From Thelonectria olida (Eukaryota; Ascomycota; Sordariomycetes; Hypocreales; Nectriaceae), in NCBI GenBank assembly GCA_020736575.1, contig JAGPYM010000008.1, positions 1,162,001 through 1,226,000 of the forward strand: a stretch of DNA of 64,000 nt, in the 5' to 3' direction. The position numbers and the translations under genes were made by a program. Below are positions 1 to 64,000 of the stretch, one piece after another. Under the pieces are notes generated by a model that saw only the letters and a program-made list of their open reading frames with translations, had not been told where the DNA came from and searched no databases. The stretch's first letter is position 1. Each line of letters opens with the position of its first letter.

Positions 1-558
1 TCCCATTGATCATGTCGCGCTGCTCGCGATAGCACGGCGACAGTTGCAGAGATGGACTTCGGCTCAGGTTGAAACGGAAAACAACTCAATTGCTCCACTG
101 AAAGATGGCGGTCAAGACCGGATTGAACGTGCAATGACTCGTAAGATTGGATTGAAACTGCGAGGTAGCGATGATCTACGTACGAGATACAAAAGAAGAA
201 GAAAATGAACATCCTCACCGAGCTAGACCTTGATGGTGAGGGAGACGCACTCTCCTTTCTTAACAATAATAAGCTGCTTGTCTTATGGACCCTCAGTGAG
301 GAAGGACCTCCGGTCGGCAATCGGTGTCGCTTGCCCGTTTCCCATCGGCGTAAGATTGCCGGAAGCAGGCTTAAATAAGTTAGACCGACCAAAGCCGATG
401 CGAGCCTACGACGTCATCTCCCCAGAGCTCGGCTTTAGAAGCTCGCAATTGACATTTCAACATTGAAATACCTATCATCGCGAGGTGAGGTTTGCCAACG
501 CAATCACCAACACAACTGTACAGACGCACGCGGCACCCACGCCAACATCTCGCCCACG
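1..558. other. Intergenic / leader of the hydratase gene
   Basis: No recognisable gene is seen here. The short open frames show no familiar protein. The last part, from about 460, is C-rich and is presumably the 5' leader of the hydratase gene that starts at 559. The frame stays open upstream of that ATG to about 463, but the extra residues do not look like part of the protein. Confidence 0.5.
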
Positions 559-1582
559 ATGCCCCCACGTCTCCATCCCGTCTCCCTCGCCCTTCGCGGC
601 CCGCTCCAGCGCCGCCTCTACTCCGCCGCCGCCTCCGAACCCCTCGTCCGCGTCACAAACCTCCCCGCCCCGAACAGCGGCCACATCCGCATCCTCGAGC
701 TCAATCGGCCCAAGGCCCGCAACGCCATCTCAAAGGCCCTGCTCGCCAACCTGCGCGCGGAGCTCGACGCCGTCCACGGCCAGTACGGTCCCAATGGCGA
801 GGAGCTTTCGCCTGCTCAGCGCTTTGGGGGCGCCGCTGGTGTCGATGAGAAGGGCCCTACGCGGGCTATTGTCTTGGCCAGCGCCGTGGATTCGAGTTTC
901 TGTGCCGGTGCTGATCTGAAAGAACGAAAGGGCTTCTCACAAGAAGAGTTAGTTCTATCTTCTAATCTACTGCATCTACAACGTCTCTCTAATTCATCCC
1001 ATTAGGACTGCCGAGTTTTTGACCAACCTACGCGGAACCTTTACGTCCCTCGCTAACCTCCCCATCCCAACCATCTCCGCTATATCTTCCGTCGCTCTAG
1101 GCGGCGGTCTCGAGCTCGCCCTTTCCACCAATTTCCGCGTCCTCTCCTCTAACGCCACTGTCGGTCTCCCTGAAACCCGTCTCGGCATCATTCCCGGCGC
1201 CGGCGGCACCCACCGTCTCCCCGCCCTCATCGGCCTGTCCCGCGCCCGCGATCTTATTCTCACTGGCCGCCGAGTCGCTGCCCCCGAGGCCTACTTCCTC
1301 GGAATCGCGGACCGGCTCGTCGAGGTGATACCCGAGGACGAACGCGATGTGTCTGATCTGCTAGCCCAAGCGAGAAAAGCCGCGTTGAGCGAAGCTGTGC
1401 GTCTCGCTCAAGAGATCTGCGAAGGTGGTCCCATTGGCGTACGGGCGGCCTTGCAGGCAGTAGCATGGGCGAGAGAGGAAGTTGAGAACAAGATGTACGA
1501 GCGTGTGGTAAATACAGAGGACCGAAATGAAGCTCTCAAGGCTTTCCAGGAAAAGAGGAAACCCGTATTCAAGGGCCGGTAA
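559..1582 (+). CDS. AUH: Methylglutaconyl-CoA hydratase, mitochondrial (enoyl-CoA hydratase family)
   Basis: A crotonase-fold enzyme, about 321 aa, in two exons (559-947 and 1006-1582) separated by a 58-nt intron (GTTAGT...TTAG). The Arg-rich, acid-free N-terminus (MPPRLHPVSLALRGPLQRR) looks like a mitochondrial presequence. The first half carries the oxyanion-hole strand SSFCAGADLKER. The second half carries the loop ALGGGLELAL and then GLPETRLGIIPGAGGTHRLP, with the Glu residues that act in hydration. The C-terminus AFQEKRKPVFKG matches the AUH branch rather than generic short-chain hydratases. The family hydrates 3-methylglutaconyl-CoA to HMG-CoA in leucine breakdown in the matrix. That substrate is inferred from family resemblance. 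Splicing keeps the frame (codon GA|G). The start at 559 was chosen because the presequence begins there. Confidence 0.88.
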
Positions 1583-2264
1583 GGTAACCATCTTGGCTAT
1601 ATCACCAAAAACTATGGTAAAAATGGAATGTAACATAATTATACCCACGAGCTATAACGCGACTTGTGTCTCGACTCAGCCCCAGACTGTATGCGACATC
1701 GTTGGATACCTTACCCAGATCGGTGTAGAGGAGCGACGCCTGGTGGGAGGCCAAGAAGTGGAAAAGAAGTGAGTGCATCGAGTACTTCATACGTGGACTT
1801 CATCCTCCCAAATTCTCAACCATAGAAAGGCAGGCGGCTGTCACTTCATTTCAGGTTCATAAGATGTCATTTTGTATCATGTCGTCCGTCTAACGTCTAC
1901 TCTCTGATGAAATGGGGTACTTGTGCGCTCACCTCATGCAATGACCCCAACGCCCCGCGAAAAGAAGAAACGAAGCCTTTGCTCACACGCCCACCGCACA
2001 ATGTACAGTCCACCAAAGCGCCACCTAACATACAGAAACAGACTTCATCCATGTCTTCCAAAATTCGCTATCCCGTTGCCAGCTTCAACATTGCGTGCCA
2101 AGGTTAATAGCATGCCTCCGCTTGGGTGCAGGGGCCCCAATCGGTGCATTGCGCCGTTTAGTGGGGGATCGATATATGTAGCTGTTGGCATCGTCGGCTG
2201 GTTCTTCGGACCATTCAGCTGTTGGAAAGCATGGCCGGGGCCACCAAGCATGCATCTGCGATTC
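1583..2264. other. Convergent intergenic region
   Basis: 3' flanks of the hydratase (+) and the deubiquitinase (-). The open frames are short and show no family resemblance. I see nothing else here. Confidence 0.5.
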
Positions 2265-5200
2265 CTAGTCCATCCTTTCGTCCACGTACGGTGGCAACGC
2301 ATCGTGGCCTGTTGCCTTTTCTGTTGATGTCGGTTCGTTCCCAGTGACCTGCCAATCACCATCTGCATCTGTTGCTGTAGATACCAATTCACCTTCTGCG
2401 TCTACGTCTGATCCGACCTCAGGCTCAACAGGGGTAGGAACTCGCCGCTTGGGGACGTTCACATATTCGTCCTTGTCCTCGTCGCGGACATAACAGAGGA
2501 AGTACGGCTCTCCGCTCGTGCTTAGAGACTTCAGCACGTCATCCGTGCTCCGATTCACCTCGACGTTGGAGTCGTTGTACTTCCGCCAGACGCCTTCCTC
2601 AAAGTCATGGATCCACACCCAGTAATGTCCAGACATCAGCTGGCCACGGTGGCAAATGACTGCGTGGATGCGGTATGGAATGCTCTTGAGTTCGGAAAAG
2701 TGCTCCTCCAGGGCCTTCTCTCTCTGTTCCAGCTCGTCATTCATCATGGCTCTCAATTCGGTTTCGAGCGCGCCAGCCCCTCTAGGGCCATCGGAGGTAT
2801 CCGTGGCCGGTTCTGCTGGTTTTGGTTCCGGCTGGACGAAAATAAACTCGTCATCAACAGATCCATCAAAGTCCCAATTATCTGGCGTAGAGAAGAGAGA
2901 TTCCGTTCCAATGTCCTCTTCGACAGACTGCCAAGTCGATGATTTCCCATTTTGCTTGCTTTTCAACGAGTCGAGAAAACGTTCAGTAGAAGAATTCTCT
3001 CCCAGTTTAGCCTTTTGCGACTTCAAGTCCGAAACCCGACTCGCAACCACCCAGTTTTTTACCCGCTGCTGAAATTCCGGAGAATCATGGGGAGCATCCA
3101 TGTATCGATCCATATACAACGTCTCCGGTATGACTACGGGGTTGCCGTTCTTGCTGCCCATCGACTGCGACCGTTGAATGAGCACATGCAGCACGGGCGG
3201 CAGTGTCTTGATGGCGGTGTATCGTGATAACTTGCTCTCTTCAATAATCTGCTGGTCGAAATTCCGACCAAGAGCTTCATAGAGAGAGCAAGTTCCTTCG
3301 GGTGCTGGAAAGGCAGTGATTGATCGATCGAAGCTGACTTCCTGCTGGTAGTTCTTATCATCAAACTTCTTCGTGTAATTGACGGTCGTGACGAAAAAGG
3401 TTTCCATGATCTTCTCTAGCTGGATGCCTGTCGACTGGTCAATAGAACTCGGCCGAATCGCCGCTTGAAGGCGATTGAGAATGCTTCCCATGACTTCTTC
3501 CACATCTTGTTGATCAGTGCCACTAGATCTCTTCTGATGCTCAAGTGCACTCAGAACCTTCTGATCAATAGTTTGTTCGTCGGAATCAAGCATGTTGATA
3601 TCATTCGAGTCCGTGGGCCCAACGTCCTTCATTTCAAAGTTCGTAAAGTCTTTAGCATCAGAGTCCTTAGCTTCAGACGGAAGCGCGACCCAGTCTCCGA
3701 ATCCAGGGCTGTCCAATTCGGCTCCAGCGCCCCCCTCTGGGCTATCCAAATGCCCAGTTTCAGCCACAGAGCCATTCGCAGGGACAACCGTTGATGCGAA
3801 TGAATGCTGAGCTTTGTCAAATGATCGGCCAGAATCTCCGTCTGCTTCGTCAACGAGAGTTCGTGAGCTAACGGTACTAGTGGTCTCAGGAGTGTCTGGT
3901 ACTGCAGTATCGGCCGCATTGATCATCTCGACATCTTCGATGGACTCTCTGGGTGGGACAGGCGAAGGGCGAGCAGGTAGTGGTGGGGGCTTGGGAGTTT
4001 TAGATGATGCCGTTGTCTGCTTTGGGTCCTTGAGGAGTGTATGAGTGGAGAGAAGAACAGCATTTGCCAGTCTTTGAGAGGGTCGAGTTGCTTTCTGGTC
4101 CGATTTTGATAGATTTGCAAACAAGTCAGAAAGCTCTTGGGCGACTGTTCAAATTAGTCAAGTCGTTCGCGCGTTGGGCTGAATTTCACGTACATGCTTG
4201 GGCAACAACAGCCTCGCCACGATCCATTTGCATCTTGTTCCCGCCAAGCAAGCGGGCCTTGATATTTTCATCGTCTAGGTCAAGCTGGAAGGATTCGTAG
4301 TTGACGGCAATATCCCGGACCGGCTTGACTGTGAAGAGATACTGTAAAAGACTGTTGAGATAGCATGTGTTTCCGATGTTCTCTAAGCCAACCGGGAGCT
4401 CATAGTCAACGGGTCCGTGTGAGTTTGATACATTGCCACTGTCATCTCGAACGGCAATACCGTTGGCACGACGCATCTCGTTGATTGCCGATTTCAGTTC
4501 AGTCGAATTTGTATGGTCTGCAATAGCCTCCATTGCGTCGAGGTATGTTGCCTTTGCCTCCTTGCTCTTACTTGCCTCGATCTAGATGCTTAGTTAGTTA
4601 AGGCCGCTTAAAGACGGTTCTAAGAACGGAGAGAAAGTTACCTTTGCTTTGGCCGCGTCCATTGCATCAGTGTCAAATCCACTCGAGCCGACAAGACCGA
4701 GAACAACCTTACTCGCGCCGAGTGACATTTTTGCATCAGCCTCCATGATTAGTGTGGTTTGGAAGGTATCATCCGTTGAAGCCTGGGCGATTACGGAAAG
4801 CATGGATCTGGCAGTGGTTGCATCGTCGGGGTCTTTGGCCAACTTTTGTCTGAAGGCTTGGACAAGGGCTTCTGCCTTGTATTTGTTAGGAGGTTGAAGG
4901 CCGAGAAAAGTTAACGCTTGGGATACGAGTCCGTCGTCATCGCTGGTGTTTTGTTGCTGTCGTTGGTTCTCAAATACAGAGGATTGCGTCACTGCGTACT
5001 CTTGCAGCGGCTCACTATTGAGGTCATTCGCAATATTCAGCAGGGCGTCATTCAACTCTCCTCGTTTACGCGGCAACAACTCGCACTGTCGGTGGTAGGC
5101 GTTGACCACGATTTCCGGGCGTTGGTCCGGCAACACACCCATGAGCTTGTATCGCTCAATGTTTGATAGGGCGTTTTCATTGGAATTGGGAACCTCTTGA

Positions 5201-6318
5201 GCTCCCATTTTCATGTGCAGGAGGCTTGTGCAAAGTTCTCCTGTGGCTTGTTGCTTGTGGATGAGGCATTGGACTTCAGACCTGATGTCCTCCAAGTAGG
5301 CTCGATACGTTGCCAAATCGGTAGTTCCAGAAGGGCCCCCAGGGGGTGCTGGGGCTGACGGGATAAATAGGCCTTCATCGACGCCGTTTTCTTCCCGAAC
5401 AGTTTCGGACCATTCCAGTTCTCTGAAGATGGAAAAGCACCGTGGACCGAACAAAACGGCGAACCGCTTGTTACGCTTGGAAATATTCCTGACATCCTCG
5501 GGATCAGACACTTCGAGCAGGTTCTTAAGGTAGGTGTTCAAACTCATCGGGGCCTGTTGTGCCCAATCGTCGGTAGCGGCATTGTACCTGTCAGGATCCT
5601 GCTCTTTGGCTTCACGGAGCATTTTGAGGATAGCCTCCTGGTCAAGCAACAGGTCAATCCACCGCTTTTGCATGCGGGGCAAGGACACGTCCAAGGTGAC
5701 TTGGAAGGTGCATGGTGCCGCGCAGCAGAAGAAGCTCTCTCGGGCCAACAACGGATAGTATTTTGTGGCTTCACTTGCGACGTTCGAATCCAAATCAGAC
5801 CCAGCCCAGACAAAGTGGTGCCAAGGGAACTGAGAATCCCGCCAGGGGAATTGTGATTGGGACATGTTGCAAAGTTCCCCGGTGTGCGCTTCATTCCAGA
5901 ACATCTTGAAAACGAAGTGAAAGTGGCAATCGATGCAGACTGTTGAGATAACATGCCTCGATGACGAGGTAAACGTTTGGTTGCCGTTGATCATCAGTCT
6001 GTGTTGATGTTCCCAGGAAAATGGGACCTCTAGCTTTGCTCGTCGTGCTCTATCGAAGAGATCGCAGGTGGCAAAGGCATTGTTGATCAGCTCGTATAAC
6101 CAGCGAGAGGGATGGCATCCTGGAAGAGCTGTTGGTTAGCAAAGAGAGCCTTCGATGGAAGCAGATGGGATCATGCCTGGCATTTCTCTACCCGGTGCTA
6201 GGTTCGACTTCATTGGGGTCATATTGTGAGCAACCCAGTTTTCAGAACCTGTTCTGGGCAAAGTCGCATAGGCACTCCCGTCCAGGCCCTGTTGGGACCC
6301 GAGCTCGTATCTAGCCAT
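2265..6318 (-). CDS. UBP2: Ubiquitin carboxyl-terminal hydrolase, Ubp2 type
   Basis: A large peptidase-C19 deubiquitinase, about 1290 aa. Proposed exons on the minus strand are 6318-6192, 6119-4642, 4581-4194 and 4144-2265. The last two introns are clear (60 nt, GTAACT...CTAG with CTAAC; 49 nt, GTACGT...ACAG with TGACTAAT). The N-terminal half has the Ubp2-specific zinc-like region with CIDCHFHFVF and FFCCAAPCTFQVTL. The catalytic Cys box GLENIGNTCYLNSLLQYL lies near residue 608. The QDVEEVMGSILNRLQ segment follows, and the His box GQLMSGHYWVWIHD lies near residue 1169, with the catalytic His in SGHYW. A long acidic, Ser/Thr-rich insertion separates the Cys box from QDVEE. In yeast Ubp2 trims K63-linked ubiquitin and opposes Rsp5. 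That role here is inferred. The first exon is the least certain part: its donor (GTAGAG) is weak, although the phase fits. Confidence 0.85.
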
Positions 6319-7639
6319 GGGGAGGGAGCGATTTTGACTCAACGTCGATGTGACGATTCGGGATACGGGATGCGGTTCGGGTCGATGGAGAAGGGAACAT
6401 GAAACGTGGTAGCAGTGCTCTACATTCGCAGTCGAACCAGGCTGTCGAGACAAATAATTAAGAGTTATTGGTAGGTATGTTGCAGATGGCGGATTTCGTT
6501 CGGAAAGGGATTCTTGAAGTATCGATGAAGACGTGAATGGCTTGGGGAGTCGAGATAGCTTAGCTATGGCGAATGGTGAATATGGAATGTGGTGGAAGGA
6601 TTAGTGGTAATTGTGGGCGCTCTCGATGGTTCATGAATCGAGGGGCTGTCGCAAGCAGGTGCTCATCTGATCATGGCTTCTCTGACAAACAGGCGTGATT
6701 GGGGGGAAACGGGTGACAAAAAAGGCAGCCGCTGTCGAGCAGGAGGCGGGAGGCTGATAAAACTGTGGACGCGGCACTGGTGGCGACTGGGAGAGTTGGC
6801 TGACGCAGCCTCGATGAAGGTGACGGACAAGCTCAAGCTGTCTTGGGGTGTTTTAAGGCATAACCAGCATGCAAGTTGCCAGGTGCCAGGTCGTTAGCTT
6901 GTGGTGACGGGGCGTGGTGGAGGGGGTGAGCTTGGCAGCAAGCGGCTGAGTCAGCAGAGCAATCCCCAGGTACGTATCCGAGTCTGGTTATGAATCAAAC
7001 ATCCAGCAATTCTCCAGGAAGAATAAAAAAAGGGCGGGAAAACAAAACTAGGTCTGTTTAGTTTATCTTCTATGGCCGTCTGTTTCTGGTCGGCGTTTGT
7101 GAGTGACGACCGACTTCATGCTTCCTCACAGCGCTCTTCTTGTTGGACAAGCATAAGGTCTATGTTGTTCCTCGAAATTGATGGGAGTCTCGAATGCACG
7201 ATGTCGATGATACAAGGCAAAGAATGCAGAGTCAGGAGGAACTGGTTGTTCTAGTACTTTGTCACGTTGACGTTGCGGAACATGCAGGGCTCCTCATGAG
7301 CAAGAAGCTGCTATGTACCTATGGAGTCCAGAACTCCCCCGCCACTGATCTCTTATCAATCTGCGAATACAGAAGACAGATCCAGAGAGAGGTGCCTCAT
7401 TATTCCCGCAAGGCCACAGCAGGCCTGTTACCATTAAGATCCAATACCCCTGCCACTCGCCCATTGAAAGGCCTAGATAAATTCAACGCCATCGACACCC
7501 GGAAACCAAAACGGTTCCATTGGCATCCCCGCACCAGCAATGCCGGCATCAAGTCCTGGCCCGCAGTGCTACGTAGAACTACTACTCCCTTGAACACCTC
7601 AGAATCGGCGCATGCCATTTATCAATCTCCTCCTCCGCC
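6319..7639. promoter_or_regulatory. Divergent promoter region of the deubiquitinase and the hydantoinase gene
   Basis: About 1.3 kb between two divergently transcribed genes. The minus-strand frame ending at 6453 continues past the proposed deubiquitinase start, so that gene could begin up to 45 codons earlier. The rest has only short open frames without recognisable products. Confidence 0.45.
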
Positions 7640-10600
7640 ATGGCCACAACCACCCCATCGCGGCGCCTTCGCATAGGCGTCGACGTGGGCGGCACCAACA
7701 CTGACGGTGTCATTCTCGACCCTCTGCAGTCGTCCGCGGCAGACAAAGGCATTCTCGCTTGGCACAAAGCACCCACGACAACGAACCCCAGTCTCGGCAT
7801 CGACCATGCCATCACTGCCATGTTCAAGTCGGCCGCCATCGAGCCCGAGCGCGTTGCAAGCGTGACAATCGGCACCACCCACTTCGTCAATGCAGTCGTC
7901 GAACGAGACGCTGCGAGACTGGCGCCCGTTGCTGTTCTCCGTCTCTGTGGTCCTTTTTCAAAGCATACTCCTCCGTGCGTGGACTGGCCCGATGACATGC
8001 GAGAGTTGATCTTGGGCCACTATGCGCTGTTGAAAGGCGGGTTGGAAGTTGACGGATACTTGATCTCTGATATTGACGACGAGGAAATCAAGGCTCAATG
8101 TGCCATCATCAGGGAAAAGGGAATCAAGAGCGTTGTCGTCGTTGGCATTTTCAGTCCCATCGACACTCTTGAAAGACAGGAAGAGCGGGTGGCAGAGATC
8201 GTCAAGGCAGAAATTCCTGCCTGTGACATTGTCTGCTCCAAGGAAGTGGCCAACCTAGGCTTCCTTGAACGAGAAAATGCCCCCATTCTTAATGCATCAA
8301 TTCTGCCCTTTGCTCGCAAGACGATTCGATCATTCCATGTGCCTGTCAGGCGCCTTGGTCTGAAGTGTCCCGTCTTCATCACGCAAAACGATGGCACCGT
8401 CCTCTCTGGAGAAGTCGCCGCACGTCTACCTATTCGGACATTCTCCAGTGGCCCAACGAACAGCATGCGAGGAGCTGCCTTTCTAGTCCAGGGCGAGCCC
8501 AACGAGACTATGATGGTGGTTGACATCGGCGGCACGACCACTGACGTTGGCATTCTCCTTGAGAACGGCTTCCCTCGTCAGCAAGCAGCCTACAGCCATC
8601 TCTCTGGTGTGCGGATGAACTTTTCTTGCCCAGACATCAAGAGCATTGGCCTGGGTGGCGGTTCTATTGTTCGAAAAGAAAACGGTCTAACTATTGGCCC
8701 TGACAGCGTCGGCTACAAGCTTCCCCAAGAGGCTCTTGTCTTTGGTGGGAAAGTCCTTACAACCACCGACTGCACTGTCCAGGGAAACCCTGACATCAAG
8801 ATTGGCGATTCTACACTCGTTCAGAATGCGCTATCAGACGACGAACTGGCTAGTTACAAGACAGCCGTGAAGCACAAGCTAGAAAAGGCCATTGACACTA
8901 TGAAAACCTCACCAGAGGATATCCCCGTGCTGTTAGTCGGAGGCGGGGCGGTAATTGCCCCAGATGAATTGAAGGGGGCGGGCAAAGTGTTGAAACCACA
9001 GTGGTCTCAGGTGGCAAACGCCATCGGCGCTGCCATTGCAAGAGTGAGCGCCATTGTCGACACCGTCAAGTCTACAGAGTCCAAGCCGACAAAGGAACTT
9101 CTTGAGGAAATCAGCCAGGAGGCGCTTGAAAGAGCCGTTACGGCGGGAGCCTCACGGTCGTCTGTCAAGATCATTGAGCAAGAGACTCTACCGCTCCAGG
9201 TAAGTCTGAATGCAGTTATGGCAGTAACAACCATGGCCTAACCGATCTCAGTATGTTGCGAATAAAACCCGGTTTATTGTTCGCGCTTCTGGAGACTTTG
9301 ATTTCAGTCGCGAAAGGGTTGATCCGCAGACGACTGATGAGTCTTCCCACGAAACCCAGGAAATGGACGACTACGAGAAAAAGGCAGCAGAGCGTAAAGA
9401 CACCCGTCCTGCAAATGCGAACCAGGACGTCGATATTCTGTCCTATCGACCTAACGTCAAGGACCGCGTATGGTCGATCTCCGAGACCGATCTCAACTGG
9501 ATCACAACGGGTTGCTACATCCTAGGAACTGGCGGAGGTGGTTCCCCCTATTCGCTCATGATCCGAATCAGAACCCAGCTCAGAAACGGAGCTACAGCTC
9601 GCATTATCAGCCCTGACGACCTTCCCGACGATGCCCAAGTTGGATGTGGCGGAGCAGCGGGCAGTCCCACCGTGGCCATTGAGAAGCTCGGAGGTGACGA
9701 GCTCCTGGAAGCGCAGCGGGAACTGTACAAGATCTGTGACAGACCAGCAACTCACATCATCTCGGTCGAGATCGGCGGCGCAAACGGGCTAGGTGGGCTC
9801 ATCCTGGGATGCAGCACCAGCATGGACATTCCCACTGTCGACGGAGACTGGATGGGGAGAGCTTACCCGACCAAGTGGCAGACGACCCCCGTCGTCTTCA
9901 AAGAGCGCGATACGATTTGGTCTCCAATCGCCATCAGCGACGGAAACGGGAACGTCGTCATCATGCCCAAAGCAGCCTCGGACGCACACGTCGAACGCAT
10001 CATGCGCGCATCCCTGAGCGAGATGGGATCGCAAGTCGGAGCGGCCGATGCCCCAGTAACAGGAGCTGAGACGAAGAGGTGGGCAGTCGAGCACACGCTC
10101 TCCCAGTCATGGAGAATCGGACGAGCTGTGGCAAGAGCGCGACAGGAGAATCGAGTAGACAACGTGGCCGAGACCATCATTGAAGAATGCGGAGGCCCTG
10201 GCGCAGGCAAGGTCCTGTGGAAAGGAAAGATTGTCAGCGTGGAGAGGACATTGAGAAACGGACACGTCTACGGAGAGTGCATCATTGAAGGCGCAGACGT
10301 GAGAGAGGAAGAAGACGGCGGTACCGTTGGAAACACGGCCCCAAGTCAGTTCCAAGGCCGCATCAAGATTCCGTTCAAGAACGAGAACATTGCAGCATTG
10401 CGGATGCATCCCGGCCGCGCAGAGGAGCGTCAGGAAGATGTCCTAGCCATCGTCCCGGATTTGGTCAGTGTCATCGATGCTCAGAACGGAGAGGCTATCG
10501 GGACACCTGAGTACCGTTACGGCTTATTGGTTGTTGTTCTTGGCATCTCTGCGAGCGATCGATGGACCAGGACAGAGCGTGGGATCAAGATTGGAGGTCC

Positions 10601-10694
10601 CGAGGCCTTTGGGTTTGGCCATTTGCAGTATGCGCCACTGGGACAGTACGTCAAGCCGAGGAGTGTGATTGATGAGTTTGATGAGCTTTCATAG
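7640..10694 (+). CDS. Hydantoinase/oxoprolinase (HyuA-like) fused to DUF917
   Basis: A fusion of about 1000 aa in two exons (7640-9199 and 9252-10694). The 52-nt intron runs GTAAGT...TCAG, and retaining it ends the protein after 533 codons. Residues 1 to about 520 are a HyuA-type ATP-grasp/actin-fold half: RRLRIGVDVGGTNTDGVILD at the start (Hydant_A_N), TIGTTHFVNAV next, then the second phosphate loop MVVDIGGTTTDVGILLENGF and the CPDIKSIGLGGGSIV region. From about 590, VWSISETDLNWITTGCYILG begins the DUF917 domain, rich in glycine (GTGGGGSPYS). The family hydrolyses cyclic amides such as hydantoins or 5-oxoproline with ATP, but the substrate here is unknown. There is no HyuB-like gene next to it. 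Fungal homologues with this two-domain layout are usually described as hydantoinase/oxoprolinase proteins. Confidence 0.85.
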
Positions 10695-10837
10695 ATAGTC
10701 AATGATTAGTTATCGAGACTCGCTTATTCTCATTCAAAGTCGAATAAATAGACAACCGAGACGGAACGAGGTTGCTACGAATATCTGCCTCAATTCCCGA
10801 CCCGGCGTCCAACAATCCGAAGCATCCCAGAGATTGA

Positions 10838-10935
10838 GCCCGGTTAGCTCAATCGGTAGAGCGTGAGACTCTTACGAGTACACAACTCCAAGTTCACACA
10901 TCTCAAGGCTGCGGGTTCGACCCCCGCATTGGGCT
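10838..10935 (+). tRNA. tRNA-Lys (anticodon CTT) with a 25-nt intron
   Basis: The full cloverleaf can be drawn. The acceptor arm GCCCGGT pairs with ATTGGGC and the discriminator is T935. The A box is TTAGCTCAATCGG and the B box is GGTTCGACCC. The anticodon stem TGAGA/TCTCA closes loop CTCTTAA with anticodon CTT at 10871-10873. An intron at 10875-10899 sits between positions 37 and 38, the canonical place for nuclear tRNA introns. The mature length is 73 nt before CCA is added. CTT is the main lysine anticodon of filamentous fungi. Confidence 0.95.
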
Positions 10936-11337
10936 ATTCCTATCGCTTCACATCATTAATTTTTGCCATTTTCTTGGCTTTGTGGTTCTTTTTGATACTG
11001 GCGATGATGCTTCGCTTACGAAATGAGGCTGGCGATGATATGCAGGGAGGCTTGCGTGCCTGCCTCCCTTGGCCATTTAAAAAAACGTGGGATTTGGGTT
11101 GTTTCTAAATCGAGCCCGTGATGTCTCCACTAGCCCCACACAGGAACAAGGATCCCACCGCCTTCCCAATTCGGTCCAATACCACTCCAACTTCCCCCAC
11201 GCAATTCAAAGCTTCCCGCTCACAAGCAGAAGATCTCTCGATAGCTTCGCACTCAACAACCACGCCCCCTCACCCTTTTCCCCCGATATTCCGCCCCAAA
11301 CCTCCTCACCCCAATTCTCTCCTCACCTCTCCTCCCA
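10936..11337. promoter_or_regulatory. Leader/promoter of the Sam35 gene
   Basis: A short region that becomes strongly C-rich from about 11240 to the ATG at 11338, typical of fungal 5' leaders. No separate gene is seen. Confidence 0.45.
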
Positions 11338-12333
11338 ATGGCCACCGCTCCCCCCGAGGCCCGTCCCGGCTGGTTCACCGTTCCCGCGCCCGTCCGTGGC
11401 CTCTTCGAGCGCTTCCCCCTCCAAGTCAACGCCTCCGAGCCGCTCCCCGTCCGCGCCCCCGCTACAACGCGCACTCGTCCGACGCTCTACGTGTTCATCG
11501 CCGATGAAGATGCGCCCGACGGCCGACCAAGCTACAACCCTTCGTGCCTAAAGTGGCAGGTGAGATATTCTCCGCGCAAAACGCTCCAGCCATGTCCATG
11601 CTGACTCACATCTCTTCGACTCAGACCTTTTTGAGGATTGCGGGTGTCTACGTTGACATTGTGCCTTCAAATAACCACGCCTCACCCTCCGGTGCTCTCC
11701 CATTTCTTCTACCGCCCTCGTCACCGCCTTCGAAACCCTCGACAGCTCTCACGGGTGAGAAGATCTACAAATACGCTCGCCAACATGCCACCAACGAGCT
11801 CCCCGAGCCCTCGCCCCCACGCCGCGAAGCCTACAAAGCTCTCCTAACACAAAGCGTGCGACCTGCTTGGGTATGCGTCTCTCAATCAATGCGCCTGGAA
11901 AATGTGACATTAACCCTTCTCATAGTTACACGCTCTCTACATCGTCCCCGCCAACTCTCCCCTCCTAGCAAAGCTCTACCTCCCACCCTCATTCTTCCTC
12001 CGCGCACCTCTCCATCATACTCTCCACGCTGCAGCAACATCCGAAATTCTCAAGACGACTCGCCGCGCACACATTTCTCCTCGACAGCTCTACGCCGACG
12101 CGGCAACCGCCCTCCAAGCGCTATGCACTCTCCTCGCCGATGATGACTGGTTCTTTGGGGCCTCGGGACCTGGACTATTCGATGCTGATGTATTCTCGTA
12201 TACGTACCTCATCCTCGATGATGGGCTAGCCTGGCAGGATCCTGCTCTTGCCGAGTGCCTCACAGGGTTGCATAACCTAAAGAGGCATCGGGAGAGGTTG
12301 TACGAGAGGTGTTGGGGGTCGAAAGCTCAATAA
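11338..12333 (+). CDS. SAM35: Mitochondrial outer membrane protein Sam35 (metaxin-like, SAM complex)
   Basis: Three exons (11338-11559, 11625-11870, 11926-12333) give 291 aa. Both introns (65 and 55 nt, GTGAGA...TCAG and GTATGC...ATAG) fall between codons. The N-terminal half has the Sam35 hallmarks NPSCLKWQ|TFLRIAGVYVDI and PSNNHASPSGALPFLLP, a thioredoxin/GST-like metaxin fold. The C-terminal half has LLADDDWFFGASGPGLFDAD followed by VFSYTYLILDD, the metaxin GST-C signature. Sam35 is a peripheral subunit on the cytosolic face of the SAM/TOB complex that recognises the beta-signal of beta-barrel precursors such as Tom40 and porin. That role is known for the family and inferred here. Length and motif order agree with other fungal Sam35 proteins. 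Splicing is supported because the stretches just after each donor contain no family residues. Confidence 0.85.
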
Positions 12334-13036
12334 GACCTCAAGGCCTGGCTGTGCAAGTAGAAAAGGTGTGTGTATCGTGATAACGCTGAGGGTATAAGAG
12401 GAACAGGTCCACATCATGTATAGATATTTGTAGCGCATAATGGGCGAACAGGTCATCCGCGGATCACCTCAGTAGAAGAAATCAACCACATTAATCCGTG
12501 GTGGCTACCTAGCCAAAACCACCAAACAATGACACTCACGGCGTATGAGATGGCGAAGGCATCCAAGATGCCATTGTTATGGCACGGCCTTAATGTGTGA
12601 AATTTCTCTATGCGCGAGGCCACCAAATATTCACCCTCCTGAAATGGAGTATCAACCGCACCAAAGACTCCTGGCAACTTGGCCAGCCAACCACATAAAC
12701 CCATAATGCGCCGCTCCCTTCCTGTGCGACCACAAGGGACTTTGAGATGCGAAAAACCCAGGAAATTGGCAATATACCATCGAAGGGAACGCATGGTGTG
12801 CCGGGTTTGGTTGAAGAGGAAATAAAGCGAGAAAGCAACCACAATCGATAATATTTACGGCTTGGGTACCGAAATCCTGGAGAGGCCCTTGGTCCTCAGT
12901 TGAGGGGGGAAATGAAAATAGATTTGTTCCCATTGACTGACAGCCTGCCAAACGCCGAGGTATGATCCGAATCCATCATATGTGACAAGAAAGCCCCAAG
13001 ATCTAATAACCCTGAACAGGCTAAGTCGTGAGCAGA
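12334..13036. other. Convergent intergenic region
   Basis: 3' flanks of Sam35 (+) and Gid1 (-). A minus-strand open frame at 12453-12842 (129 codons, somewhat hydrophobic) has no recognisable domain, and I do not call it a gene. Confidence 0.45.
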
Positions 13037-15332
13037 TTAGATCTGTGTCGACCGTGGAATGCCTTCCAGGGCATCTTCGATGGACACAAAGGCTCCGACC
13101 CCACCGTCCTGGCGAAGATCTTCAAGGAGAACACTAGTTTGTGCATAGAGCGTCTCCAATGCCGCACGGGAAGATTTGCCAAGTGATACTGCGGTGTCTT
13201 GTTAGAAAAGGCATGTTTTGCATCATGTCAAGAAAACTCACATAGGATAGCCGAGTTGAGCTCTTCAGCGACGGCAACCCTTCCTTTCCGATCCAGAAGG
13301 TGATTCACCTGCGGCTCTTTTAGAGGATTCCGGTACGCCACCAGAGCCCAGATCTCGTTAAGAGCCTTGGACACTTCCTTCCGTGGGTCATTGGCATATT
13401 CGGCCTGGAGAGCCTGACCGTACTCCAACATATTACTCTCGAGCTCAATCAATTCAGTCGGAAGCTCGGTACCGGCAGAGTCGACTGATCCCCAAGTAGG
13501 GTTCCCGCTGCCATTCATGTCCATGTCGATGTCTTGGGGGGCTCCGTCGAGGCCATTGTCCCTCTTATGATCATTCATCATGTTCAATTGTGCTGCTTTC
13601 CGCACCATCTCGATAAAGCGCCTGCATCGTAATCTGAAGTAGACATGTTCGTTGTCCTGAAGGACGTGAGGGTAATACGCGTTCGTGTACTTAAGAGCCC
13701 GGTCAATATCACCCTCCAAGATCGCTCTTCTGATGCCTGTCTGATGTCAGCTTTGTGTGAGATGCAAATGAAAAAAGCAACTCACGTTGTCGGTTATTGG
13801 CATCCTCGTCATCTCTAATGTTGACACCAGCGACTCTGACGTTTGGATCGAGATTGAGAGTCTCCTTTTGCACTCTCATGTCTTCTGCAAACGCTCGCGC
13901 AGTCTCTACATAGCCGTCATGCTGGAGAAACTGAAGAACAAGGGCTTGAATGATGTCTGTCTCGTTCATTCCAGGGACCAGTGTTGACGTGTCCGTAGTT
14001 TCGATAGCTTTGTGCACCTTCTCACGCTCGTCCTTTGAAGGGGTCAGCGAAATCACATTAGATCATTCATGTCGCAAATCACATACCCGCATCAAGTCGT
14101 CGATGTTGTACACAAATGGAGTCTGGCCAAAATTGGCACGAATGCTTTCTCCGGGTTTCTTCAAGCTAATGGCAGGATACAACTTGCCCCGTGTAATCTC
14201 ATTAAAGGCGGTTCCTGAAAAACGACGTTAGTTCAAGAGAACATGAATATACCGGGATTGACTCACCGAGTTTGACTCCGTTTTTGGTGAAAAATGCCGT
14301 ATTATCTCGGAAGCTGATGCCACAACCAATTACATCGTCCTTGTTATACCGTGGGCCGAAATGACGGCCTATGTTTTGGCCCGTAAAGCATCGTCCGTCA
14401 TCGCCATGATATCCCCATGCCTCAGGTTCCCACCCAATCGGTCGTGACAGCGTTGCTGCCTTTGTGGAAAACCCAATTCCTATCGTCGCACTAGTTGTTC
14501 GTTAGCATTTCTGTCGCCGCCGTTCAACGTTAAAAACCGGGACGACATACTCTTCTCGCTTTGCTGACAAAATCTCGACCTCAAAGTAGTAAATTCCACA
14601 CTGAGAAGGCATGAAATGGTCGGCACGGACTGCACAGGCTTCGTGGTCGCGGTCGCGGTCATGGGGGTTCTTTGGCCCAACGTACTTTACGCTGAGGCCA
14701 TCAGGTTGGATCTCGATACCACCCCATTGATCGTCCTTGTTCCATTTTGAGGGCAGGAGGGGCAGGGAATCCTCGTCCTCTATCGGCTGAGGACGCTCGA
14801 TGACGGTGTGTGACATGCCTCGGTGAGAGCCTGAAGGAAGAGGGTGCTGTAAAGTGGTCAGATTGTGAGCGCCGTTGGCCGATGTTCGAGTTGATTCCCG
14901 GGCCTGGAGCTTGGACTGGTGTGCCTCTTCAAGCTTCTGGATGTACGTGGAACCCTCGAGGTACGATGGGACAAAGAAACTCTCGTCGTCGTTCTGAGAG
15001 GAGCCGTCGGCAGCTTCGGCGGTCATAAGCATGTTGAAAGCTCGCGAAAAAGATGGCAGACCACCCCTCCAAGCGCGGGTGGCGCTCGCAGCTTCAGCAC
15101 CCTCCATCTCTATCCCGAGACCGCCAATATCCATCGAACCCCCAAACGTCAGGTCGCCAGTCGAGTTGAGGATCGAAGTTCGGGCAGGGTGCGAGTAAAA
15201 GTTGGCTGGTGCCCCCAGGCTGCCGTACGGGGAGGAAAAGAGGGGAGGGATGCGGGTGCGAGCTGTTGGGGTAGTGGTGGACGAGGATGGTTCTTGGAAG
15301 GACGAGGAGTCGTGTGGGAAGGAACCAGCCAT
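13037..15332 (-). CDS. VID30: GID ubiquitin ligase subunit Gid1/Vid30 (RanBPM-like: SPRY-LisH-CTLH-CRA)
   Basis: Six exons on the minus strand (15332-14551, 14490-14267, 14214-14087, 14032-13786, 13736-13242, 13188-13037) give 675 aa with every junction in frame. The N-terminal 180 residues are disordered and Ser/Pro-rich. SPRY follows at about 190-375: LPSKWNKDDQWGGIEI, GIYYFEVEILSAKRE, then TIGIGFSTKAATLSRPIGWE and WGYHGDDGRCFTGQNIG. LisH is at about 400-425 (LVLQFLQHDGYVETARAFAE). CTLH starts near 461 (RAILEGDIDRALKYTNAYYP) and CRA runs to the C-terminus (LSLGKSSRAALETLYAQTS). In yeast this scaffold recruits Gid4 and Gid8 to degrade gluconeogenic enzymes when glucose returns. The same role is inferred here. 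For the first intron the acceptor CTAG before TGCGACG was chosen over a later ATAG, because only it keeps the SPRY frame. An ATG 18 codons upstream (15386) is also possible. Confidence 0.88.
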
Positions 15333-18076
15333 GATCCTACGCAGGGTCGAGGTGGGAGAAGTTTCTCGGCCACAAACGAGAGACACAGGCTGGGGAAGGT
15401 CCTTTGCAGGACGAAGCTCGTGGGGTGGTGTTTCTTGGCCGGGAGGCTGCAGATATAGCGGGCACCACGGTGACCGATATGCCGAATCGACGAGGGAAGG
15501 TTTCGACGTTCGATCGAGGAAAGGTAAATGACTCGACGAGCAATATTAGGGCGGAGGGAGCGTTAGATGGGCGACGAGTTTACGGTATGGCGTCAATCAA
15601 CGAGCGGTTTGCGGTTCAGGCCAGCGGACGTCTGGACTCTGGCGTGTGAGAGTCGTAGACTGAGCAGAGCGGAGAACGGAGAGCGGATGGGGTGGAGGTG
15701 CTGCCGTTAACGTGCCGTCACCATACTTGATTGACCCGCTTTCGCTAGGCTCATCCATCCAAGTGAATGCGGAACGAGAGTGGTGCCGCTTTAGAGCTAC
15801 TAGGGAAGAGAGCAGTACATCCTGGCATTTGTGTATACATGTGTTCACCAGATTCGTCAACCTAAACATCTTTATAGCATCCTAATTTTCCAACATGTGT
15901 AGTTGAGCAACATGAAAAACGGTTCGGTGGAAGTATTTCAAGTCACCAACAGAGGACCGAGTTCGCAGAGAGTGACGACGGAGTTTTGATAGAGGACTAT
16001 CTGGAGGTCACGCGAATTGGTTTCAACAAGGCCCGGCACTAGTGCGCCTGCAAATAGTGGCTGGGTCTTCATAATCAACTACATTTTGAATCGACTGTGA
16101 TAGAAAAAAATGTTGACTGATGTGAATATTGCATAGAAGCCAGCGTGAAAGCAGTTGAGCCATGGGAGCATGCTAAAAGCGGCAGCGACCTCGTTCCCAG
16201 TCTGTCATAGCTTCTCACCTCCCGGCACTTGGTACGTATCTTGATGCATCCCGTCACGGGCACCATCACTAACAGATGACGAAGACCAATTATGAAAAGA
16301 AGACTACCTGGTTAATTAATCGGGTAGAACTTCAGGCGAGAATGAAGAATGAGCGCTGCCATGGCTCATGTCTTTCCTCTTTGGTACAAACATCCTTGAC
16401 AACTCACCTCATTGGAGCTTCGAGACTATTCGTACACTGCTTGGTTCCAACCCAGCCAATGGTAGAGCCCCCAACACCAGGGAAAGATGCAGGGGTGTCG
16501 GGCGATTAGCGATGAAATCCGTGTGGTTGACCCTGTTAACAGCGCAATCGCGGTTAACGATTCCAGCTTCTCATCACGAGGGCAACAACTGATCAATTTC
16601 AGGTGATGCCGATGGCAAGAATCCGTCGCTGATGCAAGCCTCAAGACCCGCCCCCAAAGCTACCGAGTAACGAAGCCGCTTTACTCAAACGAGTTTTTGT
16701 TCTTCCTGTCGGTTTCCCCGCTGTTGCGCGGCCGAGTGAACCTGGGGATCCTCCGCCCACGCCCGGTGATATTGCAGGTTTTTAAATGTACTCCATGTAC
16801 CTTCTTATGGAAAAACAGTAGCTCAGGCCTTTGCGCTGCGAGATTGGGATCCCGCTGATCAGGCCAGTTTCCGAATCCAACCCCCTCGTTGTTTGCTGGT
16901 CTTGGCGGGTTTGATGTCGTCCATGCCGAAAATGATGAGAGATGTGACTGGATAACAGATGATGAGTTGGTGAGATGGATGGGCGACTTTTTGGTCTTCC
17001 TCTTTCAGCTACTCTCAGTCAGCCACGACAGAAAAAAGCAACGAAAGGGTCAAAAAAAGCTCTCAGGCTCTCCGGCTCTCAGGCCTCGAACTCTCGCTAA
17101 AATACGGATTCCAACCAGAGGCCAAGTTGTACAGGTAACTATCAAATCGACTTGAAGCCAGATTCTTCCCTGTCGACCTCCATCCCACGTCGGCGCACTT
17201 CCCGGGCCCGGAGCAGATGACTAAGCTCACATTCAACCACAGACCACTCTCAGCGGCATCGAGACCAACAACTCGCTGTCGTCGGTCACTTTCGATCCAA
17301 AGCACAGTATCCACATGCGGCCATTGAACATCCCAATCCGCTCCATCGCCAGCTCAGGTGATCAGTCTGGAAATTTCCATTCAAATTATCAAGCCAGAAC
17401 GGTCGCTGCCGACGCTGTGCAGGCGAAACAAGCGAGGTGTGAACCGCCGGACCATGCCGCAAGAGGAGTTTGAGAAAGTGACATGATCACCAGTCCAGCT
17501 AATTACGGTTTCGGAGAACTCTAGAGAGAGCGACTTTTTTTCCCTCACGACAAACCATCGGTGTGGCTCGGATGCCGGCCGCAATCAAGCGCTGATGCCA
17601 CCTTGCCCTTGGCAATCTACCTCAGAATCCATGATACGCTGATCAACGGCGAATTTTTCACACGCCTTCACATCTTAATCGCGACTAATAAATAACAGCA
17701 TCACTGCAGTCAGTGAACACTTCAATTCTTTCTTTAGAGCTCTTCCAGATCTGCCCAGTCTGAAACCATCCAAGTGATGACAATAATGTACAACAAGTAA
17801 GCGCACTCAATAAACCGTTTACTCCCCTCATCGTCCATTTTCGGAGCCTCCTGTTTGTTCCATGCAACGCCGGCGAAATCGATATCGCAAGAATGAAAAT
17901 CAAAACCAGATAACCCAGACGCCACCTCTTCATGTAAAGTCTATAGAGTCATGCCTTGTCCAGTTACTTGGCAAGTGTCGGCTCTGTGATACCATAAACT
18001 CCGCCATATCGTTGCCTTGTGTATTAAAACAGTCCCAATATCCAGGGACGAGAAATATAAATGCGCAGTCCAAGTC
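15333..18076. other. Intergenic region, 2.7 kb
   Basis: The left end is the Gid1 promoter and leader. The right end is the 3' flank of Ies4. In between I see no reliable gene. A minus-strand frame at 17685-17933 starts with a signal-peptide-like stretch (MKRWRLGYLVLIFILAISIS) but is only 82 codons. A second frame overlaps it, and the two cannot both be real, so this is at most a weak small-ORF candidate. Confidence 0.4.
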
Positions 18077-18998
18077 CTATGAGGCAGCAGCAATGGCCAT
18101 CGGGGCGGGCGCAGCGGGCGCAGGGGAAGAAGGGTTGATGCTGGGAGCGCTTTGCATTTCCACGTCGACGCCGCTGTTGCTGTTGCTGGCGCTGTTTCCT
18201 TCCTGGCCATTCTGTTTATTCTCCTTGCTACTGCTGTCGGCAGATGGGACAGCAGACTCTTCGGTGCTGGAGTCTAGAGCCTTCTTTTGAGGAGCAGTCC
18301 ATCGAGGAATCTCCCAGCTGACACCAGTAAAGCTCTTGAGCTTGAAGCCACCCTTGGCCCATTTGCGGCAAGGTTTGCCAGAGCGATCGAGGGCGCGCAG
18401 CCCAGCGTTGATGGCTCCTTGGTTGGCTTTGGGACCAAGCTTGTGTCCTCCAGCGGTTCGGTTGACAGCGGAATGATCGATCGTACCATCCTCACTAGAT
18501 ACAATTGTCAGCACGATCAAACTCTGGCTGATTGAGCAGGGAGTTGAGGAATTGCCGATTGACAACCCTCAATATGGATGGAAATTAATTCACTTACAGT
18601 CTAGGCTTCTTCTTGGGACCTGGCTTTCCTCGAGGCTTGGGCGTACCGTCTCCATTGGCAGCTGAGCGCTTCACACCCTTCTTCTTTGGACCGTCGGGAG
18701 GTCCCATGGCAGACGGCGCAGGAGTGCCATCGCCGTTGGTGCCTTCGGCCGCGGGCGTGGCAGCATTAGAGTCGGTTGCATTATCGCCGGTCGAGGCAGG
18801 CTGTGTAGAGGTGGCATCGGGGGCAGGTGAATCGACCGTCTCTTTGACTTCCTTCTCGGGGGACTCTTCTTTGACGGGGAGAGGCTCAAGACCCAAGGCC
18901 TCGCGTAGCTTCGCAGGCGAGAGGGTGAGGGCGACGAGGAGGCTCGCTTTGGCGCTGGACTTGCGACGGCCGTTGGCAGACTTGGCTGGAGGAGCCAT
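18077..18998 (-). CDS. IES4: INO80 chromatin-remodelling complex subunit Ies4-like protein
   Basis: Two exons on the minus strand (18998-18598 and 18494-18077) give 272 aa. The 103-nt intron begins GTAAGT. Acceptor CTAG before TGAGGAT keeps the frame, giving KKKPRLEDGTIDHSA. The N-terminus MAPPAKSANGRRKSS followed by ASLLVALTLSPAKLREAL is the short conserved Ies4 strand. A low-complexity Ala/Pro/Glu middle follows, then a basic KPRGKPGPKKKPRL patch (AT-hook-like). The best conserved block is GHKLGPKANQGAINAGLRAL then DRSGKPCRKWAKGGFKLKSF. The tail is Ser/Asn/Ala-rich. Ies4 is a small INO80 subunit, a target of checkpoint kinases in yeast. The assignment rests on this block as I remember it from fungal homologues, so the subunit name is less certain than the orthologous family. 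An in-frame ATG exists 25 codons upstream. Confidence 0.7.
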
Positions 18999-21652
18999 GG
19001 CTGTGGTTCGCAAAGCGTGTTTGGTGTTGAATGCTTGGAGAGGTGTGGAAGCGGCGATTAGGTAAGATGTCAAGGGTGTTGATGCTCTTGAGAGATGATG
19101 ATGCAGAAGAAGGGAGTAGGCGAGCGCGGGTCAGCGGCGTGAGGGAGTTTTTGGGGATGAGCTGGTGACGGGAGAAGCGGCAAATGACCTTGTGCTGGTG
19201 GTGATCCGGCGTGGTCAGGGGTGGTGGGCTTGGGGCTTGCGTGGAGCGGAGCGGGAGATTTGTTAGTAGCTGGCGTTGGCGATGGTCATGGCGGATTTTT
19301 GCTGGCGTCGTGGTGATGGGGATGGGAGCGCGATGATGGAGCGATGCGAAGCGTGGGAGAAGGGGGAGATGATGAGGATGATGAGAGAAAAGTGGAAGAA
19401 GAGGAACGGGGGGTGGGCGTCGTGTCTTTCAGGTTTTGGGGCCTTGGTCTCATTGTCATTTTCATTTTGGGGCCCGGAGGCGGCGCACAATAAAAATCGG
19501 TTGGTAAAGGTTCTTCTTGTTCGTGCTCGCACTGGCACTGGCACTCTCGCTGCCTCTGGACGCGGACGCAGACGCAGAATGGCAGAAAATCGACGCCCAG
19601 CACCAGCCGCAACGACGTGACGCCTGGACTGGGGGCGAGGTTCCGGGGACGGCACCTTACCGCAATGGGTTTAGCGCTACATGGGTTTATGCACTTAGGA
19701 GGGCTTATCGAGGGTTGTCGCCTCGACAAAGGGATGGAATGGACCCACCGCGACATGCATTCAATCACTCTTTTTGCAACCTTGCTCCTGCTTGCGCGCC
19801 CAGACTCTCTCCCTTTATTGCGGTAAGCCACGGTACGTACCGCTGTACCTTGCTTTTTTGGCTCCAAACGGGATCCCAATGGTGGCACACCTTCTGTCTC
19901 CCGCAGGATCCGCCTTCCGTCCACTCGGCCACTGAGAGCAGTTCCTCCCGTCTGTCTGGCGGTGCACTGGCCAATAAGAGACCATGGTCCCCCGAAGGGC
20001 TACCCTTGGAAACCCGGATCATCGATGGGGGGGTGGTACGTACCTTTAATTGAGGGAACCTCAAATCCCTTTTCAACCAGTCTCTCCATCACCACCAGCT
20101 CAGTCAGACAGCCCAAGTATCGGCCATGGTGGCCTGGGCCTCTGGGGCTGACTGTCCCTAGCCACGAAGGGGTGTCACCACGCCCGCCGATGGACCATGG
20201 ACAAGCAATCTGCACAAATCATTCTCTGCGCGAAGGAGCCCGCCCAAAGAGCGCGATGCATCACAAGTCTCGATGAAGGCGTTCACAGACGATCGCACCT
20301 CCGACGCCGGAACCTTCCAAGCTGCTTGGGCAGGTTCACGCGAGAGTTTTTCGTGACAAGGCGATGACGGAGTTGCGGAGAGCCGGAACTGCAAACAATG
20401 ATCGAATTTCCCCTCACGACCCCGAACAGCTTGGAAGGGGTCACGCTGCTCATCGTGACAACCTGACTTTGTGACGGACCAAAATGGAGATGGAGACGGG
20501 CCCCTGCCTTGACGGTGGCGGATTTCACCGACTTGATTTCGCGGCCCACGACGCTCATTATTACATGGATGGGAGCAATTATCAAGCAAAGCCCTAGAGT
20601 TTGAGACGGGATATTTCCTCCAGCACCGCACTCGATGGTTACGAGTCATCTCCAGCTAAGGTCACCAACAAGCTCAACAAGCCATCGCTCCTCTGACTCT
20701 GACTCTCTCCCACCACCCAAAACTCTTGTCAAGTTGTCTCTTCCATGTGGATGGAGACAACATGGTCCCAAAGTAGATCCACCAACATCTGTTGAGTGCG
20801 CGCCAACTTATTGCCCTCCCTTTTCATCCCGCACTTGCATCGCCGAATCAGCCAACAATACGAATGCAAAAGGGCAGCAGAAAACGGGGCTATTGATGCG
20901 ATGCTGAAGCAAGGGGGCAGAAAGAAGCGATGCATCATTTCGCACGGAGGATGGCCTCGGACACCAACGCCATTTCCCCCCTCTATGGACACATGTGCCT
21001 TTGCATTACGGTAAGCAGACCGACAAGGCATCATCCCCATGCCCATCCTCCATTGCCCACACATGCTCTGTCATTCTCGCCGCCCACAGAGCCCGATGGT
21101 CCCGACCATGGCCCAACCCGCCTGGCCACAACCCAAAAAAGAGGCTCGACTGAGCGGATTTCGTCACGTTCCGAACCAAGCTGCCCAAGCCAGAGTCAAG
21201 GCATCATTTTAACCCGGGACGCGCCGGCAGCAGCATATAACTACTTCTCTCTGAATTACGATGCACCCTACAGAGGTCAACCCCAGAGAAGGACACCTCT
21301 CTGCCTCTCCTCATCTTATCTCCGTCTCGCCAACATCTAATCACGTAAATACGAAGCCGGCAACAATTGAATTACCGCCGCTTCTCGATCGACGAAAGCT
21401 CCGTCCTCCCGTATGCACCGCGACACTGAGCAAATTGTCGCAGCGTGAAAAATTCAAGCCCATGCTTTCGTCATAACATTCCACCACGAGTTAGCTTCAA
21501 CCACTTCTGCATTTATGCGTCATTGGACTGCCCAGTCTGCCCTCGTCGCCGTGACAGCTCAGCCAAATACTTCTCATAAATGTTAGGCCGCCCATAGCTC
21601 TAGCATGTCAATACGACGTAGAAGGCCACCTTCACCTCGGTGAATAAGCAAC

Positions 21653-21708
21653 TCAACTCAGGTTGAGACACCTTTAGATGAGCCGTTGCCAGCACGATAT
21701 CTGGAATG
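21653..21708 (+). repeat. 56-bp direct repeat, copy 1
   Basis: Begins TCAACTCAGGTTGAGACACC and includes CCGTTGCCAG and ACGATATCTGGAA. It matches copy 2 at 21752-21807 at 50 of 56 positions with no gap. The copies start 99 bases apart. Confidence 0.9.
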
Positions 21709-21751
21709 AAATGCGCACCTACCCGCCATCTGGACTAAATAGGGCGCAGGT

Positions 21752-21807
21752 TCAACTCAGGTTGAGACACCACTATATGACCCGTTGCCAGTACGATATC
21801 TGGAACG
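21752..21807 (+). repeat. 56-bp direct repeat, copy 2
   Basis: Second copy of the element at 21653. It ends about 60 bases before a TATA-like box and 138 bases before the ATG of the secreted-protein gene, so it may be a duplicated promoter element. Confidence 0.9.
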
Positions 21808-21866
21808 CGTTGCTCCTTGCGACGTCCTGCTGTTACGAAGAAGATCAGATACTGTCCAGAGAAAGG

Positions 21867-21872
21867 TATATA
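21867..21872 (+). promoter_or_regulatory. TATA-like box of the secreted-protein gene
   Basis: TATATA, 79 bases before the ATG at 21946 and just after the duplicated element. The position is plausible for a core promoter. The transcription start is unknown. Confidence 0.35.
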
Positions 21873-21945
21873 TGTGCAGAAAGAAATTCACGATAATTGT
21901 TTCAAAAACAAAGTTTCTCACTGCCATCTTTGTTCCTCCGCCACA

Positions 21946-23358
21946 ATGGTTCGCATTCGTCATCTCCTCAGTCTCGTTATTCACTTTCCCTACAGCTTTT
22001 CAGCCGTTCAAAGTTACCTCCCTAGTCTCGAAACCAATCAACCTGTGGTGATACATGAGACAAGTCATCGTAAAGGCTCATCTCAGTTTCACCGAAATCT
22101 GCACCTTGTGCGGGGCTTGGTTGAGACTCGAGACGAGACAGTCGACGTCTCTGTCGAATATCTGTACAGCATCCTGAATGAGATCAAGCTGCTAGAAGAC
22201 AAAGTATTGGCGCTGTTACCCTCTGGCTCCGGATACATCGCAATCCCTTCATCGACCACCCAAGTCAGTGGCGCAGCCTCGTCGCCATCGAATGGGTTGT
22301 CGGGTGGTGCCTTTATTGAGTCAGCGGGAACGGAAAGCCCGACTTCATCAGTAGACATCGAAATTGTCGACGATGACCAGGATGTCCCAGATTACGATAA
22401 TACCACCGACTTGAAGCATATAAGCACGATGCAAGTCTCGTTAGCCGAGCAAACGCAAGACCTGGTTGTGGGAGACTCGGTGGTTTTGGAGTCTATCGAA
22501 CACCCTACAGCCGGACAAACACAAGGCTCCTGGAACGACATGGTGTATTCGAGCTCTGTTCCAGGTTCGTCGGTGGCAGAGACCCAGAGCCTTGATGCCG
22601 CCAGTCTGAGTTCCGTCAGGTCGGTCCAACACGCGGCGTCTGAGCAGGCACAAAACCCGGGCGTTGGAGGGTCGGTGCTTCAAAGCTCGACTCAAGGCTT
22701 GTCAACACAAGAGACAGGGTTTTCAGGCTCTGATAGGGGTGATGGGCCCTCTGGAAATGAGGCTGAGGACGGGGTGAGTGAGAACACCTCTCTTCGACAG
22801 GAGTTTAACGACGCAACAGGTGCTGCTCAGACAAGAAGCCCACGGCAAAGCTCCTCGACACTTGTCACAGTAGTGGGAGACTATCGGACCTCATATGCGG
22901 CTGACGGAAGGACCATGTACTTCGACACGCCAGAACCATATCCCCGAACGACTTCATCGTCCGCGAACGAGGACGGATCGACAACAGGAGAACCTACAGA
23001 CTCCCTCGAATCTCAGGACAATCAGGAACTGACCACCATCGTATTCACATCTACCAACACACGAAGCTCAGCCAGGACGATGACGACGACTCTTACCAAG
23101 TTTCTTCCTCTTCCTCAGACTCGCGATTCGGCAATCTTCATTGAGAGTCTTGGCGTAGCCAACGCAACAGTGACAACTCGCCTATCGTCGGTCGCCAAAG
23201 CAACTGCGGAGACACCGGTAGTTGATTCAGAAACTCACTCATTCGTTCCCCCAGTCATGAGTGTGCCTCGACACAATGCGACTGCCGATGGACCGCTTCG
23301 GAGCGGCTTCAGAACCTTGTCGAAGCCCACAACGAGTGTGGGGGAGGAGGAGGCATAG
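21946..23358 (+). CDS. Secreted Ser/Thr-rich hypothetical protein
   Basis: A single-exon frame of 470 aa starting at the first ATG in frame. The N-terminus (MVRIRHLLSLVIHFPYSFSA) looks like a signal peptide. A short possibly helical segment follows (LYSILNEIKLLEDKVLALL, about residues 80-100). The rest is acidic, Ser/Thr/Gln-rich and low in complexity, as in extracellular or cell-wall proteins. Two imperfect internal repeats are visible: AEQTQDLVVGDSVVLES and SEQAQNPGVGGSVLQSS, about 64 residues apart. There is no transmembrane segment near the C-terminus and no clear GPI signal. I do not recognise a family. Secretion is inferred from the N-terminus only. It may be lineage-specific. Confidence 0.6.
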   Translation: MVRIRHLLSLVIHFPYSFSAVQSYLPSLETNQPVVIHETSHRKGSSQFHRNLHLVRGLVETRDETVDVSVEYLYSILNEIKLLEDKVLALLPSGSGYIAIPSSTTQVSGAASSPSNGLSGGAFIESAGTESPTSSVDIEIVDDDQDVPDYDNTTDLKHISTMQVSLAEQTQDLVVGDSVVLESIEHPTAGQTQGSWNDMVYSSSVPGSSVAETQSLDAASLSSVRSVQHAASEQAQNPGVGGSVLQSSTQGLSTQETGFSGSDRGDGPSGNEAEDGVSENTSLRQEFNDATGAAQTRSPRQSSSTLVTVVGDYRTSYAADGRTMYFDTPEPYPRTTSSSANEDGSTTGEPTDSLESQDNQELTTIVFTSTNTRSSARTMTTTLTKFLPLPQTRDSAIFIESLGVANATVTTRLSSVAKATAETPVVDSETHSFVPPVMSVPRHNATADGPLRSGFRTLSKPTTSVGEEEA

Positions 23359-23677
23359 GGCAGGAAGGATTAGCAATATGGACTTCAGGGGGGTATTTTC
23401 GACTGTTACGGCTTGGGTTGGACATGGGGCATAGAAAGAATTACGTACGAAATAATTACGACGGGCATGATAATGGCAACTTCCTCGTTCTGTTTGGCTT
23501 GACGGTGAAGCAACTGCAAGGATGCGGAGACGGCATATCCGACAACGGACCCTCCCCCAGATAAGGAGTTTGGGACGGCAGAGGGACCCCAGATAGGATC
23601 TGGCAGGCGGGACCCAATGTGAGGGCAATGATGTCGAATCTGAGGCCGTGGACTGGTCCGGGGCCGATATGGTGTAT

Positions 23678-23698
23678 TGGCCGGAACGATTCCGGCCA
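23678..23698. promoter_or_regulatory. Palindrome TGGCCGGAA-N3-TTCCGGCCA
   Basis: A perfect 9-bp inverted repeat with a 3-nt centre. Its core is CGG-N7-CCG, the kind of inverted triplet pair bound by dimeric Zn2Cys6 transcription factors. It shares TGGCCGGAA with the palindrome at 24199. Confidence 0.55.
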
Positions 23699-23701
23699 CG
23701 A

Positions 23702-23761
23702 TGCCCCACACGAGGCCGGGCAGTCTCGGCACCATGTGGGGCAGGGTCCTTTAACTGCCCC
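23702..23761. repeat. Competing inverted repeats
   Basis: TGCCCCACA (23702-23710) is perfectly complementary to TGTGGGGCA (23735-23743). The same right arm, read as GGGGCAG (23738-23744), can instead pair with CTGCCCC (23755-23761). Two mutually exclusive hairpins are therefore possible. Confidence 0.6.
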
Positions 23762-24198
23762 GGGCCACCCACCACAACTCGAGTGTTTGACACGCATCGA
23801 CTTTGCAACGGCTTCTTGGAGAGGATTAGAGAGGAATCATTCCTCGCTATACAGTGTGTCATCTCTATGCTCATAATTACTCGAATCCATCTTCTCGAAA
23901 GACGGAACTGGATCGTCTATCACGTCTATCATCTCTCCAGCAACACAACAACTCAACCCCAATCCCATAGCCTATCTCGCCTCCCGATCCCGCGATAGCC
24001 TCAACACCATGATTTGCCGAGATATGTCACGATTACGAACGCCCGTCGCCATGCACGGCAAATAACGCGCCGCCAACTGCATTCTGTTACGTTTTGCGCG
24101 CGATCGCTGCTCGTGACCTGCTTCAAACCCGTCAACCACGCCCTACACAATCTTGCCTAAGTGCCGATGGCGCATTTCGCCCTCATCCTCCCCGCTCG

Positions 24199-24224
24199 TG
24201 TGGCCGGAATCCATTCCGGCCACA
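24199..24224. promoter_or_regulatory. Palindrome TGTGGCCGGAAT-CC-ATTCCGGCCACA
   Basis: A perfect 12-bp inverted repeat with a 2-nt centre, 133 bases before the dioxygenase ATG. The core is CGG-N8-CCG, a plausible Zn2Cys6 dimer site. It is a near relative of the palindrome at 23678. Confidence 0.6.
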
Positions 24225-24356
24225 GGGTACTTAGGCGGCGACGAAACTCCAGGAACGACGAGATGAGATATCAGAATCACCAGCAATCGCAGCACCAGAA
24301 TCACCACGACTTTGCCTCTCCATTCTTAAACACTTTGGCTCTTTTCGCAACACATC

Positions 24357-25900
24357 ATGGGCTCTCTTGGTCGCACTGCCCCCTTCCGGGTCCTGGACGA
24401 TACTCGTCCCGACGACACCACTTTGCCTGCCTTTATGGTGTCGACCACGAGGGGGTTTCTTCCGCGGATGGACCCCATCGTGACACTTCCCAAGGAATTC
24501 GATGCCTTTGAGTCTATCCTCCAACGGATGCCCGTCAAGACGCTTTCAGGGGAACCAGGTCTGCTTGCTCAGTATAAGTTGGGCGACGTGGTTGACAACG
24601 AGCTGCCCGACTTGACTGATGCCGTGGACAAGTACAAGGATAACCTCCCTCTTCAGAACGCCTTGTACCGTGACTACTCCTTCCTCGCGTCGGCATACCT
24701 GCTCGAGCCATGCCATCACAGGTTCATCAAGGGCGAGCCTTATGGCCTCGCTCGACAGGTCTTGCCAGCTCAGATTTCTCACCCTATCTCACGATGTGCC
24801 GAGATGTAAGTAGCCCACGCATGCCCCGTACCAAGCCGAAGATACATGTCACTAACACGCACGTCAGCTGTGGCTTCAAGCCTTTTATGGAGTATGCCGG
24901 CTCATACGCCTTGTTCAACTATCGCCTGGTTGACCCAGCTGCTGGCATGGACTACTCCAACCTCCGGTTAATCCGAGCCTTTGAGAACGGCTTGGATCCT
25001 TCTTCTTCCGAGGCGGGCTTTGTCCTTGTGCACATCGACATGGTCAAGAACTCGGGGCCCCTGGTAGCAGGAACCGTGAAAGCCCTAGACTCTGCCGCCG
25101 ACACGTCTGCCGACCCCGTCGAGCGGCGCACCAACTTCAACTCAGGCCTCTCGGGCATCCTAGCCGCGCTTCAGAAGATCAACCGCACCATGGAGACCAT
25201 GTGGACCAAGTCGAAGCCGATGGAGTACACCAGCTTCCGCACCTTCATCTTCGGCATCACGTCGCAGAGCATGTTCCCCAACGGCGTCGTCTACGAGGGC
25301 ATCAACGACAACAAGCCCATGTCGTTCCGCGGCGAGAGCGGCGCAAACGACTCCATCGTCCCGCTCATGGACAACCTCCTGCAGGTGCCCATGCCCAGCA
25401 CGCCGCTGACCGAGATCCTGCGGGACTTCCGCGAGTACCGCCCCAGCAACCACAAGGGCTTCCTGCTGCACGTCAAGGAGCGCTCGCTGGAGCTGGACCT
25501 GAAGAGCTACGCGCTGGGCCAGTACGCGCAGCAGCAGGGGTACCACATCTCGGACGAGGAGGGCGACCTGCTGCGCGAGTCTGTCAGCCTGTGGCTGCAG
25601 ATCCTCAACCAGGTGCGGGACTTCCGATGGCGACACTGGTGCTTTGCGCGCGAGTACATCCTGAAGCGCACGTCGCACCCCACGGCGACGGGTGGCAGCC
25701 CGATCGTGACGTGGCTCCCGAACCAGCTCGAGGCGGTTCTCAAGGAGATGGTGGCGGTGGATGGAGTGGGAAAGACGATTCAGGGTAAAGGGCTGGGCAA
25801 GGTGTGCGAAGATATCATGGACGCGGCGTTGCGGCAGCAGGAGACGCTGCGCAAGGAGGTTGACAAGTATTGCGCGGAGAGGGGTGTTGCTCGGCCATGA
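24357..25900 (+). CDS. Indoleamine 2,3-dioxygenase
   Basis: Two exons (24357-24805 and 24868-25900) give 493 aa. The 62-nt intron runs GTAAGT...TCAG with an ACTAAC-like branch point, and the junction restores CAEICGFKPFMEYAGSYALF. The IDO fold is recognisable throughout: RDYSFLASAYLLEP, NYRLVDPAAGMDYSNLRLIR, then FIFGITSQSMFPNGVVYEG, the substrate loop FRGESGANDSIVPLMDNLL and the heme-ligand region REYRPSNHKGFL. In the latter the proximal His falls near residue 345, as in mammalian IDO (346). The enzyme opens the indole ring of tryptophan with O2 to N-formylkynurenine, the first step to NAD+ in fungi. The C-terminal segment is alpha-helical. Third codon positions become much more G/C-rich after about 25180, which creates long shadow frames on both strands. 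The upstream palindromes may control it. Confidence 0.9.
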
Positions 25901-27572
25901 GGAGGAGGATCATGGAAGGATGAAGAAGAATGTCATAAATAGTATTATTGTCAGCAGGTATTTTGAATGTATCTGTGTTGATTGTATGTGCTCTCGTGTT
26001 GTGGGCTTGCAGGTGAGGGGTGTGTACTTTGTGCACAGTCGAGATTGTTGCAGTGCAACCAATCACCCGCATAACCAACACCAAAAGCACTGCAACAGAT
26101 TGAAACAAAACTTGCATAATGGAGCATCAACAGCTGTGAATGTGAAACAAGTTCTATGCAAGCCGCTTTTGACCATTGATGCGAACCCCTATGCGTAGTT
26201 CCGGTGGCTACTACACACATAGGAAGTATTAGGTAGTCTCCAGGTGCAGCAGCAAACGGCATGCAAGCAATTAAGAATTAATTAATTAATTTTTAATCTA
26301 TCCAGGCGCGAACTCGTGGACCCCGAAACCCCAAAGTCCCCTGCACCCAAGTCGATGTCCCGCCCAGCCTAAGAGCAATTGGGAGTCAGCGCCGTGTCAG
26401 AGCCGAATATGGAAGAGAAAGAGGGTGGGAGAAATCCATGATCCTTGTGAAGTTGTGGCGGTGACGGAGGGATGGGTCCCTGGAGGAGGGGAAGCAGTAG
26501 AACTGGAGAGTTATGATGACGGTGAGAAGATAAGTTACTTGTGTTCATCTCCAGTTGACTATTTCTTTCAATGAGAATAATGAAAAGGAGACTACAAAGC
26601 ATGCCCGCCCAAGTTTGAAATATGTTTATTGCTCGCTTGTTTCAAGTGGCGCGATGTATTTCCCGGCAGGGTATAATCAGGGCATGTGAAGCTCAACATG
26701 CACGACACACCTCCTCCTCCTCCTCACAGCTCCCGCGAGAATAAAGAGGATTGCATTGCAGCGGGTTTTATGCATCCAACTGCCTGTATTTATCCGTGCT
26801 TCCTACAGTTAATTTATGTACCCGACCCAACTTGGAAACACCGAGTTGAAGATGAGGTGCGCATGTGGTAGTAAGTAGTACACGTCAACGTGACAACCTC
26901 TCTCAAGTCGTGTGCGCTATTATCCCCGTTATCATCACCACATTCAGAAAAAAAAAACGTTTATTCACACAACAGGCAAATACTCAGGTACCTTATTAGT
27001 TAGTGTCAACAGTCGTGTGGCAGGTGCATGGCCGAGGCCTCCTTCTCACTCCTTCAATGGGCACACGTTGGAAGGAGCCACTCTCTCCCACATTAGCACC
27101 CTTTTAGGGAGGTGCTCAACCAGCCTCGAGTCTTCAACGCACCGAAGAGCCCACCGAGTCTGACATCCAATTCACTCCATCCTCCACTCAGACAAAGACG
27201 AAGACGACTGCGGCATCCTCGGCGCCATTCACCCATCCCTGCATTGCCAGCCAGCCTCGTCTGGATCTGACATGCATAATTCGTTGCGTTCTCGACCGCG
27301 CGAGGGCTTCCATGACTTCCTGTCCTTCGTCCTCTCTTCCACCATACTTCTCCCTCCCACACACAACCTTCTTTCGTCCATGCCCTCGCAACAACCGCTC
27401 CTTCATGCGCCGTTGCACCGTTCCACCCTCGCTTCTTTGTTTGCTCTTTGTAATGGTTTATTCTGCATGCAGCGCGAGTCTGCAATGATGACATGATTGA
27501 TCTGTTGGAATTTGGATCCCCCGCCGCTTTCTCTCGTTAACAAAGAAGACGAAAGACGCTCGCTTTCTCACC
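25901..27572. other. Intergenic region, 1.7 kb
   Basis: 3' flank of the dioxygenase and promoter of the Cys-rich membrane protein. An AT-rich patch with repeated TTAA steps lies at about 26275-26300. The part from 27080 to 27480 is C-rich, like a leader. No gene is recognised. Confidence 0.45.
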
Positions 27573-28853
27573 ATGCGCCTCCTCTTAGCTTGTTCTCTCG
27601 CTTTCGCGCTGGCCACTGCCCAGGGAGCCGAACGATATGGAGCCCTCGACATTGCTCCAAATGACTTGACGCCCCGATTCTTTCTCGACAAATCGAACCC
27701 AGTCGCAAAACGAGGCACCACCTGCGGTGATGACAAACACAGCTGTAAGTCGGCCGCCAATTCCCATCCCGGCACCTCTAACACTCCCTTTGTAGGCCTC
27801 GATGTAGGCTTTGACGAGGGCTGTTGCGACAACGACTCTTATTGTTATATCAACCGCAACGGGACACTCAAATGTTGCCCCATCGGCTCCGACTGCGTCA
27901 ACGACTCCCCATGCAACTCGACCGCTTATTTCTGCACCCGCACTGTCACCTCTGACGGCACCGCCGCGGCTCGCACCGGATGCTGCGGCCGCCATTGCCC
28001 AGAGACAAGCCTCTACTTGTGTGCGAACAGCCTCGGCGGTGGCTGTTGCTCCTACGGCTCCGAATGTCGCGCCAACGGCGATTGCGCTGCTCCCAAAACG
28101 ACCTCAGCCTCCGCTCTACTGACGCCCGTTGCCGAGGGGTGCACTACCTCCCAGTTCAAGTGCGCCGATGGCACAGGGTGCTGCGATAATTGGCAACATT
28201 GCACCCAAGTGAACAGCACCGGCTACTGCGCCGCAGGAAATCCATCCGAGTCCATCTCCGTCGTCCCCGATCCAGACAGTGGCGGTCTTTCCAACGGGGC
28301 AAAAGCTGGCATCGGCGTCGGTGCCGTCGTCGGTACTGGCATCATTGTCGGCGCTCTGACCTGGCTGTGCATCTCGAAGCGCCGCCAGCGCCAGCGTACA
28401 ATCAGCGCACACCAATACAACCTCGATAGCTCCGGTACCGGGGGCCATGATAGTGTACCTGTAGATGGAATGACGGAGGTCTCAGGTCCCGAAAGTCGGC
28501 GCCAAGGCCTAACCCAGGACTACTTCGGCCCCGATGCCGTGGCGGGGCCGTTCACGGAAACTACTGGTGTTACTTCATTTGACACCTCGCCGGGACAGAC
28601 TCGGGCGGTGCCGACACGACCAGATGGGCCGGGTGATATTGCCGCTCCCGTTGAAATCGACTCGACAGCCAGGGAGCATACTGACGGCGGAATGCTATCG
28701 CCCCATTCAAACTCTAGCATCCAGGCGACACCACAGTCGGAAACCATCGACGGCCGCTTCGAATTATATGGATCGGAGCAACGAGAGCCATTATCAATCG
28801 TCCCGACACCTCAAGAAAGTCCCATTATCAAAGATGTGCGACCGGCAGCGTGA
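27573..28853 (+). CDS. Cys-rich single-pass membrane protein, hypothetical
   Basis: A type-I membrane protein. The signal peptide is MRLLLACSLAFALATAQ. Next comes an extracellular domain of about 200 residues with many paired cysteines (GCCDNDSYCYINRNGTLKCC, TGCCGRHCPETSLYLC, GGGCCSYGSEC, GTGCCDNWQHC). A glycine-rich linker follows (GGLSNGAKAGIGVG), then one transmembrane helix (VGTGIIVGALTWLCI) ending in SKRRQRQR, and a Ser/Thr/Pro-rich cytosolic tail of about 150 residues. Unspliced it is 426 aa. A typical fungal intron signature at 27745-27795 (GTAAGT, CTCTAAC, TAG; 51 nt) would remove 17 residues in frame, giving KHSCLDVGFDEGCCDN and 409 aa. I think the spliced form is more likely. The layout suggests a cell-surface sensor or wall-interacting protein, but I know no ligand and no family name. 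Confidence 0.72.
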   Translation: MRLLLACSLAFALATAQGAERYGALDIAPNDLTPRFFLDKSNPVAKRGTTCGDDKHSCKSAANSHPGTSNTPFVGLDVGFDEGCCDNDSYCYINRNGTLKCCPIGSDCVNDSPCNSTAYFCTRTVTSDGTAAARTGCCGRHCPETSLYLCANSLGGGCCSYGSECRANGDCAAPKTTSASALLTPVAEGCTTSQFKCADGTGCCDNWQHCTQVNSTGYCAAGNPSESISVVPDPDSGGLSNGAKAGIGVGAVVGTGIIVGALTWLCISKRRQRQRTISAHQYNLDSSGTGGHDSVPVDGMTEVSGPESRRQGLTQDYFGPDAVAGPFTETTGVTSFDTSPGQTRAVPTRPDGPGDIAAPVEIDSTAREHTDGGMLSPHSNSSIQATPQSETIDGRFELYGSEQREPLSIVPTPQESPIIKDVRPAA

Positions 28854-29176
28854 GAGCAGAGTCATGAGATATGATAAACCGAGGGCATTGTCCTTTTATT
28901 TTACTAAGAACGCCTAATATCCTGTTCATACCGAAGAACCATCCAACTTCTCTCCAGAGAAGAAATCCATACATAAGAGACGATTACTAGGACCGACTTT
29001 CAAATTTGCTCAGAACTCCATGCGAGAAAACCTGACAGGGGGAAAAAAAAGAAAAAAAAAAAAGACCACCAGAGTTCCGTAAACGCCGAGGACATGGTCA
29101 TCCGAAAAGAGAAGATGATGAGGAAATGCAATGACAGAGGCCAAGGAAATGACGATTGTTGCTCCAATTAGACGCC
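28854..29176. other. Convergent 3' flanks
   Basis: Short A-rich stretch (about 29041-29063) between the Cys-rich membrane protein (+) and Cdc14 (-). No gene. Confidence 0.5.
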
Positions 29177-30142
29177 TCAGCAAACGACACCGCCAAAGGG
29201 AGCGCAGTTTCGGAGATCCTTGACAAGATCCTCCACGCTGCTCAGGTGCTGGCTCAACAGCTCCTGTTTCTCCGCGGTGGTGAGGGTGAAATCGCCTTCA
29301 GCGGGCCCCGACTTACTGCGAGTCTCGGAAGAAAAGGCACCGGCAAGCTTGCTGGGGCTACGCTGGAGCATACCGGGAACTGAGTCACGCTGGTCGGCGC
29401 GGGGAATAGAAGGCATCTCGGGCATGAGGTAGAAGTAGAGGAACTCAACCAGCTTAAGCTTGACCTCTCGAGCAGTAGATCGCGATTTAAAGAGGGAGGT
29501 AACAGTGAGGAGACCATCAAGATCTTCGAAGGTGCGGGTGTTGCGAGGGGTATCGATGAGGGCAGTGACGAGAGTGAGAAGAGTCGCGGACTGGATGGCA
29601 GGACAATTGAAAGGCTCGAGGAGATCAAGGAGGAGCTGTGATTGTAGTTGTGAGTAAGGAGTTTATGGCGCAAGTCTAGCGGCGTTGCAATTGAGGCTTG
29701 TTCAGTCTGTACTTACATTCATGTTTTGTTCCCGAGAGAAGAGAGACTTGCTAGGAGGGTGCAGCAATAGAGTTCCCTGGATGAGGTCGAGAGCGCTGAG
29801 AATCAAGAGATCATTTTGACCATCACTGCCCTTGGCCATGAGGCGGTCCAGAGTGCCAATCAAGCGCATGGCGACGTTCCATTCGAAACCCTCCTGCAGC
29901 TTGAAGAACTCGCGGAAGGCAGGGTCCTGGCTGAGCTCGCCAAGGTCCTTGCTTTCCGAAAGTGAGGCTTCGTTGTCATTCCTATCTGGGTCTCGGCCGC
30001 GGTTGGCTCGGTCGGCGGCGTTTGGGTTGGAGAGACAGATCTGGGCGAGAAGGCCCTCGACTTGGCGGAGGCCTTTGCGGACCTTGGGGCCGTCGTAGGA
30101 AGACAGGTTGTCGAATGCGAGAGAAAGAAGTGACTCCATCAT
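29177..30142 (-). CDS. cdc14: Septation initiation network protein Cdc14 (fission-yeast Cdc14 family)
   Basis: Two exons on the minus strand (30142-29717 and 29635-29177) give 294 aa. The 81-nt intron runs GTAAGT...ACAG and falls between codons (SREQNMN|LLLDLLEPFN). The conserved N-terminus is MESLLSLAFDNLSSYDGPKV followed by RKGLRQVEGLLAQICLS. The central part has FREFFKLQEGFEWNVAMRLI and ALDLIQGTLLLHPPSKSLFS. The second exon has FNCPAIQSATLLTLVTALID and REVKLKLVEFLYFYLMPE. This is the SIN scaffold that binds the kinase Sid1 and helps trigger septum formation. It is unrelated to the Cdc14 phosphatase of budding yeast. The protein is all-helical, probably armadillo-like, without membrane segments. 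Two ATG codons lie in tandem at the start, and the second (30139) is equally plausible. Confidence 0.9.
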
Positions 30143-32375
30143 GGTGACTGTGTGTTTGTGCGAGTGTGTGCAAAAAGAGAGTATATTGGTAGTTGATGGT
30201 GTGGGCGAGGCCTGACAGGTGATGGTTTGTTTACGACGGATAAGAGAAAACGATAAGACGACGAGGGAGCAAAACAAGCAGCGAAGCACAATGATGAGAC
30301 CGACTCGAGTGGTAAAACAGGTTAACAATTGAAGAGAATGGAAGAGAAAAACTGGGTATCAAGCAGCAATGGAGTGGCCGAGCCCAAACTTTTGGAAGGG
30401 ACTGGAGAAGGAAGAGAAGGGCGGCCTAGTTTGAGGTCTCGAGAGGCGAGTTTATGTTGTAAGTGCATGCGCAAGTGCGAGTGCGTAGCGATTTCCCCGG
30501 CAACGAGCTGAGTAGCGCCAATCATTTTTCGAGGGTCCCGAGCGACACGCCCGGAAAAAGCGACCGGGGTGCCAGGTGGTGATTACAGTGGGCTCTCCAG
30601 GGCTCTTTGGCACTACCTTGGCTGGCGGCCTTCTGGGCAGCTTCGGGAAGGAAGAGGTGCCCAGGTGACCCTCACTGGTAAGGTAACCTATCCCCGGGAC
30701 ATCCCCGCCTTGGGGGCGTTGGGTCGGTTGTTTTCGTGAGCGTCCCATGAGTGGAGTCGGGTTAGCAGATTGGTGATGAGTTGGGAACGAAAGCGAGCGC
30801 CTCGAGAACAGAAGGCATGTGATTGACGAGGAGGAGAGATAGGGCCTGATGATAGCTGCCTGCATTGACTATTGAAGAGAGCTCCGTCGCTAGACGCCAC
30901 AACTACAACAAAGGACTAGTTATTACCAAGAGACGACGTGTGACCAGAAACACCATGCCCAACTTATTGACTACATGATGAATTCATCTAGGACTGGGAT
31001 TTAGCTGCTGGTGGCCAACAAACCCCGATGAGTTGGTGGTGGGCTGAGGTGAGGTGGTGTGGTTTGCCCCAATGCCGCCGCATCAGATGAGAATGAGATG
31101 AGCTTCATGAGATATGGATTGCTTGTGCTTTTGACCCCTGAAATGCAATATAGATGTCGTATATAAAGTGCTTGTGGCTTGTCGCACTCGCACTGGCACA
31201 TGCCATTTTGTTGTTGAAGCCGTTATTTGTGCTCACTTCACTTCTCACCAGCCATTGCTTTATCGTCTCCAAAGCTACCTGTCCATCGGCCATCAACTCC
31301 AAGAATAGGTAAGACTGACAGTTCACTCGCCTTTCATTGCCCGCCCTCCGATTCGGTCGGAACCTACGGACCTCTCGCATCGAGCGTGTCCGTTCGCATG
31401 CATTAGTTATGTCCGCGAGGTTGCATGAGCATAGGTTGAATGGGAGAACGGAAGACCCGCTCGCTTGGTGATGAAATCATGGTTTTTCCCTTTTCATTCT
31501 GGCCAACTCCCTGGCGCCTCCGCGGTGACCCGTGGTTGATGCTGTTTGGATCGGGGAACGTCACCATGGTATCGTCAGCTGCCATCGGAGCCTAGGGCCC
31601 GGAAAGCGAACCCCTCATGCCCCTCCTCCTCCAACGACACCAGCATCAAGATATCGCGAAGATGCAGTGCAACCCTTTCTAGGCCAACATCAGGACTCCT
31701 CCCCGCACCGCGCCGCACCCGCACCTCGCATGTGCGCTACATCCTTCGACGAACAGGCCGTCCCTATCTCTGCCCTACCTTTCATCAACACGTATTCCGA
31801 GCAGGCGGGAAAGTCCTAAGCCAAGGAACTTAGTCGACTACGTACGGCCTAGCTAACTACCCCGCTATGGACGAGCCTCCATTTTTTGGCCCCGTCCCGT
31901 CTCCAAATCCTTTCCATTCCATCCCCTCCCCTCCCCTTGGGCGGCCTTCACATGACGACGATCCCCATCGCGCCTCTCGCCCTGCCACGCTCGCTTTCAC
32001 CCAAACTACTTAATTAACCTTTTCGCCCTCGGTTGCAAGCACGGGGCGAATCAATCCATTTCTTGCGCTGCTTCACTCATTGACTCCCTTCTGCGACAGT
32101 TAACGACGCACCACGATCCCTCTTGCGACAGCTTGGCCTGTGTCCTCAGCCAAAGCCAGCTTGTGATAATAGCTGCCTTGGCGAAACAACCACCAAACCT
32201 CAACCACCACAACCTGGAACAGGCTTCCATCTGTTATATTCATCGCTCCCCGTTCGGTTACAGCTTCTTATCTACCCAGATCTGCTAGCTCCGCCTCCTC
32301 CTTGCGTTGCCGCATTCCTACAAAAACTCCACCACCAATACCAATACCAACACCAACACCAACACCAACGTCTCC
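30143..32375. promoter_or_regulatory. Divergent promoter region between cdc14 and GGPP synthase
   Basis: 2.2 kb. The right half from about 31850 is C-rich and is probably the long leader of the synthase gene. It ends with a hexanucleotide repeat at 32334-32369. No gene is recognised between the two. Frames up to about 140 codons show no family. Confidence 0.45.
32334..32369 (+). repeat. Hexanucleotide repeat (ACCAAY)6 in the synthase leader
   Basis: Six tandem units, two ACCAAT then four ACCAAC, ending 7 bases before the ATG of the GGPP synthase. The repeat is in frame with the gene and free of stops, but no ATG precedes it in that frame. Confidence 0.85.
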
Positions 32376-33611
32376 ATGATCCCCGACCAGAATCCCGAGC
32401 CCTCCGCTCTTTCCTCCATGCTCTCCTTCCCCCCCGGCGAAATGGAAAAGATGCCTGCCAGCAACATGAAAACACCGCTTCAATCTCCCACCCACATCCC
32501 TCCTCGAACCTCCAGCTCCGGCGCCGCCCTCACAACACCTACAAAATCCGCCATGCGCTCCGTCTCCGAAGGCGACTGGATCAGCCCCAAGCAGCGCTCC
32601 CCCAAGGCCGTCAAGTCTACCAGCTTGGGCCTTTCCTTTGGCCCCGGCATCCACGGCTCAAACACCCCTCCCGACCCCAACAGGTACGCCCACGACGACC
32701 TCAACTTCACAGCTCAGCGCTCGTGGACGGATGAGAAGGAGAAGGTCGTGCGCGGCCCCTTTGACTATGTCATCAGCCACCCCGGCAAGGACTTTAGGGC
32801 CCAGCTGATCGGTGCCTTCAACACCTGGCTCAATGTTCCCAAAGAGAGCCTGGACGTCATCACCCACGTCGTTGGAATGCTCCACGAATCATCTTTGCTC
32901 GTCGACGATGTCCAGGACTCGTCCGAGTTGCGCCGCGGCTTCCCCGTCGCCCACAACATCTTCGGCGTCGCTCAAACCATCAACTCGGCCAACTACATTT
33001 ATTTTTGCGCCCTGCAAGAACTCCAGAAGCTCAACAACCCATCAGCCATATCCATGTTTGCTGAGGAGCTCGTCAACCTTCATCGCGGCCAGGGCATGGA
33101 CCTCTTCTGGCGAGACACTCTCACCTGTCCCACCGAGGACGACTATCTCGAGATGGTTGGCAACAAGACCGGCGGCCTATTCCGTCTCGGAATTAAGCTG
33201 ATGCAAGCCGAGTCCACCTCTGGGATCGACTGTGTGCCCCTCGTCAACCTCGTCGGGCTCATCTTCCAGATTCGAGACGACTACATGAATCTCTCTTCCA
33301 AAGAATACAGCAACAACAAGGGCATGTGCGAAGACCTAACGGAGGGCAAGTTTTCCTTTCCCGTCATCCATAGCATCCGCTCCAACCCGACCAACCTGCA
33401 ACTCGTCAACATCCTGAAGCAGCGGACCTCGGACATCCAGGTCAAGCGCTACGCGGTTGCGTACATGGAGTCCACCGGCAGCTTTGAGTACACTCGCGAG
33501 GTCCTCGCCATCCTCGTTACTCGCGCCCGCGCAGTCGCTGAGGAGATTGACCAAGGTCGTGGCCTCACTAAGGGTATCCAGAAGATCCTCGACAAAATGG
33601 CCATTCCCTAA
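32376..33611 (+). CDS. GGS1: Geranylgeranyl diphosphate synthase
   Basis: A single-exon gene of 411 aa. The first 115 residues are a disordered Ser/Pro extension common in filamentous fungi. The trans-isoprenyl diphosphate synthase domain follows: [16 protein letters not shown], then the first Asp-rich motif DDVQD (about 177-181) in [48 protein letters not shown], and the second motif DDYMN (about 301-305). [12 protein letters not shown] carries the conserved KFS. DDYMN instead of DDYLD fits GGPP synthases of the AL-3/Bts1 type. The enzyme adds isopentenyl diphosphate to make C20-PP for carotenoids, ubiquinone side chains, diterpenes and Rab/Rho prenylation. No terpene cyclase or P450 lies nearby, so this looks like the housekeeping copy. 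A T15 run follows at 33646-33660. Confidence 0.94.
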
Positions 33612-34166
33612 AAACAGCACACCCATTGGATATTCTTTGCGATTGTTTTTTTTTTTTTTTGTCATGATGAGGCGGGACCCAGGGAACCATCTGCCCTTTA
33701 CATTCCTATTTTTACACGCTCTTTTTGATTAGCGGTTATAACGTGTCACGACCCGAGCGCATATAGAACGAAACTTGGTTGGCGTTCCCGGAGGAAACTT
33801 GTGATCTTCCAAAGTCCAACAATTCATTACACACAGGGGACCTTGCGTTTGGAGTTGATACCACTTGTCTCCTGTCTTTAGTGGGAGAACTGGGACACGA
33901 AAGCGTGGGTGGAAATCAGCGAAAGAAATTGCCAACTTTTGGATTAAATCGTCAAGTCAGTTTTATTATGTTTTCGAGCCATTATTTGTGGCGGATACCC
34001 AACATCCTATTTCATCATGCTTTCATGGCATTCATGAACCATGCTGCCTCCATTACATGCTCCTATGTCGTGAATGAGAACCGTGCCGTAAACGCCCTGC
34101 CTAGCATCAAAGCAGAGTAAAGTTGAGTTGTACAAGGAAATAAATTACCGATCATGTCATGCCAGC
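33612..34166. other. Convergent 3' flanks
   Basis: Between the GGPP synthase (+) and the peroxin (-). It includes a 15-T run at 33646-33660. No gene is recognised. Confidence 0.5.
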
Positions 34167-35726
34167 TCAGTTCGGAGCTGGTTCAGCCGCCTTGCGCTTC
34201 ACAAGCCGCACCCATCTACGGCGTCTCCAATCGCCTCTCCTACCAGTCCCGTCCTCGCCCTCCTCCCAGCTCGGCCTTCCGGCGGTCGCACGTAGCTTAC
34301 CCTTATCCGCAGAATGATCTACGACACCCGTACGGTCGTGGCGCTCGTCATAGATGTCGTAGACCCAGCGTTCGCCTTCCGTCTCGACTTCGACGCCCGT
34401 GATGATTCGCTCCTCTATCCACTCACGGCTCCAAAGGTCGAGCGCCCACTTCTTCTCGCTCCATTCCCAAGCCTCTGGGGGCAATACGTCCTCGAAGAAT
34501 CGGGTGCCGCGGGGACGTTCGCCTGCGATGCGTGGTTGTGAGAGGGGGTCGTAAGGTGATGGTGAGAAGAGCCATGGCTCCCACTCGCCAGCTTGTGACA
34601 TGCGTTGCAGCTCAAAGATCTCGACTTCACGTGTTTCAGGGCTGGAGTCAAGGATGACGTCTTGCGAGATCCAGTTGTCGAGCCATGTCTTGGCCTTTTT
34701 CTCCTGGGGCTCAATGTGCTCCTTGCGTGTGATGATGAGCATCCTTGCGATGGTCGGATGGCCCATGCCAACGACAGCCCAACCGCCCAGGAGGAAGATG
34801 AGTCGCCACGGAATGAGTTGTGCCGCAATAGTCATGAAGAGGACCGCCGAAGAGAGGAAGAAGAACAGGGCAGAGCTCATGGCTTCGTCGCTGAAATTTG
34901 TCATGGGCACTACAAGCGCCACAACCTTGTCGTGTCCCTGGCTGAAATCGTCCATGCTGTTCTGAAGGTCGCGCATGTTGCGGAAGAAGTCCCTACTAAG
35001 CTCCTTAACAGGGCGAACCGTCGCCGCCGGGGCCAGTGGCGGCCCGCGAGGCGAGTATCCGACATTCTGCTCGCTGGACAAGGTGCCTTTGGGCGGTGCG
35101 GGATGTCGGGCGAGGAAGGCCGGGATGAAGACGCCAAAGAGGAAGACGGCAATGGGAAGGACGCAGAGGAGATATGGGTCGAGGCATACGAAGGTGTAGA
35201 CGGCAAGGAGGGAGAGAGTATGCGAGACTTGGTGCCAAGAGAGGAGACGCTCGACACGTGCCTGGAACTTGAAGACAACTCCAATACGGGCGTTGAAGCG
35301 GCGGAAGTTGTAGGACATGGTAGTGATGTTGAAGTTGGGCCTCTCGGCGTGGGCAGCTGCCCAGTCATCGTTGTCGGCCGAGGAGCCTTGGTCGTCGGCT
35401 GGAATAACTTGCTGCAGGACCCTATTGTGAACTCGTGATCAGCACATGGCCAGCGACGGCGGCATGGGACAAACATGGGCGGCCTACTTTTCGACCAGAC
35501 GATCTTGCAAGCTCGCAGTGCCCTTGATCGCAGCAAGACCGCTGCGCAAACCCGACCTCTGCTGAGGCGGCGAAGGCGGAGGCGGCGTCATCGAACGATC
35601 CGACTTGGTGTTGACTGGGCTTATGGGGGAAGTGTCATTGTCATCTCCCTCGCGCGATCGCTCGGGTGACTCTGGAGAGTCGAAATCCTGCCTCGAGGCG
35701 AGGATCTCTGCGGTAAAGTCGTCCAT
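34167..35726 (-). CDS. Peroxisomal membrane protein, Pex28/Pex29 (Pex24) family with DysF domain
   Basis: Two exons on the minus strand (35726-35488 and 35421-34167) give 497 aa, joined in frame as LQDRLVEK|VLQQVIPADD. The 66-nt intron begins GTAGGC, a weak donor, and ends ATAG. The N-terminal 80 residues are acidic and Pro-rich. From about 115 comes SYNFRRFNARIGVVFKFQ, then a membrane hairpin (TLSLLAVYTFVCLDPYLL through VFLFGVFIPAFLA, about 148-190). A second hydrophobic stretch lies at about 260-300 (LIPWRLIFLLGGWAVVGMG). A DysF-type domain at about 337-455 is rich in Trp (GEWEPWLFSPSPYDPLSQP, WEWSEKKWALDLWSREWIEE). The family sits in peroxisomal or ER-contact membranes and controls peroxisome number and size. 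Which paralogue (Pex28/29 versus Pex30/31) is not certain, but the N-terminal LQDRL motif favours Pex28/29. Confidence 0.82.
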
Positions 35727-38700
35727 GAAGAAGTTCGTCCTTTATGCGAGCTGGACGCGTCGGCAACCTCTCAAAGACATGGCTGAGTGCCGAGTTTGAC
35801 AGGGTGGAGGTTGTGGCCTTTGGGAGGTGTCGAGGTGGCATGTGACACCCAGCGCTGACATCACCTCACTTCTAGAGCTAGCGCCTAGGGATATTCGTAT
35901 ACACTTAGATACCTAGGTCGAACATATTCGAATGCTTCGATCAACTACTTCGTACCCGTCTGCATCAACACATACACCAGATCCCTCCTGCTCGGATTAA
36001 TCCCACCCATGAATGATTACTCGATAGTTGCGTAGCAATATACCCAGTGTCTGGTTAAAATAGTTGTTTGTTTAGGGTAGCCGCCGCTGCATTGATGGAT
36101 GGGTCATGCCTGAAACGACACACTTCATTAGTTACACTCGTATCCATGTATTACACGTTGACAACCCAGGCATCTACTTTTTGCAAAGACGGATTCTAAT
36201 CATAGCCTATCATCTTCAAGTTTTTGCTCAGGGTGATTGAGGTGGCATTATGCTGGTAGTACCCGTTGACCGTGACGATCTGGCTACTTTCGGCTCGTTG
36301 ACTAATTAACCACAATTGCAAAATAAAGCAAAGGCCCTTTGGAAATTCCGAGTTTCAAAGATATCAAACATGATGCAGTCAATCAAACGAGACATGTTCA
36401 CAAATATTGCAGCACTCGAAATACCATACAACAGCACATGACCCGCGCCATCACGAGGTCCCTGGTAATCTTGCATTCTGCTTTGGAAATTGAAAGGAGA
36501 CATGCACAGACTGATGAGCTTGCTTTAACCATGCATAAGATGGCATCTGGGCCACGCTGACGACACGAGCAGTGAGGTTGCCCCCTGGAGACAGATGCTC
36601 TCAGATTGGGTCATCTGCCTCTTGCATCGATGCGGTGCAGCTCTTGCATCGTCGCTGACGAATAATAACCGCACTCGAGAGGGATCATGGCCCCAAAAAT
36701 CTCTGTGGGCCGTCAAGACTGCACTTGAATGGATCCGACAGGTGGCAACAAAGCAAGATGCAGTCCTTTGTCCGGACAACAGTAAACATGGCAACCAAGC
36801 TGCCATGATTGGGCCGGAGCAGATGGGTGGTGCGAGCCTGCGAGGTTCCCCTGCAGCGCTGGGTTGCAACGACGGCGATGATGATAACGAACCTGATATA
36901 GCTGCCCGAGGTTCGTATGCTCGAAAAGCCCTCTCCGGATTCATTCATGGGCCGATGTCGACGGGCCATGGGAACCCCCCTCCATCCATGCCAAACGAAA
37001 ACATCAAAGGCGGAGAGCGAAAAGGCCAAACGCTAAACAGCCTTTTCCCCTTAACGGACTCCGTACTTGGGACCTTGACCCTGACCTGAGCCTAGACCCT
37101 ATAGAGAATAGTTCGGTCTAACCCACAAGGCTCGACAACCTCTCACTAAAGAGGTTGGCAAGACGAGATGGGGCTCTTCTTGCTAGTGCCAAGGGAGTCG
37201 CGAGAGTCCCTGTGCTGGCCACCAAAAGGAGAAACTCGATCCCGGTTTCGAAACTGGCGGCGTCGAATTGGGCATCTGTCACTTGAGAGACCGTGGTTCG
37301 CATGTCCAGGGGACCAGGCCAAGGTCTGGACATTGGGCATGAGCCATGGCCCTTGTGAATCTCAGGTCGGCTCGTGCGGATGCGAGGCACGTATGTATGA
37401 ATAGCCCAGGTGGATGATATGTTGTTGCAGCTATTCGTTTCTCTCAGCTGAGATAGTTGCTAGCCAGCTTGAATTCGAAGTCCATATTAACTGACTGTTC
37501 GTGAGGTGTGGTTTTCGCGATCATCTTTTGCGTCTCCACTGCGTTGTGAGCTAAGGGAGAACCCCTACCGCTTGCTCGTCGTTAGGTGTCGGCGTGGCTA
37601 AACAATAAAACCCCGTGAACGCGCTGAGACAGAGGCTGGGGCCGCGGCACGCGTGTATGGGAACACGTCTGGGGAGAGTGGCGATTGAGTAATTAGGGGA
37701 GTTGATCTGAAGAGAAAAAGAAGGGATGGAAGAAAATGGGAGAATCCATCATGGAAGGCCATGTATTCGCACGTCGTAGGTAAGGTACGGAGTACTTTGT
37801 GCAGCAGCTCAGATCATTCAGGGGAAGGAGCGGTTGAGATTGTTTATATCAAGTCCTGAACTATTAGTCGATGGAAGTGCATGGTACTAGCCGGCAGGTG
37901 CAGCGGGGGAATGCAGACTCGTCACTTGGACGTTGTCTCCTGCAGAAAAGGAGCCCCAAGGGCCAACGGCAACAAACGGTCTGGGTGGTCACTTGTCACC
38001 ACGATGGCCCCTTCCTCCTGACAGCCCGAGCAGGATAGGGACGTGACAAACGGCAGGCGGGATTCAGTGGCAGGTGAAGTACTGGGTACCTGCGCGACAT
38101 GCCCCAAGCGTGGCGATCCTGCCCCAAAGAGCCCCAATCACAAAGTATCTGGACCTCGGCGACCCACCCCACCTGCCTCCCGTCTCGAGGGTCCTTCTGG
38201 TGTCTGGTTCACTGTAACAAGAAGGCAAAGGAAAGTAAGGTGCCATCCGCCCCCCGTGCCCCCCCCTTCCGAACCCGCCTGGACAGTGAGTGGACTTCAC
38301 CTGGACTTTGTAATTACGCCCTGGAAGCACCACAGACGCTCACCAGCTCGCCCGGCTGCAATTCGACATCCCATGCCCATTCCCTCTTTTTTCAAAGGAA
38401 AAACAACGACTCCGTTTGGACCCTCATCCGCCATCTCCAAACCCCATCTCACCTCCCGTCGCTCAGGTACTTCCCCGTTCATCTCAACTCACTCGCTCGC
38501 GAGGCTGGCCATCTCACCGCCCGTCCATCACCGCAGATCTGGTCCTTCCTTCTCCTTACCACTCTCGTCCTCTCGGTCCGGAATGAGGTAGCCGTTCGAT
38601 TGCGCTCAGCTCCCTGACAGGACTGAGTCTGTGCTAGCGACCGACCCCCCGTGAATCCACACTCATGATCGCATTGCCAGCCACGCCTCTCGACCCTGTC

Positions 38701-38958
38701 CCTATGAGCCACGAGCACAAGGCACCGGCTGGGCCTCGACCAGCGAACTTCTCTCCGACGCGCTTGTGAGACTTCCATTCCATCTCTCCTCCCACCTCCG
38801 ATAATCCGGCATCGTCCATCATCTACCGACGCCTTATTCCTCCACACCGTCACCGCACATGGCCAAGCTGACCTCAACCCCATAGCAACAGGGGAACCGC
38901 CTCCAGTCCTCAACCTCCTCTACCTACCTCGAATCCGGGGCTCACTCTCAACGCCCCA
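35727..38958. promoter_or_regulatory. Divergent region between the peroxin and the Pom1-type kinase, 3.2 kb
   Basis: No convincing gene. The part from about 38040 to the kinase ATG at 38959 is C-rich and probably a long 5' leader. It contains several short open frames, including a 182-codon frame starting near 38043 that lacks any recognisable protein feature, so upstream ORFs are likely. Confidence 0.45.
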
Positions 38959-41900
38959 ATGCTTAGCGCATCTGCCTCCAACAACCATTCCCTCTTCTCC
39001 TTCGGCCGAGAAGGGGATTCGACTCAATTAGGCGAATCAAACGGCTCCTTCGATTTCCTTCCCTCGGTCAGCTTCGATGACCTCCAGAGTAGCCTCGAAT
39101 CCGCCTCGACCGAATTCAAACTGGCCCAGTTTCCCTCCCCCCCTGGTGAAGGAAGCATTCTTGAAGCACATGGCTTGAGCGAGGCCAAGATGTCCTCCAA
39201 GGCTCAAGGTGCCCCTTCTCAAAATGGCGGTATCGCTCGATCTGGTACTTCAGCTACCAACCGACCATCGCGATCTGGTTCTCTCTTGCGACGACCTAGT
39301 ACGTCAAGCAGACAGCCCAGTGTCTCATCCGTTGCCAATTCGACCACAGGCCCAATCGATGGCACCAGCGGGTCCATCACCTCGCGAACTCGTCGCCAGA
39401 GCCACTACCCACCAGTGTCTCACACTGTGGCTGCTGCAAAACCACCTCGCAAGTCGATCGGTCCAGGAGTCATTGCTGATGGGGAATACGGAGCTAGAAA
39501 TACGCAGAAAAGGCGTCCCAGTCTTTTGTCAGATAGCACCCCAAGCGGTTCGACGAGAACGTCGATGGATGGAGGCTCCACCTCTTGGCTGGACGGAACG
39601 CGACACTTTTCAAATTCTCGAGCAGCCAAAGCAAAGTCAGTGCAGCCGCCTCCACGCCCCAGCCAGGCCAGTTTGGGCCTTGGAAACAACCTCACCCCAG
39701 AACATAACCGGCTCTCGACGCTCGCTCCGCGATCGCCACGTGTCGGGGGGCGGCTTAGCACTCCATCCTCCACGGGCAAGAGAGCATCCATAATGCCTGG
39801 AAGCCATCATTCTTCTCACGCCACCGGCCTTGGAGCGAGGACGATAAGTCCAACTGATACCCGGAGGATGAAGCGACTTTCAACCATGCCAGCATCACAA
39901 AACACTCCTACCTCCACCAATGTCCCTCCTCCTCCGCCTGTGTCAATGGATACTCGAGCCGAATCCAGATCCCCTTCTATGATCCCCAGAAAGGCCTCGG
40001 GCACGCCCTCGTCATCGAGAACTACGCCAGATATTAGCCGAAAGTCATACAGCTCTGGGCTCTCCGTCAATTCATCAAACAGTTTCAACACGGCGAGAAC
40101 TTCGATCGGATCAATCCAGCCCCGCCTGTCCCAGTCATCATCTACATCACGACTACCTGCGCCGAAACATACAACTGTACATAATCCGATGCCGGCGGAT
40201 GAAGAAGAAGATGTCCCACCAGTCCCCGCGATTCCAAAGGCATACGAATCTCCAAAGGATGCTCCCACGGAGACATACTTCATGGAGAAGAAGAAGACTG
40301 CTTTGAGCAATATGGATGCTTTGGGCTCTAACTCTAACGCGACCGGAAGCATCTCCATGCCAGTATTCCCCGAGCCAACCAAGCTTCAACGAAGACCCAG
40401 CGCCCGCAAAAGCTACGTACCGACCAGTGTCGGCATCGACACCGAGAATAAGGGTACACCTCAGGGCAAGAAACATTTGCAACCTTTGAGATTACCTCCT
40501 CTCAATCTGGGCCCGTTGAGTACTCCAACAACTAACAAGATCGCTGCATTGCAAGAATTCAGCAGCGCAGGACGAAGCAACACGCTGAGCCCACCACCCT
40601 CACGCCAGTTGCCCAAGACCCCCACCACTCCGATGACGGCATCGAAGAGCTCTTTCTTCTCTAGGAGCCGACATGGTGATACGCCCGAGTTGCCGTCGCT
40701 CCGAAGTAGCAGCTCTGTTCATCATACTCACCTTTCTCCCACACCACCCGACAATAGCTCCACCGACTCATCACTAGGCTTCAAGGACCTCGATCACAAG
40801 AACAGCATCTCGCCTTTCTTATCATCATCTCTTCCCAAAGGAGGACTGGAACACGGTTTTCTAAAGAGATCCAAGACTGGCGGTGATTTCACCACAATCA
40901 ACGGAAACCTCTTCCAAGATCGTGCTCCCCAGAAGCCTGCTGGACCACGCGCACCTAAGACAGAGAAGCCCACACCCAAGACTTCACCTCAAGACACCCC
41001 ACTGGAAGAACCCCAGACTCCTTCCTCGATTAGTTCGATCCGCCGAAAGCTCAGTCTATCATGGAAACGTACAAACTCCAAAGGTAGTCTTGTGGGCTCC
41101 CAAGATGGGGTTGAGGGAGCGTCCGCACCGCCCCCGCCCCCGCAGCCAGAGACCATGCCTCCCCCCCAGCTTCCTGTATCTGCGACTACTCACAACTTCG
41201 CAAATGCTAAGCAGCCCAGCCCGACTCCAGCCAACAAATCAACTGGAGGATATCTTGAGTCTAGGAGGCGGAAGAGCTCAGCTGGAACCCTGAACACCTT
41301 CATCAACCACGACAGAACCAAGAGTGACACGTGGGGAAATAAGAAGCCCACAGTCGATCTCTCCACTATGCCTGTTGGCCGCAACGCCTCTGTAATGCAA
41401 AAGATTCTTCGCCCTAGGACGGCCTCGAGCACATCAAAGAGCCAAGACCCATGGAATGGCGATCTCGACAAGGATGACATGGTGGCTGAAGACGAAATGG
41501 CTAAGCTGGGTTCTCGACGAAAGGAGACCGAGATTGCGGCTAGAACTCTGGATGCTCTGAGAAAGAGAGCCACGCCAAAGGAACGAGTTGGGCCTCACGA
41601 GGCAATTCGTATTGCCATGCTCAACATTTATGAACGAGGCGAGATCGTCGACTACAGCGATGTGTACTTTTGTGGAACCCAGCATGCTCATAAGGTCGTT
41701 GGTGACCTACAGTCTAACTCACCCAATTTTGGCTATGACGATGAGCGTGGTGACTACACCATCGTACCTGGAGACCACCTTGCATACCGTTATGAGATTA
41801 TTGATGTTCTTGGAAAGGGTAGCTTTGGGCAAGTGGTCCGATGCATCGACCACAAAACCGGAGGTCTAGTTGCCATTAAGATCATCAGGAACAAGAAGCG

Positions 41901-43096
41901 ATTCCACCAGCAAGCTCTTGTCGAGGTCAACATCTTGCAGAAGCTACGCGAATGGGTGAGTTTGCTCAAGTCGGACAATTAGATGTCTTTAATGCTAACA
42001 CCTCGCGCAGGATCCCAACAACAGACATAGCATGGTCAATTTTGTCCAAAGCTTTTATTTCCGAGGACACCTTTGTATATCTACCGAGCTGCTGGATATG
42101 AATCTTTATGAACTGATTAAGGCGCATGCGTTCCGGGGATTCTCAATACGTATCATCCGGCGCTTCACCAAGCAGATTCTCAGCTCGCTGAACCTTCTTA
42201 AACAACGCAAGGTGATCCACTGCGATCTCAAGCCAGAGAACATTCTTCTTCGCCATCCTCTGCACGCGGAAATCAAAGTCATCGACTTTGGTTCCAGTTG
42301 CTTTGAGAATGAGAAGGTGTATACGTACATCCAGTCTAGATTTTACCGATCCCCCGAAGTCATTCTTGGTATGACGTACGGACTGCCTATCGATATGTGG
42401 AGTGTCGGATGTATCTTGGCCGAGCTGTATACGGGTGTCCCAATCTTCCCAGGAGAGAACGAGCAAGAACAGCTGGCTTGCATCATGGAAGTCTTTGGCC
42501 CTCCCGAGAAACACCTGATTGAGAAGAGCACCAGGAAGAAACTCTTCTTTGACTCGATGGGCAAGCCACGCCTGACTGTGTCATCTAAGGGTCGCCGACG
42601 CCGACCCTCTTCAAAGACTCTACAACAAGTTTTGAAGTGCGATGACGAAGCATTCTTGGATTTCCTGGCTCGTTGCCTCCGATGGGACCCGGATCGACGA
42701 ATGAAACCTGAGGATGCTATGCGACACGAGTTCATCACAGGACAGAAGATGCCTGTGCCTTTGCCTCGTATGCCTACACGAGAGTCTTCGCCAATGAAAA
42801 GACACAACACCATATCGGTTCCGCGGCCCCTTCCTGAACCCCCTGGATCCAGCCTCAAAACTACTGCATCGATGCGATCAGGAGTCAGCCCCCACAAGCC
42901 TGTCTCAGGTGCCCCCCGAAGAGTGTCTGGTAATACGGCAGCCATGCCCCAAGGCGCCAACAAGCGAAGCAGCGCAGGCACCAGCGGCACCACAATGGGA
43001 ACCAGCAGTCTTCCTAGAGCGGCTGGGAGAAGTGTGAGCGCCAAGCATGACCTCGCGGCTGCCGGTGCAACGGTCGCCATGAATCGACGCGGCTAA
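38959..43096 (+). CDS. pom1: DYRK-family protein kinase, Pom1 type
   Basis: Two exons (38959-41955 and 42011-43096) give 1360 aa. The 55-nt intron runs GTGAGT...GCAG and falls between codons (LREW|DPNNRHS). About 940 residues of Ser/Pro/Arg-rich disordered sequence precede the kinase. The DYRK homology box DDERGDYTIVPGDHLAYRYE leads directly into the domain (about 945-1240). The glycine loop is GKGSFGQVV, the ATP lysine is in VAIKI, and the catalytic loop HCDLKPEN is near 1069. DFG (IDFGSSC) and the activation loop YTYIQSRFYRSPEVILG near 1101 follow, with the second Tyr autophosphorylated in this family. The tail is Ser/Pro-rich. In fission yeast Pom1 forms polar gradients that restrain Cdr2 and place the septum. 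In filamentous fungi a role in polarity and septation is inferred. With cdc14 this window has two septation regulators. Confidence 0.92.
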
Positions 43097-46000
43097 TTGG
43101 GCTATGATGAGGAGTTTGAGGGATCGTTGACATCTAATGTGAGAGTCATGTGTCTTTGGGTATTCGACTCATTGTATGGAGCATGGCTTGCAATTGTGTA
43201 CGCCTCTGCCTGAGGTACCCCGGCGAGGACTGTGGATTGAGGTTACGAGAGAAGTCGGGTCCATGAGGAGGCGCACGGCTCACGTTTAGCGATACGAGGG
43301 GAAGGGTTACTTTCTGTCTGTTATTTTTTCATTCTTTTTACTGCTGCCAAGTATACACCACGACGAGATGATGTTTCTTTCTGCCCTTCTGGACGCCTCG
43401 GCGGCGATTCCCAAGGAGGCTATACTGGTATGATGTGACTCGACCAAGTGAGTCAATGAGGCGGGGCTCGGGAGCTGGGGGCCGTCCTTTCTGTGGAAGG
43501 GGTACATGTTCTAAACTTCACGAAGTCTTCAAAAGACGGTGGATAGGGTACTTTACTATAGGGCAACCAGCCGGATAGTTTTTAGAATTGGGGGCCAAAA
43601 GAGGCGCCTCGTTGCTAGATAGGCATCAAGACAAACCCTGCACACACAAGTGGAATATTCGAGACGCTTCTCTTGAGGCCTCCGCGAAGGAATATGGCAT
43701 GACGAACGTGATGTGAAGTTGAAACGCAATTGAGTTGCGTGTGATGATGAGGATTTCAAAGGCATGGGTATGAAGCTTCGGCCGATAAAAGTCGGGAGTG
43801 TGAGGTGAGACAACGGAGAGGCTCACCGAAGCGGCTGAAGCTAGGCCCTTGTCGGATCAGGCACGTCTCGCAAAAAGACTCTTCGGACGATAATAGAATT
43901 ATCAGCCTTACAATGGAGCTGGCTCACGGACCACAAAGAGGGAGACGAATAGGAATGTTTCAAGGTAAAGGGGCTTTGAATACGCAAAGACATACGTAGT
44001 AATGCAAGGAGTAAGGGGATGTGAGGGTATTCGCATGCGAGGGAGAACTAGGTAGGTAGAGAAATGGGCAGCTTCTAGCTAGAAATGGACACATTTTTCG
44101 CGGTTGGATGGGTCCTTGAACAGCCACGGCTCAAGGTGAGTTGTCGCTTCATGTCTGTCATTGGAGAGGAGAGACAAGGACGTTTCCAGGCGGGCAGCGA
44201 GAAACGGGCGGTTAGCGATAATGTGGGAATAGGTGCATGTTGAAGGTTGGTTATACTGTACTGAGTAAGGTGTGGAGTTGGCTGGGATGAGCCATGGTCC
44301 AAGGATGTACGCAAGGAGTCAAGGGAGGTTAATCTGCCTTCCACGGTGAGTTGAAAGAATGGGCCTGCGGTGACGATGCTCAAACCTCAGTCTGACGGTC
44401 GTGTGCCCATTGTCTAATACACACCGGAGATAGTCCGTAGGGTTAGCTTACCAGGAGAGGTGGCCGGTGTGTCTGATGTCTGACCAAGAACCAAAAAAAA
44501 GCTTACTGCATGGAAGATAGTGGATCGCAGATGCCTGACGTCGCGCGAAGCAGATCAACCAGAGAAGCAGGAAGCAAGAAGCTACTGCAGCTGCACACAA
44601 AGAGGGTTGGAGTTGTCTTGTTGCGGCCGAGAGAATTGAAGCTACTCTGACGGCGACTCCGGGACGAACAACGGGGGTGTGGATGCCGTGGGTCCGCCGA
44701 TGCCGTGCTGAGCGGGGCGAGCAAGCCACGGCCAGAGGCGCAGCCATGGGTCAGGCGGTGGCGCGTGTCTTCTCCCGCCCAGCTATTGGCTGTTTGACAA
44801 GGGAACTCTCATCTCTCTCTCAATCTCTTCACACTTTGACAAGGTTATCCGAGAGAACAGGCAAGGCTGGAGCCGTTGCGAGACGGCCGAGTGAGGTCAT
44901 GATTGTTCCATATCGTTCATGAGCGAGTATGCCCTATGACGGTGATGAGTCGAAGCAATTGAGATGGCCAGCGTCTCGACCATCTGGTTGATCGCAATGA
45001 CGATGACGCTGATGATGACGATGACCAGGTACCGACCTCGTAAAGCCTCGGCGGGACCTTTGCTTCTCGATTGTGCGACTGTGACCTTTCCAGGCAGATG
45101 CCTGCTGTCAAGACGGCGGGCATACGCGGGCGATCATTAACTGTTGTTTCCTTCTCATCGTCTCCAAACATGTCTCTCCATCCCTCGGCTTTACTGTAGT
45201 CGGGCGCCGGAGATCAGTGTAAGTGGATGGCGTCTAGTGCAGCGGTTGGTCCGTACCTGAATGCGGCCCATCTTGTTTGGCTTCTGATCGCTCGGTTTCT
45301 GATTGCCTGCCTAAATATGACTGATAAACCTCCATAGTTGGCTTTCTATCTTTTTGCTGGTGTCCTAATCAGGTAGGCCATTCATCGAGTTCTTCGTGTA
45401 ACAGTTCGAAAAAGTCAACACATTGTTCAGACCCTTCAAATGACATCAACCAGTGGGGGTGGCCATGAATGGGCCCGGCAGTGGCTGGTACCCTGCTGGA
45501 GACAGGATAACCCGCCCATCCACCACCATTTTCATGTTTGTCTCAAGTCAGCTAGAAAGGGGTATCTGAGACACTGACTGAGATCGAATGGCCTCTCCCG
45601 TACGAATACTCCAGCTTCATCAGGGGTGTTGGCGTTGCACTCTCGTCGACCGGGCATGACGGACCAGGCCCAGCAAGAAACCTTGCATGACCTGTGTGCA
45701 CGGGGTTTGGAGCGGCATGGGCCCTTGCCAAAGATCCTTTTCACAGCCTATGGGAAGCTTCAAGGCCTCAGAACGACTGCTTGGCGCTCAATTGAAATCT
45801 AATGATGTTGTGTTAGCGGCCTGGTTATTTTCAGAAACAAACTCGGGACATCATCCTCGGTTGCCTTCACCACAGTCAAGGGAAGGGGACTTGTTTGAAC
45901 GAGTCCGACTCCAACGTCGCATTGCATCACGTCACACCTCCACAAAGCCTGAGCAGCCTTGCCGTCAGCAACTGTTACTCACGGGCCACGTGAGAAGGTC

Positions 46001-46232
46001 AATTGCAATGGAGCACACCCTCTTTGTTCGTTGAGGTCAGGCAACCCCGGCTCCGTCATCCACTAGGGCACAGGGTTGGACGAATTGCTGGGAGGTGATT
46101 GTGTGTGTGGTGCCCGAATCTATGTCCACCCAAATGGCCAGAACCGTGCGTCCAGAGTCCCAAGAAAGCCGAAGCAAGGCTGGGGGTGGGTTGCCTCCAC
46201 GTTGTTGTCGATTTTGTGGTGTTTGACCGTCT

Positions 46233-46253
46233 CGGTGTGCGGTGTGCGGTGTG
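46233..46253. repeat. Short tandem repeat CGGTGTG x 3
   Basis: Three exact 7-bp units in gene-poor DNA, followed by a degenerate fourth. Confidence 0.8.
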
Positions 46254-47205
46254 CGGTTTGAGTTGTGAGTTGAATTGCAAATTCACCTCGACCCCATGTG
46301 CCTCATTGGCTGCAATTAAGATGCATCCAAGTTTCCAGAGCCATGGTGCTGGTGGAAAGCCGAGGGCGATCCTGACCATCAAACAGGCCTGCCCTGACGG
46401 CCATGGCCAAAGTCAATCACACCTCCATGTTGGGCCCAGGAACGGTGACTGAGACATGCAGGTTCCCTCCGCTGAGTTGCACCAATGTCCAATCTTAGGG
46501 ATGCGGACAGGCACTGCAAGTCCCTCGGCTTGTGCTGACGCTGATGATTTACTTTGGAATATGCATGGAAGGCTTCGGCGATACAACATATGGTGCTCAA
46601 AGGCGGCCAATGGTTGGACAAGATCGTTCCTATTCCAAAATTATTTCCATGCACCGTGATGCGACGCCGACAGCGGGTGGCCGAATCGATGGCCTGCTCG
46701 TTGATGGTGGTGGGGTGTCTGGAGATCGAAGGTGACTGGCCGAAGGGTGCCGCCGTGAAAGCAACCCCAACCCAACAAAGACTACATGCGTAGAAGGGAC
46801 GAAGAGTCAAGCAAGTAACTTACCTATTGGCGAGCCAGGGGTTGGTTGACTGCAGACACAGCCCTATAGTGGAGTGCAGGAGAGCGAGTCTTGGGTGTCA
46901 GCACCAACACCCAAGAGATGTATTCCGCATGTAGCTTCCGACGGACGCGTCTATTTCTAGCATTTAGTTGAACATTTCAACTGGACAAGAAAGTTAACTC
47001 ACCAACAATGAACCCAAGACTCTGGCCGCGACTAACCACTTTATGCTAGCGGCATTCAGTGGTGCCATGTTTGATGTCCATCCAACGTGACGGTGCGAGC
47101 GCGTCAAACCTCACGCATGTGAGATGCACCTAAAGGAGACAAAGCAAACCCCTTGATAACCAGCCGAGGTGATAGGCCAACAAGCGTCATAGCGAATGGT
47201 GCGAC

Positions 47206-47265
47206 GACGTTTATTGGGACGTTTATTGGGACGTTTATTGGGACGTTTATTGGGACGTTTATTGG
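47206..47265. repeat. Minisatellite GACGTTTATTGG x 5
   Basis: Five exact copies of a 12-bp unit in tandem, with no mismatch. Read on the minus strand in one frame it would encode repeated PINV, but the surrounding frame is short and I do not consider it coding. Confidence 0.95.
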
Positions 47266-49294
47266 GAGGCGTTCGAAATAGCCAAGAACAAACAAAGTGA
47301 GCAGGAACGACTCGAGAAGGACCCGGCATCAGTCGAGTGGCTTGTAGAATATTTCCATGGATCCATTGAGGGGTCCACTGGCAAGTCTCGACTACTCATC
47401 AGATTGTGTGCAACAAGGAAGAGTGACTGCATTGACGCAAGGCTCGAAACATGTTACAAGAAACAAGCCAATATTTCTGACTTCTCGAAACCGCCCCGGA
47501 ACTCGAGCCCTTGGGCCAGAAGTGTCAGGGTACGTACTTGGTAGCAAACATTCCATGGACTGGAACTTCCCACGCCCCAAGTGCCGGGCGACAAGGGTGG
47601 CGGCTGAATCATTATCTTTTGGCTAACCTAGCGATCAAGGCCCCAATTGGCGGCTACCCTTGTAGTTGTAGTGCAACCACCAGTCAGCCGCGGGGCCCTT
47701 TGTTGCCAGAAGCCCAGAGAGGTCCGTGGATTCGATATAGAACTTAGGAAGCGGAAAGGGGGCGTACAATGGCGAGGATGGGAGGACTCGGCAGGTAAAC
47801 GAACGAAACGAGGTCATGTATTGCGTCGTTTCCAGAAGGGGGTTGCATTTCTGACGGTACGTGTAGCATGACTGCAGATAGCGAGGCATCTGCAGGCACC
47901 AACAGGTCCCGCGTGGCTGGACATTGCGTGTTTCTAAGCGGGCAAAGTCTTCGGTGATGAAAGCAATGAGTCTTCGGTGGAGCGATTCTATGTCAAAAGA
48001 TGGAGGAGAAGAGATGGTTGGTCTGAAGGTGTCTCAAGGGGAAGAGCAACTCGTGTTCTCTGCCTAAGCTGCCTGGGGCACCGCGACATGTGGATAGATT
48101 CCTAACTCTTCAAGTTGCCGCGCAGCCAATAGAAGGCACGATGGAGGGATTCGGAAAGAGCATACCCCGTATACACCACCACACGAAGTGCGGGCATGCA
48201 CGGCAGGTAGAGCATCGTAATACCGTCCCGTCTTTGAATTTAGGGACCTTGGGAAGGCACGGATGGAAGGCATCTGGTTCCATTTTGATGGCACTTTTTC
48301 AGTTCCATTACTCAAGTTGTACGGGCGAACCACCTAGACTGTCCAATCCGCTGTAACTACGGTAGGTACCACCTCACTTGCCTTGCGTCCAAGGTTACCT
48401 ACCCGCAGCAGGCGGCCCCCATCCATAGCCAGTTCCCGTTTTCGCAACAACCGAAACTACGTCAGAACCCTTGTTGGCGCAATTGTGACCGCTCCCTTCA
48501 ACCACCAAGAAACTGGGATTTCTCAGGGTCCTGCATTCCAATCCATTGGCACAATTCATCGCCGCAACAATGTCGCCGAGGTTGCCGCCTTGTCGCGGAG
48601 TGGCTTTGATTTGGAGGTTCACGAAATCTACACGGCCGGATACGACGTACGGAGCAGGCATTGTTTGGTTGTTGAACTTATTGCGGTGGTTGTCGTTGCA
48701 AAACGTCCATCTCCTGCGTCTAAAGACTCCCGGCTGGATGAGCATCCGTCAATGAACCTGTCCCGCGCCATCAGCGAACCCTCCCCGCGGCGGGCACTAC
48801 TTCCATCCGCCACCATGTCATTTCAACATCCATGCACCGAACCATTCCATTTCTTCCCTTCTCTCGATTCGACATTATCGAAGAATCCACGGTTCCCTCC
48901 TCCACCTTCCCACTTCCTGAGCCGTCCACTCGGATGTCTGAATCGGTCGGTGCTCCATGGTCAGTGGCTTTCCGGTCTGTGACCCCCCCCGTCAGCCTTG
49001 CTGCAGGTCACCCTTAGCTCTTCTGGCGCAGTCCAATCGAGGTGACTCTTCACGCCGAACCCAGTGGAAGGATGGAATGATGTCTTGCACACCCACCACC
49101 AAATTCTCACTCATTCTTCCCAAGGAACCCTATCCCATGCATACTTGGGTACTTGACGCACCTGCGGTATGCTCACCTTGTGTACGTGTACTCCCAGGAC
49201 CCTCGGAGACGGAGACAGAGATTATCTGCTACACACAGTGATGAGAAGGTACATACTGAGGTAGGTACACAACCGGGCCTGCCTTGTACCTCTT

Positions 49295-49309
49295 CCCCCC
49301 CCCCCCCCC
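49295..49309. repeat. Homopolymer run of 15 C
   Basis: Fifteen consecutive C on the plus strand in gene-poor DNA. The length may be affected by sequencing error. Confidence 0.8.
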
Positions 49310-50196
49310 AAGGTCCCTACCCTCCACAGGATGTTCCCGTTCCAGGGGCTGCCGGTACGTGTACCCAGACCGGACCAGCACTTCACACTTCAACCACACA
49401 GGCCATGCTGCGCCTTGACATGCTTCCCGTCGTCATTTGGCGATGGAAACCTTCCGGGACGCCATGGGACAGGATGGCTCTGAGAATGGCACAGGGAACG
49501 CACAGGGCACAGGACACCAAAGGACACACCAAGGACACAAGGCCCCAAACACACCCCAAACCCCCAGGACTCCCAAGGCATCTTTTCGTCTTCCGCCCAG
49601 ATGTGGGCCCTGCGCCATCACCTACTTGCATTAGACGCGCCCCAGCCTTAGTCAACTGACAGGACAGTCAGACTGAACTGCGGCTATCTCTCTCTCGCGC
49701 GCTCTTACTGGCGTCTCTACCCTCACTGATGCCTTAATCCTCGCCCGGGGAGGGTCTCCAACATGTCCGGGGAGTGGGAGGGGGTGTGGTCTTCTTCCAA
49801 AGTCCATTGAATGGGGTGTGCCAGTTGAGTCGAAGCCGCTCCTCCAGGCTACAAGCCGGAACTATAAGGCTGCGATGCCTCGTCCGCCTCTATCTCATCT
49901 TCTTCTACTCACAGAACTTCACATCTTCATAAAGCGCACATCTTCGACACCTTCCTGCCTCTTCTCTCACACTCCTAGTTCATTGCGCCTCGACACAAAC
50001 TATCTAGTTCCCTCATCCATCTTCGCCAACAACGCTTCCGCTTCACCTTCAGCTATTTAAGTCTAGACGACTCCCACCCAACATCAACTCAAACCAACAT
50101 CGACCCAACACGCCAGGCATCTCATTTTAACCACCTTCTCGACATCATATCCGCCTCAATCAACGCCAGGCCAACTTCTGACCCATCTCCGCCATC

Positions 50197-50415
50197 ATGT
50201 GTTATCAACTAGTTGAGCTCTACTCAGCTTGCCGCTGCCTCTACTACCAGCACGCCGTTGACCGATGTGCATCATACGGTCGCCACGAAATCCAGCAGCG
50301 AGTCATCTATGTTGGGTACGCCTGCAGCCTACACTCGAGCTACTCTGCTCAGTGTGCGCCGGACCACAGCTACTCAGACTCTGGGTACTGCAGCGGCCAG
50401 TCATACTACCAATGA
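50197..50415 (+). CDS. Small conserved Cys-rich protein (72 aa), function unknown
   Basis: A 72-codon frame starting MCYQLVELYSACRCLYYQHA and ending SDSGYCSGQSYYQ. Seven cysteines lie at 2, 12, 14, 24, 43, 53 and 65, with a C-x-C and a central VIYVGYACSLHSS. I recall small ascomycete proteins with the same plan: MCYQ start, Y/C-rich first third, V-GY-C core, SDSGY tail. The spacing of Cys and His suggests metal binding or a small zinc-ribbon-like fold, but this is inference. There is no signal peptide, so it is probably intracellular. A C/T-rich leader of 200-300 bases precedes it and no intron is needed. Its length makes it easy to miss in annotation. An overlapping longer frame at 50213-50596 has no such features. 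Confidence 0.68.
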   Translation: MCYQLVELYSACRCLYYQHAVDRCASYGRHEIQQRVIYVGYACSLHSSYSAQCAPDHSYSDSGYCSGQSYYQ

Positions 50416-53400
50416 AACATCATGTCTTCGGCAGTTAGTCGCCAATCGTGGCACTCTTCTCGGCTTGTGCCCTTTGGATTTAGGGATTGGATCATCTATC
50501 TCTGGTCCTCATATCCGTCACGACTCTCCGCATTGCTCATGGCCCAATGCCATTGGAACTATCCAGGGACGCTCTGACGGCAAACTGGGCTTATAGGCAG
50601 CCCCATCTTCTCCCTCATCTTCTTCATCCTTCACCTCTCACGAGCAGGTATTCTGGCCTACTCCGATTCCTCGCCATGAGACACGCACGACGCTACCGAA
50701 GACACGAGAATGAGATTACGGTCTTTACGCGAATGATATGACAACGAAACGTCTCTCCTCACCAAACGATCAACGAAGCACGCCTCTTACTTCCAAGATG
50801 TCTCGCGCAAGAGACATACTCACTCCACCATACGTTTCTCCTATCCAATTCGCACGACTTTGGGCTTCTCTTTCTATTTTCTTTCTATTTTCTTTTCAAT
50901 CTCTACATTCTGGCTCGGCATTTCTACCTCTAGAGCACTCTCATCTGAACATTTTGCATAGCGTGGGACGGGTCATGGGTCAATGGGACTTCGGAAAACA
51001 AGCGATACAGCTATTATACGCCGGGAGATGAGCATCGGTTTACATTCTCACAAGCTCACGGATTGCCTCACGGCGTTTTCATCTGTTCTGGAAATTTGAG
51101 TATGGGCTTAGTGTTGGGGACGGGGGGCTTTGGCCGGACAATGGCCCCCTGCCCCAACCATTTTACTTGTTTCTCTTTTTTGTCTTTTTTTTTCTTCACA
51201 GATACGTCATTGATGATGAGGTATGCTGTCTTCACTAGGGACTTTGTGGGTATATACCAGGCGTTGGGATGGAATTGGATAATATTCTGTGCATCGCCTT
51301 TCGGAGGCGTGCATGGGCAGATGGAAGGGGCGACACATACACTGGATGGATCACTCGCCTCTTGACAGAAGGCTCTTTGTTGTTATTTGCGATTTTTTCT
51401 TTTCTTTTTTGTTTTTCATTTTTTTCTTTCTTTCTCAGCATTCCTCTCACTCCTACTTTTCACTTAGAAAGATGTACTATCAACGGCGCATGGACTGTGC
51501 AGGCAGCAGTCGGCCCTGTCAATGGACGATGGGGCCATTCTGAGCAACAAGGCAATAGACAGACAGCAGGACCGGGGCACTGGATGCTCCCAAAAGACTG
51601 AAATAGAAACATGAAGTTTTCCTGCCATCGCTCCTTCCTTCCTCCTCCCTCGTGTAGATTAATTGAAACAGTCTTCGGAGATTTGGCGATCTCTGCAGGA
51701 CGAGTGATTGACTTAAGGATCGAGGCGAAGCTGTTCGCGATGGTCCCTCATTGGAGTGGGCCAAGCCGACCGCTGTCAAGCCTGTCATGTCCGACGTCGT
51801 CCATGTCCATCCTCTGGCACGTGGACGCCGCCTCTTGTCCGAAACCATTCATACGTGTAATTTACCGTCTGATTAAGTGGTGTTTTGGTGGGGGCTGCCT
51901 TGACCCTTCCCCAATTGGCGTGCGAGTGCGACTGCAACCATGGATGGACGAGTTAAATTTGGATCAATAGATGCAACACCTGGTGCACCTCGATTTTTTT
52001 TGAGACAAGACAGAATTCCTTCCTTGCCCTTGCAATGGCTTTGCAACTATCGATTTTTGGCTCCTAATTGAGGTATTGAGGAGGCCTCATCTGACAAGCG
52101 CGCCAGCGTCAGTGGGCGGACTTGCAAGGCAGACTGAAGAAACTGACAGCCAGCCAGCCCCCACTCCCGTCGCCGAGTGGAAGGGGAATCCACAGCCTTG
52201 CAGCGAAACAAGACCAAAGAAAACAAGCAAACCCCAGGAAAGGGAGAATAGTGTCGTCTCGGGCCCTAGTGTCGGTGAGTTTTGGGAAAGGTCAGAACCT
52301 TGAAAGAGGGCGAAACTGCAAAACTGCAGCTCGATGCTATTAATAGGAAGGAAGGGCTGGCTCCAGCTTGCCCGATCCGGCCAAGTGAAGCGCGGTGGTG
52401 AAGGGTGCGGAACCGTTGTGCCGGGCCGGGGAGGGAGGGCACGAAACAAGACAGACGCGGGCGGTGCTAGGGTTAGCCGCGAGTGACGCGGTGCAGAGGG
52501 AGGGGGGCGGGGTGGTGTGAGTGTGTGTGACGGGCGACATGTGAGGTCACGGATTTATTTGGAGGAGTGGCCTTGTTCCGCGTGGGGTGACGATCGGGAC
52601 AAGGGGATAATGGTGTGCTCTTTTTTTCCCTTTTGGCGCAATGAAACGGCCCCAGAACCACGGGATGGTAGGGATCTCGGGGGAAATGGTATTTTGATGC
52701 CAAGGCTCAAGGGGAAGGGATTTACACGGAGGGATGTCGTGAGCATGAGCCAACCCAACACGGAGGTGTAACTTCACCACACCTCCGGCACAACAAGCAT
52801 TTGCATGTCTCGGGAAGCCTGCGCACGCCCATTGGTTCAGCGGGAGGGCTGCAGGATTCCTTTCTCGGCCGGACAGTGATGTGCAGTAAGCGCAACGCAA
52901 CGTTGGCGGTAGTTGTTGCCTCGGTCGCGGCAAAACAAAAGAGGACACTCACTGCGCCTGGGCGTTCATGGCCTTTCGGTTCCATAGTGTTTGATGTGCG
53001 CCGCGCCAATGCAATGGCTGATGTAAGCCGCAGGGTCTAGGAACTCGCGTCTATGTCGGCGAAAGAAGAAGCTGCTTACGGTGGCGACATGGTTATTGTT
53101 CGGCTCGCAGGTGGATTCAAGGCGTTTTTTGGTCTTTGTTTGTTTCAAAGGTGAAGAATGCAAGGTTGATATGTTTGATCGATTAGGTAAGGTAGTTGGT
53201 TCCCTTGCGACGATCTTGAGGCGGCCGCTCGCTTGGGAACTAATAGGTATGTAAGATGAAGCAGAGAGGAACCAAGGCACCGAGCATGCAAGATGAGGCC
53301 TCATGATCATCAACTCCAAGGGAAAACATGCTGATGAGTTTTTTTCCTTTTCTTTATTGCACTCTCGGCGCCTTGAAACCCAGAGTAAGGTATTCTAAAA

Positions 53401-53869
53401 TGTAGATGTGATTCCTGATACTGCCCATCCAATTTGTCTAGATCTGGTTCAGTTCATTCTACATGTGGGGTAGGTGTTAATGATGTAATAAGTTAATAAC
53501 TACTGAGGCAGGTGCGAGTCAGACGTCGCAAGACATTTCCAGCTTTGGCGCAATTGAAGTTGGTTTGGAAAGAACCTCCCTGTGCGTTCCTTTTCAATGC
53601 CGGGTGCGCGTGATAGTGGCATTGACGCGGGCGCCTTCCCATTCGTCCAAACCCAGCCGTGCCTAAACAGTCTCTCTACGGCCTCTGGCACGTGGATCAA
53701 CTCCTCCAACTTCACATCACCATCTCAATGTCCTCTCTATCTCCTCCCTATCATCCGCTCCTCGACCTACCTAACAGCCATCTCCTGCCGTGAATCACCA
53801 CTTAGCGTACTCATCTCCCAATAACGCTCGCCCCGCTCCCTTTTCTCTTGCTCTCTTGACATTGCCCTC
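50416..53869. other. Intergenic region, 3.5 kb
   Basis: No gene recognised. It includes pyrimidine-rich tracts (about 51165-51200 and 51375-51435) and, at the right end, the C/T-rich leader of the MFS gene. A short upstream frame (ATG 53597, TAA 53822-53824) lies in the same reading frame as the MFS gene and ends 45 bases before its ATG, so it could act as an upstream ORF. Confidence 0.45.
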
Positions 53870-56800
53870 ATGCTGTATGGCCAGTTCCATCGATCCTTGA
53901 CAGAGACGGATGTTCTTCCACTTGCCGTTTCACCCATCGCTTTAAGGCCTTCTCTTCTTCGAGCCTACTCAGCCAAGACTCTTCCTGCTCTCACTACAGG
54001 CTCACCTCCTGAAAATCCTGTCACCAAGAAACCCAGCTCGCTTCGTTACGTTCCTGGGGACACGAGGAAAGAAACATCGAACATGTTTTCCACCCTCTTC
54101 AGTCACACCCAGGCCCATCGGCCCGAGGGGATAGAGATGGTGGCTGGGGACTTCGATATCACTCCGCCATCAAGTAACCGTCCCTCTCTTGAGATATCTT
54201 GCAATAACGATGAGGTCCCTGGTACGACGAAGAAACCATCTACAATTCCAGTTACGGACTCCCGAAAAGTTCTGCTCAAGACATCCGGGAGTTACCCAAA
54301 GATGGAGAAGAAGGGTGTTTCAACACCGCCCATTCAGAGGCCAACTGTCTCGACAAAGATGGCGTGCTAGAAGGCCCATATGGAGAGACCGAGAGACAGC
54401 AATGAGTTACCGAAATCCGGTATACTTTCTCCGGCCTTGTGTGCGCCTTCATCTCCCAACGAGTTGGTCGATAGCGAAGACGCTGCTCTGCCATGTTCGT
54501 CTTCTCTTGGCATCACCGAACTTGGTTGCAAGAGAAAGACGAATGATATGCATGGGCGAGAACCCCATTTATGGCCACAAATCATCGGACCCATTCCAAA
54601 GCATTCTGGTCATCGACTGTCGACAAACGGACCGTTACGCACTCAGTCTCTCCCCACGGGCGTCACCAGACGCGAGACATGCGACCTTTTTGAGAAAAGA
54701 CAACGAGCCAAATCAGAGCAAAGAGAAAAGATATCGAGTCATGTCTCGGTTGCATCATGCACTAAGTCCTCTCCGGAAGAACCACCGAGGCGTCACACAT
54801 TTCCACCATCTACTAATCCAGTCGAACCCAAGCATTCGAACGACGTCGGTTTCATACAGAAAGCACAAAATGCGGCTACCCCCACGTCCGACAAAAATCA
54901 TGGGAGTACTCATGAGCTCGCTCTTGAAGGCCCTATTATTGGAGCAAAGAGTGGCTACGAAGGTGACTCTTCTCCGACTCGATCATCCCTGGAGACGCCC
55001 AATACAATGCCTCAAGCAAGTTCTCGCTTTCTCCAATCAACTACGAATGGGACGTCTGAAAAAGATCAGTTCACAATAGATGTTACGTCGAGTCCTGATA
55101 GCGCTTGTGCTACGTCTAGACCAGAGGCAAGATATTCAGAAGTTGGCATGGGCATCTCACAGAAGGTCAATTTATACCGTCGTCATTCCGTGAACTCTGT
55201 GCTCGATTATGTGCGCGCAACCCAGTGGTTCCAAGGGCTTCCTCGGACACCGGAATCCCATCAAGCTCCAGAGACTGAGGTTTCAGATCAACCACAACCA
55301 TTAAAGAAGCCAACGCAAAGCGATCGCCGGCTTTCAGAATCAACTCCTCTGGAAAATGAGACTCGTTCCTCGAAGAGCAGCTTGTCATAGTTTGGCAAGC
55401 TTGACCCATTGATGGATGGAATATCTTTCACGCGGGCTGTAAAGGACTTGCAGAGGCTTATGAATGAATCAATTGCTCCCGCAGCTCAGGTAATTGCCCA
55501 CCCTGGAACTCAGAACGGTGTCCAGTTCAACCAGCCATCCATCAATCTACAATCGCGTCGTCAGAATGCAACATATTTCGATGTGGCCAAGTCAAAATCT
55601 TCATATAATGAACGGCCAAGCGATCGTGAGAGTGCTTTCAATAGCCCTAAGGATGGTCCAGATAGGCTGTTTGCACCAGTCCGGCCAACATACACACATG
55701 CTGCAACCTATGCTGATACTACTAAGCGCCCTCGGTTGTCTGAAATTGTCGAAACCTATTCTGCGCATTCCGATGGTCTCCGAACCAGAACTCATCACCC
55801 TCAATTACGCCGTCCATCTCAGGCTATGGAACAGATGATGTCACAAGTTCCTGATCAGAAGTTGTCCAACTTCAGTTCATTCACTGGGGACAAAGGCTTA
55901 CAAAAGCGGCCAGTGGCTCCCCAAGGAACGCACAGTGGTCGGAGCACACCAGGAGAAGAGACAGTGCCTGAGCAGAACAATGCAGGCCGGAAGATGCACT
56001 CTGAACGTGGCATCAGTTTGCGTCGCAGGTCCCATGTCAGCCTACGAAACGTTCAAGGGTTCAGTCTTCCCAAATCTCACAAACGGCAGCCAATTGCCAG
56101 AGATTGGTCGCCCGCCCGCAAGAAATTCGTCGCAGCAGTGGCCTGTCTAAGTACAGCATTGATCGGAATGCTGTTGGGCATATATACTGGTCTCGTTCCT
56201 TCGATCCAGTATTATATTGTTGACCAGTCTCATTTTGCCGTCCATGGAAACACAGGTTGCTTTCTTGGCTTAGCATTGCCCACTTTCTTTCTTTGGCCGT
56301 TGCCCCTCCTCCATGGCCGAAAGCCGTACATCATGGGAAGCTTGACACTTGCAATGCCCCTTATGTTTCCGCAAGCGATTGCCGTCAACGCACCGAGACT
56401 AACGCATACGGCTTCCTGGAGAGCAATGTTGATTGCTTCGAGAACATTGATGGGTGGCTCTCTCGGATTCGCTAGCATGAACTTTCACTCAATATTGACC
56501 GATCTGTTCGGGTCGTCTTTGATGAGTGAGTGTCCACACCAAGAAGTTGTTGACCAATTTGACGCCAGACGGCATGGAGGCGGAATGGGTGTGTGGCTCG
56601 GCATCTGGACCTGGTGCTGGGTTGGTTCTCTCGGAATCGGCTTCCTCATCGGAGCTGGAATCATCGACAAACATCCCCCTATCTGGGGCTTTTATATCAG
56701 TATCATGCTAATTGCCGTGGTGCTTCTTCTCAACGTAGCCTGCCCAGAGGCTCGTCGATCTGCTTACCGGCGATCAGTTGCTGAAGTCAGAACCGGAACA

Positions 56801-58165
56801 AACATCTCGCGGCGTCTTGCTCGTGGAGAGATCATGATGCACCGAGTCAAGACAGGACCGAAATGGTGGGGTGAGGAGGTGTATCATGGAGTACTTCTCT
56901 CCATGGAAATGCTCCGTCAACCTGGCTTCGCTGTTTTGGCCCTATATGTGGCTTGGATCTACGCCCAGGTCGTGCTCACCATCATCTTGCTCGGTTCTTT
57001 GGCTTCCCGATTCTATCACCTAAGGTCCCCTTACGTTGGCCTTCACGTCGCCGCCATAACTCTGGGGGCTTTCTTAGCCATTCCCTTTCAGAAAGCGAAC
57101 CTCTTCTCCAGATCTCGAAATTCCCAACTCAACCTCAATCGGCTGACTCTTGACCAGAAGGTTGGGTGGTCATCGCACCTTGTTCGACGGGCCATTTTCA
57201 CAATTACGCTGCCACTGGCGGCCTCCAGCTACGCTGCCGTTTCGTCTGGCCCACCACTCAGTATTGCGGCCCCGACAGTCTTTGCCTTGTGCATCGGATT
57301 TCTCTCTTGTCTGGCAATTTCAGAATGCAGCGGCCTGATCATGGAGACCTTTGACACTTCAGATCTCTCCCCGGGGATGGTCGGTCGGCAACGAGATGAG
57401 GCTGGGCAAAGCCAAAAGAAGACGAACTACTCCTCCTTTCCACGCGCAACATCGGGTTTTGCCATCATACATGCTCTAGCATTCATCCTCGCAGCGTGTG
57501 CAACCGCCGCCGGCGGGCATATGACCCGCAATCTTGGTCAACGTGTGGCCTCGGGTGTCGTTGCTGCCATTTTGTTCGGCTTGACGATGTTGCTGTTGCT
57601 AATTCTTGTTCGTTTCAAGCATGTGCCCATTATTCCTCGTTCGAAGTCAGCTGAAATGGATCGATTGACTCAAATTCGCCGAAAGTCAACACAACGTCGA
57701 GCATCAATGCCATACGACTTGCGAGCCTTGATAGAGGAAGATCTCGCATGGCGCCCTGCCATGATTGGGAACCCCATTGGCAAGACTCGCCGTATGAATG
57801 TCCTAGAGCTTGGGCGCATGACTCGCTGGGAGGATATTCGGAGAAAGAACAAGCTCATTGATGAAGGTGCTCATCTGAAATGTGCGACTTTGGATCAGGG
57901 TCTGGACGCGTTGGATGCTGCTTTAGAGGATCACATGGAAGAACTGCGAAGGTCTCAAGGCTTGTTCACCATGGGCAGTGGAAAGGGCAAACACGGCGAT
58001 CGACACCATCGTAGCGATCGGAGTAGCGACAAAACGCCCGACGTTGAACTCGAGTTCCTGGACTTTGGAACGCCAGGTGGCCACTCTCAGCATCGGCAGT
58101 TCGCAGGTCGAAGAGAAGGCATCAGGGGTCAAACGCTCACAGAGGAGATGAAAATGAGCCGGTAG
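53870..58165 (+). CDS. MFS-domain membrane protein with two in-frame TAG codons (AMD1-like; probable A-to-I edited gene)
   Basis: One reading frame of 1432 codons is interrupted only by TAG at codon 167 (54368-54370) and codon 507 (55388-55390). The three open parts (53870-54367, 54371-55387, 55391-58165) share the same frame. Codons 1 to about 745 form a Ser/Pro-rich, basic, disordered cytosolic region. From about 750 to 1255 I count 12 hydrophobic helices, for example KFVAAVACLSTALIGMLLGI, WLGIWTWCWVGSLGIGFLIG, FAVLALYVAWIYAQVVLTII and SGVVAAILFGLTMLLLLILV, an MFS fold. The tail of about 170 residues is charged. No intron with usable donor, acceptor and phase spans either TAG. If both are edited to TGG (Trp) a protein of 1431 aa results. 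Unedited mRNA gives only 166 residues. A routine gene model would start at ATG 55412 (917 aa). Editing is inferred. Rivals are pseudogenisation, readthrough or an internal start. The transported substrate is unknown. Confidence 0.75.
54368..54370 (+). other. In-frame TAG 1 of the MFS gene (codon 167)
   Basis: Context TGC TAG AAG, and the next in-frame ATG is at 54380. The A (54369) follows a U and precedes a G. A small hairpin is possible, ATGGC (54359-54363) with GCC plus AT (54374-54376, 54378-54379; C54377 bulged), leaving a 10-nt loop that contains the TAG. It is much weaker than the hairpin at TAG 2. Confidence 0.6.
55379..55401 (+). promoter_or_regulatory. RNA hairpin presenting in-frame TAG 2 (codon 507) in a 7-nt loop
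   Basis: AGCTTGTC (55379-55386) pairs with GGCAAGCT (55394-55401): eight base pairs, one of them U-G. The loop ATAGTTT (55387-55393) holds the TAG at 55388-55390. The A at 55389 is the third loop base and follows a U. A tRNA anticodon loop also has seven bases, with U33 before position 34, the site deaminated to inosine. The fit to a mimic of that substrate is exact in loop size, position and neighbouring U. Function is inferred. Confidence 0.7.
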
Positions 58166-58471
58166 CTGGGCCAAGTAACCAGAAAAGGGACTAATATGTA
58201 AGGAGCAGAGATCAGGATACGGTGTGAGACATGGAACGTGCAAGATAAACCTATGACAATTGCGATAGAATACAAGAATGCTTCATTTTTCATCCCTGCA
58301 ACGGGGTATCCAGTCTATGCTGTTCCTCCATTACAAATCCCTGAATACATGAATATTGTACAGAGCGTGTTTTTGTAAATGCATAAATGCCAAAGAAAAT
58401 CAAAGAAGGTGGCTGAATATATATAAAAACGATTGATATCATGACTTCTTAGGAAGAAAACAATTCTCCTC
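58166..58471. other. Convergent 3' flanks
   Basis: AT-rich 306 bases between the MFS gene (+) and the CFEM-like gene (-), with poly(A)-signal-like A-rich stretches on both strands. No gene. Confidence 0.5.
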
Positions 58472-61400
58472 TTATTGAACATTTAGGAAAAGGTCGCGAC
58501 CCCGTCGTGTCGGTGTCAGTGTGGGCACCCATGGCGTTGGCCCCGAGTGTCTATTCTCGCGAGATGCACCAGGTGCCGGGTCATGTACCGGTGCTTGATA
58601 TGTGCGTTCGTCACGCTGCCAGGGCGTGCGGTTCGCCTCGGTGGGAATGGCTAGTTTCGCCGCGCGTTCGTTGCCGACACGCTTGGCGAGGAGGGACGGG
58701 TTGGGTTGTAGGGTGGTGTTGGCCTGGGCGTGCTGCTGGGAGGAGGCTGCGCGGAGAGGGTGCCAGTTGTGTTCGTAGGCTTGGTGGGAGTGTCGCTCAG
58801 GCCGAGGGTTAGGCTGGGACTGTGGTTGGCGGTATGGCGGCTGGGGGAGAGGGCGGACGGATGGGTATTGGGGGGTCGAGTTTGAGTAGCGGTGCTGGCG
58901 CTGGCGCTGAGATGGGCGGGTGTTGAGGGGTTGAGGGTAGGCAGGGGCGAAGAAGAAGGGGGGAGCTCGAGCGCTTTGATTCTCCTTATCGGAGGAATGG
59001 GTTTCGGGTGGTGAGGGAGACGGGTCGACAAGACGCATCGTTGGAGAGCCTGTTCGCTCGAGGCCGGGGTTGACCATGGGCTTCCGCGGAGGCTTGGGAA
59101 CCCAGTTGGAGGCGACGGGGGCCTTGATAGGGCCGACGGGAGGGTCTGTTGTTCCCAGTGTTGGGCTGGGTTGGCCTGGAGGGTAGAAGACCATTTGTCT
59201 TGAGGTCGGTGGAGCCAGGTTCTTCTTGTTGGGGTCGATCTCCTGCAGCGCGCTGAGGGCGCTGAGGGCAGGCACGCTGCTTCGTCTTGGGTCCTTGGGA
59301 GGGATGATGGGATAGGCGACGACGTTGTTGCGGCTGCGGTTGGAGTGCGGCGACTCCTGGACGGGAGACAGACTGGCCTGCTGCTCGAGAGCGGGAGAGG
59401 GATCGATGATTGTGCCGTCAGACGAAGTGGTGATTGTTGTGCAGGACGTCATGTCGCTGCCGGCAGAAGTGCGATTTCGAGTTAGGTTCCTGGTCATTGA
59501 GTGGCGTCTCGACGAGTGGCGGCGCATCTTGTCGTTGGCCGGCATCTTGTCATTGACCTGGGGCGCCATGATGGGCGGCGGGGTTGGCTGCGCACGAGGA
59601 CCCATAGGCTTCTGAGAACGCGAGCTGAGAGATCGGTCGGGAACAATGACAGCAGCGGGCGCAAGAGTTCTCTTCGGAGCACTGTCATCGGACACAGACG
59701 AGACAGAGGCGGTGCCGTCCAGCGTTTTGGTGGTATCGACGTTGGAAGACTCGCTTGATGGGACGTAGATGCTGTCTTTGGGAAGCGGCGGTGGTGCGAC
59801 GGTCACCTGTGAGTATACAGACATGCGGGAGGCGTGCTTTGGGTCGCCGAGTTTCCAGTTGCCGTGCTCGTCAGCGATGTAATAGGTGTTGTTGCTACCC
59901 GTGATGGGTGTCGGCGCCCAGACCTGGGCGGTGGGAGACACGGAAGGGCGTCCATCTTCCTCAAACTCGGTCATTGAGCTGTCACGCTTGTGCATGTTTC
60001 GCATTTCAGCCGCCGTCGGGAGATTCGGCTCGGGGATCTGAAGTTTGGGAACCGGAGGAGGCTGATACGTGGCAGGCGAGGACGCGGTAGGGCCAATCTG
60101 GAGTGGAGGGAGTTGAGGCGGCCGTGACTGACGCATTGGCTGAACCTGTTCCGAGACTCGGGGCCATACACTCTCGCGCTGGGGAGGAGATCGGTTGCCT
60201 GGCACGTTGAGAGGGAGGAACGGGAGGACAGGCTTGGCAGGGAGGAGTCTGGACATGCGTCTCGAGGGCGTCGAGGTCTGCGTATGAACCTGGCTTGGGA
60301 CGCGGCTGTTGCCAGGCGAGATGGCCAGGCCTATGGTGTTCGGAGAGAGCATATCGGTGCCCAGGGCGGGCGCGGGGGCAGGACGCGGCGGGAAGGGGTT
60401 CATTGTCCTCTGGCTACCGGGGCCGGGATTCCAGGAGCTCCCGCCGGCGCTGTTCGAGGGATCGGGCTTGTAACCCCAAGTATCCCGAATTGGGAGGAAT
60501 CCTGACTTCATCTCGGGATATCTCTTCTTGCGCATGCGTCTCGCAAGAAGAATGGCACCAATTGCAGCACCGGCCGCTGCGAGAACACCCACAGAAATGC
60601 CAGCGACTTGCTTCTGGCTGAGACCATCGTCATTGCCGTCGTCCTTGCCTGCTCCTGCTCCAGCTGCATCTGAGCTTGTGGTTTCTCCCGCTGCTGGGGA
60701 TGTCGCCGTCGTTGGTCGCAGGGTAATATCAGAGCTCATGGGATCGTAAGTCGAGGATTCGTCCAGATCGAGAGTCTCTGTGGAAGAACGCGGCTCGGTT
60801 GTCGTTGTGGATGATTCGGACGTGGTCGGAAAAGGAGGCGCCGATGAGGTTTCCATGACCAGTGTTGTTGGCAATGTGCTAAACGATGAAAGGGTGACGG
60901 AGGGCGTCTCTGTCTTGGTCTTCGCCGTCGTATGTCTTGTGCTTGTAGTAGTGGTGGTGGTACTCTCAGTCGTGTATCTATCCGCCGTCGTAGATTGAAT
61001 AAAGGTGGTGGGTATAGTCGAAAATCTCCTAGTTGCCGTCGTCACAGGAGGAAAGCTCACGACGCCTCCAGAGGTTGGAATGACGAGTGTCGCAGTAATG
61101 ACGGTGTGAGTAGGCTCGACAGCATCTGGCTGGTCGTCACACATGCCATATGCGCTGTATACAACCTCATCTGCCTTCTTGTCAGCCCAACAATACCGAC
61201 ATGTGATCCCAAGCACAACATACCCCTTGCGTCCGTCTGCGAACAATATCCAATTGATCTCTCGGCCACAATGCATTGCAGAGCGCCCTCGCCCATGGTA
61301 TATCCGGCGGCGCCAACTTGAGAACATAGGCATTGCAACGAGCCGTCGCAGCCTGAGCTGCCGTAGCTGGTTTCAATGAAAGAAGCGAAACATTCCCGAG

Positions 61401-61530
61401 CGCAGCTGGGAATGAAGTCGGAGGTGTTGCTCGGAAGATTATGCGCCAATGCAACGGTGGAAATGAGTGTGATTAACCATGACGATGGGGAAAAGAGGGC
61501 TGGCCTTTGGGCCATTCTATACGGAAACAT
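58472..61530 (-). CDS. CFEM-like single-pass surface protein with long Pro-rich cytosolic tail
   Basis: Two exons on the minus strand (61530-61224 and 61170-58472) give about 1001 aa, or 996 from the ATG at 61515. The intron is 53 nt (GTATGT...GCAG). The acceptor at 61171 was chosen because it restores the frame as SQTDARDEVVYSAYGMC. A signal peptide (ALFSPSSWLITLISTVALA) leads to a domain with eight cysteines in CFEM-like order: PSCARECFASF, SGCDGSLQCLCSQV, LQCIV, GYCSQ, GMCDD. About 170 residues of Ser/Thr-rich stalk follow. One membrane helix (VAGISVGVLAAAGAAIGAIL) then ends in LARRMRKKRYPEM. The tail of about 700 residues is Pro/Ser-rich with many PxxP stretches, so it may bind SH3 proteins. 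CFEM domains bind heme or act in surface sensing in fungi. A receptor or wall-sensor role is inferred. The exact CFEM subtype is not certain. Confidence 0.75.
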
Positions 61531-63694
61531 CTATAGTCCAGCGTTGTTAGCCATGATGAGAGATGTCAGGATGATGCTGTGCTACACACCTATGAGAAGG
61601 GGGTATCGTATTAATTGAGATGACCAGCATCTCAGAAAGATTCATCAACCTTCATAGGAACAAAGGAAAAAGAAGGATGGGATCATGCAATACGACCTTG
61701 ACCAGTCGTAAAAGGGTATAAGAGTAGGTATAAAACGCACGAAACAGAACACACACACAAACACACAAAAGGAAATGGGGAAGAAGGAAATATGTGGGAG
61801 GGACACGAAAGAGGGCTGAAAGATTACAGAAAGAGAGAAAGAGAAAGAGAAGGCTACGAAAGAAAAGCGGCCGCGGCCAGGGACAAAAGGGAAAATCAAC
61901 GAGCATCCATCAAACCTGCAGGAAGCCTCAGCGCTTGGGATGGGAGATCCCCCGTCCCCATGGTACGGTTTGTTGGCCTGCATCTTGCATGGCTACGTAT
62001 TTCTTTTCTTGTCTCTCCGTTCTCTTTTCTTCCTTTCAGCTGCGTAGAACCGCTGACGGTCTCTCATCTGCCCGGCCCCCCGGTCCCCGCAAGCTGCAGC
62101 CTCTGTCGCCCTGCGCTCTCTTCGTGCCTCTCAAAGGCTGTTGAGTGCTCGCTGCGTCATGAGGTTAATCGTGAGACATGGGCAAAGCTGGCCGTGGAGC
62201 TGCAGGGCGGGACGACGCTGGGCGGGTAGACGTGCAGCAGCAGCCCATGTATTTTTACACCTGGGGCCAGGGCGGAGGAGACAAAGGGCCGCCAGAGCAG
62301 GCTGCATAGTCACATCAGGCGCAGCGGCCACAGCAAAGAGAGGTTCGTGAGGGGTCGAGAGGCCGGCCTGAGCAGCAGTGCCAAGGGGGCCCCCAGGTCG
62401 CCTGCTGCAGCGTGTTGGGTGCGGGCGCTTGCCGTCGTGCTATGAGTGGCCGATCAAAACTAAGCGCCACTCCCGTAGCCGCGAGACTGGCGGTGGAGAT
62501 GAGAACCACTGGGCGCCAATCCGCGTCACGTGACCGTACCGCCTGCGAGCACCGCATCCAATCATGCCGTCCCGTAGCCACTTGAGCTGGCCAGGCCGCT
62601 TCATACGGTCTGGAACCTGCAGATCCGTGGCAGCACCCACGACGAAAGGCCAAGGAGGTGCTGGTGTCTCTTGCGGGTTTCAGAGCCAGCTAACGACTGG
62701 CCGCGACTGTGTCGTCTTCAGGCTCGTCTATTCACTCCGGGCGGGCACGTATCCACCCAGGTCGTGGTTTTATCGGCCGAGTACTCCGTCGACGACTGCT
62801 GGAAAGACTGGCTGCTGGTTACTCGATGCCAGATCCGACGGCACCACCGTGGACAGACGTGGCCCTTGGCGTGCTTATAGCTCGTGCCAGCATGAACGCG
62901 TGAGGGACAATCAAAGTGCAGCCTTCCGCTCGCCATCTGGACACAGCAGCAAGAAACCGAGACCAAGAGTTCATCCTCGACACACCCTGTCCGAAGTTCT
63001 GGGTGTGGTAACCAGGAGCAGGTTGACAGCATAAGCAAGGTGCCAACCCTTGGAGCGATGCAAGTTCTTAATGTCATGATACATTGCCGGGTGCGCGTAA
63101 CCACGAGATGAGGCAGCCCAAAGCGGCCGCAAGTTAATATCCTCCTCTCATTAAGCTTGCCATTATAAGACGTCTTGCAGGAGACGTCGCTCCTCAACAA
63201 AGAAATCCCAATCACACACAGTCCAAGCTTTAAGGGTGCACTAGGATTCTCCAAGTTCAGTTTGCAAATGATGCGTCATCTCTCTTTATTGAAAATCTAG
63301 ATTCTCTGTCAACGGGACTCACCGGGTGCCACCGAATAGACTTGGGCTGATCTCCATGTCAGCCGGCCCTGGTGCCGCAACTCCACGTGTCTTCCAGGCA
63401 GCCCTCCTTCCGCAGGGCGCGAATTCTTCGCGGATGCTAAAGCCCAAAGAAGAGAAAACAAAAGATGTGGCGGGGGAAAAAGGGGAAAGCATCAACTATA
63501 AGCCTCAGACGCCGACGCCGACAGAACACCGACAACACACAATTAACACACACGTGTTGGGATGTGACGACCTCGGGAACGCCACAGATCCATCTCTTGA
63601 TCCCACCAAGTTCCTGACCCCAAGCAAAGAATGAACCCAGGCATCCCAAGACACGCGAATGCATGCAACGAATACTCCTCCCAATGTCGTTTGC
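61531..63694. other. Intergenic region, 2.2 kb
   Basis: Promoter of the CFEM-like gene (left) and 3' flank of Snf7 (right). Open frames up to about 178 codons have no recognisable product. An A/G-rich tract lies at about 61760-61870. I see no gene here. Confidence 0.45.
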
Positions 63695-64000
63695 TTACAT
63701 GGCCATCTCGGCCTGCAGCTTGCGGAGCTCGGCCTCCTCGTCGTCTTCTTCTTCGATCGCCTGCTTCTTGCTCGGCATGGCTGCAATCCTGTTAGTTCTG
63801 CTAACGTCATGGCGTCGTGGAGGAATGAACACATACGGTCTGTGGTTGGGGGAGAAGCGATCTGGTGGACAGCATCTGACACGGGAACGTTGCCCGTGTT
63901 GATCATCTGCTCGTCCAGCTGCTCCTGCTGCAACTCTTCCAGCTCGTCCTCCAGCTCGTCCTCGTCCACTTCCGGTCCGAGTGTGGTGCCTACCATCGCG
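63695..64000 (-). CDS. SNF7: ESCRT-III subunit Snf7/Vps32, C-terminal part (cut by the right edge)
   Basis: Only the 3' end of the gene is in the window. The exon from the edge to 63837 reads TLGPEVDEDELEDELEELQQ followed by EQLDEQMINTGNVPVSDAVH. A 56-nt intron (63781-63836, GTATGT...GCAG) leads to the last exon (63780-63695), MPSKKQAIEEEDDEEAELRK then LQAEMAM and stop. The ELEELQQEQLDE helix and the acidic end are typical of fungal Snf7. The last segment corresponds to the MIM1 motif that binds Vps4 (AELRKLQAEMAM). An earlier AG (before GATTGC) would put the last exon out of frame, so the later acceptor was chosen. Snf7 forms the filament that drives membrane scission at endosomes and also supports Rim101/PacC pH signalling. 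The core helices lie beyond the window. Confidence 0.88.
   Translation of the reverse strand, partial: RDGRHHTRTGSGRGRAGGRAGRVAAGAAGRADDQHGQRSRVRCCPPDRFSPNHRPYVFIPPRRHDVSRTNRIAAMPSKKQAIEEEDDEEAELRKLQAEMAM

Follow-up and report, generated by a model that had tools for sequence, protein, structure and literature searches.

Introduction

It is still debated whether stop codons that depend on editing serve as adaptive switches or are accidents that a neutral ratchet has retained. The described gene closest to the locus studied here is AMD1 of Fusarium graminearum (FGRRES_10094), which encodes 1386 aa and has one TAG, at codon 211, that is edited to 97.6% in perithecia; an uneditable TAA allele of this gene fails and a TGG allele works (PMC5496914). 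AMD1 contributes to the integrity of the ascus wall and to the discharge of ascospores. The Thelonectria olida gene is likewise an MFS gene of similar length (1431 aa), whose long N-terminal tail contains an in-frame TAG and whose MFS domain comes after the stop. It differs in that it has two TAGs, at codons 167 and 507, neither of which is probably at the F. graminearum AMD1 site, and in that editing, which is proven in F. graminearum, is predicted in T. olida.

Other known systems share single traits with the locus. PUK1 (FGRRES_01058, with orthologs in N. crassa and F. verticillioides) also has two stops in one gene in F. graminearum, both of them TAG, and its gene models were also misled; its TAGs are however in tandem at a Trp-Trp kinase motif, whereas those of T. 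olida are separated by 340 codons and lie in a variable tail, at positions without Trp in relatives. CHE1 of F. graminearum has a premature TAG past an unstructured N-terminal region with the target A in a predicted hairpin loop, and in some species its models start downstream of the stop; it differs in that it encodes a transcription factor and has a single site, which is edited in hyphae. For the editing of tRNA A34 by Tad2-Tad3 the likeness is one of shape, the second TAG of T. olida offering U and A as the second and third nucleotides of what may be a 7-nt loop closed by a perfect stem, but the target in T. olida is an mRNA instead of a tRNA and would need Ame1.

Open reading frame and its stops

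The window (the whole stretch of 64,000 nucleotides that was analysed) contains the gene on the forward strand with the following features:

53870-58162, + strand: whole frame, 1431 codons with two TAGs inside and no TAA, TGA or frameshift
53870..54367, + strand: part 1, 166 codons with an ATG start and an N-terminal block (MFSTLFSHT...GDFD.TP) that is conserved in the family
54368..54370, + strand: TAG1 (codon 167), with the predicted editable A54369 in the context CUAGAAG
54371..55387, + strand: part 2, 339 codons, a fast-evolving tail rich in Ser, Pro and Thr that is probably disordered
55380..55400, + strand: predicted RNA stem-loop presenting TAG2, with either 8 bp and a 5-nt loop or 7 bp and the 7-nt loop AUAGUUU
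55388..55390, + strand: TAG2 (codon 507), with the predicted editable A55389
55391..58162, + strand: part 3, 924 codons, carrying the MFS membrane domain
55412..55414, + strand: earliest in-frame ATG past TAG2 and start of P0001, the 917-aa ORF listed for the contig
56126..57610, + strand: membrane domain, 10 hydrophobic segments in a crude hydropathy scan, wholly downstream of TAG1 and TAG2
58163..58165, + strand: terminal stop TAG

The three same-frame stretches split by single TAGs had been given with correct coordinates in the preliminary description, and the claim that no frameshift, TAA or TGA occurs across 4.3 kb was borne out as well. Using a first-order Markov simulation with the same composition as the stretch, a mean of 48 and a minimum of 27 in-frame stops were expected over 1000 simulated runs, compared to two observed; each of the remaining five frames across the stretch contains between 45 and 67 stops. 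A recent pseudogene, in which two nonsense changes followed loss of use (e.g., where sexual reproduction is rare) and stay unedited, would account for the presence of two stops, but a frame that is otherwise undamaged over its whole length argues against it, and taking this together with the evidence of the following sections we regard it as unlikely.

Family assignment and membrane domain

The T. olida gene has 866 homologs. Among the best 120 of these, which were listed, the best full-coverage match is 77% identical, many are Fusarium 'polyamine transport' proteins, and part 1 is matched by 30 and part 2 by 27. When the first 560 residues served as the query, the ORF of the window itself and one protein from Tolypocladium were the only matches, and since these were so few, the full-length relatives were taken from the same best 120 of 866. 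Within its own genome, where only the best candidates were scored, the AMD1-type gene had one match. For the homology comparisons F. graminearum AMD1 was represented by the stand-in P0016 from F. pseudograminearum. The link to AMD1 made in the preliminary description fits, the published gene being matched in its homologs, its length, its architecture and the TAG in its N-terminal part, and judged by sequence the T. olida gene is an AMD1-family MFS gene and likely the AMD1 ortholog.

The MFS part had been described as an intact 12-helix domain. Its conservation supports this, T. olida retaining 326 of the 339 columns with a conservation of 90% or more across 101 relatives, but the crude hydropathy scan gave 10 hydrophobic segments rather than 11-12 and a Pfam scan of the 924-aa part found no MFS match. 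As a PDB sequence search with the same part gave no match either, the family was assigned from homologs instead. When three orthologs were scanned, PF07690 was above the cut-off in P0004 and below it in P0002 and P0016. A sub-threshold Pfam match of the 924-aa part to Flavi_M was discarded as due to chance. The AlphaFold2 model of the 917-aa ORF (33 sequences) had a mean pLDDT of 41.6, too low for use. In part 1 all 10 columns conserved at ≥80% are kept, and this retention at both ends of the protein speaks against a pseudogene.

The position of the whole membrane domain after TAG2 also fits translation from the ATG at 55412, by which a 917-aa transporter would be made with parts 1 and 2 as a leader or dead N-terminus and no need for editing, and P0001 is indeed what is listed for the contig. 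Such a start is nevertheless quite improbable, given that 27 ATGs (in any frame) lie upstream of it from position 53870, that part 1 retains its conserved block, and that the F. graminearum gene, too, has its MFS domain after the TAG and yet its uneditable allele fails.

Introns

Both TAGs were judged to be non-intronic, on the basis of sequence signals. Neither is covered by a span that combines a 5' site of at least 5/6 with a branch motif, which agrees with the preliminary description that no consensus-signal intron removes a stop. A single weak phase-0 candidate extends over TAG2 (55365-55484, GTTCCT...CCGCAG), and the gene models of the relatives P0016, P0019, P0022, and P0023 appear, from alignment gaps, to skip the stretch. 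Unrecognised introns that take out one or both TAGs would explain these two observations, but the PUK1 candidate of T. olida has inferred introns with 5' sites of 5-6/6 and a CTNA branch, unlike anything found over the TAGs, and the intron predicted in F. graminearum AMD1 proved false by RNA-seq (PMC5496914). We therefore consider this explanation very improbable.

RNA context of the target adenosines

Editing prefers loops and U at position -1 (PMC11156358), and at TAG1 as well as TAG2 a U at -1 is combined with an A in a predicted hairpin loop (hairpin-loop probability of the target A 0.999 and 1.0, respectively). A probability of ≥0.99 is reached at 61 of the 953 TAGs in the window, including these two. 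With respect to the preferred neighbours the sites diverge: TAG1 has 5/6, a value reached by 191 of the 953 window TAGs and thus common, and TAG2 has 2/6, which places it in the lowest class, made up of 109 of the 953. The stem at TAG1 is weak (innermost helix +4.4 kcal/mol) and folding around this site was not better than that of shuffled sequences (z -0.90). For TAG2 a strong stem is predicted whose loop resembles that of an anticodon, the stem strength being attained by nine of the 953 window TAGs, TAG2 included. The window was also searched for tRNA genes, of which none are present.

The predicted hairpin loops around both target adenosines count against a pseudogene; the poor linear context of TAG2, at a position that is not a Trp position, counts in its favor. 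The loops also bear on assembly base errors at one or both TAGs. It would be a strong coincidence if two independent errors had both produced TAG, both in predicted loops and within a gene of the AMD1 type, and errors of this kind appear extremely improbable.

Evolution around the stops

Conservation of Trp at both TAG sites, for which the preliminary description had suggested looking, was not found: none of the 101 relatives has Trp at either column, and gaps occupy the column in 64 relatives at TAG1 and in three at TAG2. Neither TAG replaces a conserved Trp, as it would in restorative editing.

Rates of change were compared at the protein level using the relatives' gene models, which may hold false introns. 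In this comparison part 1 (rank 31/56) and the region after TAG2 (rank 98/102) showed no excess of change, and part 2 was fast evolving (rank 4/80 counted from the lowest residual), which would be compatible with a pseudogene. The closest relative is likewise fast in part 2 (rank 3).

Other signs of editing in the genome

A PUK1-like gene of T. olida has TGG TAG at its DWW motif, a state that is edited in F. verticillioides perithecia, with the codon being edited in two Fusarium species. In RID there is an in-frame TAG, possibly intronic, with a 7-nt context identical to that of TAG1. Retention of these other editing-type stops argues against the pseudogene explanation. An Ame1-like gene keeps the key residues MV500-501 as well as E546, R548, and D589, residues whose roles have been described (PMC11087585). 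A Tad2-like gene was picked out by eye, and Tad3 was not identified in the T. olida genome.

The same genome contains L021, a decayed-looking kinase with an internal TAG and TAA, which shows that broken genes exist in T. olida and to that extent favors a pseudogene. Since edited stops occur in SPO22, RhoGAP, and Ras-family genes of F. graminearum, these families were searched for in the T. olida genome. SPO22 had two matches without TAG (the main one without a stop, the small one with one TAA), RhoGAP had 14 matches without TAG, and the Ras family had 60 matches, some with stops, from which the ortholog of the edited gene was not singled out.

Putative function of the stops

We consider it probable that the gene is the AMD1 ortholog and that both TAGs are edited to UGG by a sexual-stage Tad2-Tad3-Ame1 complex, the full-length protein being made only in fruiting bodies. 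A54369 and A55389 would be deaminated by Tad2-Tad3-Ame1 in perithecia, ribosomes would read codons 167 and 507 as Trp, which the disordered tail may tolerate, and the 1431-aa protein would, like that of F. graminearum, be targeted to the membrane of the ascus. With editing required at both sites, multiplying the two editing levels would give roughly the fraction of full-length product. In mycelium the translation of any transcript would end after codon 166. The 166-residue fragment proposed earlier as the unedited product is possible, but only as one of several outcomes, because both TAGs precede the whole membrane domain.

Editing appears well supported by the open frame, the homology before and after the stops, the lack of a good intron, the predicted hairpin loops at both target adenosines, the marker stops, and the activator-like gene. 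Against it stand the poor linear context of TAG2, the lack of a conserved Trp at the TAGs, the weak stem of TAG1, and the fast evolution of part 2. What is new here, with respect to premature-stop correction, is the occurrence of two separated stops within a gene of a known editing-target family, and if both are edited the gene would carry two distinct editing locks, each at a position not seen before.

More tentatively, and with somewhat less than even confidence, we suggest that the lock moves: selection would keep AMD1 stop-locked, new editable TAGs would arise at non-Trp codons anywhere in the disordered tail and older ones revert, with T. olida having two in series and TAG2 being offered to the tRNA deaminase in a stem-loop that nearly copies that of an anticodon (7-nt loop, U33-A34). 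What selection preserves would then be the stop rather than the tryptophan. If true, doubled stops at other codons and at non-Trp positions, in the ortholog of a gene whose editing is proven, would favor selection for the switch itself. The anticodon-like stem-loop of TAG2 allows one to ask how far loop shape replaces sequence context for Tad2-Tad3-Ame1.

Genes of this kind are easily missed, as the public T. olida model of the PUK1-like gene skips its TAG and the ORF listed for the AMD1-type gene begins after TAG1 and TAG2.

Open frame and its two stop codons

The window (G000:C144:1162001-1226000) belongs to a 52.5-Mb assembly of 165 contigs from T. olida, a member of the Nectriaceae (Hypocreales, Sordariomycetes). 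The following features were examined:

53870-58165 (+), MFS-type gene, likely AMD1 ortholog
54368-54370 (+), TAG1, codon 167, target A54369
55388-55390 (+), TAG2, codon 507, target A55389

Re-reading the frame 53870-58162 recovered the three same-frame open stretches of the preliminary description, i.e., 166 codons (part 1), TAG1, 339 codons (part 2), TAG2 and 924 codons, with a terminal TAG next. Its two internal stops per 1431 codons compare with a mean of 48 and a minimum of 27 in 1000 Markov runs and with 45 to 67 stops in each of the remaining five frames across the same interval. A 966-codon open frame (58472-61372, -) lies on the opposite strand from about 300 bases past the gene end.

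Neither TAG1 nor TAG2 is covered by a span that combines YAG and a branch motif with a 5' site scoring 5/6 or better. When the 5' site threshold was lowered to 4/6 one weak phase-0 candidate appeared, covering TAG2 only; the inferred introns of a PUK1 candidate in the same genome have 5' sites of 5-6/6 and a branch motif. Going by these signals both TAGs appear to lie outside introns, and the earlier statement that no consensus intron removes either stop was upheld.

Membership in the AMD1 family

The 924-residue part had 866 homologs at E<=1e-3 (7994 candidates scored), 120 of which were listed. Named relatives among those listed include MFS or "polyamine transport" proteins from Hypocreales, among them Fusarium, Dactylonectria, and Trichoderma. 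Among the matches listed, the top one covering the whole part has 77% identity; P0072 from Mariannaea has 85% identity across 62% of it. Three orthologs were scanned with the Pfam MFS_1 model, of which P0004 scored above and P0002 and P0016 below the cut-off. AMD1 of F. graminearum is a 1386-aa protein with an MFS domain, required for intact ascus walls and the discharge of ascospores, whose single TAG (nucleotides 631-633) is edited in 97.6% of perithecial transcripts (PMC5496914). The family of the T. olida gene fits AMD1, in agreement with the link made in the preliminary description; the F. graminearum protein is represented here by P0016, a 1314-aa model from F. pseudograminearum (cluster of 24). 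P0016 has 72 residues fewer than corrected F. graminearum AMD1, which we infer to be what a false intron hiding the TAG would give.

The AMD1 stops differ between the species, with one at codon 211 in F. graminearum and two at codons 167 and 507 in T. olida. Located some 300 codons beyond it, in a frame about as long, TAG2 is not the F. graminearum site. TAG1 is probably not that site either, since it falls about 6 codons past the T. olida residue matching the last P0016 residue before the P0016 gap, whereas the F. graminearum site falls about 53 residues past it. In the stretch after TAG1, approximately the region of the F. graminearum site, some relatives have Trp-Pro and T. olida has such a motif at TGG codon 235; the alignment there, which is too loose to be relied on, does not bring them into a single column.

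Conservation of Trp at both sites, proposed earlier as a test of editing, was not observed: 0 of 101 relatives have Trp at either TAG column, with 64 (TAG1) and 3 (TAG2) gapped and Ser in 70 at the TAG2 column. Editing would for this reason place a new Trp in a probably disordered tail without restoring an old one.

Conservation on both sides of the stops

Parts 1 and 2 matched 30 and 27 of the 120 listed relatives at E<=1e-3, respectively, and the block MFSTLFSHT...GDFD.TP...S.RPSL was found in most of 27 aligned relatives. To judge from these matches, the sequence on either side of both stops is part of the gene. T. olida was then aligned with the 101 relatives of at least 900 aa among the 119 other proteins listed. 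Among columns conserved at >=80% it retained 10/10 in part 1 and 5/8 in part 2; at >=90% it retained 3/3 and 3/4, 22/24 in the linker after TAG2, and 326/339 (0.962) in the MFS part, where the median of the others is 0.988 and T. olida ranks 25 of 102 counted from the worst. Change in the tail regions was scored at the protein level relative to MFS divergence and ranked from the lowest residual. Part 1 (rank 31 of 56) and the linker after TAG2 (rank 98 of 102) are without excess change. Part 2 evolves fast (rank 4 of 80), as it does in the nearest relative P0002 (rank 3), whose ORF continues through the TAG2 region.

Editing signals at the two stops

In F. graminearum the neighbours preferred on the 5' side are U (-1) and C/U (-2), and those on the 3' side are G (+2) and A/G (+1, +3, +4); sites also favour hairpin loops, and the loop counts more where neighbours are poor (PMC9600606). 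TAG1 (CUAGAAG) has 5/6 preferred neighbours, a score equalled or bettered by 191 of 953 window TAGs, and TAG2 (AUAGUUU) has 2/6, the lowest class (109/953). The predicted hairpin-loop probability of the target A is 0.999 at TAG1 and 1.0 at TAG2; 61 of the 953, these two included, reach >=0.99. The predicted stem is weak at TAG1 (z -0.90) and strong at TAG2 (8 bp, 5-nt loop, -10.1 kcal/mol; reached by 9/953, itself counted), where the 61-nt folding window gave z -2.31 with 5/200 shuffles as good. Opening the last A-U pair gives an alternative of -8.0 kcal/mol whose loop around TAG2 is AUAGUUU; in our own comparison with an anticodon loop, the target A is third of seven after U, like U33-A34. 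A34 is the usual Tad2-Tad3 substrate, and fungal mRNA editing has the same preferences (PMC11156358).

Other candidate edited genes and putative editing machinery

Loci elsewhere in the genome are:

G000:C41:16564-17127 (+), L021, kinase match on a 19-kb contig
G000:C78:2436810-2437748 (-), L046, PUK1-like kinase whose subdomain IX has TGG TAG in the DWW motif
G000:C35:741338, L025:1839, RID candidate (DNA methylase, PF00145) with an in-frame TAG
C144:458970-460020, L024, Ame1-like DUF726 gene on the window's own contig

Stops were present inside 40 of 144 kinase-domain matches, and 21 of the 40 were read, including 20 of the 25 holding TAG. By eye, most stops fell at the edges of matches or within inserts resembling introns; among those read, a stop replaced a kinase residue at two loci, L021, which looks decayed (one TAG and one TAA inside), and L046. 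The latter reads RCDW-stop-SIGIILFECLYGHTPF (codons TGG TAG) with homologous sequence on either side, and its relatives include "agc ndr kinase" proteins. Subdomain IX of PUK1 has TAG TAG in F. graminearum, TAG TGG in N. crassa, and TGG TAG in F. verticillioides, all edited in perithecia (PMC4817773); L046 has the F. verticillioides state. We infer that L046 is orthologous to PUK1 because motif, location and family all agree; none of its matches carries that name. Among 120 related proteins listed, the DWW motif is read through in 19 and skipped or lacking in 79; another 17 stop precisely at CD or CDW, and 5 stop upstream of that point. One of the 120, the public T. olida model P0123, skips the TGG TAG stretch. 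Upstream of the kinase domain, on the reverse complement of L046 (G000:C78), the N-terminal part of the PUK1-like gene holds another in-frame TAG (EETS-stop-APGRD), probably within a true intron because P0123 omits that short stretch.

The RID candidate TAG sits between 221 and 449 open codons (context CUAGAAG) and may be coding or intronic, as it also forms the end of a phase-0 intron candidate. Published edited-stop genes include the rid ortholog of F. graminearum (PMC4817773), a likeness at the level of the gene.

Three DUF726 loci were found; residue numbers of F. graminearum Ame1 were carried over to them at a constant offset, anchored on the GxGxG motif. L024 has M500 V501, E546, R548, D589, and H629, with Gly at catalytic S531; in the remaining two loci positions 500-501 are AH and SL. 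Ame1 needs MV500-501 to bind Tad3 but can do without S531 (PMC11087585). By eye, L010 looks Tad2-like (HAE, PCxxC); no Tad3 was identified.

Proposed correction of both stops

We predict that both stops are most likely corrected in the sexual stage by Tad2-Tad3-Ame1, and a 1431-aa membrane protein would be produced only in perithecia. Use of internal starts instead is disfavoured because in F. graminearum an AMD1 allele that cannot be edited does not function, although there, too, the MFS domain lies downstream of the TAG (PMC5496914). There are published precedents for edited stops, for editing of AMD1 and, in PUK1, for double TAGs. No gene with two separated premature stops edited in perithecia was found in the article text of the open-licence literature, and one may be published in the supplementary tables of the F. 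graminearum papers; none of the listed papers mentioning T. olida does so in title or abstract. CHE1 provides a further comparison system (PMC11169179).

Other features of the window

38872-43096 (+), protein kinase gene spread over two frames
7577-10694 and 24674-33611 (+), adjacent hydantoinase-like and S-Me-THD-like ORFs, and an indoleamine dioxygenase-like ORF and a polyprenyl synthetase ORF about 6 kb apart

Since it is open in two frames, the kinase gene probably has an intron near 41980.
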